Source of the DNA: Albula goreensis
Lineage: Eukaryota; Chordata; Actinopteri; Albuliformes; Albulidae
Length of the DNA stretch: 64,000 bases
Assembly: GCA_022829145.1 (NCBI GenBank)
Contig: CM040744.1
Coordinates: 6,731,001 to 6,795,000 of the forward strand
Reading direction: 5' to 3'
The position numbers and the translations under genes were made by a program. Below, in pieces: positions 1-64,000 of the stretch. Under the pieces are notes generated by a model that was not told the DNA's origin, did no database searches, and worked only from the letters and a program-made list of their open reading frames with translations. Numbering within the stretch: the first letter of the stretch is position 1; every line of letters begins with the position of its first letter.

Positions 1-3000
1 ACTAAGGTATAAACTCACTTATCCACCTGTTGACAGTTGCTCTCGTTTTCTAAAGGTCATCTTGTTAGTTATGTAAATACTTTACTAAATGTGCTACGTT
101 GTGTTTGTTTTTTGCGTAGACAGCATACACAGTACTTTACATATTTGCATCTAGCATTTATTGGTTCCTCCTTTTGTTTGCCACAGTAATCACAATAATG
201 ACTTAAACTGTTTGAACAAAAATGGGGGGTATCCTGAAAGCACCTGTATGCTTGTGTTGCATCAAATAATAGAATTTATGGCCACATATTGACAACATTG
301 CCAAGAGACACAAAAACGACAGTCTTGCACTGTTTTGGTAGTTTTAGGTTTAGATGTAGGCTATGTACTTACCACAGCTACGATTTAACCATTCTACAAA
401 ATCTATTTGTGACTGAAAATGAATTCCTAATTAGAAAGGTTACTATCAAAATCCATTATGAATTTAAAGGGGGAAATACACAAAAGTAATACAGATACAG
501 TCATATTAGTGAAAGAAGAGTGAAACCCATAATGGATAGAGCTACAATGACCGACAATACAAATGATTTTCTCCCTTACAGCAATGATCAACAACTGGGT
601 AAAATCATTGACTCACTGATAAAGGTAACTCCAGCCATTTGGTTTTATGGCACCTTAACTGTGCTGCACTTAGTATATATTCTGCATTGGCCACCCACTG
701 TTTAGCAAGTTTTCTTCCATCACTGTCCCATACTTTCTGAATTCCACTTGGTTCTCATAAACATTTTCCTTTCTGACATAGTGTAACACAAACGTAATAA
801 ATGTTTAACAACAGCAATGGTTTATTTTGCATATAAACACATGTAATACATAAAGGCTTTTGTATTACATGAAAAATAATCAGTTTCAAATACTAGTAGT
901 AATGCATGAGTAAGAAAGAATGTGAAAAATGTCCATTATGCCATTATGACCTGGATTAATGGTACCATACTGTGCTCTTGGCAAAATAATTCCTCATTAT
1001 GAAAACACTTTGAGTGGTTGGTTTGAAAAAAACCACAAACAGGCAATCAGGTCTTTGAGGTAGGCATTCTCGTAAACAGACATGCAGATGTCCCTCTTTG
1101 CATATATTTTTTAGTTAAAATTACAGCACTGGCCTCGCAGTCTCTTTGATCTACTACTACAACTATTCCCATACCCCCGTGCTCTTTGTGGCACCACTGC
1201 TGTTGAACTTTGATCTGCATTCTACCCTAAATTTAAAAATTTAGATTTAAATCATTACAATTTAAGACAACAATCTCCTCTTTCTGCCCACCTCTCCTTT
1301 GAAAACTGGCCCAAATGTATCCAGAAACTGTGTCATTCTTGAAAGATCAGGATGAAAAGCAGTTGACCACTGTTTTTTTTTTTTTTTGCCTACATTGGAA
1401 GGATTATTTTTTGTTGTCAAAAGATTTCAGGTCACTTACTCTTTTAATCAAAATAATTTGTCTCTGTATTGTGAACCAAAATGTTTCAGAGGAAGGTGGA
1501 TTTAATTAGTTTTCTACAGACACACCATGCTGCTTACTTACATATGTGTATAGGTGAAGCCCGTCAGTGAAACTCTTTAAGTAAATAGTTTCTTTTACAG
1601 CAGCGGAAATAAATACAGACTGGGGGCTCATAGTACTTGTTAGGTATGTATGCCAAACTAATATCGAGCAAGTCAATAATGTTTTCTCTCAGTCAATTCC
1701 AGGCCATCTGGGACAAACAGTATCTTATTGCCTTGGTCTTATGTTCTGTCACCTAATGATCTAGTCAAGTTGCAGCAACAGTTGTGCAAATATAACATAT
1801 ACAAGCATGTAATTTTTGGTGGATTCTCATTCAATTGTCCATACCAGTAATGTTGCTTTCGTATCAATGGACAAATTTTACAGACAAGAATTATATTTTG
1901 CAACTCCTGATCGTAGCATGGTATAAAGAATGAATAGTTAGGCCGCCACATATGTGGAATCCAAGATGTGTTCTTAAAAGGGCCTGAAATCAATATGCAA
2001 TATGTGATCAGTGACCATGTGATTGGGGTAATGGAGTTTGGATTGTACAAGTTACTCTGTTGCATTTTCTTAGGTATTGGGGCCCAGATCAGATCCCTGG
2101 CAAAGGGGAGTATGATCCTTCTCAGATGAATAACGCACAGAGCAGATGGTTTCATTTGGATGAGATGTTAATACAGACGCTCACGGTCTGGTTGCAATCA
2201 GCACAGGTGGGTGCAATAAGGACCACTGGGTCTCCCGCTGGAAGGTATGGTGTCACATTGAAATTTGCTTGATTCAGCCCAGCTGGTGCCTTTCTCGCAA
2301 GAAGTGCAACTTTTCTCTGACCGCCCCGCAACATTTTCATCAGTCCTCCAGAAAAACAGCAGGATTTCCGTCTACTGACAATTTTTCATTTTCCTACAAA
2401 ATTTGAAAGCTTTTATGGAAAGAAATCAGAGCTGTTCAACGCTGTCACAGACACATTATACATCTTTCATTGTGCAAGTCTCCATTTATATCCATGTGCC
2501 TGTTTTCAATATCAAACCACATACAGTACATTGGTCAGGTTTCGATATGAATACTCTTCACCTTACCCAGAATTCTACAACAGCACTGTAATATCTTGAG
2601 CTACAAATGTTTGCGCTTGGCAAATTTGTCCTGTCAGACAAAATGCCTCTTTCAATAAAAGCAACTCCATCTCAAACTAAAACTTCTTAAATCATCTGTA
2701 TATCTTCATATTTGCAAAGCACTAATCAAAGCTCATGAAGGATTCTAGAGAGAAAAAGCCTTGTAATCCCTGTGTTATCAGCTCAGATGTTAAAATGTTC
2801 CTCTGCATTTTGAGTATAAACCCTAACACCAAACAGGGCAGTTTCTGACATGAGCTGTGGATTTTATGAGAAGCTCTTAGCAAAATCTCTGAGATCATAA
2901 AGAAAGTCAACCAGTCTCTCCCGGAACAGCTCACACCTGCCATCTTGGAGAGCTGCACAAGAGGTACAATCTCACCATCTGTGTAGCTTTCAGGCTAAAC

Positions 3001-4880
3001 TTTATAGCATGTTGCAAGTAATGAACCCTGTACACCAAAAACAGGGATATTGATGCTGTTAGAAATTGTTGGAGGGTTTATTTCACCTCTGAGAGCTTTG
3101 GAGATTGGGGATCAAGCTCTGTAAAAACAAAATCAGCATTTTTATATGTATGTTTTCCTTGATTTTACAGTATGGTATGTATATCTTTATATCTAATATC
3201 ACCATATGAACATGGTCAGCCTTATACTGAGTGGATAAAGAATGTATAGCTTTTAACTATTCATACCCGGCAGTTGAATGCAATACTTATTGAATATTGC
3301 CCATCCAAAACACATAATATAATCCATATGGCAACTGGTGGAAATTACTGGAAAATTATTTAAACCTATTTTGAGAATACTCACCAGGCCAAAATAAAAA
3401 AAATGTGAAAAGGGAAGCAACCTAGCCACTTGTAGGTGAAAGTGCTTAGATAATTTCCTTTACTATCACCCCCTACTGAAAAATAGGTGCATTCTGGGAT
3501 AGCCAGAGGCCACTTACTATGTGACAGACCAGGAACTGTCTGACCAACCCCTCGTGTGAGCTTGTTGTATGCCTGTTTCCCATTACTATGATACATTTAA
3601 CGTAAGACGACCCCGCACACATGAACCCACACACACAAACACACGTATGTTTGTATGGCACCGGTATAAGAAAAATGTATTCATAGATAAAAGTTTACAG
3701 GAGAATAACGTTTTGATCACTTTTTTTTATTAAATTTACACTAGATCTCTAAAGGGTCTCAAAACCCATTGGGTTAAAAGGAAAACAGTTCATCTGCATC
3801 ACAAACAATGCATAGAGCTACTTAGCCAATGTATTACAGGCACCAGACAGACATGGATCAAATATATACTGCAAATACTTTACTGTCAGATATCTTTTCA
3901 TAAATGTATTGTGACATACACCATACTGGAGTTCCTGAATGCTTCTAAAATATAAATTTTGCATATATATTTTGTTTTTGGGGCTAATTGCTCCAGTGCG
4001 AATCACATTGGGTGGCTGGTCTAACCAACTGTGAGCCACTTTGAATAAAAGCATCAGCTAAATAACTAAAAATATAATTGTATTAAATTATTTGACACAC
4101 AGGCCTCTGTTGTAATGATCCAACCTCATGCCACAGCAGTCAAACTAGAGCAGATTTCTTTCAGTAATGTGTCTGTGGTTATTTCATAACTATACTGTGT
4201 CAGTTTCACTAAAGTAGAATGTGATAGTTGCATGGGTGCAACAGTTTTATTCTAAACTGTTATAAAATTACATTTGCCATGACACAGATATCACACAAAT
4301 ATGATGCAATTATTCAATATAATGTAGTTTTTAGCATTGTGTCATGAGTTTAGACAGTCAAAATGGAGGCCACAGTATCTGCAGACAATTCCATATGTTA
4401 ACCTTTACCCTGAATAACAAAAACACACAATGAGAATTTATATAACTATGTCCGCTGTTTAAACAGTGCTTGAAATTAATACTGCCAATTTTCATTGCAG
4501 TAGGTGCTAGATGATCTTTAATTACTGCGGAATCATTTTTAACGTCTTATCTCAAAGACAGAATCTCACACAGTGTCCTTTTCAACCACTTCATGGCCTA
4601 ATTCCAGCAGAACCCTGTTTTTCCAAGTTTCTTTCAAAAATGAACTAAAGCCCAGCTCTGCTTTGCTCCAAAAATGTGGACAGAAGTCTACAAGATATTG
4701 CTATGGTGGATGCTAAGAAACTCATGCTACATTGTTAATCAGTTTTAAAAAATACAGTATAGCTACCTCAGGGTACATCCTACTGTTTGTTTTGCATGTG
4801 GAATAAAGAAAGTACAATTACATTTTTAATACCAATGAAATACCATAACAATTTTAGCATCATGCATGCATGCATACATG
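1..4880. other. Intergenic, no gene seen
   Basis: AT-rich sequence with only short random open frames and no chain of exons with matching splice sites. The longest open frame, 138 codons on the minus strand at 1739-2155, has no recognisable domain. Apart from a SINE tail near 4030 and a CATG-rich run at 4861-4880, I see nothing I can name. Confidence 0.6.
4028..4070 (+). repeat. SINE 3' tail fragment
   Basis: The stretch reads like the common fish SINE tail in which a 'gtaagtcgctctggataa' type segment is followed by 'gcatcagctaaataac'. Only this tail is recognisable; the tRNA-like head is not. Identification rests on remembered family pattern. Confidence 0.45.
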
Positions 4881-5040
4881 CAGGGGCGTAGCAACAAGGG
4901 GAGTACTAAGTATACAGGGCCCAAGGTTTGAAGTGACCCATGACAGTCTGTTGAAGGAGTTTTTTCTTTTTGTATAAAGAGTGGGGGGGCCCTCAGAGTC
5001 AGCCTGTGTACAGGGCCCAGAATTTCTAGCTACGCTCCTG
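4881..5040. mobile_element. 160-bp MITE, hAT-like ends
   Basis: The element begins CAGGGGCGTAGC and ends GCTACGCTCCTG; the end is the reverse complement of the start with 11 of 12 bases matching. CAGGGGCGTAGC-type termini are typical of non-autonomous hAT elements. There is no open reading frame. The flanking bases share only a partial match (both end in CATG), so a clean 8-bp target duplication is not visible and the copy is probably old. Confidence 0.7.
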
Positions 5041-5776
5041 TTAGCATGTCTCAGAGACATATCCAAAAATGTGTATGTAAAATACTTCAGGGCATAGTTA
5101 GATAATACAGTATGCTATAAACTGTTTATCTAGTGATTTAGTAAGGGACCATGCAATATTTATGATAAGGTGGAGGATTGTGCGTTTCATATTTTTGTTC
5201 TAGGATGGTGGGAGTGTTTTGTATATACATCTGAAAGGCCAGGTCATGCAGTTTCTAATGAATCAGATTTTGTCTGTGTTTCAGAATTCATGCATTCATG
5301 AATTCATGCTTTTAGGTTGGTGATAGGCTGCTGTTCTGTGGTCTTCCATCTGTCTTTATGCTTTTCATAAAAAGAGGGTAATTCGATTTTTTTCAAGCAT
5401 GCGGGCAAAACAAATGTTATTTATTTCTTTGCTTGCTTGCAAGAGGAGGGGTCATCACTATGCATATTAAAGTTGCCAAATTTTCTCCATCTTCTACTAA
5501 TACTGTATGATTCCTAAAGAAATACCGATACATACATGAGACGATTATTCATGTTTTCTCCCTTATGGCAGAGTTACACTCTTTAGACCCCCCTAGTGGA
5601 GATACAGGAGAACGCAGGAATGTCTGACCTGTCTCTGGCCACCCATTTCTCTCTCTAATCAGCAGCAAATGCGCTAATCATTGACAGCTGTCTGGATGGT
5701 GGATCAAAAGCGAGGGAGAAAATTGCCAACACAAGCTCCTGGTCTATTCATCTCTCTTGTCATCTCTCCACAACAG
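5041..5776. other. Intergenic, no gene seen
   Basis: No supported gene. From about 5570 the sequence becomes less AT-rich and repeat-free and leads into the exon-like stretch that follows. Confidence 0.5.
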
Positions 5777-5831
5777 AGAAACTCAGACAATGGAGAAGGC
5801 AAGAGGGGGCGAAGAAAGCAGAATGCAGCAG
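5777..5831 (+). other. Exon-like stretch with ATG (orphan)
   Basis: A pyrimidine-rich tract ending in AG precedes 5777. An ATG at 5790 opens 14 codons (MEKARGGEESRMQQ) and a GTATGG donor-like site follows at 5832, in phase 0. This would suit a first coding exon, but I found no downstream exon that continues it and I do not recognise the peptide. It may be chance within a conserved non-coding element. Confidence 0.2.
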
Positions 5832-7224
5832 GTATGGCTCCATTTCAAATTTGAGCACACCCAAAATGAAGACAAAAATTACATATTTAATTACCAAAAA
5901 TATAGTGTAATGAATAGTAATGTCATGAAAGCCTTTATTAATTCTTCTATCACCACGATGCACAAATTCTTTCAGCTACTTAGTAATAAGAATATGTAAC
6001 AATACGCAATGAAAAGAATTACTAATAGCTGAAATTAAACAACATTTAAAGTATTACTTACCCTGTCTGTTACACCCCTTTTCCTACATGGGGTGCCAAA
6101 GTGTGTTACTAAATTTATGATTGTGAACCACAGGAACATAGTGACACTATAGAGAGGAGAAAAGGGGGCGAGATTTGTGTCTTGGTTATTCTGAAAGCAG
6201 TTCTGTGTTGGAGGAAAATATTTCTGCAAACCAAATTTAGCGAACCCAGTGTATGCCAATACATCTGAGATAAGAACCACTGCCATTTCCTGTGTTCAAA
6301 AAAACCAAATGGTTCCCCCTCAACATTTCTTCTGTCGGTCAGAATATATCGTCACATCTGCCATCAAGGAACGACATGAAAGGAGAGGGAGTAGAGGACA
6401 CAGTGCGCAGCATATACAATGTGCCATTTTGTGCCATTTTACCATCTCTTCTGATCGCCATCCACGCACACGTAAACATGCAGGCTGATTAACAAACATA
6501 CTAATAAGCCCCCATGTTAAATGGCTTTCCTGTCCTTTGTAGTGTGACCACTGAAGTGGGTGCGTGCTGCATGTTGTTTACCTTGGCATTCAGATCTGAG
6601 TCCAAAACTTAGATTTTTCCAAAAGAAACTAATTAAGACCGCCCATGAATGTCAATATGAAATGAATGACGTTATTTGAAAAAAAAAAGAAAAAAATGAA
6701 TGTTACAGGAAAGTTTTGGACCTCAGGGAAATCTATAATGTTGGGAGCAAATATGGAAGGACATTGAAAAAATATGACTTATTCGGGATTAAAATTGAGT
6801 TCAGCTGGCATTAATTTAATTCACATTGGTACAATATGCACTGAAAGATTGACACTGCGAAGGCAAGGGAGAGTAGGGGCAGAGAGTTTTTAGATCTATG
6901 AAAGCTGAAATATTTCACCATCAAAGGTAACTAATTTACTCGTAATTTAATTCCCTTACTCTTCTGAGAAGCACTGTTTAAGGTACTGGTACACCTTGGT
7001 CTGACTAAGAAAATGTGTTTTTAATGATCCCGAAAGCATGTATGAGCTTTTTACAAATATGTATGGCTGTTTTCCTGGCAGTCAGGTGAAGACTGGAAAT
7101 GAAATTATTGACCATTTAACTTCATAAAATGATAAACAAACATAATAAAACAAATCCACTTCAAAGCTGAAAAAACTACTTCAGAAATTATTTCAGTCTG
7201 TACTCTAAAGTAGAGTTTTAGAGC
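5832..7224. other. Intergenic, no gene seen
   Basis: Short overlapping open frames only, without codon bias or splice context. No repeat family recognised. Confidence 0.5.
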
Positions 7225-7375
7225 ATGATCAATTCCAGGACACAGTGGTTAAGGAGCTGGGCTGCAGGACTGATCCCCAGGTGGGCCAGCCCTATTGTAC
7301 TGTTGAGCAAGGGTCTTAACATGAACTGGATCAGAAAATATCCAGCCACATAAATGGATAATATGTGGAAAAAAA
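7225..7375 (+). repeat. tRNA-derived SINE copy
   Basis: The order of blocks matches a ray-finned-fish tRNA-derived SINE: 'cagtggttaaggagctgggc' in the tRNA-like head, then 'ccaggtgggcc', 'ttgagcaagggtcttaac', 'aaatatccagc' and 'ataaatgg'. A poly(A)-like run follows. The copy is diverged. A second, more decayed copy lies in paip1 intron 5 (29868-29995). Confidence 0.65.
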
Positions 7376-7474
7376 AGTGTCAAATTCTTTACCTTGGCCT
7401 GGATGAGGCTAACTTCAAAGCTAATGAAAAAATAACAAGTCTTACAAACTGTCACACTCATACACTGAAACAGA

Positions 7475-7540
7475 ATCTCTCTCTCTCTCTCACTCGCACA
7501 CGTACACACACACACACACACACATGCGCGCACACACATA
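7475..7540. repeat. (CT)n then (AC)n microsatellite
   Basis: A short CT run passes into an interrupted AC/GCAC run. The overlapping open frames on both strands are low-complexity artefacts. Confidence 0.9.
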
Positions 7541-7904
7541 TACAAAGGAGGCCCAAAGAGATATGACATTTCTGGAATGGAGGTCTGTCATAATTATGAA
7601 ATGTCTGTAACTTTGAAAGAGATGTAAAATGCACTATTTACTGAACTGAAACAGACATGGTTAAATACAGAAACGAAGAAGAAGGAAATATGTGTCATTG
7701 AGGATATGGCATCACCAAGGGTACTTTTTAATACTTAGAAAAGAGAAAAGACATGATTAGAATGCTGTCTCCAAGATCATATTAATACTGATTCATCCAT
7801 AACTCCATAAGGGTTCTAAGGATTACCTCTGTGATGTTTATCTATATATAAGCCAGTAGTGAACAAGCACAACAGCATTTCAACAGTTAATATATGTTAA
7901 TATA

Positions 7905-8260
7905 TATTAATATGCAATGTTTCCGGCGTGGGGGCATTTTCTTGGTGTGGTGTCCTGTGCCAAGAATGCAAGCTGATGTGAATTAATGCTTTCCTTTACC
8001 GCAGTTAAAGGTGTCTCTCTTTCAAAATGGCGGGCATTGAGTAAAGGCAGCATGAACAGCAGGCCAAATGTTTGGGGAGCTCGACACTGAATATCTGTGA
8101 CAGTTTCTGTTATCTGTGTCACAGCCCTCGAGGAAATCAGATCCGAACCTATTTGAGCATTTATGGGATACGCTATGGGATATGATGTCTGAGACAGCAT
8201 TTTCCACTTCCACGCTTCAATTAAGTGTGAGTTAAGTTACTTGAGTTTCTTATCTAACGG
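7905..8260. promoter_or_regulatory. Candidate conserved non-coding element
   Basis: A block of balanced base composition stands out from AT-rich flanks, with no simple repeats and no open frame with splice sites. Such blocks in fish gene deserts are often enhancers. This is inferred from composition alone; conservation cannot be tested here. Confidence 0.2.
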
Positions 8261-10600
8261 AGGAGCGGTGTCGCATTTCCACGGCAGAATTCCAGAGTTT
8301 GGTAGACTCTATGCCACAGTACATAAGGGCTGAGCCGACCACACATGGTGCCCCAATAAAAATATCAGTAACTTCACATTCATGCTTCGTTTCTTTTCGA
8401 TTTTTTTACTATCTGTCCATAGATGATTGCGCACTACATGATTGTGCACTTCAAACAGTGGCGTGAATTTGAATTCACACTTAACCTAATAAAACTCCAT
8501 CAGTTTGAACAAATTCTAATGGCAATGGCTAATTTTACATAAATATTGATATCCTTTGTAATATATAATATGAAGCATCTTCCAAGAACAAGGTTGACAA
8601 AATGCTAATAAAATTACAAGCTAGTAAAATGCATACATTCATAAAATGCATACATCAGTGCACGTTAATTGTAAATTAATAGTAACTTATTTACCAAATA
8701 AACTCATGCGACTGGTTTGTGGTAAAATGTGCCCTGAAGTTGCATGCTGTATTGGTGTATATGGCGTATATTTTAATGATTTGCATATTGCTTTGCTTTG
8801 GGCCCAATTGCTTTGCACTTGAGCAGCGGGCGTTATGCCTTATTTTAATGCATTGCACCGCCACCCTCTAAATAGCATAAGTTATCGTGTCCACGTGGGT
8901 GTATCAGTTTTCAGGTGAGATGTGGTCAGGCACAACGGCATCACAATGCTGTCTAGCTTGCAACTCTTAGCTATTGTGCTGAAGACCAACAAAAGATCTA
9001 ATATCTTTTCACAGTTGTTCTTGCTATTTTAAGGGCGCAATGTCTTAAAGATAGGTACACATCGTGTATACAACCCACTTTGTCTTTTATCTGGTCATTA
9101 ATTAATTGACAAAAAAAACAATGATAATCCCCTCAGTAAAGGTGATTTTGTGCTGTTAGTCATGTCATAGTATGCCATGTTAATAACCATTGGTACTTTG
9201 ACATTGTTTCAGACACTTCAGACAGAGCTCTGTGGCAAAAACAACCTCTGACAACTTCAGTATGTACCTCTCAGCAAATTTAAATTGAGGGCCTGTCAGG
9301 TCCCATAGATGGAGACTAGTCTGCAAACTATTGTTTACCTACAGTTGTGTCTTGGATTTAATAATGAACAAGAATTTAAAAATGATGAGAGCAAAAGACA
9401 CAAAGTTCTGTTGGGTTTTGAAGCTAAAATTCAACAAATTTGGATATTGAATGGCAATTTCTGCAGTTGGTTATGGAATATCTGTATGATTTACTTCTGT
9501 CAGTCCCATTGGGAAGTAAATGGAGTTATTGGGAAGCAAAGGGGTTATTTTTGTTTTTTTACACTAGTTTTTATTCAAAATCATTAAAAAGGACAACATC
9601 GTAAAAACTGTCATTTATGAAACGATGTATTGACTTTTTTGTCGGTTACACAAAAGACCTGCAATTGTGGGCTAGGACATTCCTACATAATCACACAGAC
9701 AAACACAATATTACGTTATATACACTTACATAATGACAGTGGTACAGTATGTAAAAGGGCTGTTTCTTTATTTCATATACACCAAAATAATGGCCTAGAT
9801 TCTATCAATATTTGTCTTTAACATCAAAAACATTTAAATGAAATTTGAACATCTTAAAACAAGCATGTGTGACATTTTTCTTTCTAAACTATGGTATGGG
9901 TTAGGGGGCTAACACATAGTGCTCACATACACACATTGTTTTAGTTTCAGTCACATGCAGTTCTCTTCAGAGGGCGAAAAGGTATGACCACACCTGGAGG
10001 AGGAGAAGTTATGGAGAGAAGAAGTTTAAGAGGAAGTTTTATGGTGTACGATGAAGAAAACCATCTCTCTCATTGTTGGAAACCCTTTTGAAGCGTGAGA
10101 GGAAATATTTTGTACCTACCCTCAAAATGAACACAATGCTTGTATGAACTGAGAAAAAGGCCAGGTCAAAGGAAGTGGCCAGAAGACTTGACTGGCATGG
10201 AATGAAAATGGCTTCCTGTAGCTGTAGTAAGTCCATCTTATTCCACTTGAATTTTGGAAGCTGCTGTGATCTTGTTTTTGTTTTATTCTTGTTTTGTTAC
10301 AGACACATACCCATGATGTTACACTTGGTCCCTTCGGTATACAGACCATTAGTTCACACACACTGGGGTCTGAGGGTTTTAACAACGGTTTGGCAAGTTC
10401 ATTTTTATGATTGTTGAATCGTACAAATAAATAAATTCAAGGCACATAAACTTTAAATTATGCCATTATGTTCTTGATTGAATAAATATGAACAATTTGC
10501 AGTAAACTAAATAGAGCTCTGGAAATAAAGCTCTGTAAGGCACAGATGGTTGTTCAATGTCCATTGAAAGCAGGTGATGGACTTAAAAGAAAAATATAAC
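8261..10600. other. Intergenic, no gene seen
   Basis: AT-rich. The open frames of 60-90 codons, such as 9309-9587 (+) and 10039-10417 on both strands, show no domain, no codon bias and no partner exons. Confidence 0.5.
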
Positions 10601-10760
10601 CATTTAAAAAATCTGCACACATCCACTGCTTTCTCCATTATTGCCGGTCCTGAATGAAAGCCCTGCAAAGCTGGCATTCGCCCCATGGATTAAACTTCAC
10701 AAAGGGTTGCTTCTGCAGGCATGTTTCCGAGTATTTTTTAATGGTTTCATTGACTTTTAT
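10601..10760. promoter_or_regulatory. Candidate conserved non-coding element
   Basis: A low-repeat segment of about 160 bp with composition unlike its neighbours, including TTATTGCC and TTATTGAC hexamer-type boxes. No coding potential. Inference only. Confidence 0.2.
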
Positions 10761-12290
10761 TGCCATATTATTGACCAGTCAAAGATATATTCAATATAAA
10801 TACCTATCTACAGCCAAGAACTAAAGAGGAATTTATCTGAGATAAAGTGCAATTTAAAGAGCTTTGTCCAGGAATGTAAGTGCATTCTCATGCTGTAAAA
10901 CAAGGATTTGACCAGTTTCCCCAATAGTCTGGCCTCACAAACAGAATTGCCAGGAGCTGAGAGGGTCATAACAGGTGAGTACCACAGAAGTACTTCATTG
11001 TACTAAGGCCTCCAAGATAATTTGCTAATCATGATTCTTTATCTCAAACACAGATACAGTTCAAAAACACTGTGATTTTAGCTATTCCTCTCTCAGATGA
11101 ATTCCGTTTAGTCTCTTTTTCAGCTAAATATACCAGGCTAATGTGACATTAAATATGCCATTGGAGAAACAAGAACAATAGCAAAGAACAGAACATAAAT
11201 CATCCGATTAATGGATGTGTTTTACGCACTGCAGTGCAGAATAATCCACAGGTAATACTGAACACTCAGTACCAAACAGACTTCAAGTTAGTTACACTCT
11301 GTAGTGCACTCTATCCACAAAGACGCCATCTCAAACTGTGTAGTTCAGAAATAGGTTCCTCGTTGGCTAGGCAACTGGGGCAGTTGCCCCACATGGACCA
11401 GGGGCAACCTGCATTTTCCTTTAAAATGATCAATGCAATAAATCAGGGAATACAAGTAGTTTTTCTCGGTCTAGCAAAGCATTTGCACAAAATTAATTGA
11501 CTGTCTGGCATTCCATATGGGAGGGAAAGATAATTTAGCCAGTCATAATTTTATGTCACAAAGGCCAGAGTATGAGGACACAACCCTGGGTCATCATGTA
11601 GTTCACCCTGTATCAACAGTATTGGCAAACTTGGGAACCAACTCATTCCTTGCTTTGGCCAGGAAGTAAAACATCCCAGACAACATCTTTTCAGCAATTT
11701 CAGCCAGACTTTACAAATCATGTAGGTAGTTCATAAACTTTGTCCCCTGGTTTTTGCAGCCTTAATATGGAACCCTTGAAAACACATACAGATTAATCCT
11801 CACCAATAAATTTCTGCAGCTTCCTCTTTTTAATCATAATATATGTATTCTCAATTCTGGTGAACCGGTTTAAAAAATGCAGACGGGCGTTTTATTGCAC
11901 ATGGTGATGGCTGTGCGTGTATTTCACCCTCACAAATGCTTAATGTACCTGGCCCAAAGCCTTTTGACCCAAAAGAGAAAAAACACATTTTTCATTTCCT
12001 GTCATTAACGAAGTGGGAAATCCATAAATACCTTGACTCTTATTGAAACTAAAATGGAAAGGCTGTCTCTATGCATTTGTGACAAAAGTGCTCAAAAGCT
12101 TAGCCAGGAAAGCATAAAGTGTAATATTTGTATTTCTGTTACTGAGACAACGATGAAATGTTGCGTGTGGAAGAGAATGAAAGAGAACAAACACCTGGCA
12201 TTGAAAAAAAAATACATTTTAAAAAATGTGAAGTGGAAAGCATTCACAGGAGGATCTAAAAAAAAAAGCTAATAAATGATTCTTAGAGAG
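10761..12290. other. Intergenic, no gene seen
   Basis: No supported gene. At 11355-11410 'gcaactggggcagttgcccc' forms a short inverted repeat of the kind left by old DNA transposons, but I cannot assign it. Confidence 0.45.
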
Positions 12291-12299
12291 AATGACAAA

Positions 12300-12880
12300 T
12301 ATATAGTTATAAACAGCCTGCAAATTAGCTTTAAATCACTGACAACGGTTGGGCTCTTGGGCTGTCCAGACCAGCGAGACCCACGCTGCCCATGCAGTGA
12401 CCTCATTTGGATTAACAACCCATCAGCGCTGTACACTTGCAATATCTCTGCCTTTAATGACTCTGCTTCATTTTTCTGCTGTTTTCAGTTCACTTTGATT
12501 TACGGCAGAGGCGGGACTCTTTGAAGAACACTTGGACAAGCCTTGTGAAGCCTTTTTTTTAACCATTAAACTATTCCACCTGGTGCGCCTGGCGTTCGGC
12601 TCCCATGCTCCTTAGTGCGCAGAGTACACAGCGCGGCTATGGTTTAAGCCCTAACCTGTCACTTTTCGCCCATTAGCGACTATAAACATGGACATGCTCC
12701 AAACCTCTGAAAGTATGTGGGGTTTTTCTGCCTCGGACAGGCCTTGCTGATGGTGATGAGCCCAGGCGGGGTCACGGTTCTGTTAAGTGGAGGAGGCAGT
12801 GTCTGCCTCCCACCTCAGTGCTCTCAGAGGACAGCCCGCCTACCGCGGCGAAAGGGCTCAAATACAGCATGCGCGCGGTC
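12300..12880. promoter_or_regulatory. Candidate regulatory block
   Basis: Two adjacent segments, about 12300-12530 and 12560-12880, are GC-richer and free of repeats; the second contains several CpGs (GCGCGC, CCGCGG). Open frames on both strands at 12717-13003 lack domains. It could be an enhancer, a CpG island or an unannotated promoter. Inferred from composition. Confidence 0.25.
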
Positions 12881-13965
12881 AGCACAGGGAATACACGGAC
12901 ACATCCTAGTAATGATATAATGCATATACATGGGATAATACGTATGCTTGTTACTGATGAGAGATCAATGTTAAATGCCCTTTCTAGTAACACAGCTATC
13001 TAGGCTATATGATTTGTGCTTTTAAAGAGCTGGCACCTGCATCGCTATAGCTAATATAGTACCAATGTATTATTGCTTAAGAATATCAGAGATATTTCTA
13101 TATAGAAATACAGTAAATATCAGCTGAAGTGGAGCCAAAATCCAAAATGCCTCCTCTTAAACTATTTAAAGACAACGTTGTACATCGAGATGTTTTCTTT
13201 TGATTGAAAGCCAGTTCTCTGGATGTGCAAAGAGGCAGTGTCGTGTGTCTTGACCAAGCATTGTTCAGGCGCTGTGGTGTACAAGCCACAATAAATCAAG
13301 AACAATGAACAACCCCCCGGGAAAATTTGTGCGCTGGTACCAATCAAAGAAGTTGTCTCTAAAATTTCGAGATGTAACCAAAAATCATGTGTGAGTGTTT
13401 GTAAAACACACAAACTTTTCAGGTTGACCAAAAAAAAACAGAAAAAAAGTCTTTTTTCCAAAAATGAATATTATGATAATGCGCAAATTTATGATAACTG
13501 TGATTACATCATTGATCATCACAGATAGAACCAAGACCAATGGCATTGTCGCCAGTCTGGATTTTCTATGCCCACTTTGTCACATAACCTTTGCTATTCA
13601 GTCCTGACAAATCCAGCAACTTAACACAAATAAAATAACCATTCAATATTAAAAATTTGTAGTTAATGTAATTAAAATTGTCAATGTTTTTATTCAAAGA
13701 GTTCTGCTGGTGACTGGTGAGTTACATCCCAATGCAGAGATAAATAATAGTGTATGTGGGTATGTGGGGGGAATACAGTAGAGAATGTCACATGAGGAAT
13801 GTAAATTTTCTGCTGCATGTGGGTTATTTAAAATTATAACAAGTACACTCGCCAAAGCTAAGGGGTTGTAAGGGCAAACAGAAGGGTCAAGGCACCCTTA
13901 ATTTACAGAAATCAAACAAATAAAGACCGATAAGGACATTACAGACCAGGCAACGGGAAACCTGC
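12881..13965. other. Intergenic, no gene seen
   Basis: AT-rich with no recognised repeat. The minus-strand open frames at 13098-13461 have no domain and no splice partners. Confidence 0.5.
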
Positions 13966-13969
13966 AGCA

Positions 13970-14335
13970 TTTAGGAGGAAAAAAAAGAGAGAGAGAGCTA
14001 ATTGCTTCTCCGGGCACCCCCAAGCCTCTCTCAGAGGCTTTACCGCCATCTACAAGAGCGGCTATTTGATTCAGACCCCCATGGGCTTGTTAAGACTTGA
14101 GTAAACCTTTCCCAGACCCCTGTGCCTGCTGGGACAAACAAGGAGAGGCCTAATGAACCACAAAACACCCAGGCTCTCCTTGGATCTCAGGCCCCGGCTC
14201 CATCTGTGAATGATCAGCATTACCAAGGACCCTGGAGGTGTGGGCCTTCTTGGGGAGCAGCATCTGAACCGAGATATGAGAGCACAGGCGCACTCTAATT
14301 AGGCCACGGACACGTCACAGCAACCCCAAATATAA
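13970..14335. promoter_or_regulatory. Candidate conserved non-coding element
   Basis: The most distinct of the blocks in the gene-free region: about 365 bp of repeat-free, GC-richer sequence bounded by poly-A/GA and AT-rich DNA, with CTAATTG and CTAATTAG homeodomain-type cores and no open frame. Function is inferred from appearance only. Confidence 0.3.
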
Positions 14336-15230
14336 CGATAATATTTACTCATATTACTGTCAGATGTATTAATTATCGCATCATTTGTACTGCGCATGCA
14401 GAGAAAGTCATCCAGATGTTCCTCTCTGCAAAATGCTCTGCAGGAATCAATACATCAATATGCACAATCTGACTTTGAAAAAAAACCTCAATGACAGGTT
14501 GCACAGCAAACTCAGAGTTTCATATGCCCGCCAGACCAGCTCTACCACATACTCTACCAGAGTATATATTCAGTTATTATTTATTAAAGGTATTCCCTGT
14601 TCTCCTTTTCCACAGATCTGGAGCACCCAAATGATTCCATATTGACTGGTGAAGCGGTGCGTATTCGCTCTTCTGCTTAGTTTGCTGGTCCAGCTTTTGG
14701 TCAGCCCATAGGACTCAGAGCCACACTCAGCAAAGGCAAGGACAGGACTGACGGAGTGCACCACAGCACTAACAGCAAGTGTGTCAGCTGGGCACACCAG
14801 ACAGGAACCAACAATCATTAAATCGTTTTATACATTGTTTTAGGCTTATTTTACAGTCGCTTCTCTGAGATACAATCATTTGGGTTTCAAACGACTTACT
14901 GAGGGAAAATTGTATGGGGTCATTGTTGTGGATTTGTTTTTAAAAATGACCATTTTTTTCCAACGTTGAGCGTTGAGCTTCTCAAACAGACAGTCCTCAG
15001 ATAAGAGACTAGAAGAGAGGTCACATGTAAGCAAAAGCACTGAGCTTGATGGCCCTTAAAGTAAACAGAGGAGGCTCTAAAAGTCTGCAAAGGTCGGGTG
15101 CACAGAGAAGCTACATTACACTGCTATGCCCTTTTTGTGGAGGAGCGATTCCTTCCCTGCATTTAGGACATGGGGTACCCTAGCACCGCCTGAGAGATTT
15201 GTGAGTCAAGTGTGTAAAATGTGCTCAGTG
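14336..15230. other. Intergenic, no gene seen
   Basis: Short open frames only (14385-14645 plus, 14570-14818 minus) with no domain. No repeat family recognised. Confidence 0.5.
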
Positions 15231-15234
15231 TGAA

Positions 15235-15560
15235 TGTCCCAATGATTCATCTTTGTTAAGGTGATGCCCGGAAGTCTCCGCTGCGAGAGAGGATGGGGGG
15301 AGGGGGCGCTGGGGTAGAGGCTGGTTTCAGTCTCATCTTTTAATATGGTTTCCTGGCATTTGGATCAGGGCACACAGCGGACCAATTACATGACTATAAA
15401 GTGTTTCTGGGATGACCGATTTAGACCTCTTATGTTGTGGTGGCTAGTGGAGGTGGGTTTAAAAGAGGCTCTGTGCCGTTCGTAAAATAGGAAATGCCCA
15501 AATGATGAGAGGAGAAGAAAGGGTTGTCCAAAACAGCGCGCGCTTATTTATTTGGAGATG
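15235..15560. promoter_or_regulatory. Candidate conserved non-coding element
   Basis: GC-richer segment with a GGGGGGAGGGGGCGC run (15296-15310) that could bind Sp/KLF factors, then repeat-free DNA ending in GCGCGCGC. No coding signal. Inference only. Confidence 0.2.
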
Positions 15561-18500
15561 TTTATTTACAGGAATGGAACCATGTTCTCAGCCGGTCTTT
15601 GTATGGGGAGGCTTTGCTTTGATCCTTGGCCAGGCCCATAACAGGCAGTGACTACCCAAAAAGTCCTTCTCTTGGGTGGCTGCAAGCATTTAGCTAATCC
15701 TGGCTGAGCCCGTAGGTGGATCGTGAAATGGCAAAGTTTGTCCATGTATGTTTGGTCTGACCGTTGCTTTTGGTCTGCTAAGCCTTCTCCTGGTTCACTC
15801 ATACCAATCCGAATACACCTGGGCAACCTCCCCACCACTGCTAAAATTTGCTTAAATTGAAAAAAAAAATACCTCATGATCATAACAAACTAGTGGTAAC
15901 AAACCAGTGTGTGTGATGAAAAGTGAAAATGACAACTTTCACTCATAATTCTAACCTTCAATTTTATATGTGATCCATAACAGGGTTTGCCAAGCTCAGT
16001 CTCGCAGGAGAATCGCGTACGCTGGTTTTCATTCAAACCACAACTGCAATTCCTGAAGCAGTTGTTCTCTATCTCCTTCTCACTGAGACATTATAAGCAG
16101 ATATTCATGTTGCACAGAGTAAATATTCCATGTTCTTTTAAGGAGTTTTAATCTATCAGATCAATTCTAAGATAATAATGCTTTATCCATGGGCATACAG
16201 CTGGAAACACTGAAATACTGAATCAACAGACACCTACATATTGAAACTATACTTTCCAAGATAATTTCAGACAAGGAACCAACTGTTGTGTGAGTCAACA
16301 CATTCTAGAAATGGTCCAAAGAGTCTGAAATTCTGTCTTTTAAAATTGCATTTTGATTTGGAAACTTGTTTTTGAAGAATAATATGATGTTGTCAGGAAG
16401 GGTGGTAAATAAAAGTAGGATCATCATAAATTTCTTTTATTATATTCTTATAATGTATACCTGTTTGGTACTGGATTTACAGAAAATAGCACACCAAATT
16501 CCAGTCCATTGTAGTCAATGTCAATGTTTGGACATCATATGCAAATCTACAACAGCATTTCTTGCAAGAGTCCTTTACTTTCATGCACAGCAGTCCACAC
16601 AGTTCACCAGCCATCTACATCTTACTGACAGTCAGACAGCTGAGGTTACTTGTGGAATCAAACAAGGGTCATTTGTAAAGACAAAATGAAAAGGGTGTGT
16701 GAGTGAGTTGGCTTATTCTCCATCCAGACTTTTTGGACATAGATTATAGCTGCAGCATAGTTCTTGTTAGAAAGTAAAAACAGAACATTAAAACCTGGCA
16801 AGAGCACCGAGCAAAGCATCAAATTGTACCTTCTACCACTGACTGTAGCAGTAAATGCTACAAATAGATGTACAGTATTATATATTCTACTCTGATCATA
16901 TAATTGTACAAATAATATGTCACATTGAGAACTCTCTGCCACCTACTGATTGATTATAAGAAGTACAGAAGAGTAAAGATCAAAATAAAAAAAAGGCCAA
17001 AAGGAAAATTAATATCCAGAAACATGGCAGTGAATTACTGATTTGCCAAAGAAGGAAAATATAACGGCAAGGTATCGAAGAGGCTATAATAAATGTGTAG
17101 TATTACAAAAATGTAATTGGTAGGAAAATAGGATGTATGTATATACATAAGAAATAATTTAATAGTTCTATTACATTCAAGAAAATGTATTGTATACATA
17201 TATATACACATTTCCAAATTTAGTCACCATTCTTTTAAGGGATTGAGGAGATTGAGGTGAACAGAAAATTGTATATTTCAAGATCAGAGAGGGAATTTTC
17301 TCAGTGCTAATACCACATGATTCGTGATACCATAAATTCTAGAAAATACCATTAAGGGAAGAGCGTGAGGGTAGTACAAAATAATTCAGGGTGAAAATGT
17401 TTTTAAAAAATCAAGATATATGATTTGGTAGATATAGGGCAAAAGGCAATAGATGAAAGAACTGCAGTGACGAATTTAAACGTTTGGTTTCTGAAGCTGT
17501 GTAAGACAGTGTGCAAGAATACAATTTTACATTTCTTTACGAGGGCAGAAAGTGAATAGAAAACAGCAATTCTTGGGAACTATGACATATGTCACAGGGA
17601 ACTGAGTGATTCCCAGGTTTTGTGAAGAGATTGAAGGAAGAGAGTGATGGACTCCAGAATGAAGAGGATGTGATCATCAGAGGGAGGTGAAAAGGCAGAA
17701 AGAAGCAAAAGGTCAGATTTGTGGAGGTACAGAGGTTAGTTTTAGATATAGTAAGAATGCATGTACATACATTTCTGTTGTTAATACAATCCGACTGCTT
17801 TATATCAACAGCAACAAGTAAGTCACTAATTACTATCAGTACTTATAGCACATAATTACCAGAATTAATTCTAAAAATATTCCAAAAATATTGAAGGAGA
17901 GAAGAAATTGCAGCCATTTCTGTAAAGGCCACATACATCAACAAATAAAGGAGCAGATAAGCAAAAATCTAGCTTCCTAGTCACTAGCCACTGAGTCCTT
18001 AGTTAAATGTCAGAATCAACAGGGGCACACAATATCCATGTTACAATGTTTGCATTGAGGTTGTCAAAACTCATAAGTTGTCATAAAACCTTATAAGTCA
18101 CACATTGTTTACCGGTATCTCAAAAGTATGTATTACATATTAGGATTCCTATCAATACACATTATAATTCACAATCCAGTTATAAGTGGGCGAGATGCAC
18201 CATGGAGGTATGATAAATGCAGTGTATTTGTTAAGTTTCAGTGCCACCTAGTGGTAGAAAATTAAATTTCACAGCTGTGAGGTAAGAAATATCAAACATG
18301 AAATTTAATGAATGAATAAATCCATTGCAACATAACCTCACTTTTCATCACGAATACTTAACACCAAAGAAGCCATGTCCCACCCTCAGAGAGGAGCATG
18401 CCACTGGGATTGGTAGTTAGATGGAACTAAAACTCAGTCCAAGGCATGGTGTCTTTTTTGTATGGTCTATTTATCAGACATAAAGTTCTTACTATCAGTT

Positions 18501-18600
18501 TGCTCTAATGATTAAGTCAACTGTATTGGCCATCATCGTATTAAAAGAAATTTTAATTTGTCAGTTTTTCATCCAGGTATCCAAGCAGTGGTGGTTGGTT
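15561..18600. other. Intergenic, mostly nothing recognised
   Basis: AT-rich, with no supported gene and no C-terminal exon for the DRC2-like gene. At 15983-16065 'tttgccaagctcagtc' followed by 'gctggttttcattc' resembles an old dispersed fish repeat; I cannot name the family. Confidence 0.4.
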
Positions 18601-18665
18601 TGTGCAGTGTCAGGCTCCACAGAATGGCTGCACCTTCTCCTACTCACCCTCTCCTACTCACCCCA

Positions 18666-21600
18666 ACCATCAGAACTACTACAAAGTGGTAATATGCCTT
18701 GTTTGTTGGTTGAGGAAACCCCTTTGTGTAACTTGCTGGTGACGCTCTGCAGCTTCTTGGTGGCGGCGCTGCTTTTCATGGTCAGGCTGAGAGTGTTTGC
18801 CTTGTTTTGGGCACAGGTTTTTTCATGCTGCTTTTTCAGTCCCTGACCCTTGGTGGACACCTCCTGCTTGAGGTCCAGCAGGTCCTGAATGGCTGCCTCT
18901 CCCTGCTTCTTGTTGGCACTAATCTTAGCCTGCAGTGATTTGCACGACTCCTGTGGAGAGGGTTATCATTTCAGTATGTAAAAACATTACGGAGAGTATG
19001 TCAGTTACATTGTTAGACTGTTCTGAATATGTATTATATATACATGGCTTATTTTTTTGTTTTTAAGATCTGTTGTAAATTGTTAACTTTCCCAGTACAT
19101 TTACCATGAATGACCACTCACTGTACAAATTGTTTCTTAAGAAAAGTGCTGCAATGTGTCCTAAGGCTAAATAAAGACCTGGGGATTTAACCACAGGTTT
19201 GTTAGTGTGGGGAATGTTTATAGTGATTCTCCTAACTCAGCTGGGCACACTCTGCCCTCTCAGAGAGGATTGCCTGATGTGTTCTGCTAGATATCATATA
19301 GCTAGGGGCTCCAGATCCTACATGTGAGTCTATCCTGCAGTGTGATATCAGATTTGGATTGTGCCAATGGTAACCTTGGCTGAAAGCCATATGGGGGGTG
19401 GACACATTATTGGCTATAGCGTCGCCCACAAGAGGAATGATTCATTGGGCAGGTTTGTCCTTGTCTCATGGCTCACTGCTGCTGGTCAGTCAACTGCCCA
19501 TAGCCTGCCTGCATAAAGGTGAACATGCAGGGTCTTCCTCCTGATTACTTCAATGCATGATCGACGTTTAGACTCCAGTGTGGAGACAGATATGCTAAGA
19601 GTCCTGCTGAAATATTTTCCTCTTTAGCACTCACCTCCATCTTCTGGATCTTCATCGCCAAGGTTTTGATTTCCGTAGAATCACGCTCATTACGGGCCTC
19701 CAGCATCTTATATCTAGCCTGGCCATCTTTTGAGGCCTCATGGTACAGGCTCTTGGCCTCTTGGATCTGCTGCCACATCTCCTCCAACTGTGCTCCCAGC
19801 TGCACAGACAGCTTGTTCTTCCTCTCACTTGTCTGTACATGCAGCAAAGGGTGAAAAAAAAACCCAAAAGACCCCAGTTCAGCTTTGACATCACAGCATT
19901 ATATCAGTCGATCCTTATTAGAGAACTAGTGATGCATATTATTCCCATACAATGTTTCACTTCCAACTCTCTTTCCCTGTTTGGCCATAGGTGTAACTGT
20001 GTCCTATTGTTGCAGCACCCTCCATTAATTTAGCATTGTGCAATCCAAGCAGGTTATGTTTCATGCACCACTTTGCGCCCTGATCACACCGCATTTATGA
20101 TATTGCCATGATTGAACATAAATTCCTCCCGGGCTTCCAATTCCACTGCACTGTTGTTCTCCTCCAGTGTCAGCTTTCTGCTCTGTTGCTCCATGCAGTC
20201 CTCCTGGTGCTGGGCAATAATTTGCTCCCTGCTCACACAGAAAGAAGAGAACAGCACTGGGATCAACCTAAGCTTTATTTCATTGAGATCACTACATTAC
20301 CTCTTTACGTGGCTATACTGGCTGGTTGTGCGAAAAAGTAAAATAAAACAGTAACGTTAGGAAAAGTATTTCCATTGCAGCCCTATGTTAAACCTACTCC
20401 TGAACCCTACAGCTTTTATTAGGATCATTACTGCACCTGAACTATATGATAAGCCCATAGATAATGTAGTCAAAATAAACATGGGTGCTACGTGTAAATA
20501 GGGGTGAATTCCAGTCTATTAGGCCAGTGGATATTGTCCACCTGGTGGTGCTACAAAGACTCAGAATTAAACTATTTCCACACACAATCAGGAGTACTTC
20601 ATAGAGCCCCAAAATTTTCCATGGACATGAAGCTTTAGTACACTGGAGCTTATCAACTGTGTGTTCATCACTTCCTTCTTTATTAACACACAAATACCAA
20701 CCTTGCGTAAAACGCTCCGTCGCTCTGCATGATGTGTATACAAAGTCATTCTAATTAGTTCAGTACAGAGGTCTGAGTCAACAAATGGCTGAATGTTGAG
20801 CAAAACTATCTGAGTTACATGGTAACACATTGAACTAATTATACGTTATCAATAAAATTTTTGCAGCTTCATTGTTGGCAAGAAGGTAACTGTCAATCTG
20901 CAATGCATGGTTTGTTCTGAAATCTCAAAAAAACATGGTCACCACATCACCATGGGGATGTTGGATCAAATACCAGCCAATCAAATGCCAATGGTGGATT
21001 ACTAAATAAACATGAAATTTAACACCGCTGAATTATTATCTTAAATTATAATTAATTTTACCAGCTGTTTAAATGGCCAAAGTACAAACTGCAAACTAAA
21101 TTCTACATTATTCAGTTTTTTGGGCTTAATGGAAACCATAATTTTTGCCTGCAGGTGCTTTGTTTAGTTTGACAATTATTATAATGCCACCAAAAATATT
21201 AATCCTGTGTCATGTATTGTACCCTTAATAATTTTTTACAATCCAGTATTCTCCAACTATGCTCTCATGTTACTGCCACTGTACCTCTATACAAGGTCCA
21301 ACTAAAGACAAAACACATGCATCACTCTCATGTGCTCGCCAGCAACCATTTTCCATACTACAGCCTACAACAATGTAGAAATCACATACACTGCATAGCT
21401 GTAATAATACTGATTTCTGTAGAGGTGTATATTTCACTGATAACAACTGGTAGCCTGTAAACTCATTTCCATGGACACCTCTTGAATTTTTAAATGAAAT
21501 CATAGAAACTTTCCTGATATGTCACCCCTTGTTCTTCCAGTCAAATAATTTTAAGATAATAACATTTAATTTGGATGTTCATTCAGATTTATGTAGGAAA

Positions 21601-23173
21601 TTTGTATACTACTACAGACTTACCGTTCAGTTTTGAAGTCAGCTCTGAGTTCATCCAGCTCAGCATTGCATTTCTGTTTCAGGGAAGCCAGTCTTTGACT
21701 GTGCTGCTCCTCAAGCTCCTTTATTTTTTGATGATGGGCGTGCAGTGCAAGGTCTGCTTGCTCCTTTGACTCAGCGAGGTGCTGCACCAGGTTCTGTGGT
21801 ACAGCCAGGCAAAGAGACAGCTCTCCACATGCAACACAAGTACATGATACTGTGGCTTACTGTCAACCTTTTGCAAATAAACCTTACAAAAAGTAGCTAA
21901 CATGCTGACTAGTGTCACCTAATTTAATTGAACTTGTTACGAACATATCTCCCTTTTGATAACTAGTGCATGTCAGGGTCTGATGCCCAGCAGAGACTTC
22001 AAGGGGTTGTTCGGAGGCAGGTATGAAACAAAAGTAGACCAACTAACTTACAATTACTACTTTTAATTATTATTTATTATTAAAATGATTCTTCAACACA
22101 CTGACAGATGTATAATGAGTGGAAGGTACATGTAGTAAGAATAAAATGATCGAGCTTAGTTAAGTAATACTGGTACTCATGAACTTGACCAACACAATAG
22201 TTAAAACAGTGTAAAATGTTCTATGCCCTCACGATAAAGAATAATTGCCTAATGTGACATAATGTCAGCCAAAATTGAACTGACCAATCAGGTGTGCACA
22301 GAATTCTATGCATCAACTACACTGCTCCTAACCTTGATGGCAGAGTCCTTTTGATCCATTACTCTTGCAAAAAAGTCTGTCTGAGTACATCAATGTCATG
22401 ATGCAGTTCCTGTGCCAGTGTGTGCCGGAGCACTGCCCTCCATTTCTCCATCAGCTTGAACTCATTCATGATAGACCTCTGCTCTTCCTTCCACAGTTTA
22501 TCCTGGTAGGGCAGGTCAGCCATGAAATGAAAGTGAGAGAAAAAAACAGGGAGTGAAATTAGGCAGGAGTGAAATTAGGTGACATGTTGCAGCATGTTGA
22601 CATATTATTGTAACATTTATTTACTGATTATGACAAATACTTTCACAATTTTAATTAAATGTATCACTGTGCCATTTTATTCATTTTAGACATCCCAGCA
22701 AAGACTGGAACACAGAAATACATAGACAAACAGACCGACTGACAGCCTTAACAATCATAATACACAAGAGTACATTTCTATACGCAATTACAAAACCAGA
22801 CTTCACCTGCCCGACAAAGTAATGAATGGTCTACAACTACAAATGTTAATACACCAAGGAAAATCCTATCAGGGTGAGACACTTCATTAAGGTGCTTTGA
22901 TTGGTTCACGCTGTGTTCTTATGAATGTAATTAGTTCAATCACTCAGTGAACCTGACATTTTGTTATGAAAAGGATAAGTCACTGATGCCTGTTTCCATG
23001 GTGAAATGGTATGACTGTGTTCTCACCTTGATGGAACGAGTGCTCAATTCCCCCTTCTCTTTGGCCATGGCCTCCTCTGCCAGGGCTCTCTGCTGCACAT
23101 AGACCAACCTCTCCTCCTCTGTCATGCCTGCTTTCTTCCCCCCGCCATTTTTCTTCCCTCCTTTCTTCGGCAT
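18666..23173 (-). pseudogene. DRC2/CCDC65-like gene, frameshifted and 3'-truncated
   Basis: DRC2 (CCDC65) is a coiled-coil subunit of the nexin-dynein regulatory complex in motile cilia. Six exons read on the minus strand: 23173-23027 (starts MPKKGGKKNGGGKKAG, then EEERLVYVQQRALAEEAMAK), 22502-22333, 21793-21624, 20228-20090, 19832-19635 and 18950 to about 18666. All have AG acceptors and GT donors and their phases join (0, 0, 0, 2, 0, 0). The family pattern is clear: the MPKK start, DIDVLRQTF, the TER-EQIIAQHQ junction, a MKIQKM helix, and SLTMKSSAATKKLQ near the end. Exon 2 has a run of six T where four keep the frame, giving a stop after about 87 codons. The last exon loses the expected 'LRLAEMCRKLE' segment and no further exon is seen. 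Human DRC2 is on chromosome 12, so this copy looks like a diverged, non-processed duplicate. An assembly error in the T run is possible. Confidence 0.7.
22333..22502 (-). pseudogene. DRC2-like exon 2 with +2 frameshift
   Basis: The exon is 170 nt, whereas its phases (0 in, 0 out) require 168. Translation runs DKLWKEEQRSIMNEFKLM and on to DIDVLRQTF, then goes out of frame in the T6 run (22369-22374, read as A on the plus strand) and stops at TAA (22361-22359). In the shifted frame the family continues as ARVMDQKDSAIK. Splice sites are intact. Confidence 0.75.
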
Positions 23174-23655
23174 GGCTGTCTCACCCTCTCACTTCAAAGC
23201 ACATTGCACTTGCTGTCAGGTAAACAGTTGACTGGCGCTCAAGAAATCTACAGCCCTTATGCCAGACAAACTAAGGGGCCTCATTTAGAAAACTTTTGTA
23301 CTTTATTTTATTTTTGTATTTTGAATGGCGAGTAGGTGAAAATACCAATCAAAAATGGTATTCATAAACCTTGGTTTTGGGGAATATTTCCTTGCTCTTC
23401 GCCAACTCTCTGATGTATGCACATGTCCTTGTGGCTGTGTTGTGTTACGTGATGCATTAAGAGAAGTGAAAGCTCACGAGAATTGAGTATGCGCTACACT
23501 TATACGAAAACAGGAACGCTGCTGTATTTTATTCGTGAGAAAACATTTTCCTGATCACTCAAAAGAGATGAAATGTAATTGGACAGTGTAAATATGTTTG
23601 TTAGGAAGTTCAAAGCTGACGGCAAAAGACGCATATCATCAATAAATAGCACACA
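23174..23655. promoter_or_regulatory. Upstream region of the DRC2-like gene
   Basis: Flanks the start codon of the DRC2-like gene. I see no TATA box and no convincing RFX X-box, which active ciliary genes usually carry. Low support for a functional promoter. Confidence 0.25.
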
Positions 23656-23659
23656 GTAA

Positions 23660-24260
23660 CACAAAATTCATATAAACAAAGATGTGTCGAAATATGTGAA
23701 ACGCAAGATGTGAACATAATGCAAGACACACCATGCCCTCTGAAAACCAGCTAGGTCACTTTTCAGCTGGGCATGGGCGTACCCCATCTCGAGGCGCGTC
23801 TCAACAAACCCCCTGAGCAGCAGCAAGGGGTCCATCAGCCCACTCCCCCAAAGCCTATTTCTTCTCATGACCCACATTGCCAACTTGGCCTGGCCAAACA
23901 AAACATTAATCAAGCAACATTTAAATCTATGTACAATCACCGAATCTCAAAACAGAACAAATTGATATTGGGCTCTAAATAGAAAATATGAATTGGAAGA
24001 ATATCTAGTAAACATTAAAAATACAAAACAAAGAGAGATCAGTGACCACAGCCTGGCCATTGAAAAGGGCCAACACAGACAAACTGGCTTGCCAGAAAGG
24101 CCGGGCCGTGTGACCAATGAAAGAGCACTAAGGCAAAGACAGATATTCACTTTCTTCTACATTGTACCAGTTGTGAAAAAACTGCCAAAAACAGTTGATG
24201 GAACAGCTAGAAGAGAAAATCAGTTTGTCTTCCCATGCAGTCTTGAAAACTGGAACATCA
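23660..24260. mobile_element. Decayed LINE-like fragments
   Basis: On the minus strand, 23668-23940 reads 'VDPLLLLRG'-like text (here DPLLLLRGFVETRLEMGYAH), which resembles the tail of Tx1/L1-type LINE proteins. On the plus strand, 23993-24250 reads SDHSLAIEKGQHRQ, similar to the 'SDHxLxIExGRH' segment near the C-terminus of other LINE proteins. Both are short and out of context. Identification is from memory of family patterns and is tentative. Confidence 0.35.
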
Positions 24261-26405
24261 AGTGACCCAGTGGCTCAATTTGCCCCAAGGTTGGTGACAC
24301 ATTTTACCGCAGAACCTCCATTTTCACAAAACTACTTGACACACTTCTGCTAACTCTTTAAGTTCATGACCTCAATTTGTAGCTTATACAGTGAACTTAT
24401 TCATTTCTGTTAAGATACAAGAATCATTATATTTTTAAAAATCATTATGCATTAATTTTGCAAGACACAAATCATTTTTGTGTTCCTGGTTTGCTTACCA
24501 CTCTTTCCACATGCTCATCTCCATCATAGAGTAAAATGAAATGCTCTTCATTAATCTGTGATCACACGACTAATTTTGTGTATGGGTGCCTAGATACAGG
24601 GGGTGGCTCATTTTACCCACTGGTGCGATTTACCCCGTTCTCCCCTGTAAGGCATACAATAAGGCATACATAATGGAAAAGACGTAAATGGTATTGCAAC
24701 ATTAAAACTAATGACAATTAAATAACAATGAAATTATTTTGGCTAAAACCCATGTGTACGTTGTTTGAAACTGAACTAACCACAGCTGTTCTGCCTTTGT
24801 TTGAAGACCGTCTTAAACTTTTCGTGCAGCAGGAGCGTTCACAGACTCCGGCACGACTGTTCATGACCAAATTAATTGCATGGTCAAATGTAAGATATAG
24901 ATAATAAGCCACCATGTACGCATCTTTGCGGGGGTTCCTATGACGCAGACATAGCGCTCATTCACTTGCGGACACTTGCGGAAAAATATTTTTGTGCACT
25001 GGTTCTAGGTATGAGATCGTGCACGTCCCTTACACCTAAGCATAAGTGCAAATAAAAAAACGCGATAGGTTACGCATAGATTAGATATTAGTTTATCCAG
25101 CACAATTGTTAGCATTTTGGGCAAACATGTGTTATGTTTTTTGCTTTTCCGCGGACTGTAATATTCGAGTGTACCTTGCTATTTACGTTTCTGGAAACAA
25201 AAACAAGTACGATAAATCATGAATAAGATTTAAGATATATTCTTATTTGCATGCATGTAAAGGCCAATTCAAGATTTCATATACAGCCCATCTTAACTTA
25301 CCTGTCATGTGTCAACTTTCTTCCTCTTATCTGATAAAACTGCACAGATAAACCAAGTTCTCGTTGAGCCCACCCCTCTTGTCTCGTGTAACCGTCACGT
25401 TTATGACGCGAGATTATTTGTAGAATACACATAACAGTTGCATCTGACGTCACTGATCAGATGTCGCTCAAAACATTTTATGTTGACAGCTATCAAGTCA
25501 AGATACCTGTCTACCAAGCTGGCATAGCTTGCCAAAGCAAAATCATTTCGATAGCTATTGATGGCTTATTAGTCCATTTTGGATTACTTTATTTTGGTGG
25601 AACCTAATGTTTATGAAGCCTTGTTTATAAATATTATTAATTGTGTTTGTTGTCCCATGTGATTCCTCATGTGATGAGGAGCCCTTGCTTCCTTCCGCAC
25701 TGCCAATTACGTACTGCCTGTGTTGTTGGAGGATTACAAAGTCAGCATATGCTTAATTATGGTTGACCAGGCATGGTCACTGTAGAGCGATAACTATAAC
25801 TTGCTTGAACCTTATCTTCTGCCAACAAGTCTGTGCCAGTTGTTGCCTCACAAAAATACTTACCTCTGATAATACCACGGCTGGGACATGAGCCCACAGA
25901 GGCATCATGGTAGCTATCCACTCGTCAACTTCCCCACACTGAAACTGAAGCCAAGCTAAATACCACACCTCAACAGTCTGCCACCACTGACCTCATCATA
26001 CTGGAGGTAAAGTTTGACACTGACTACATCAAACACATAAAATGTTTAACATTTGAACACATTTGAATACCAATTCTAACACATTTGAAATTGAACAATT
26101 TATTATTTTAAAAGAAATCAGAAAAACAGAAAACCATACATAAGTTGGGGGACAAACAAAAAAAACATTCTGATGCAGCGAGATTTATGTTTTCCTTGGC
26201 TCTTGGATGACACATGCTGAAACAGAATCTCTTTGTCTTGTGGAGCATTGCAAGAAATGTATTATGTTTTATGATACAGAAATACAAAGGTTTCATTTTT
26301 TGGTTTTACTGGCTAAGCAGTTAAGCTATTCACATGCTCCTGTGAATTCCTGGCTGCCTTTGTAGAATTTTCATTTGCAAGGGGCTTGGCTGATATAAAA
26401 CCCTA
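24261..26405. other. Intergenic, no gene seen
   Basis: AT-rich; short open frames without domains. Nothing recognised between the LINE-like fragments and the tetranucleotide array. Confidence 0.5.
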
Positions 26406-26406
26406 C

Positions 26407-26481
<75 letters not shown>

Positions 26482-26562
26482 CATCCATCCATCCATCCAT
26501 CCATCCATCCATCCATCCATCCATCCATCCATCCATCCATCCATCCATCCATCCATCTATTC
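26406..26562. repeat. (CTAT)n-(CCAT)n compound microsatellite
   Basis: A pure CTAT/ATCT array switches near 26480 to a pure CCAT/ATCC array, about 150 bp in all. The single point of change suggests one base substitution spread by slippage. It lies about 400 bp upstream of the paip1 coding start. Confidence 0.97.
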
Positions 26563-26958
26563 TAGGCTAGGCTGCCTTGTTCTGACTTCTGAACTGACTT
26601 CTGCCTACCCTAACCCTGTTCCCCCACCCCAGTCCTCTAGTGGTCGCCATTGCGCCAAGGCTCTTTCAGCTTTTCCCTGGCGGTCCAGGAGCTTCCGGAT
26701 CTATTTGTTGTTGTTTTTGTAGGAAGTTGGACGTATAAAGGCTTAAATGTTCGAAAATCACATTTAAATGTAGGGAGTTGTCCTGAAAGTTAAAACTGGA
26801 ATATAAGTGTAATTTAAGGGGAATGGTAAGAACCACGAAGTTGTCGTAACTGGACTTTAAATCGGGCGCTGTTGAAATTCGCAAACTGTCATTTACTTGG
26901 AGCCAGTCCGAATGTGGATCTGAGTGAGACGTACCACTAGGCCTTTCCACGCGTGGGT
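26563..26958 (+). promoter_or_regulatory. paip1: paip1 promoter / 5' leader region
   Basis: The 390 bp before the first recognisable paip1 codon are more balanced in composition than the upstream DNA. I see no TATA box at a sensible distance. The transcription start cannot be placed. An in-frame TAG (26938-26940) separates the leader from the coding frame. Confidence 0.4.
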
Positions 26959-26991
26959 ATTGCAGATAATTTTGATCGAGCTCCCGGAGCT

Positions 26992-29900
26992 ATGAACCGG
27001 GTGAACCCCAATAACCCAGGCCTCAGAGAACAGGTCAGCGGCCAGCTGTCGGAAGCAGGCGACGCTGAGGTGACTGTCTTCAGTCAACGTGAGCCCCTCA
27101 GACAGCCTCGGACTTCTCCACCAATATTGGAGGACAGCTCGAGGGCAGCCGGCGGTGAGATTCTTCTTTATAGCTTTTATACAAAATATAGAAGTCATGT
27201 GCCCTATTTTCTGTCACTAGCCAAGGTAGCACGAAAACATGGCTAGCTAGCTAATGTGATTATTGTTATCTTGAGGGCAGTGTTCTGTTGGGTCCGGGTC
27301 TCCGGATTCTTTTCCCCTCATCTGACAGCTTAGGCTATGACTGATCAGCTTGTGTTAAAAATATAAACAACCAAAAGAACTGAAACATATGATGTTAAGA
27401 ACAACCTTTTTAGAAATACACACAAGTGGCACATTTCTGCTTGTAAGAAGGGCGTAAAGCAAAGATAATTACTTATAACTAGGCCGTTATATTACCATCA
27501 CCAGCTCCTCCCGGTTGCAGATGTACGGTATGTATTTGCAGTGTAAACATGTGACTAGGAATTAGCACCATTTTAACCGATTTTTCTGTATATTTCATGC
27601 AACTGCACGTTTAATCAGAGGGAAGAAGACCGTCACAAGTTGCAAGTAACAACAGAGATGCAGTGCAAGTGGATGGCGTAATTAATTCCAATTTATCGGT
27701 CAATGCGGCAGAATTCTACCCATCAGGTTATAACCCGCAAGTAAGTGGTGTAGCGTAAGGTATTGGACTATGTTGGCGAATCACATAATTGTTTATGTCA
27801 ATGCTGCATGTCTCAGCCGTTTTGGGTTTTGTTGTGAGGCATAGAGCTGTACCCTGATTTTGAATATGTTTTGTACTGATCAGGCAATGATGGCTTGATC
27901 TAAACATGTTTGTGTTTATAAGTGATTTAAAAAGAACAGCTTCCTTGAATGAAAAAGTTTTCATCTATTTTAATAATTTCCTGCTGGATGCTGTATGATA
28001 AAGTGACGGTCAGTTGGTTACATTACTCCAAAACACACAGACTGCATATTCTAGGTCTGCCACATCAATCTCAGTCAGTCCATAGTGCATGCTCTTAATG
28101 TTATGTCCCTCTCTATGGCACTTTAAAAGGAGCCTGTTTATGAGGATGGTGAGGATCATTATTACCCTGAGACCCTGGCAGAGCTGGTGCAGGACATCCT
28201 CAGCCACCTCAACTCCTCACCAGGGTCTTTTGAGACAGACATTGAGCAGATAACATTTCACGCTGGATGGGTGGGTCACCACTGAGGAGACGCTGCGGGA
28301 ACTCGTGGAACTCATTTACACTCAGGTATGTCAATGGATATTGTGTTCTGTAGATAGTGGTGTCAGCTATAACTGAAGCCATGTTCCTATGAGAGTTCAG
28401 TTAGGACACCTTGCCACAGTGTATTGGTCAATTTATGGAAGCTTCTTCCACTCTCCTTCCCCTTCTCACATTACTTTAGACATGCAACTGTAGTTCAAAA
28501 CTACAGTTCAAAACATGCAACTCACTATTTGTTGAAGTGGATTGTAGAGGGGATTAACCACTGATAGAAATTGAACTCCAGCAGTACTAGAAAAGAGTAA
28601 AGACAGACTGATGTATCAACCCATTGGTGCCAAACTGGAGCACTGACCTATTTGTTGCCACAGCTACTTTCTGTCCCCCTTGGTATAAATATCAGTTTAC
28701 TTTATGACTTGTCTTGACATGGTTTTAATAACTTTATGAATCTGTGGAAAGGGCAGATCTCTGGGAAGCTGTAGATGTAGATGACAGAAAATAGTTCAAC
28801 TCAGGGACAGTGTTGATAAGAGGGGACAGTGAAACTGTTGGAGGACAGGTCTTAAAAGGGAATGAGTTATGTATAAAACCTATAAAATTGATACAGTATT
28901 CCCTGGTGATAATACTGGTGATTAAATTTGATTTGTCATCATAGTTGGTTGTGGTCAAAAGAAGCCTTAATGTGGGCACATGTTCATGAAAATCGTCTAT
29001 TGCAACAAAATGTCACACTGTAGATGGTCTACATTGATATTATGGTTTTACTTTTTTTGAACTGAGCATTCTGTCATCTGGAATTGGAAATAATGCCTCT
29101 AAAGCACTGTAGTTTCAACCAGTTCTGGTTTTAGTCTTCTGAGTAGTTTAGCGTACAGTCAGTGACCTGTGCTTAAGGACATTGTTGACTGTTTTTTCCT
29201 TGTATACCTTAACTTCCCAGCAGAAATAAATGGACCTCCACCAAAAAGAAGAAAACAGTAGTGTATAGATTTCTCAGTGATTTTTGGTCTTTGAAGTTAT
29301 GAATATAAAAGGCCATACATGGAACACAAGAAAAAAGACTGGATGAAGAAAGACAAATATTGCATGCCTTTAAAATCATTGTCATTGTTGGGAAATCTTA
29401 ATGCCGTTGAGCTCAGACATAAAATCGTGGTGCCCTTGAGAATAGGGAATCCTGTTACATACCAAATTGTTCCTGTTGCAGTCCACCTCCATCCCAAACT
29501 TTTCTTACACTGGAGCACGGCTCTGCAACCATCTGTCGCGTCATCTGACCCTCAATTCACCTGGTAACAACTTCCGACAGCTGCTTCTTCACAGGTCTGT
29601 TCTTGTGTCGTCTCCACCTACACGTTTGCTGCCATTTACGATGCGCTTGTTAACCGACCCTCTAAGACATTCTCCCATTTGACCAGGTGCCAGGCAGAGT
29701 TTGATCAGAGAGACCAGGCAGTGAGAGGGGATGAGGCCACACAGAAGAGTTTCCACTCATATGTGCTCTTCCTTGGGGAGCTCTACCTAAACTTAGAGGT
29801 GAGGAGTCTCCCACACCCACCTCAAAGAGACTGAATTCAATATCCTGTTTACTGGGTCTGTGGAGTGTAGTGCTGTAGTTGAAGAGCTGGGCTAGTAAAG

Positions 29901-32900
29901 AAGGTGTTGGTTCAAACAGTGGGTAGGCCACTGTCATTTGGTCCAGCAGAAGGGAATTTAACCTGAACTGCATTAACCATGGAAACAAATAATATAATGT
30001 AAACGTGGTATTTTACTTGTGCTTTGCACAATCGCACAGTGCATTAAAATAACATGTCCAAATGAATCTCAGAATTGTCTGAGATGAAGGATAGCTGTTC
30101 AGAAAGTGATGGAATTGTTATTTTGTTATTTATACCTGTCAGAATGTAAGTGGCACAGAAATTTCCCTCCCTCTTGTTCAGATTAAGGGACCCACGATGC
30201 GGGCAGAGATCCTGCTCACTGCCTTGAGGAAATTGTTGGACAGCCTGTTCTCCAACCCTGAGGACAGGAACCTCATCTGTGCTGTAAAACTACTGAAGGT
30301 GAAGCTCACTAAGACAGCCTTTACACATGAGTATTTTTCATTGCTCAAAACAGGCGTTGCATGGAAGGCTGTTATTTATGACAGCCTGAAATTAACACTG
30401 TTGTTACCTTAATTAAGAAAATAAGTAAACTAAATAAAAACACTGAAGGAAATTAAGGTATGGAAGGATTAAGGAAAATCCTAAGAGGGGTAATGCTGAC
30501 CTCCAGCTGTTGAGTCTCAGTATGGCCGAGACTTATTTTTGTTTCAGGATTACCTGACAGCAGCTCAGGGTGTCACTCATTTAAATGTTTTCAGAGAGTA
30601 GTTTCTTCTTTGGACTACAAGCAGGCTCAGAGGAATAAGGAAACTTACATAAGCAAGATATTCCCACCCTGCTGTAGCATGGCTTATCCCTTTATTGTTG
30701 GTTTATTGTTTGTTTACCTTCTGCAAAATGATCTTCTGTCCTCTTAAAATAGTGAAAAATACTTTTAACTTATCTTTAGCAAGTGTGTGTGTCACTATCA
30801 CAGGCTTGGGTTCCTGCTCTATGTGATTGGACAGAGTTGGGTCACCTGACAGTTGGTGTTGATCCTATCTCATCTCTGCAGTTAACAGGTTCTGTTCTGG
30901 AGGATACCTGGAAGGAGAAGGGCAGTCCAGACATGGATGAGCTGGTGAAGAAAATCGAGATCATCTTGCTAGATGCCTCCTGCAGCAGGTGAGTGGACAC
31001 GTTTGATCACTGCAAGTGAGCACTTTGGTGTTTATTTTCCTCTGTGCTGAAACATCCGTTCTCCTTAGGGACGTCAGGCAGATGCTGCTAAAGCTGGTGG
31101 AGCTGAGGTCCAGTGACTGGGGCAGAGTCCAAGGCGCAGCCGCCACCAGCGAAGCCACACCGGACAACGACCCCAATTACTTCATGGTGAGAGGGAGTAT
31201 GACAAACGAAACATTTTAAAAAAAATCGGCATCACAACAATTGCTCATGGAAATGATCTGAAAACCTTCAATTCGGGTGTTTTTCTTTTCAGTATTGCAA
31301 ATGAAACACTGAATTTAGTGTCTTTTACTTTGGCAATACATGTTTGGTTTGTGATGTACTCATATCTTGGTCTTGGAGAAAATGGAGTGAATTTTGTCTT
31401 GTGTCTCGTGCCTTTGCTTCTAGAACGAGCCCACATTTTACATGGCAGATGGCACTCCATTTACTGCTGCTGATCCAGGTGAGTATTCCTCTTGACCTGA
31501 ACACATCAGCAACAGAACCATTCAGACACTTTTTGTCATATCAACAGAACTTGCAAGGACTTTTGTCTTCTTATCCTCAACCAAACTTAACATACAAGAA
31601 AGCATTTGAAACCTGATCATACATACATAGCTTTCTTATAGCTCAGTTCACAGTTTTTGCTGTAGCATAATAATTATGTAAATAAGATTTCAAAATGAAA
31701 CAAGAGAAAATAACATATTCTGAGGTCATAATCCAAACACTAACCACCTTATCGTGTTATGACTTTCTGAAATGTTTGTCTAGGGGTAGGGCAGCAAAAG
31801 TGTTTTTTTTGGGTGTGGCTAGTCCACAAGAATCTATAATGGTTTTACCTTTACATAAATTATTGTGTAAAACAAACATATATGATGTTATGCAATCAAT
31901 AATCTCAGCCACGCATAATTGGAAATTGCTGTTAATTTGCCGTGTGGTATCTCCATTGGTCAGCTAAAACTTATGGAATAGTTGTTGAAAAACAGCATGA
32001 GAGATCAGCTTTTATCGGCTTAGATATGCATGTCCTGTGATGATATTATTGGAAGAGGTAAAGCAGCAACCAGTTAGAGCTTCCATTCCACCTTCATGTG
32101 TTTTCCAGAGTACTCTGAAAAATACCAAGAAATACTGGATCGAGAGGACTACTTCCCAGACCCTTATGAAGAAAATGGCAATGAGCAGTAAGTATCTGTG
32201 TATCTTCATTCTTTTTTAATCATTGATGTATCATCTCAGTATTGCTAAAACAATGTGAAAGTGATTTGGTTTAGAAATAAACTGTAATCATTAGCTATCC
32301 AGACAAACCCGCTGGCCTCTCCCTCGTGCATGACCTCGACAGTGACCTACCAGATGATTCTTCTGGAAGCTCAGCAGAGCATGCTGGTCACATGATATGG
32401 CGGCAATGTAGGGTCTTAAGGTCAGCTTTTTGGGGCCGGCAGGGCAGGGTTAGTATAATTCTTCAGCAGACAATGGCTGCGGGCGGAGCCTGGGCCCCCG
32501 ATTGGGATTAGTCAGCAAACGGACTGGAAAGAGGCTTAGCCAGGCTTAACTCCTCCCACCCACCCATTGCCTGCTCGAATTTTCAAAGCATTCACAAACC
32601 ACAGCCTGAATATTTCACTGTACATTAAAGATTTTCTCATAGTGCCATGTCAATGATATAACAATGAAAAGATATCCATAGCAATTATTTTCTATCTTCA
32701 AGTGTACCAGTACAAATCTTGTAAAATGCAGTTTCATTGAAATGTCAATAGTTTAACTGTGACCTTGAAAAACAGGAAATAGAAATATTTGAAATAGTAA
32801 TGTACTGGTTTCAGAATTTGGGTATTTATGATGGAGAATATGAGTGGTTTCAAAATCGCCCTGGAGCAAGGGATTTGTAACCTGTTGAAAAGGATTACCT

Positions 32901-33404
32901 CCTGTATTCACTAGAGGGAGCTTTTTCACCAATAATTGAGTAGATTGCAGAAGGAAATACATGGCCTAGAACATTCAGGATGTTCATGATTAAATGCTAA
33001 AATTCACTCCTACATGAGAAGGAGCCACCCCAATTTATTTTGTCAGGGTTCCAGTTTTTCTTAAAATTCTGTGGCATTCCTCACAACACAGAATTTAGTG
33101 CCTTTTGTGAATTACTGTCAGTCAAAATGATGCATTTTGCTTTCATTGAAGAAATAAGTGAGTCGCACATGAATTAATGCTTTTACAGGCAGATACTTAA
33201 TTCATTGCCCTCAAACACTGCAGTTGTGTCAGTTGGTCATTTCATTTGTTAAAATTTTAATATTTATATTATTCATATTATTAATAAAATCAATATTGTG
33301 TCTGTGTCTGCAGATATGATGAGTATGAAAATGGGATGGATCCTGAGATTGAAGAAGCATATGAAACATTCTGCTTGGAATCAGAGCAGAAAAGGAAACA
33401 ATAA
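26992..33404 (+). CDS. paip1: paip1, PABP-interacting protein 1 (one frameshift)
   Basis: PAIP1 binds poly(A)-binding protein and eIF4A/eIF3 in the cytoplasm and stimulates translation. Eleven exons: 26992-27154, 27619-27740, 28130-28325, 29482-29594, 29687-29798, 30182-30298, 30882-30988, 31069-31186, 31424-31478, 32109-32187, 33314-33404. All have AG/GT borders and phases that join. Exon 2 carries the PAM2 motif that binds the PABC domain (NLSVNAAEFYPSGY). Exons 3-8 form the MIF4G-like HEAT domain (SIPNFSYTGARLCNHL, FLGELYLNLE, LTGSVLEDTWKEKG, MLLKLVELRSS), and the acidic end is DPEIEEAYETFCLESEQKRK. With exon 3 corrected by one base it would be 423 residues from this ATG, against 479 in human; the glycine-rich N-terminus is short. 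Homology begins 11 codons upstream of the chosen ATG, where the start position reads ATT. Neighbour order paip1-C5orf34 matches human. Confidence 0.92.
28130..28325 (+). CDS. paip1: paip1 exon 3 with +1 frameshift
   Basis: The exon begins and ends in phase 0, yet is 196 nt. It reads EPVYEDGEDHYYPETLAELV and on to ETDIEQ, and then the frame must advance by one base to continue as LDGWVTTEETLRELVELIYT. The original frame stops at TGA 28283-28285; the later frame is closed upstream by TAA at 28251-28253. The extra base therefore lies between 28251 and 28284. Read literally, the protein would end at about residue 146, before most of the MIF4G domain. Confidence 0.9.
29868..29995 (+). repeat. Decayed tRNA-derived SINE
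   Basis: Same family as the copy at 7225-7375: 'gttgaagagctgggct', 'gttggttcaaa' and 'tttaacctgaactgc' occur in the expected order. It lies in paip1 intron 5. Confidence 0.5.
32190..33313 (+). other. paip1 intron 10, nothing recognised
   Basis: The last paip1 intron. A GC-richer patch at 32290-32570 (with GGGGCCGGCAGGGCAGGG) stands out but has no open frame or repeat I can name. Confidence 0.4.
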
Positions 33405-34171
33405 AGGAGAGAGTAAAACAAACGATAAAGGAGAGCTTGAAACTATGCTAGTTCACTAGTGAAAGCAGCTTGTACATTCAACCAGCTGGAGGATTTGTGA
33501 CCTGTTTAAAAATTAGGCAAACAACATGTTCAAAGAAGTGTTAGCAAAGCTTTAAAAAAGTATGTGCTCATGGTTAGCACCTCCTGGGTCTTTTGTTTGA
33601 GTTTTTATATGGCTGGGATTTATGTTCAGAGTAAGGCAACCTGGTGATGCACCTATGGTTGCTCCTCAAAGATAAAATACAGTTCTGAGTTTGAAATTTG
33701 GGGTTGGAAGTTTGTGACTGCTTATGTCACCCCTTTCAGTATCATTATAATTTCTCTTCCTGAAACTCTTGACTGTTTGTGCTTGGATGTGTGGGTTTTT
33801 AAAGACTTTATAAAGGCACTGGACAATAGGGTATTATCATCAATTGTTAATGTTGATTATATGGATACAACATTATTAAAACAAAGATGGAGCGTCTGCT
33901 TCAGCTGCAGGAAGTACAGAAAGAGGAAGGCACTGACTAACTTCTGTTGTAGACAACATTCTTAGGTTCCTTAGTTTGTTGTCAAAACTATAATTGCACT
34001 GTGCATTCAAAATTATTTCTGGTGCATACAAAAGCTGGTGTCATACAAATGGCTGGAAAGTAACTATAGTAATGGTAACACACAAGTGTATAGGCATAGT
34101 CAAAAAAATTGCAACAGTATAACATATATTAAGGGCAAGAAATGGTGTTGAGCTTGTAGGGGAAATCAGTA

Positions 34172-34177
34172 AATAAA
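34172..34177 (+). terminator. paip1: paip1 proximal poly(A) signal
   Basis: AATAAA 768 bp after the paip1 stop codon. The 3' untranslated region 33405-34171 has no other feature I can name. Confidence 0.4.
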
Positions 34178-34628
34178 AAGTCTAATACTACTTGTGGTAT
34201 TGATTTTCCTGCAGACCCACACTCTATAAGTACTTACTGTTTTCCCAAAGGCATCAGTTTTAAACAGTTGCTGCATACATCTACTGCATACATCTCATCT
34301 GGATAGACTAGAGTGTACTGTGGCTTGGAGTCTGTCCTAAAGTTCTGGCACCAATGAAGGAATCTCACACAAAGGAATGTTTTATTTATATTTTTGTCAG
34401 TGTAAATAAATGTACAGCACTGTTTGGCTGCAATAAATACTTTCTAAAAAGAATATTAAGCTGTGAAAAGATTCTCCTTTCACTTTGTAATCAGTGCATA
34501 TTCAGTGTATATTTGTTATTAACTGAGTGTTTTTATGTGGTTCAGGTGATGTAAGTGAAGTATGTGATATTGTTTGGCTGCGGTATGGCTCTGTCTTACT
34601 TTAGCATCACATTTTGTAGATGTGTTTA

Positions 34629-34634
34629 AATAAA
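34629..34634 (+). terminator. paip1: paip1 distal poly(A) signal
   Basis: AATAAA followed within 10 bp by GTGTT, a downstream GU-rich element. This is the better of the two candidate ends of the paip1 transcript and lies 300 bp before the next promoter. Confidence 0.5.
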
Positions 34635-34936
34635 AGTGTTCACATTTACACATGACTTTTCCTCATGTTCATTATGAGGTAGTCACACAATATAACGATT
34701 TAAATACACAGTTTACCCTGCAAGATAACGATTTAAATATATGGTTGATATAAGTTAATGTGTGCCATAACACGACACATTTCCGTGCAACCAAATATTT
34801 CAGGGCTCTTTTTTCTGTTTCAAACTCCGTGGTCTCTGTTCTGCCTTACAAGAGCCCCTCACTCTTCAGTGCAGTAAATAGAATGGACAACAGATTCAAT
34901 AACAGCTGACTTGTTAAGTTTCCCCGAGTCCCCTCC

Positions 34937-34950
34937 GTCACCAGGGTAAC
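34937..34950. promoter_or_regulatory. RFX-type X-box upstream of C5orf34
   Basis: GTCACCAGGGTAAC fits the X-box consensus RYYRYY-N(1-3)-RRNRAC as an imperfect palindrome (GTCACC / GGTAAC around AG). It lies about 245 bp before the ATG and directly upstream of two CCAAT boxes. RFX factors bind such sites in promoters of ciliary genes. Confidence 0.5.
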
Positions 34951-34961
34951 CTCTTTCTCAA

Positions 34962-34997
34962 CCAATGACAAGCACGTTTGTTCAACGATTATCCAAT
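34962..34997 (+). promoter_or_regulatory. Paired CCAAT boxes of the C5orf34 promoter
   Basis: CCAAT at 34962-34966 and 34993-34997, same orientation, 31 bp apart, about three helical turns. NF-Y commonly binds such pairs in TATA-less, growth-related promoters. No TATA box is visible. Confidence 0.5.
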
Positions 34998-35196
34998 GAA
35001 ATCGCAGCTCGTTACATCATGTCTGAAGCGGGAAGTTTATCTCAGAAAACATTCGAATCCATATTGATAACCAAAGACGTGTTTGTGTACTTATTTACTC
35101 CAAAACAACGGGCTATCTTAACGTTATAACATTTTCTATGTATTAGCGGTGTAGTAACTAGCCAACTATTGAGATAGTGTGCTATCTTGAGGGAAC

Positions 35197-38100
35197 ATGG
35201 CCGTCATCCGTATGATCATTATGTACGAGGATGAGTCCCTAGAGGTATGCTACGGCGATGGATCGTGTTTGCAGCTGTCTCCCTGTGGTTCAGAATTTCT
35301 TTTGGAGAAAACCATTCCGTCCACCGCTCACCCTCTGCATCCAGCTGAAAAAATTCGTCAAAGAACACGCTTCGTCACCAGCATCCATAAAGTAAATAAC
35401 TTCACGTTTGCCATGTTTGTAGAGAAATGCCCAAATAAAAACTCAACGTTATGTGGTGCTGTAACTCGCAATTTTTATGTATTTATTTCTAATGTCGATA
35501 GACACAAGAAAATAGTTTTGAAAGATATTTAATAACGTCATATTTTGCCATAGGTTTGGTCGGCTCATAATTTATAATTATGTCACACAGGAATGGCATG
35601 TAGAGGTGTTCATTTATACATTGAAGAAACTTGGCTGCTCTTTTGTGTAGGAATTAATGGTTCAGGCGCTGGAGTTCCGGAACAGATTTGCTACAAGGCC
35701 CTACCTTCCCGAAGAGCTTATCCCAGAACAGAGCAGAACGGTATAGATGACTTCCATTATTACTTTTGGTCATGCATGAAATTAATCCCTATAAATTGCC
35801 CATTGACAGTTCAATTATGCTCCATCCTTCTTTTGTTATCTAGCAATAATGTCTACTGGTTTAATCGTTAAAAAATGACTATAACAATAATACATATGAA
35901 AAATGTAATTTGTTTTATTATTGCTAATTTAAGTATTAACAACCATAAATGTTTGGTTGTAAGTCTGCTGGCAGAAATAAATGACTTTTCTATCTTTATT
36001 CTCTTTCCCTCATAGCATTTCTTCACTGACATTTCAGTGATAGAATGGCCTGCCTCTCATTCCTGTGGGTTAGAGTTTGGTTCAAGCGGTGAGGCAATAA
36101 TATCCTCTGTGGATGGGAATGCAAGCCTCCTCCTATCTCCTTCCAGGGAGGAGTTCTCAGTGGAGTTCCTCTGCAGAGCAAGTCAGAATGAGCACAGAAG
36201 ACAGTGTGTCAGGATCCAGAGCAGAAGCCAGTCTCAAAGCATGTGAAAAGCAGTCCTACTGCAGGAGTCTTAAACTTGCAGCAGACCACAGCGTTGACAC
36301 CAAGCATCGCTAGAGATAAGGAAAGTGGACAGAAGGGTGTGGATTCGCTCAGATCACAGCCGAGAGAGAGGCATCTGTACACCCGGGTGATCCAGCACCA
36401 TTCTTGCTCCTGTCCACCGCCTGAATGGAGATACCCATTGACTTTAGCCCTCAGCCTCTGCAATTCCTCACAGGAAAAGGTCAATGTAGATGAGGGAACA
36501 GGGGCTACAGAAAGAGGTCCAAACTGTACTCCCATCACAAGTTTGACCACAGGGGAGAAGTGTCACCTTCCAGAAGCCCTCCCGCTCAGTTGCCCCTCAC
36601 CACATCAACACAGGTCTGGCCACAAACAAGCACACACACACTCACACATACATTCCTACATCTTAAACACACATTTATACCTGAAATGATGTGCTTTTCC
36701 TGACCCACGTACACACACACACACACAGTCCAGGTTGTGCTATAGCACATCTGGGTACTTCATATGTTTGAGCTCAGATACAGCAGCCCCAGCCAGCGTG
36801 TTATTTGTTGTAATCTGTTGTTTTTTTCATGTTTAGATGGAACTTCAGGGACTCACTCCAAAAAGAGCAGGATCCAGAGCAGAATTTGCGGACAGAGCTT
36901 GTTAAAATTTTGTGGTGCCAAGGAATTGTTTACCGGTACGTCCCCCCCCCCACCCCCCCATGTTCCTTTTTTTAACTTGACATGGAGGGCAGTTTGGTAA
37001 GGCTAAAACTTCATTGCAGCCTTATATGATTACATTCCATTAAGTCTAATAACAGAGAAGCTTTAGTAGACTATCCGATACCGTAAGAGTGGTCTGTGCA
37101 AACCAAGGGAATACGATGGTCAAAGATGAATAATCGGCTGTTTTACTCTAACTGCAAACAGTGGAAGGGTCATTTTTGGAAGATGAGCAATGGAGGTTTA
37201 AAATGACAAAAATAAATGCTGCTTATTCAATGTAAATGCAGGTGAAGCAGGAGATGTACATTTTATACAGAATACTTTAATTCCCTGTTCGTCTCACCAT
37301 TTTGCAATGGCCAGATGAGATTATCAGCCTGTTCCATACTCTATCCTCCATCAAATGGGGGGGGGGGGCACTACATGGTTATGTGAGGGCTTTTGGATAG
37401 GCATAAAATGCATTCAGTCTCTGAGAGGTAGTGCTAGTCATGACTGTGATTGCTTTGAGTTGTGCTGAGCGTGTCCTCGTCTCGCCTGTCCTTCAGACTC
37501 ATTAATGGGGCGATCACCGTCATAGAGGTCAGTCCGGGAGATGGCTCTCTCATCAGGTCAAAAGGAGCGGTGGCAAATTACTTCACCCATCACGCAGCTA
37601 GGCCCAGCCCGGGACAGGTATGTCACAAAGAGCCGCACAGATTTATGGTTCAGGAATGGGACGATCTCCAGCATTTCCAATGGCTAATGAACCTGTTGGG
37701 TTCTTGGAAGTGCTGATACTGCTATATTTTGTGTGTGGGAAAAACCAATGTTTTTAAAGTACTTTCAAAAAGGTAATTGAAAATGTTTGACTTTTGCATA
37801 TTTCAAAGGCTTTCACTGGTGATAGATAAAAATGTTACTTTGAGAAGGAGCTGCTCCACTCCTTGTATTTATGAGTACTTGTTTTGAGCACCTTATTTTT
37901 CTTTCTTTCCCTGTTGTTCATGATGACTCAAGCCTGAAATGTCATTCCATTTTCCCAATTTTTGTGGTAGTAGAAACAATAAACACATTTGTGACAATGT
38001 GCACCTATTTTCACAGAGCGATGAGAAAACCTACTTCATTAACAATCTCCCTCCAGACGTACCTGGGCAGGTGTACTCTGTGTGCTCTGTGGTTACCCGT

Positions 38101-41100
38101 GCCAGCAGGTGAAATGACCATTTGATTTTTATTTATGTTATTTGTTTATTAATTTAAGAGAGATTCATTTAAATTTAATCATTTGTATCATCAAGTTTAA
38201 TCATTCTGTATGGTTCACCACAGTCTGGCTTCTCACCTCCCTGGGTTACCCTGCTTTGGTTTATTCAAATAGAAAGCTAAATGCAAGCTGCTAGAATAGC
38301 TTCTGCCTGATGTTGAAATACGCTGACATAATTACTTGATAATCTTGACTGGAGATCTTTATGGCAGGATCCTGAAGTGCTACAATCAGGCCAGACTTTC
38401 CCTAAAGCTCCCCAACTCCAACTGCTGCTGGAGGGAGGTAAGACTTCCATTAGTAAGTCTTAGTAGGCTGTCTGTGACCTTTACCACTCAGGTGTACATG
38501 CAATGGAAAGCTTCCAATGCCATAAAACCTTTATAGACCCATAAACCTGTGTCAGATTACCCTTTTAATGCAAAAATCCACACAAAGAAATGTCTTAGTA
38601 CTGCATAAGAGCTATCTTACATACTATCAGCATTATCGTGAAACAGGAAATGCCACCCCTGCTAATGGAGGCCTGTCACTCACAGGCCGAGGTGACATTT
38701 ACAGCGCAGTCAGAAGCTGGCTTTACGCTCAGCTCAAAATAGCCGGTGAGTTCATAATGACAGTCACAGTACAGTATTAGTTTCATTGCAAAGTGAAAAT
38801 TTAAAATGTTTCAACTGTAAAACAGTACTGTATATCCCAGCAGGCAGGTGCAAATATGATTGTCATACACTGGTAGGCCTAACACAAATGGAGGGCCGAG
38901 TCACATATTTAGGAAAAAATGGATCCATGTGGGAAGAGATGCTACCTTCCAGAAGCCCATTTTATTCCAATTTTTTGTGTCACAGTTTATTCCACGCCTG
39001 ATTGAGGCAAGGGCCTGTACTGACTGAATACCCTTGAACTTTATTTTTCATGAGAAGGACACACAAACATCGACATTCCAAGCCCAACCTACAATTAAAC
39101 TGTTTGTACACACAATTTTTTCCCTGCTTTTCTGTCTCTATCTAATGGCTAACCTGTATGGGTGAGAAAAGAATTGTTACCGAGGTCTTTGATTAATTCA
39201 TTGTGGAAGTGCAAAAGTTCCCTAGTTACCTTTGACATTTGCAGAAAAAAGAACTTTGTCATGGGAAGCATTTAAAGATGCACAAATATTTTATTAATCC
39301 AATGTCTGAAAACACTATGAGAAAAGTTTATTTAAAATACAACTGCAGTTTTGCTTAGAAATGTCCTCATCTCACTTATTGGATGATCATGTTGTGAACA
39401 AAGGTAAGGAAGGCCAGCAAACTCAGAAGGTCCAATAAAATGTATGGGTTCCAAGACCGTGGGCCTTTCCTTTTGCATTAAGCATTTTTTCCCCCCACTT
39501 GATTTTGAGCTCATGATGGTAGTGTGTGCTTAGGACACTTCAGCACATTATGCTGCTTCCATTGGCTTCTCATATTCTATCACATTAACACCACTTTTGC
39601 ATAATCGGGGAATAGGGGAACCAAATGCATGTAAATTTTGCCCCATAAAAGGCAAATTGTGTCAGAAAATACAGTCGAGCTTTGTTTTGCTAGGTGTTTT
39701 CCTCACCTGTCTGCAGGAGTGCAGTGTATTGGACCCCTCGGTACTGATCCAGGAAGCTCACGTTGCGGGCTCAGGCCAATTCATGGCTTTTTCCGATGGA
39801 AGAGTCAATGTGATTTTTCTGGATGGGGTAACATTGCAGATGATGTGGAACTTCAATACCAGTACAAAAACACAGGTATATAGACATACCAACTCCGGTA
39901 AACAAAGACATGTATGTAGATGGACCAACATAGATATAAAGACAATATATATGGAAAATACTTGTACACAGACACAGAAACAACACAAGCACCCCAACAC
40001 CATGGCACATCTATCTCACCTTTACTACATATATACATGTGTTAATTATTGCATTAAAATTTTCTCTGTCATGAAATCCACTTGTGCTGTGCCAGGGGGC
40101 AGACAGGGCATCCCAGCCTCTTCTAGAAGTACAGCAGCCATGTGGCTGGTGCCAGCTCACCCTGCCCAGCGGCCAGCGCCAGCTCCTACAGCTGCAGGTA
40201 CCTGGGCCCTACAGCAGGTACAAATGGGTCTCCTTTCACTGTTCTGTGCAACGCAGAGGTAAATGTTGGGGTAAGCTGTTTAGCGAGCATGGTGTCCTCT
40301 TTGTCCATAGGTATGTGTCTGCAGCAGTGCAGTGGTGTCAATGGGTTGAGGGAAATAAACAGAATGAGGAAGAGGCAAGCAGTGCAGCCCGGTCCATTGA
40401 CCCTGGACAGAGCTGGTATGAAGCAAAAAAAGCTACCATAACCTGTATATACTGTGTGTGTTTTTTATGTTGTATAAAATAGGCATACGTGATTTATTTT
40501 AAAGGATGCTCTTTATCAGAAATATTTGGGATATTGTTTCAGACAGTTGCACAATAAAGAAAAGTGAAACATTTTCCTGTTCAATAATAACACAGCAGTT
40601 CAGTATCGATGGCTGCTGTATTGTTGTTGGTGTTCTTGATACCACACTGTGCTGGATTTTTTTTTCTGTTCATCATTTTTATCTTGTAAGCGAGGCTCTG
40701 GCTTAAGACAATTACTTTTTCAATCCCAATTCAATTTAAAATGATCCTCCTTCCATTTTGTTCATGATTATTTGTATTTCGTTTATGACCTAGGTCCATT
40801 GTTGCAGAACTGGAGAAGATCAAAAGGTTTAACTGTATCCTTTGTAATGATCAGCGGTGATCTGTCACTGACCAGCATGTGGATGCGTGTGACACACTGC
40901 AGCCGTTTCCTTTAACGAACCTCACCAGTCCTGTTGGAGCACAGTGGGCTGCTGGGGTCTGTGGGGGACTCTGCAGGGAGCACGGGTGCTGTCTCCCACG
41001 GTTTCCCCAGAGCGGATGCTGTGGTAGTGACTGAGAACAGCATTGCTGAGGCCCTACAGAAGACGTCCAAAACCATCCAAGAAATCGAGAAGCTCTTGTC

Positions 41101-41134
41101 AGTCAGATCATCTGCTCATCACAGTACTGAATGA
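35197..41134 (+). CDS. C5orf34 orthologue (one frameshift)
   Basis: Orthologue of human C5orf34, a protein of unknown role with conserved N- and C-terminal domains. Twelve exons: 35197-35391, 35651-35740, 36016-36613, 36837-36935, 37497-37617, 38017-38108, 38368-38437, 39717-39875, 40096-40217, 40311-40415, 40794-40834, 40929-41134. Splice sites and phases join throughout. Diagnostic matches are YEDESLEV and [11 protein letters not shown] (exon 1), [14 protein letters not shown] (exon 3), NYFTHH (exon 5), [13 protein letters not shown] (exon 6), [20 protein letters not shown] (exon 8), [17 protein letters not shown] (exon 9) and [14 protein letters not shown] (exon 11). With the missing base in exon 3 counted, the length is 632 residues, against about 638 in human. 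The break in exon 3 is described separately. The upstream X-box hints at a ciliary or centriolar setting, which the protein sequence alone does not show. Confidence 0.93.
36016..36613 (+). CDS. C5orf34 exon 3 with net -1 frameshift
   Basis: It begins [16 protein letters not shown] and continues to [13 protein letters not shown], the conserved second block. This frame ends at TGA 36243-36245. The family continues in another frame with [20 protein letters not shown] and [13 protein letters not shown] up to the donor. The second frame is closed upstream by TGA 36189-36191, so the indel lies between 36190 and 36244. The exon is 598 nt, where 599 (or 596) would keep the phases. No intron fits in the 50-bp interval. 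Confidence 0.9.
36636..36727. repeat. Short (AC)n runs in C5orf34 intron 3
   Basis: Two interrupted AC/ACAC tracts just after exon 3. They make the end of the long open frame 36204-36689 look longer than the real exon. Confidence 0.8.
36941..36958. repeat. Poly-C tract in C5orf34 intron 4
   Basis: A C-run broken by one A, beginning a few bases after the donor at 36936. Such runs are prone to sequencing length error but this one is non-coding. Confidence 0.85.
37358..37369. repeat. Poly-G tract in C5orf34 intron 4
   Basis: A run of about 11-12 G in the same intron as the poly-C tract; also non-coding. Confidence 0.85.
38438..39716 (+). other. C5orf34 intron 7, nothing recognised
   Basis: AT-rich intron with short random open frames and no recognisable repeat. 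Confidence 0.5.
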
Positions 41135-42774
41135 CGGTGTTCTTTCCACTATAAATGTGAACAGTATTGAATATTTATTCATGAATACGGTCGCATTTTA
41201 TGTCTGAATATGGTATCTCTATTTATTGTAATAGCTCATTGTGATTCTGAAAAATCATGGTTGTAAATGGGTCCTGGGGAAAGTTGTTAGCTGAGTATAT
41301 TAAGCATGCACAAAATATATGGTCCAAACAAAGAGAAATGTATAAATGGGTTTCAGATCTTCATTGAACAATCATAGGTGCTTTTTAAGATGACTGCAAG
41401 AAGTTTCAATGACAACAGGCATGAAAAAGAACAGCAATATGGACATAAAAGGAGCTAGTATACTGCAGTGCACAATGCTTCCTTCTATGTGCATGCACAT
41501 GTAGAGAAATGCATGCAGAAACAGCCAACTAGCATGTGATTGGTGCCCCCCACCCCCACCCTCTGTTGTGGGTAACTTTTCAAACAAACACGCCAGGAAT
41601 GAAGCTTTACCATGTTGTCATTATTCATAATTGAAGGCTAATACAGCCATATGTGTCATATTACCACTCATTACACTGGACAAAGCCACCTTTGCCTCCT
41701 GAGAATCATACACATTTGTTTATAGGAAAAAATATTAAAACACATTTTAATCTTTTGTCTTTTCAGTGTTAAAAGTCACTGTTAAAATGACTTGGCCACT
41801 GTAATAATTGTGAACAGATTTTAATAATGAAAAGAGCTACATTCAAGTGTGTGTGATTAAGTAATATCACAAAAAACAGAAATTTCACTTTTGAGCAATT
41901 TATATTGTCACAGAGCAGTAAAGTACAAGAGTAAGGGGGCAAACTAAAATGGCACAGTGTATAAAATGTTATGGTACAGTAAAAAATAATTTGGAAGTAC
42001 ATCTCTTTTTGCTGTATGTGTTGCAAGTGTTGTTAAGAGTAATCATAATACTGCAAAAAAAAACTGGAGGCAATTGTCTTATGTAATGACATTTTCTGTG
42101 CTGTCAGATCAATAACTGTATTTTTCACCAAACGGGAAGTATTGGGACATACAAATATTGGTCGTGCATTAATACTGTGCACTACAGAACTGTAGGTAGG
42201 CCCCTTTTCATATTGAATTGAAGGTAGAACTGACAGTCAAGTTTTTTTCCTAGTATAAGAAAGGGGCTTGTGTACACCAAACTGAGAATGTGATCCATAT
42301 TGTTACAGCTCAGATGGGTGTAGCTACAACAATGCTAATGCAAGTCCTGAAGAAGAAGGTGGCGCATGAAACAAACTCAGCTTAATCAGTCACAGGGAAT
42401 TGTTCCAAATGAGTTAAAGCTAGGCTATTAAGACACTAAGCAGCCTTATAGTCTGAATTTCTCTTATTTTGTTTTTTGCTGTCTCTGTTTAAGAGTTTAC
42501 TGTTGCCACAGGGACAAAAGACACATTCTTTGTGGCTTCATACACACCCAGCGGAAGCCAAAGGAACAAAAGTTAATTTTTCACTGATCTATAATGGATC
42601 CTCCGTTTGAAACATGTTAAGAAAACATTTATTTTTTTAATGAAACTGTCATAATCTACTTGGAAACAACTACGTAATAAAGTTTTTTTTATTGTTGAAG
42701 AATCTTTTTTTCTGTTCTATTTATATTTATTTGGACTTACTATATTCTGGCAGTACAAGAAGAAACATAAATAA
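41135..42774. other. C5orf34 3' region and intergenic
   Basis: The C5orf34 3' untranslated region begins here; I found no canonical AATAAA close to the stop codon. The rest, up to the first fyb1 exon, is AT-rich without a recognised element. Confidence 0.45.
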
Positions 42775-42999
42775 CCAGATACCCTGTGAGTGGTGCTTGT
42801 CGCTCAGAGAGGAAGGAAAGAGCTTTAGCTTTGCTGTATGGAATAGGCAAATAGAAGAGATGGAGTGGATTGTACTTCCTGTGATTACCGCAGTGGAGCT
42901 GATCCACAGAGAGGGGAAGTAAATACCAACAGACGGCTGAAAAACATACTGACACATCTGCAGGAGCACACATCCAGATGCAGTGGGCCCTCCATCATG
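42775..42999 (+). other. fyb1: fyb1 exon 1, mainly 5' UTR
   Basis: The end is well supported: CATCATG followed by the strong donor GTGAGT at 43000. The last three bases are the ATG, in phase 0 with the CAG CAG CCG that opens exon 2, giving M-QQPSNVKNIMARFG. The 5' limit is a guess. If this exon were skipped, translation could start at the ATG at 46796 within exon 2. Confidence 0.5.
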
Positions 43000-45900
43000 G
43001 TGAGTACTCTTTCTGCTTTCTCTCTGTAGCCTCGCCCCATAGTTAAACTAGCAAAAGCAAGAGTGAATTCCTCTTCAGTTCTTTGGACTAAGGAATTTTT
43101 GTCTTAACTCGAAGAGACGTAAGATACATCTATGTGTAAATTCATTATGCTGTCTTTTGTAATGCAAAATTCTATTGCAGTTTTCTTGTTTTACTGTTAA
43201 AAAAGAACATTTTATGACTAACATAAATATTCAAATTTTGTTAAACGATGCGTAATTGGATTGTACACACCCTCGTACCCACCTATGTTATTGACATCAA
43301 TATAGTATATATCAGCATTGTCGATTCTTATTCAACTTGTATTTGTATTCTGTGTGAAGTTTGCTGGTGCAGCTTGTGCCATTTTGAACAATATTAAGGC
43401 TCTTGGTTATACACTCTTGGTATCCCATTAATGTGCTAGTCACCACTGTTTTTTCTACTTCAACACCCCCGACACACATACACACACGCGCACACAAACG
43501 CAGTACCCCCTCTGCGACAGTTACATTTATAAATAAAAATTATAACTCAACCACAGAAATTTCCTGGGAGTGCTATGGCTATCCTAGGGGTAGCTACAGC
43601 ACCCCCAAACCACTCCCTGGTGCCGCCTATGGTTATACATTTAAAAAAAAAAAAATCCTATACAGGGGCTTCGCTGTCTTGCAGCCACACCTGGTGGGTG
43701 GGGCATGTGGGGTTACACAAATCAAGTGTAAGCTGACTTTGTCATCCTTCAGCAACTCCTCTTGAGTCGGCAGGAGAGTGTTGCTTTTTGAGGCTGAAGT
43801 TTGTCTTATTTTGGCTAAGTTATGCTCATTTCCTGTGATGTAACATTTCCACATAAAATTTCCAATATTCACTGGACAACGTTTTGGACCTTTCCTCAAT
43901 CAAATAAACTATTATTATTCGTCTGTCACAGCCTAGCCTTAATATACACAATAGTGATCTTTTACAATGTCATCTTTTAAAAATTATTATTCATGTTTAT
44001 TTGCGCCCCATTTATGTAACTAGCTGGGTGTTTGTGCAACCTAGGCCCTCCTCCTTTTCTTTTTGTTAGCATTAGCTTAAACCTTGACACCAATATTTAT
44101 TGCTAATGGCCGCCATTTTATTAAAAGTATACTGCCACCTAGTGTGTCTGGCAGTGAATTACACCCAAGACAGACTGACCCCTAGGGTGTCTGTCAGGTT
44201 ACTACATCCAGGTTATGTTGGCTTCAGTATCTCTATGATTATATTTTATCAGCATCACAACATGCATCGTTATGAGTACATCTGCCTATATTATGTTAGT
44301 TCAAAGGTATGCTTGATCCTACAAATTATATTTCAGCAGCCAGCAGGAATTTCATCTTTGGGTGCGTGGCTCAAGTTCTTCTAGTAGTGTGATTATGCTG
44401 TGAAACCTGTGTAATATCACATCAGTATTTGCTGTTAGGTTAACTGAAAGAAGATGATTCTTGGACGGTGCAACATTTCCACCTGTTTTCAGACGTCGTA
44501 AAAATTTCCATGCAAAGGTGGGAATCACAGTTACTAAGGTTTAGTAAATTAGATGGCCTCATTTGCAAAATCTCCACCCTGTTTTAGCGCCTTCACCCCA
44601 GGTATACATATGCATGAACAGATTTTACTATGTATCAAGAGGAAAGCTGCAATTGCTGTACTCATTTTTTATCATTTGTCTCCTAATATACACTGTATAT
44701 ACAATGTGAAAACAGTTTTTCAATCTTTCACACAACACAATTCAGGTTTGTGGCAGTCTTTATGTAATAGAATGTATGCACACCATACATTGCCTGGAAG
44801 TGGGCACACATTGTTTATTTGCACATTTAAAATAGCAATAAAGTATCTGCAACTTTACTTTTCACCAGTGTGCCTGACCACACTTTTTTTTTCTTCTCGC
44901 CAGCTCGCACTCATGGGAAAGTTCATTTTCTATTTTAAGAGCTGGTCGCCAAAGAACAAAATGACAACAGGCTTTCGTTGAAGTTTTTGCTTGATTGCCT
45001 TTCGAATAAGCGTATCCACTTATTTACATTGTGCAGAGTGACAGTTTCTCCCTAGCAGTCTACAGCGTAGACAGTGTAAGTTGATGTGCAAAACATGGTG
45101 TGTCCTAACGGCAAATAGTATACTGTAAATATATACTGGGCCGTTGGTGTTCTTTGAGCCAATGATAAGCCTGCCCCCTTCTGGCCAATCAATACTCCTT
45201 TCCCATGTTACCTAGTTTCTCTGAAGAATTTCCTTCAATTACTGTGTGCCGTCCTGTCTCATCTAGCTTCAGTAATCAACCCAAGTCATTATCAATGCTT
45301 TCCAAAGGCAGCAGGTCAAAAAACCCTGGCAAATTCTTGACACAACTGTTCTTTTTTTGACTCTCTTAAGTATTTTCTCTTTGTGGTTACATGTACTTTT
45401 ATGTGTGAGAATATATACTGGTGTGAGTGTGTGGATGTGTTGAGAATAGTTTGTAACTGTTTATAACTGTATCCTGTGTGAAATAGTGATGTTATGCATA
45501 GTTTCTCTGCTTGTATCAACCTCCTTAAACATTATTTGACTGAAGTTTTTATATTTTACAAGGTCTCATAAGCCTAGCGAAAGAAGGTTTTCATTATTTT
45601 TAATAAATATTTTGAAAACAATAGAAAGCGTGTAGGACAAAAGGAGAACATAAGTCATTATTTCATATACTCTTATTTTGTTGGTTTGTACAGTGATAAA
45701 ATAATTGGAATCTGTTACCAGCGTGCTACTGGGACCACCTCATCTTTCCTCTCATTGAAGCATCTTCTGTGATATCAGAATTTTGCATAGATTGGGGAGG
45801 CATTTAATTTAATGGAAGTGTGGACAGCAATGAAAAAATACATGTTTACTGTAATGTTTACTGTAATGTAATGTAAAGCAGTTATGTACTTTTGATTTTT

Positions 45901-48900
45901 TTCAGGAATTTCACAGAATGAACTCCAGCATTTTATTGGAAATCACATTTGTCAGGATTTTTCTAAAAATGATTTTTATTTACACTTCCGTGTCCTTTAA
46001 CATGCTGTTATTAATCTTACATCTGTTGTACTCTCCCACTGTTTGGAGGTGCATGGCACTCAATTTCATTTGATAAGATGGCAATAAAATAATGAAGAAC
46101 AAGCTCAGGAATGTATGGACAAGCAGACCTTGACCCAATGTTTATGATGTTTGTTTAAGCTCCCATCTGGCAGTAAAATGTTCAATTGTGAAATTTTTTG
46201 TGGTAATTGTGGTAATTTTATTTTTAAAATCCATTTAATTGCTGAATGTTTCACTAATGCACTTACTTTCTCTTTGCTCTTTGCAGCCCTGAGTAACATT
46301 TTAGTCATTCCTCTGGTGGGTTTTCGAACATAGTTGTGTCTTGTGTTGTTTCATGCTGTCTAGCCATTGTGATTTGACACCTTAGGCTTAATAGGACATA
46401 CCCCTTCCTGTTCAGAACGTGCAATATGATTCTTGTATTTCCTGTGTGCTTCTTCACTTAGAAGTAGAACTATGATGAAGTCGGTGTAGTACATAGATAT
46501 TAGGTGCCCATCTCAAAGAAGCAAGGTGAGAGAATATGTAATTCAACCAGAGGGAGAGAGATTAACAATATCATCAAATAAAAAGGTAAGTGGTAAAACA
46601 ATCTATATGAAGACCTGAGGTTAATATGGATGAAAATTATTTGAAACAGAAGTTGACTAGACACACCTACACACACACTCCCACACAGAGGCAACATTAA
46701 AAAGGTACCATTTCCCTCTATCTGTCCTTCGTTCCTCTTTGTTTTACTCTAAATTTCCCAATCCACAGCAGCAGCCGTCGAATGTGAAGAACATCATGGC
46801 ACGCTTCGGCCAAGGAGGAAACTCAGCTGGGGGTATCCATGGGGGACATCCCAATCTGGCGCCGCGCCCCACTCCGTCCCCTGGTTCCGCCCTGCAGACC
46901 AGGAGAGGAGCCCTGGAAAACATGCTGTCTGGGGCCACAGCCCCTAGCACCCCAAGCCACAAGCCGAACTTTCAGAAGAACAATGTTTCCGTCAGCAACA
47001 GCTCTCCGGATGAGAGCAGTGGGCAGGAGTTCCCAAAGCCGAGGGCCCTAGCAAGCAAGTTTGAGACCACCTCTTTTCCCAAGCCACAGCCCTTCAAGCC
47101 CAAACCTCTGGAGCCATCACAGGACAACAAACCGAAACCGCTTTTTCCCAAGACCCCACTGAAAAAACCCTCCGCTGGTAATATTGTCCTGGATACAACA
47201 CCAGCCTCCCCCAAACCACCTCCTCCTTTTGCAAAGCCCCCCTTTGTCAAAGATGACTCCAAAAGCATGGATGATGCAGGGGGTGGTATCCCTACCCCCC
47301 CCAAAATGCCCACCTTCCCCAAGAAGAGTTCCAACATACAGTTGCAGCTTAATAAAGGGGGTGTAGGGGAATCTGCGGGGGTCAAACCCCACCCTGTTTT
47401 GGCTCAGAAGCCTTCTGGTTTCCGTGCAGCTCAGAATGCTTTTAATAAGGACAGCGGTGATAGGGAAGGTGAACATGAGACAGAGGAAGACAGCAAAACT
47501 GTGAACACTCCAAAGCCTCCAACCCCCCATATACCAGCGGCTCCAAAACCCTTGACAGCACAGAAGCCTGGCTTTGCGAAGAGACCCTTGGGATCCACAT
47601 CAGAGACAGATGAGAGCAGTGATCCCTCTGCACCCAAGAAGAAACCTCTGCCCAAGAGTTTTGTCCTGGGGAGCCCTCCCCCCAAACCAGATAGGCCCCC
47701 CAATGTCAACCTGGAAAAGTTCAAGAAGGGCTTAGAGTCAGTGAATGATGGTAAGTCCCTTTTCCAATTTGTAGTCCAGCTCTGTTTCAGTCAACACATG
47801 GACCTAGTTCTAGAAGCAGGTCTTAACAGATAATTACATTAATTTAATTTCAGTTCTCCGAATTGTATCAAGGAAGGAGATTAAGAGCAGCTAGAGCAGA
47901 GTACAGCTGTTCTTCTTGTCATATTTGAGGAGACATTCTGGAATAATTAAAAAAAAGAACAAAATACCAGTTGGGATTTTCAGTGATACAGTTGTGAGGC
48001 AAACACACATCAAATGTTCCTGCTTTTTTGAAAGAAGAATATTATTACAAACTCTGTTTTTAATTTCATTGTCATTAGCACTTGAAACTAGCTCTAATTT
48101 ATGTTTAGGTTTAATTTCTGCACTGTTTTAAAATTTGAGAGGAGCTTGTGGGAAACATTCAATTTAAAATGTAAAATAAATAAACATAAAATTACATTTT
48201 TGGCATTATCTGAAACATGAGTATGTCTTCACCTATGCCAAGTTGAGTTGGACTGTTCAGAAGAATCAGTGCTACAGCCACTCTATTTAAGTCCCAAAAG
48301 CAGCAGTACAGAAATAAATGCCTGATGATGTCACGCTTACAGATTTTAAATATTGATTGTGTATGTTTTTGTAACATTCTGAAATAAGCATAGACTTGAA
48401 AATATGCAAACCCTGGCCTCTAAAAGTGGTTTGTATAAGCATGCAAGACATATTTTATTTACAGAGTTCTTTTACTAAGCAAAGCATTTCACTATATTTA
48501 AGTTCCCTATTTGATGCCTATTTTTGCCAACTGGCTCACCTGCTGTTCCTTACTGAGAAGTTCTGCTTTGACAGATGTCAAACCATCAGAAATGAAAAGG
48601 GAAGGGTCAAAAGAAAGGGAAAAATCAGAAAGGGAAAACTGACCCCTGTTCGAGCAGGGGTCAACAAAAAGATTTGACCTGGGGCCAAATTCTTAAAAAG
48701 CTAATATTCTTTGGGTCAAACTGGTCTGGACTGCACCTTACGTTCTGTTTCAGCTGAAAAAGACAGGGAATTCAGTATATTGCCTTAATGAATTCCTACA
48801 AGTTCCTTTAAAAATCAGGCAATGGGAACAGTGAGATCATGTATGGCTTGTGCAGAGCTAAGTCTTTGATATGCTCAGGATCATCCCTGCTGCCTCACAA

Positions 48901-51900
48901 AAATAAAATAAAATAAATTAAATTCTTTAGTGCTACAACATCCAATATGGTTATGCATTTGAAGTTTCCTTGAGGGTTTGACAACGTTCTATGCTTTACT
49001 CTTTTGTGAGACTGTGGCAGCCAACCGTGGTCTCCAAGATGGCACTGAGCAGCTAGTAGTGGGTGGTGCAGGAAAACAGGATGCTGGACACCAATGTTCC
49101 CAGGGAATTTTGAAGAAATAAGAAAAGAAAACGAAAATATCATAACAAACCTAATTTAATTCAAACTTAAATCAACAGAAGTTAAGGAACTGCACTCAGC
49201 TGCAGCATGCTACTTTTAAAGGCCTTAGCTCGCTCTACCATAATGTTCCTATAATGTCACCTCTTTAAGTCTTTTTAACTCACCACACCCCACTGAACAG
49301 AGGAGTCCTGGTGGCCTTCAACACATAAACTCACTTTATCCAGTATGTATTTTATTTTTCTGGGTAATCTAAACCCTAAAACCCAAACCAGAATTCAGTA
49401 CAATAACAGTTAACCCAAAATGACACTTATAACAACAAACAATCCCAAAAATATCATAAAACTACAAATATTGTTTTCCCCCCAAACATTTACAAGTGCT
49501 TTCCCCCACCAAACCCCCGCAAAAGCCTCAATGGGAATGCGGAAAGGGGATGTTGTCAGGGCATGTGCTTCCTCTGACACTACCCCCCCAACAACTGGCT
49601 TCTCCACTCACAACACTGGCAGGCGATAAAGAAATCAGAGACAAAAACAACGAACTAAACAAAGCAAGTACATTTTAACCAAACAAAAACCCATGTCATT
49701 TTAAATAAATGTAATAATGTGGTAATGATTAAGTTAGTTTTTGATTTACTTTTCAGAAACAGAAAAGTAAACATTTAAAAATGAAAAGTTATATCAGACG
49801 GATAACATGTTGTAGGTAACCGGCTAGCACTTAGCGAGGTACCCATCGTACTCCTGAGTACACTTGCCCCACATAGCAAATTACCTGAAAATGCTTTAGG
49901 AACTGAGGGACAGTGGGAGGCATTTGTTAGCTTCTCTACATTTCCCCCCACCTCCAGATACTCGCATCCGGGGAAGCGAAACAAATGGTCAGCAGTCACA
50001 TTTTCTTTTCTAGCTCTGTGCTGCACCTGGAACCTGTAAGGTTGCAGGGCCAGAAACGAGCAAGTTATCCTCGCTTTAGAGTCCTTCATACTCCCCAGCC
50101 ACTGAAGAGCCCGATTGTCAGTTTCAAGCAAAAATTCTGCTCCAGACAGGTAATATCTCTAAGGCCCACTTAATACCTAAACACTCTAGCTCAACTGCGG
50201 GTAGCGGGTTTCTCTGGGGACAGCCCCCAAACCCACACCCAATACAACAGTTTGTACTGTGAAGGGCTTGCTGTCACGGCACACAGCACCTTTTAGATCC
50301 TGGAAGGCCCTCTCATGTTTGTCCTCTCATTTTACTTTATTGGATCCTGACAACCATGTTGGATCTGTAAGCACTGCTGCCCATGCGGCAAGCTCTGGCT
50401 TAAAGCGACAGTACAATCCCACCAGTCCTAAAAAGAGTATACCGGTTTTTTTAGTCGCCGGTCTGGGACTCCTCTGAATAGCCTCCACCTTGTCCTGCTG
50501 AGCTTTGATAAGGCTACTACCAGGGGTTTATCCTAGATACCAGGCCACTGGTTGTGCCAGGGAACATTTCTTTGGATGGATCATCAGGTCTGCCCCCTTG
50601 ATCTTCCTGAAGACTAAGCAAAGATGCTGCAGATGTTCCTCCCTAGAGTTGCTGTAGATCATGATATCATCAAAATATGCTGCTGCAAACCCCTCTGTGC
50701 TCACCCGCACCTGATCCAGCAACCGCTGGAAGGTTGGAGGCGCCCCCTGCAGGCCAAAAGGCATTTTACAGTCCCTGGGGGGTCTGGGAGGCTTTGTAGG
50801 GTCTGGCCTGCTCTGATGAGAGGGGCTTGCCAGTAACCCTTACACAAATCAAAGGTGCTAATGACCATCACCTGTCCGATTCGCTCTATCAGGTCATCTA
50901 ACCTGGGCATGGGGTAGGCATCGAACTTGGACTGTGCATTACCTTCAGTCAATGCAAAATCGAATACCCTCATCTCTCTTAGGAATAAGCACTGCAGGGT
51001 TACTCCAATCAGGCCTCTTTCACTCTGTCATAGTCCATTGAACCATCAGCATCTATGGCCACATATGCCGCTCAGGCTTTCCCTGTCAAGTAGGGCACCA
51101 GCAGAACTGCCCATTCCACTCTTGCCCACTGGTAGGTGGGTATCCTGATGGCTTGCCTGGCTGGGTTCCCCCTGTAGAGGGAAGCCTGCCTGAGTAGCCT
51201 CCCCTGCTCTGTGCCAGTGTTGTTCCATCTCTTCCTGGAACTGCAACATTTGCAAATGGATCCGTCGCCATTGCTGCTCCTGCTTTAGGGCCTTAAAAAC
51301 CCATGCTTTAAAAACCCCTGTCATTTTAAATAAATGTAATAATGTGGTAATAATTGATAAATAAACATTTATAAATGATAAATAAATGGTTTTTGATTTT
51401 CTCACACAGAAACAGAAATATAAACACTTTAGAGTGAAAAGTCAGGCAGATGACATGTTGTAAGTAACCGGCTAGCACTTAGCGAGGTACCCATCGTATT
51501 CCTGAGTACACTCGCCCCGCATAACAAATTACCCGAAAATGCTTTCGGAACCAAAGGACAGTAGGGAAGTGTTTGTTAGCTTCTCCACACCCTTCTTATA
51601 GACTCAACATAAAATGTAAATAACTGAAGAATGGTATTTCAACATTTTTATTCTACTTTATTTGGGGTTGGGATAGATGGGGTGGGGCCAGAGAACACTG
51701 GCTGGAGGGCTGGATCTGAATCATTGATCCCTGGTGTAGACTGAACATTAGCATAATGGTTGATTTCTTTGATTGATATTATGTCTGTGTGTTTTTATTT
51801 GGAATAAGACTCTGGAAAGCATGGAGGTTTACCCCCACCTCCTACCTCCCACCCCAGCAACCTTGAGCCACCACCCCGCCCCCGCCCCCCCATCCGTCCC

Positions 51901-54900
51901 TTCCGAGCCTCCCACCTCGAGACACGTGAGTCTTCACACCAAAACTATGCATTTCAATGTTGACAGATTATACAAATATAGATGTCAAATCCCACTGGAA
52001 ATGTGCCCATTTTACAGAAGTCTGCTGTTAGCAAAAATGAATGTCCAGACCTTGACCCCCTGTAGCCACAAATATTTTCATCTATTTTCATGTCACAGCT
52101 GAAGACATGTAAGTCAAGAAGCTGGATGTCACAGGAAAATGTTTCAACTTGGCAGATATTTGTGCTTCGTGATGCCTAGTTTTGCTTCAGGCCTTTTCTG
52201 AGTAATTCTGAGTATAAACACACATTTCTGAAGTTTAGCCCTGACGTGGCAGTTCCTGTGTGGCTTGACTTCATCTTCCAGCCCAAGGCTGGCCTTACAC
52301 CCAGCTCTGAGTTTCGCCTGCCTGTAAAGCCACCTCTCACAGGAAACTCAGTGCCCAACAAAGAGACACTTGTGGTTGCAGCAGCAAGAAATACACTCCT
52401 AGTGTGTTCTTACAGTAATGCTGTAGAGATACTGTGAACTGAAGCCATCTTCAGACAACTGCCTCCCATTTGAAGACTGATTAGTGGTTTCCTGTTCATC
52501 ACTCACCCTAACAAGGGAATAAGGGAGTCTCCGTCTAAAAATTGTTAGTTTTTTAGTTGTTAAAAAGATGGACTATAGTCCGTCTTTTTTTCTGTTCATA
52601 AAGCTAAATCTGCAAACATTTATCTGTATTATATTTGAGCATAAACAATATAATGAGGGTGAGAAACACTAAAAGTAGATTTAAGTGGAGGCTAAGACTT
52701 TTTTATGCCAAGTTGTTCCTCATGCTCTGAACTGTAAACCCCTGCCTGAATGTACTTCTCTCTATACCAGAATTCAGCCAGATGTGGAAGAGAGCTATGA
52801 CGATGTTGGGGTGTTGAACCCCCCTCCACCCTTGCCTGGCGGAGGTAAGACCATGTTTCGACTCATCGTGTTGTAGAAGCAAGACAGATACTAAGACAAT
52901 ATCATATAACTTTGATGGTTTCTAAAAGCTATTTCTGCTAACGTTTTATACTACTTTTCTTTGCAGGACAAAATGCACAGAAAACCGAGGTAAGACATTT
53001 TATTAAAAATAATGAAAATGCTATTTTAAATGTCCACAGAGTTCTCCTGACTGCCTTACCAACCTTTCCATGTCTTTCAGTAGTTCACCATATTGGTTAC
53101 GATTTTCCCTTTTGAACTGACAGAGGATGAGTGACATAAAAATTGTGATTACAAATTGGGGAAAATGGTAAAAATTCCAATATGCATTTATACATTTTGT
53201 TTTACAGGGACAAATACAAATGCATATTAACATACCAAATTATCAAATGACTAGTACTATCCTTCCTTTAACCTGTGCTAATTTACAACAAACCGACAAA
53301 GAAGGACACTAAATATGAATGTATACCAAATATCCATATATTTGTATACAATACTAGGGACAATTTGGAACTGTTCCATAAAAATGATGATACCTGACAT
53401 GATAGCCAGTATGGAGTTTACATGGGGAGGTTATATATAAAAACGTTAAATAATGATAAATGATAAAATGTGTATTAACTTCAATAAGGTTTAAGGTATG
53501 AGTCCTTCCCAAAATCATTTGGCAAAGTATCCCATGAGTACAGACCTATATGAAGTGGAATCAGACAGTGATTGGTATTTGGGCATTTGCTATTCCTTAT
53601 CGTGAAATTAGCTGATGACACTAAGCTCAGGGGTCTAGCAAATAGTTTATGATCAGCTAAGGTAAAGCAGATGGATCTTAACAGAATGCTGAAGTGGATA
53701 GAAACCTGACAAATGACTTTCAATACAGAAAAAACAAAAGTTAATGTAAATTTAAGACTTTCAGACATGATTATTTTATGGGGGGAGCAAAATAATGAAT
53801 TGTATTGAGTGTAAATCAAAGGAATTTATCTAACAACAGTTATACAATTCAGTAATCATGATACACTTCAGGGGTCAATTTACTAATTCCCCAAATAACT
53901 GGTGTCATTTTGCATGCATACTCAAAAGTATTTGCACATGTTAACATTCCACTCTTAATGACTGATCAACAGAGCCATTATGTAAATAAATCCAGACACA
54001 GAGAGCCATATTCAAATGAGGGATTTTGTGTGTTTGGAGGAGATCTCAACCTTTGTTTATGATGAACTGACACACTGGATGTCAGCCATTTGTCAGGTCT
54101 GAAATCGTTACCATGGTTACCATCACCACTCATACTTTTAGCTTCATATAAAATCATATTCTCATTAAATGATGGCTTTTTATTAGCTTTTTAATATTTT
54201 ATTAGTTTTTATTAGCTTTGTTACTCACTAATTGTCACAATAGATTTGTGTGCATTGCTTATTTGTATTTAATTTTGTATTCTGTAACACAATCTAAGTC
54301 ATGATGAAAATGAATTTATTCTTTCTGTTCATGATGTATCCACAATTCTCTTTTTTGTGTATTTTCAGCATTAGGTACATTTCACACAGAGTTTTGTTAA
54401 TGCTTGGAACAGCTTGCCAGGTCATGAATAGAATGAAGTGTTCAAGTCCAGTCTTTATGTAGTGCTGGATAGATTCATAAACAGCGAGACTATTTGGGCT
54501 GAATAACCTGTTCTAGTAACTACATGTTATTTTTTCTAAGTGTAAGAGTGTTGAAAATAATGACAGTACATGGAAAAACTGCATTAGGGAAGAACAACAA
54601 AAGTGAAGCTCACTGATATGGATAGACACATAAAACAATTGCCTCAAAGATGACCACAGAGCTGAATTTACACATCTGCAATCAGATTACAAGTAATTTA
54701 AATCTCAAATCAATCAAGAACTACCGGACATACTATTAGAAATAGTAGATGAGGGAAAAGGCTGACCAAACTCTTTTTAAGTTAATCGATACATTACATA
54801 GTGTAGCCCAATATGTTTCATCAGTCACACATAGAATAGAAATTAAGTCAGATAATTCAAAACACACTTTAGGAGTGCAATCTGTACAATTTGCTATCTG

Positions 54901-57180
54901 ATGTCATTCTATGAATTCAAGAATTGTGAAAGTCACTTCTTTTTTTCTCCTCTCATGTTAACAGGATAGTGCAAGTGATGGTGAAATGTATGAGGATCTT
55001 GAGGAGAGATGGTGAGAGAAATTCACACCTGAATCTCATCAATTTCATCAAGTTTTGAGACTTAAAGATTGGCTTAGACTTGTCAAATGTAAATGATAAA
55101 CAAATTAATATCTCAACTCTATATTGCTAACCACAGTCGTGTATTACTGTAATTCACGAGTATGCAGTTTAGTCTATCTTTCAACCTTTTATGGAACATT
55201 TGCATAGAGTGTGCCTCCACAGCAATGTTTTTTGATGAATAATTATCAAATACTAATGATGCTGTCCAGATCTTAAGTTTCACTGCACTCCATACCCACT
55301 AACCACACCATAAATTGAGAAAAGGACCTATTCCACCCAGCACACCCCATTCAAATTCCTACTCTCTAGCAGGTGCAATAGATCCTTAGATGGTAAGAAA
55401 AAAATGTCTCAGCCGGAGCTTCTTCCCCTGGGGCTATACAAAGACTGAACACGATCCACCATTCCTAAGCCACCCTTACTGGGCCTACAGCTAACTCAAA
55501 CATGCTCACTCAGCATGGTGGCTACTGACACTTTGTCCTGTGAACCTCTAAATATGTATATGTGATGTTGCGTTGGTTTTTTTTTCTGACCTGTTAGCCT
55601 GGTTGTGTGGCCGTTAAGTGCGTCATATTTGCAACAGATGCATTTGTGCCAAGGTCACAAGGTCACTAATTATATCCATACCATGTGCAGGAATTCAAAG
55701 GAGTCGAAAGAAAAAGCAAAGAAGCGTGAGAAAGAGGAGAAGAAACGGCTTGAGCAGGAGAAGAAAGAGCAAAAAGAAAGAGAGAAGAAAGAACAGGAGA
55801 TCAGGAAGAGATTCAAGGTGACTTGGAATGGGCATGGCACATTAATGAAAGCAGAGACACGATTTAGCTTGATATGACAGCCCTAATCATAACATTAACA
55901 GACAATAAATTTTGTTTGTTTATTAATCCTTGTCATTGACATTATCTCATTCATGATAATGTCAAATGACATTCATTTACACTATCATCATAATTGTGTT
56001 GTGCATGAATTTATCGATATTGTCCATCTCCCTGTTTGCAGCTGTCAGGCCCCATACAGGTGATTCACAACGCCAAAGTCAGGACAGATTGCAAAGGGGG
56101 CAAGAACGACCTGTCAGTAAAGCAAGGGGACCTCATTGAAATTGTCCGCGTTACAGACAATCCTGGTGGGCGCTGGCTAGGCAGAACGAGAGATGGCTCA
56201 TGTGAGTAGCTCCTCTTCCTCTTCTTCTGTATTATATATGTATATAAATGGAGTACATTGTGGTGAGTATGGTACCTGTGTGTTTCTTCAGATGGTTATG
56301 TGAAGATTGAATCAGTAGAGATCGACTATGATGATCTGAAACGGAAGAATCAAGGGGAGCCGCTCCCGAGTGAAGGCCCCGAGCTGTATGATGACGTGGG
56401 CACCTTGGATAACAGGTGGTGTCTGGGTCTCAATTCCAAGGCAAAGCATGGTGGGATATGAAACCTGTGTAACTGTCCCTTAGAATGCAAAGGCCATTAG
56501 GCAATATGGAGAAGAGAAGTTATATTTTCAAAACTTTGTTTGCTTTATTGGTATCACAAATATTTGTGGTATAGTTAAGGTATGCCCATGACAGTTTGAC
56601 ATTTAGTAATGTCTGCTTTGAATTTTGTCTTTCTGTTTCAGTGGCCTCACAGGTAAAGCTGGTAAGCCTTATTTTGTTTATTAACCGGCATGTCCACTCT
56701 TTTTAGCTAAACATCAGACTAAAATTCACAGAGTAACACTAAAACAATGTCATTCATTTTTGTTTGAAAAAATATCACTTTGAAACTGTAAAGACATTGA
56801 ATTGAATGGCAGCGAAAAAAGGAAACTAATTTGGGACTGAAGCTGATATAGAGTAATGAGATGGGGAAGTCATGCTTAAAAAAAGCAAACCACAAGCACG
56901 CGCGGTGTGAGAAAAACAGCCCTTCCCTATTCCTATCAGCGATGATACCCCCGATGCCAGATGAAGACGGTGAAATCTACGACGATCTGGATGATCCAAA
57001 ACTGAGTCTTGGGTGAGAATTTTACAGTTTTAAAGTGTTGCATTGTGTTTCATGATTCTGTGTGGCAGTGTCTGCACAGTGTGGTTGGTGTTGCTTAAGC
57101 ATCTGCATAAATCCTCTTACACAGTACAATTTGTTTGTAAATCAGACTTACAATTCTTGTTTTGATTTAAATAGTAAAGG

Positions 57181-57232
<52 letters not shown>

Positions 57233-60200
57233 CTAATATTGCTGTACTTTTGTATTCATGCATATTTCAGATGTATGTTCTCACTCCCACCCAAATGTTT
57301 TGAGCCCCACCTACTGTTAACTTCCTCCTTACACTCAGGAACCACCCACTGGGTACTCTGACTACTCTGATGCACTAGTCTTCTCTATGTTTCACTGAGG
57401 TGACACCAATTACATCTCACTTATACCACTAATGAGAGGTGAGGGGTAAACGAACTTGGTCAGGGAAAGTCATTAGACAGAGCCAAAGAATTCCTCCACA
57501 GTTTGGACCCCTGACTGGAGTTGGAGATAGTGCAGCTGAGACTGGTACTTTTAGCTGTGTGTGTTACAGCTGTAATAAAAACATGTGCTTTTACTTTATG
57601 CTCCACCCAAAGCCGAGCCCATCATTTTAAGGGCTTTCTCAATTACCTCACTACTGGAAAATATGCTGGTCTCAGACAATACTTGCTGAACTCATTATGT
57701 GATGGTGTATTACACTAAAGCCATACTCTGCTCAAATTCATTGCAAAATTGTTGTCATAATATTTTTTTATGTTTTTTTTTAGATTCATTACAAACAGCA
57801 TGTCAGGTTTAGCAAAAAAAAATGTATGGAAAGTATTCATACCTGTGAAAAACTAAAAACTTGTATTCAGTTGTGAGTCAAGGTTACAGGTACTTCTTAA
57901 TCAAATTCAGGCCTGTGTGCTTTAAAAATATAAGTACTGTGTACAAGATTTTTTGTCTTTCATGATCTTCTGTAATCATTCTGGATAATCTGAGGGACAT
58001 CTAGTGGACAGTAATATTATTGCAGAGATTATTTGGGGAAACCCCACTCCAGTGGCTTTTTCTCTTCAAATGAACTAACCAAATAAACATCATCTGTGTA
58101 CAGTCGGCCTGCCTTATCTGCAAGTTTGGCATCCGCAGTTTTGGAGAACCGCAGTCCAAAAATATTTTTTAAAAATCGAGAATCTTCTGGAAAAAGAACA
58201 TTTGAAATTCCCACATGCAGTGTATGCTACAATACTGTATATATTTTCAAGGCTACATTCTAGTAAAGCAAGCTCTTGGAAGTCTGCATCAGATAAAGAT
58301 CAGTGTATACTGTGAATAGTGGTCTACAAAGTTATTCTGTTCAAGTTATCTTATGCTCACAGGTATTTCAGCTTTGAAGTTAAAAATCAGAAATCAACAT
58401 TATCTTCTTGTTTCACATTTTGTAATTTGACAGGAATGTAAGTAAATGTTAAAATTAAAAATCATCACTGGCATTAAGTAGTGATTGTCGTAACATAACA
58501 AGACTGTGTTTATCTGAACATTTCAGACTGCCACCTCCTCCTCCAGAAGTAAACAATGGTAAATCCTTATAACTTGCTGATTGTTTTTCAATGTCGTCAT
58601 TATATTATTCATCCATACACTGTTGTGTAAAATGTTTTTTATGCCATGTAAATGAATAATTTGTAATTTGCTGAACAGCCATTCCAAAGCAAAGGCATAC
58701 CAAAACATAAATAAAATAAAAAGTTATCCCATAAACTTTACCTCTGTGTGGTTCTCAATTCAAGATGAGTTTGACAGGCTGTAGGTTGACATCTCCTCCC
58801 GGGTGCATGCTGACACATCGGCTGCTTCACAGGACTGTAAAAATTCCCAAAACCTATCAGCCATCTGGCTGAAAGACAAGCCTATAGTAATTTATGCAGT
58901 GGAGCATTTTAATGATGGTCTTATCCTCATCAAAACATGACTACATTATTGCTACTCTTCTAACTTTCTCATATCAAATCAGCTGACGAAGTCTATGACG
59001 ATGTGGAGTCCCAGCCATTCCCTCCACCGCCGCCTACCAGAAGGTAAGTCTCTGAGCATTTGAAAGTATTTTTCCAATAACAATGGTTTTAAAAATGTTA
59101 ATTGTTCTACCACACTGACCAGATTTAGCAAAACATCCACACGGTGCCATGACACTAATCCCCTTCAATGTGGCAAAAGGGGCCTTTTTTGCATGCATTG
59201 CCAGTTGGGGTTGGTTTCACCTCAACGTGAGGACTCCACCTTCAGCCTCCTGGCACCTTGCTGTTCTCTGGAGCTTTCAGACAACCTCCGAGATGATTTT
59301 TTGGTTTATCAGTTTTATCCAATGGCTGCACAGTGTGGTCAGTAGTAAAAAGCATCCAAAACTTCACATCAGGTTACCCTCAAAAGCATGTGCTGTGATG
59401 TGTGCTGTCAGGTTTTTTTCAGTGAACATTCAAAAATCAATTATGTCCATAATACTATTTAGAGAGACAGAATGGATTTTAATAAGCCATTGATAATGTA
59501 AAACATCATCAGTGCCATTGTGTCAGTTTTGAGCAATATATAGTTGGATAGCAGTATAAGTAGATAACCTTTGAGGAATGCCAACTACAGTAACTTTTTA
59601 CTTCAAATGTTTTGACAATGAACCTCATTGGTCAGAATGGAATACATATATGTATGTATGAGGGGAAGCCTCATTATAACCTTCATCCATTTACAAATTT
59701 ACATAAACATTACCTAATAAGCATCAGCCCTTAAGGGGAGGTAAGTGTACAGGACATGCTCATTTTACTAAACAGTTAGTCAAATTAGGGTCAGGAAAGT
59801 TAACAGTGTCTTTCACATTACAATCATATTTATTCACAATGGTCTAAAGAAAGTATTGTTGTGAAAAATTAGAAATAAAAGGCTTGAAATTATTTAAAAT
59901 AAGATGCCATTTAAAAAGCAAATCATTGTACACTGCACGAAAACAAATAATATGTAAATTGGGGTAAGAACCTCATGAACAATGGTTTGCGATTCATGTA
60001 CCATGCAACTTTTTTGTGTCAGGAAATTGTACTGAAGGCTGATGATTCTGTCCACTAGACTGCTGAAGGACATGGTCCCTGATGGATTTCTAAAAATTGC
60101 CATTCTCCCCAGTCTCCCACAGGTCAAGTCAAAAGGGAAAGCTGAGGAGAAGGACTCCAAGAAGCAGAAGAAGTTTGAGAAGGAGGAAAAGGAATTCAGG

Positions 60201-61332
60201 AAAAAGTTCAAAGTGAGTTTTGTTTGGTCACATGACATGATCATAGCCACAGCTGATCAAAGAAATACTCTACAGTTTGTGTTTTATATTTTATAAATAT
60301 ATATAAGCATTTTGTTTTACACAGACAGGAACACTGTTTCTTATGAAACAACTTACAGTAACTTATGGTACATAACTGGGAATGGAACAGTAGAAATTGT
60401 CAGAGAAAAGTATGTATGTCATAATTGCATTTGTATAAATGCATATGTATTCCAGTGTGACAGTACTGACTGTTTATATGCACCTAAGCCTTTCCTTACC
60501 TTTACTTTGGGCAGTATGATGGTGAGATTCAGGTCCTCTACCAAGTGACCGTTGCTTCCACATTAACAACAAAAAAATGGGGGAATAAAGACCTGCCACT
60601 GAAGCCAGGGGAGACAATCGATGTCATCGTAAAGCCCACTGACAACAAGCTGATTGGGAGGAACCAGGACGGAAAATGTGAGTCACAGACCATTAGTCAT
60701 TGACATCATTTTGTGAGTCACGGTGACTGAACTCTTTAACGGACCAAATACCATCAGGTTTTAGGTGTGGTGTAATTTAATCTCTCAATTCTCTTGCAGT
60801 TGGTTATGTTTTACTCAGCAACATCGTGGCCGAGTAAGTAACGCCTCAAAACTGTTCAAGTTCGTTCAAATTGATTTATTTTAGTTTTAGAACATTAGTT
60901 TTCCTACAAATATTACTGTGCTATTAGCAATTTAATTTTTTAAAGTACTATTTACTGGAATTAGTACAGAACATAATGTAAACTAACTTATACTCTACTG
61001 AACATAAACACCCTGTATTTTAAGATTCTGTAACATTTGTGTTTTATTTAAAACAGGGATGAAGAAATTTATGATGACATTAATGAAGGTATGTCAAGAC
61101 ATTGTTATTTATGATCATTCACCTCCATGAGAGTAATTTTTACATTATTAAATTAAATACCTAATGGGGTATACCTTACAGTATACATTAAGCATGCCAT
61201 GATATAAAAATTAAACTCAAATGAAATATGATCCCTGTTTTAATAAGAAAGGGAATAATCATGCACTAATATTTCATTTGGTTAATTCAATGTTATTTAT
61301 TTTTTGCAGAATGTATCTATGACAATGACTGA
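42997..61332 (+). CDS. fyb1: fyb1 (ADAP/SLAP-130), FYN-binding adaptor
   Basis: Cytosolic adaptor of T cells, platelets and myeloid cells that links SLP-76, SKAP1 and Ena/VASP to integrin activation. Exons: 42997-42999, 46769-47750, 51809-51925, 52099-52108, 52771-52844, 52967-52989, 54965-55011, 55691-55817, 56042-56201, 56292-56415, 56642-56661, 56940-57012, 58527-58558, 58983-59043, 60113-60212, 60515-60677, 60800-60833, 61057-61088, 61310-61332. They sum to 2205 nt: 734 codons plus stop, no frame break. Order in the protein: disordered proline-rich region (2-370) with the SKAP-binding-type PPPKPDRPPNVNLEKF; charged helix KKREKEEKKRLEQEKKEQ; first helical SH3 (about 462-540); second KKQKKFEKEEKEFRKKFK helix; second helical SH3 (about 652-717). 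Tyrosine motifs are YDDV (three), YEDL, YDDL (two), YDDI and the terminal CIYDND. FPPPPP in exon 14 is an EVH1 ligand. Human FYB1 is 783-829 residues. Confidence 0.95.
43000..46768 (+). other. fyb1 intron 1
   Basis: 3.8 kb with short (AC)n at 43480-43500 and, at 43560-43640, sequence ending 'ccctggtgccgcctatg' that resembles the terminus of an old DNA transposon. A 142-codon open frame at 44553-44981 has no domain. Nothing else recognised. Confidence 0.4.
46769..47750 (+). CDS. fyb1: fyb1 exon 2, large proline-rich exon
   Basis: Encodes residues 2-328, rich in Pro, Lys and Ser with repeated KPxPxxPK blocks and no globular domain. The end, KKKPLPKSFVLGSPPPKPD then RPPNVNLEKF, is the best conserved part and corresponds to the SKAP1-SH3-binding segment of human ADAP. 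The open frame runs into intron 2 to 47833, but the donor GTAAGT at 47751 fits the phase of exon 3. Long open frames on the other strand here are composition artefacts. Confidence 0.9.
48655..48720. mobile_element. hAT-Charlie-like left end
   Basis: Starts CAGGGGTCAACAAA and continues 'gatttgacctggggccaaa', a pattern typical of Charlie-type hAT termini. A possible opposite end (TTGATCCCTG) lies at 51724-51733 beyond the LTR element. The flanking 8-mers do not match, so pairing is uncertain. Confidence 0.4.
49240..49690. other. Unassigned sequence next to LTR element
   Basis: Contains, on the minus strand, a G-run followed by TAGTGTCAGAGGAAGC, which resembles a polypurine tract meeting an LTR start. 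It is not repeated on the other side of the element, so I cannot say whether it belongs to a second insertion. Confidence 0.25.
49694..49940 (-). repeat. 3' LTR of the gypsy element
   Basis: Direct-repeat partner of 51319-51589, same orientation, next to the polypurine tract. No clean target-site duplication is visible outside the LTR pair. Confidence 0.8.
49975..50450 (-). pseudogene. Gypsy RNase H remnant
   Basis: LETDNRALQWLGSMKDSKAR and YRFQVQHRARKENVTADHL match the end of the RNase H domain in Ty3/gypsy polyproteins. The upstream connection domain is present but full of stops, with a deletion before the LETD block. Confidence 0.8.
50520..51014 (-). pseudogene. Gypsy reverse transcriptase remnant
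   Basis: Contains NPAVLIPKRDEG, YPMPRLDDLIERIG, STFDLCKGYWQ, MPFGLQGAPPTFQRLLDQV and the catalytic-box form YFDDIMIYS. A stop replaces the residue before RKVNAQSKFD, and the frame shifts between the palm segments. Confidence 0.85.
51020..51300 (-). pseudogene. gag-like remnant
   Basis: Reads as a glutamine-rich helix (KQEQQWRRIHLQMLQFQEE) and then a capsid-like segment (WAVLLVPYLTGKA, followed by a stop, then AYVAIDADGSMDYDRV). This pattern fits gag of vertebrate gypsy elements. Broken by an internal stop and a frame change. Confidence 0.6.
51319..51589 (-). repeat. 5' LTR of the gypsy element
   Basis: Direct-repeat partner of 49694-49940. Shared landmarks on the plus strand are 'taaccggctagcacttagcg', 'aggtacccatcgta' and 'ttgttagcttct'. 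About 24 bp longer than the other LTR because of an AT-rich duplication (taaataaacatttataaatg region). Confidence 0.8.
52099..52108 (+). CDS. fyb1: fyb1 10-nt microexon
   Basis: CTGAAGACAT between a TTTTCATGTCACAG acceptor and a perfect GTAAGTC donor. Exon 3 ends in phase 1 and exon 5 begins in a frame that needs phase 2, so they cannot be joined directly; these 10 bases supply exactly the missing shift and give P-E-D-I before IQPDVEESYDDV. No other short exon in the interval was found to do so. Confidence 0.75.
53490..53760 (+). mobile_element. CR1/L2-like LINE reverse transcriptase fragment
   Basis: Translation in the plus direction gives, with stops, a LVFGHLLFLI block and LADDTKLRGLANSL followed by QMDLNRMLKWIET and QMTFNTEKT. 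This is the palm region (LADDTKL) of CR1/L2-type non-LTR retrotransposons. It lies in fyb1 intron 6. Confidence 0.7.
54358..54520 (+). mobile_element. LINE 3' fragment, same type
   Basis: 'aatgcttggaacagcttgcc', 'gtgttcaagtccagtcttta' and 'gctggatagattc' match the last coding part and tail of the same LINE class (WN-LP, VFKSSL, LDRF). It probably belonged to the insertion at 53490, with the part between lost. Confidence 0.6.
55691..55817 (+). CDS. fyb1: fyb1 exon 8, charged helix before SH3-N
   Basis: Encodes EKAKKREKEEKKRLEQEKK and on to EQEIRKRFK. In human ADAP this helix packs onto the first SH3 fold and makes it a 'helical SH3'. The repetitive AAG/GAG composition gives a second open frame that is not coding. 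Confidence 0.9.
56042..56415 (+). CDS. fyb1: fyb1 exons 9-10, first helical SH3
   Basis: Exon 9 (56042-56201) reads LSGPIQVIHNAKVRTDCKGG, then KNDLSVKQGDLIEIVRVTDN and GGRWLGRTRDGS. Exon 10 (56292-56415) reads YGYVKIESVEIDYDDLKRK and ends ELYDDVGTLDN. The ALYDY and canonical proline-binding residues are not conserved, as in human, where this fold binds membrane lipids instead. Two tyrosine motifs follow the domain. Confidence 0.93.
56642..56661 (+). CDS. fyb1: fyb1 exon 11, 20 nt with tandem donors
   Basis: TGGCCTCACAG is followed by GTAAAG and nine bases later by GTAAGC. Use of the first gives an 11-nt exon and of the second a 20-nt exon. Both leave phase 1 and both join exon 12 in frame, so the choice adds or drops GKA-type residues without a shift. 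Confidence 0.7.
57182..57229. repeat. (GT)n microsatellite
   Basis: About 24 uninterrupted GT units in fyb1 intron 12. Confidence 0.97.
58101..58195. mobile_element. Tigger/pogo-type transposon end
   Basis: Begins TA-CAGTCGGCCTGCCTTATC, then 'ggcatccgcagtttt' and 'gaaccgcagtccaaaaata'. This follows the vertebrate Tigger-type terminal pattern (CAGTCGGCCCTCCGTATCCG and so on), with a TA before the first base as expected for Tc1/mariner-class insertion. The matching opposite end is not visible. Confidence 0.65.
59044..60112 (+). other. fyb1 intron 14
   Basis: The 114-codon open frame at 59149-59493 has no domain. The true acceptor for exon 15 is the CCATTCTCCCCAG ending at 60112, not the later CCCACAG at 60122, because only the former keeps phase 2. 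Confidence 0.6.
60515..60833 (+). CDS. fyb1: fyb1 exons 16-17, second helical SH3
   Basis: Exon 16 (60515-60677) reads YDGEIQVLYQVTV, KKWGNKDLPLKPGETIDVIV and NKLIGRNQDGK. Exon 17 (60800-60833) gives FGYVLLSNIVA. This matches the C-terminal helical SH3 of ADAP. Exons 18-19 add EIYDDINEECIYDND, the C-terminal tyrosine motifs. Confidence 0.93.
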
Positions 61333-61935
61333 GCCACTCTTTCTCCTCGACACTTACTGGACTGTGTGACATCTCTGCTAATTTTATGTTTCTGAAATAA
61401 TGGGTTATTCCAAGAAAATGATAAATGAAGATAATTTTTGTGAAGAAAGAAAAGTATGTTAACTGGGAGTAATGCACAGAACAGAGACATGCTGTCTCTG
61501 TCTGCCTCTCCATTACTCTGTCTGGCCAACACTGGTTTGACAGAAGGAGTTGCTTTATACACCCTACGTCACTTTATGCAAATGTCATTGACGAATCATG
61601 TTATACCTTACTTTAAAGTCATGTCCAGTAACAATATCTACGAGAATGACACCTGTAGATGACCGGCATTTTAAACATTTTGCAGTTCACTACTGATGCA
61701 ATAATCATGTAAGATATTATAAGCAAGATACTGTAGCTTCCACCCAGACAAAGCAACCTTGTGTTAACTCCTTTGTTGGAGGCTGAGACACAATTTCAAT
61801 ATGTGCCAGCAAATACAGTACAAAATCAAATGAGTAAATAAGAATAATGATATGACTGTAACAAAAATATTTTCAAGGTGTCTTAATTTAGATAATTATG
61901 GGTTGGAATTATCAGAAAATATATCAATTTTGTAA

Positions 61936-61941
61936 AATAAA
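61936..61941 (+). terminator. fyb1: fyb1 poly(A) signal
   Basis: AATAAA about 604 bp after the fyb1 stop codon (TGA 61330-61332). The 3' untranslated region between them is AT-rich without other recognisable elements. Confidence 0.5.
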
Positions 61942-61949
61942 GGAGGAAT

Positions 61950-64000
61950 TACATGTATATGACATGAAAAAAACTGCAGTCCAAATTTGGTTTGACAGGC
62001 AAGAGGTCAAAACGGAGGTCAATGCATGTTCTTACCTTTTCCAAAGGCAGAATCTTCAGTGAGCTGCTGAAGTGAGAAACTGAGCTACATGAGTGAGAAA
62101 ACCTGACAAAAAATAAAATATTCATAAGTGTGCTGTGAAGATTACTATTTTTTTGTGACTGTTCCACTTTGCACAGTATTGTATTGTTATTCAGATTGTT
62201 TTCTTTTCCACTGAAATGGTGTGGCACTCATATCATTTTTGTCTGTACTTTTTTTTCTTCATAACTGCTCTACAAAACTGAAGAAGGGTGTTACCTGTAT
62301 ATTTCACACATTGTATACTCTTAAGGTTGTCTATTCCTCCTGCATAATTAACAGTATCAGCAATTGCAAGGGATATCTTGGAGTCAATTTTACCATCAGT
62401 GAATAAACTGCAGCAGCTATCATATGACACCACTTCATCTAATCCTGTATACTATTGAATCATTTTTGTTGTTTTATTACTCCTACATTGAGCACAAATT
62501 CAATTCAGTAACAGTTGCTATTGTTTTTGGTCAAGAAAGATGAATGAATAGACAAGTAAACCAAAATATAATGCACTCACTCACCCTGGAAACAGAGTTA
62601 ACTGTTGTACCGTATTTTAAGAAAATAAGCTAGTCAATTAAGCAATATCTGTTTCTGCATACTCAATTCCTTTTCTTAATTCTTGAAAGTTTTATCCTCC
62701 CACTTGCATAGTCATTTTGATCAGACATCATCACCCTCTGTTCTTAAAGGAGCAACAGTTATTTTAGAGGTATTTAAAACCTGGGAAATTTGGAAGTAAT
62801 ACTTAGCGAGAGTTGCAATTAATGTTAATCTACTATACTCCCTTCTTTCAGTCATGAATTGAATGCATTTCTTTTTCTTTTACTCTGCTTGATTGTGTCA
62901 CAAAAAACTATCATGTTGATATCCACAGTTCAGACAAACAATAAATAATTTCTTTACAGAAATATAGAAAGGGGGTTCCAGACTTAATTATTGTAAAGAT
63001 GGACATTTGAAAAAAAAAATGAAGATACCCATATATACCATGGATCTTATTTTTAGAGGCAAACGAAATGGATAATAATAACACAATTATAACTACATTA
63101 TGTTGTTTTTCATGGAGCATGTGACATCATGTTATGTCTACAGTAATAATTACATGCTTTGTAATCCATGTTGTCATAAGATGGTCATAATGTTTATGTA
63201 CTGCACAGTTACATGGGTTATGGCATGTATTTAGACTTCACTTGACCTGCTTCAACAATAATATGGTATTTGTAATATGGTAATTATGAAGGATTAATCC
63301 ATTACTGCATGGGCAATGGACCACTGCATATCTTTCAGAATGCACAATCACCAGACTTCTGTTTGTACCAGTTGAGACCCACTATGTATTCCCCATCTGG
63401 ATGTGTGCTGTGTGGTATTGATTTTGATTAGTACAGTACAAACATTGTTGTACACAGTTGTAAATATAATAATTCAGTCTAATTGACTGCAACCAAACAA
63501 TAACAGGACAATAGCCAACAGTCTGGCTTGAACTGGCTCGAATTGCTAGAGTACCAGTTACAAACTCTCTAAAACACAAAAAGGTATCAATAAAGACATC
63601 GCAACAATCCGGTCGTAGCACACACTTTGGTTAGTGACAAGAGACAAAGCCAATATGCTGAATGTGGATAAAGACAGTCCATTTCAAAGAAGTACAGAAC
63701 TTGGCTTAGTGTCCTGACACAATAGAGGTGGCACAGTAAATCAGCACTTTTCTGCATATGGGACCCCATTGCACAATGATTAGAAGGATTGCCGTTCCTG
63801 AATCAAAGCCGAGGCCCTGAAGAAGCCTCCATTCACAGGTCAAATATGCATAATCAGAATTTTAGGTTTTGGGTGCCAATGCCACTCATGTGCCTGGGGG
63901 TGAATATCAGAAGACACCAGCAGCTCCCCGAGGTCTAACAGCCAGGTGACCTGGCACCAGCAGAGTCATCACAAGGAGTTTCACCTTCAGACTTTCCCTG
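61950..64000. other. Downstream intergenic, no gene seen
   Basis: AT-rich, with short domain-free open frames on both strands. From about 63780 the composition becomes more balanced up to the window edge, but I see no exon or named repeat there. Confidence 0.5.

Follow-up and report, generated by a model that had tools for sequence, protein, structure and literature searches.

Long-read errors reportedly can cause frameshifts that pseudogenize genes (PMC12007338). The window considered here, a stretch of 64,000 nucleotides from Albula goreensis (C4:6731001-6795000, in an assembly of 932 Mb and 208 contigs), resembles cases of residual long-read indel errors that mimic pseudogenes, as it contains small frame breaks in conserved genes, some of them at homopolymers and with similar breaks elsewhere in the assembly; it differs from them in that two of its breaks lie outside long homopolymers. 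Recent unitary pseudogenes provide another comparison, since there, too, one disabling indel interrupts a gene formerly under constraint, but here three to four unrelated neighbors are involved together, similar breaks occur elsewhere, and paip1 and fyb1 are duplicated. A decaying duplicate gene, in turn, is matched by the DRC2-like gene of the window (a diverged, shortened copy with a fuller copy elsewhere), although the latter has just one break in the six exons found.

The genes named in an earlier note on this DNA were rebuilt from the sequence and each reading frame was tested. Frame breaks are present in all four modeled genes of the window (DRC2-like, paip1, C5orf34, and fyb1), and all fall within about 30 kb. 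Gene names are based on Pfam and PDB matches, apart from fyb1, whose name follows the earlier note together with an hSH3 family match, and the genes rictor and FGF10 discussed below, which are probable identifications. One small break each in the DRC2-like gene, paip1, and C5orf34 had been reported before, and all three are indeed there. In paip1, C5orf34, and fyb1 there is one net break each; apart from it, the joined models are free of premature stops and keep their splice sites. Homopolymers are found at or around two of the four breaks (T6 in the DRC2-like gene; C4, C5, and C7 in fyb1), while those of paip1 and C5orf34 lie outside long homopolymers. The breaks are most likely residual indel errors in the consensus, and the genes would then be mostly whole in the animal. 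Assembly error had also been the first choice of the earlier note and stands as such; its supporting argument, that three broken genes adjoin an unbroken fyb1, fails, since fyb1 has a break as well.

The paip1 gene (26992..33404, plus strand) comprises 11 exons with GT-AG borders throughout and stays open to the stop past its single break. Just 5' of it, at 26410-26560, lies an extended tract of tetranucleotide repeats (CTAT followed by CATC). The break was previously placed at 28251-28284; the frame switches at 28253..28262, within exon 3 (28130-28325), so that exons 1-2 share one frame with the beginning of this exon, whereas its remainder is in a different frame together with exons 4-11. 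Exon 3 has 196 bases, one above a whole number of codons, vs 198 bases in a single frame for the corresponding exon of a second paip1 gene at C25:3.72 Mb. This duplicate (paip1b) holds five of the ten matches of the genome search; its exons 3-10 (eight exons) join into one frame with no break, and its last exon and exons 1-2 are recognizable. On the 3' side of the break, the window gene is identical to human PAIP1 (PDB) in 116 of 167 aligned columns. Compared with the duplicate, it encodes the same residue in 194 of 255 codons after the break (dN 0.14, dS 1.23) vs 26 of 42 codons before the break in exon 3, where synonymous sites are saturated. Judging from these values, calculated for paip1 alone, the stretch after the break has been under strong constraint, with no sign of relaxation, and no more stops were found in the models of paip1, C5orf34, or fyb1. 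Nothing relevant to a zebrafish paip1 knockout appeared among the titles of the literature matches listed. The constraint past the paip1 break, together with similar breaks in other conserved genes, makes assembly error the best supported explanation.

The C5orf34 gene (35197..41134, plus strand) has 12 exons and the four Pfam domains of its family. With an X placed at the break, one domain lies before it, one spans it, and two follow. The earlier location of the break, 36190..36244, holds: one net frame change is present there, within a weakly conserved stretch of exon 3 that could contain two changes instead of one. An additional exon considered at 38647-38745 was dropped, the flanking exons joining directly in phase. 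Across the genome the C-terminal domain family has a single match, the window gene itself, and consequently no second C5orf34 was found; the block on C25 that contains the paip1 and fyb1 duplicates likewise yielded no match to this family.

As modeled, fyb1 (42997..61332, plus strand) has 18 exons and 2186 coding bases, which is indivisible by three; exon 2 has 982 bases and the acceptor of exon 14 is at 60113. The two halves of exon 3 (51809-51925) read in different frames: the first half is in frame with exons 1-2, and the second half with exons 4-18 up to the stop. The break lies at 51864..about 51900 in a C-rich stretch with the runs mentioned above. The gene had been credited with 2205 coding bases and no break. 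The former number may result from a start 19 bases further 5', which makes the length divisible by three and leaves the frame unrepaired. The duplicate at C25:3.86-3.87 Mb (fyb1b) gives one of the three hSH3 matches of the genome, along with the window gene and a locus on C13. It codes for both halves of exon 3 in one frame, and the break in the window gene is therefore strongly supported. The duplicate is itself frame-changed in exon 2, in an interval containing a run of six C. The block that carries both duplicates, C25:3.72-3.87 Mb, is apparently the paired block of the window. Open frames on the minus strand at 49775-51030 resemble retroelement sequences, presumably reverse transcriptase and RNase H, and a longer retroelement-like element of similar kind is found upstream on C4.

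A broader measure of the break rate comes from 11 hand-picked control genes with about 35.6 kb of coding sequence (lengths entered by hand), among them fyb1b, which was retrieved for another purpose and included afterwards. Two of the 11 are broken, with three breaks in total, or approximately one per 12 kb of coding sequence. The nine genes without a break are two matches to PF06529 (Vert_IL3-reg_TF), presumably NFIL3-type genes, three APC-type genes, rictor, FGF10, paip1b, and a drc2 gene on C14. FGF10 and drc2 were read exon by exon, and each of the three FGF10 exons is in one frame. The broken controls are fyb1b (one place) and the APC copy on C1 (two places), the only one of four APC-type exons with a break. 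The C1 copy has open frames of 1233 and 341 amino acids vs 2162 in its partner at C4:10.09 Mb, and its frame changes, read by eye, fall within 1.2 kb (C1:61110600-61111800). The rictor gene begins 3 kb beyond the window and shows no break in about 5.1 kb, with each exon match in one frame. Its automatic model is in phase up to exon 31 and then has one phase break followed by four stops due to an omitted small exon; this joint was settled by eye, and the last one, for which the model offers a poor donor, is tentative.

Relative to the controls, breaks are enriched in the four genes of the window (6.4 kb), with P values of 0.0023 (Poisson) and 0.013 (conditional, allowing for rate uncertainty), both to be read in the light of a window picked as odd-looking. 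Leaving out the DRC2-like gene raises the values to 0.011 (Poisson) or 0.033 (conditional), again for a window chosen for its oddness. Since the window was reported for this reason and the genome contains about 14,500 windows of its length, such a cluster is unsurprising. Residual indels would be spread over the assembly, with the hand-picked controls suggesting approximately one in every 12 kb of conserved coding sequence, and the window would hold several of them by chance or else sit in a less well polished tract, though the adjoining rictor gene and FGF10 nearby show no break. Repeat pairs between the window and its flanks, a possible measure of the local indel load, were absent at the limits used.

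The single-exon protocadherin genes provide another yardstick. They form clusters at C2:0.63-1.12 Mb (at least 91 exons) and C6:25.00-25.33 Mb (at least 53 exons). Among the 150 exons scored out of 200 candidates, those with an open frame of less than 750 amino acids, defined as short, make up 37 of the 91 on C2, 3 of the 53 on C6, and 1 of the 6 at other locations; such exons could be genuine pseudogenes. In six C2 copies at least 90% identical to an open neighbor, the main coding stretch (end changes excluded) shows nine one-base losses, no one-base gains, and two two-base changes. A seventh copy (73% identity) was excluded from this count; the script count including it is 14, 6, and 4, respectively. 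In two C2 copies the missing base is at an identical position, and this loss could be inherited. Similar breaks thus affect unrelated conserved genes (APC on C1, fyb1b on C25, and protocadherins on C2), while the 50 of 53 long exons in the C6 cluster and the nine of 11 unbroken controls indicate that poor quality is not general in the assembly. Taken by itself, the C6 protocadherin rate is too low for error to account for four breaks (P about 2e-5); a higher rate follows from the broader set of controls. Near the window, at C4:6855.6-6895.0 kb, lies a large satellite array of approximately 176-bp units in both orientations. In this array, which is about 95-134 kb away from the midpoint of the interval reported before, shortening among the matched units affects G5 in 48 of 128, T6 in 45 of 185, and A5 in 0 of 196. 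The shortened runs are only suggestive of indel error, as run lengths can vary naturally.

The DRC2-like gene (18723..23173, minus strand) departs from the other three. Its six recognizable exons correspond to residues 9-342 of the 484 of human DRC2. The break is, as previously reported, at the A6/T6 run at 22369-22374, within exon 2 (22333..22502, minus strand), and the alignment to DRC2 chains continues on either side. The gene had been regarded as otherwise complete, which does not apply to its last third: a search of the window with a human C-terminal query yielded no exon for this part. It shares 114 of 334 positions (34%) with human DRC2, and identity declines along the gene from 38/80 to 21/84. 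A fuller, better conserved drc2 gene is located at C14:33.745-33.752 Mb, with eight exon matches that reach the C-terminal end and an exon 2 in one frame; further partial matches occur at C1:34.08 Mb and C14:8.60 Mb. Parts are accordingly missing in the window that exist in a fuller copy elsewhere, and the low identity, the missing C-terminus, and the C14 gene together identify the DRC2-like gene as an extra, diverged, and shortened copy. A case in which this gene is truly a decaying duplicate and only the remaining breaks are assembly errors draws on the same evidence. It is a serious candidate, if a little short of an even chance, and is a form of the explanation by consensus errors, compatible with it. 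On the other side, the six exons keep frame and borders except for one break, so that the gene may be a working short paralog. For the break in the DRC2-like gene, true decay and assembly error seem about as likely.

That all breaks are real, i.e., that three to four adjacent genes have recently lost their function, either fixed or on one haplotype, is improbable. The clustering of the breaks within about 30 kb beside the unbroken rictor and FGF10 genes would fit such a loss, and the duplicates of paip1 and fyb1 could make it tolerable. It would nevertheless require one fresh lesion in each of four unrelated genes, with no other decay in paip1, C5orf34, and fyb1; C5orf34 has just its one match in the genome, the fyb1 duplicate is broken itself, and similar breaks are present far away in the C1 APC copy and the C2 protocadherins. 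Four simultaneous real losses are much less likely than consensus errors. The parallel gene loss raised in the earlier note, which was to be checked by a search for intact second copies, is weakened by the paip1 gene on C25 and the fuller drc2 gene on C14, which mean that the functions of paip1 and drc2 need not be lost; for C5orf34, the search revealed no second copy.

It is similarly doubtful that any of the genes regain their frame through other splice sites or through short introns missed in the models. Among GT/GC-AG pairs of at least 20 bases with donors at 36101-36259, many would keep the frame of C5orf34 exon 3; the most plausible pair on visual inspection (36182-36264, 83 bases) combines a good acceptor with a weak donor. 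In fyb1, the second half of exon 3 could conceivably be preceded directly by an acceptor. Such introns are contradicted by the duplicates of fyb1 and paip1, which code for the same exons in one frame; C5orf34, for which no duplicate was found, may still contain a short intron. Least probable of all is that the breaks are real and lie on one haplotype or young non-recombining stretch (e.g., sex-linked) of about 30 kb, where all four genes are in the course of joint loss, tolerated owing to the paip1 and fyb1 duplicates on C25.

Residual consensus errors remain the preferred explanation for the frame breaks of the window. If the breaks were taken at face value, losses of paip1, C5orf34, and fyb1 would be catalogued for this fish. 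As the assembly contains small frame breaks in several places, calls of gene loss made from it should be backed by reads or transcripts beforehand.
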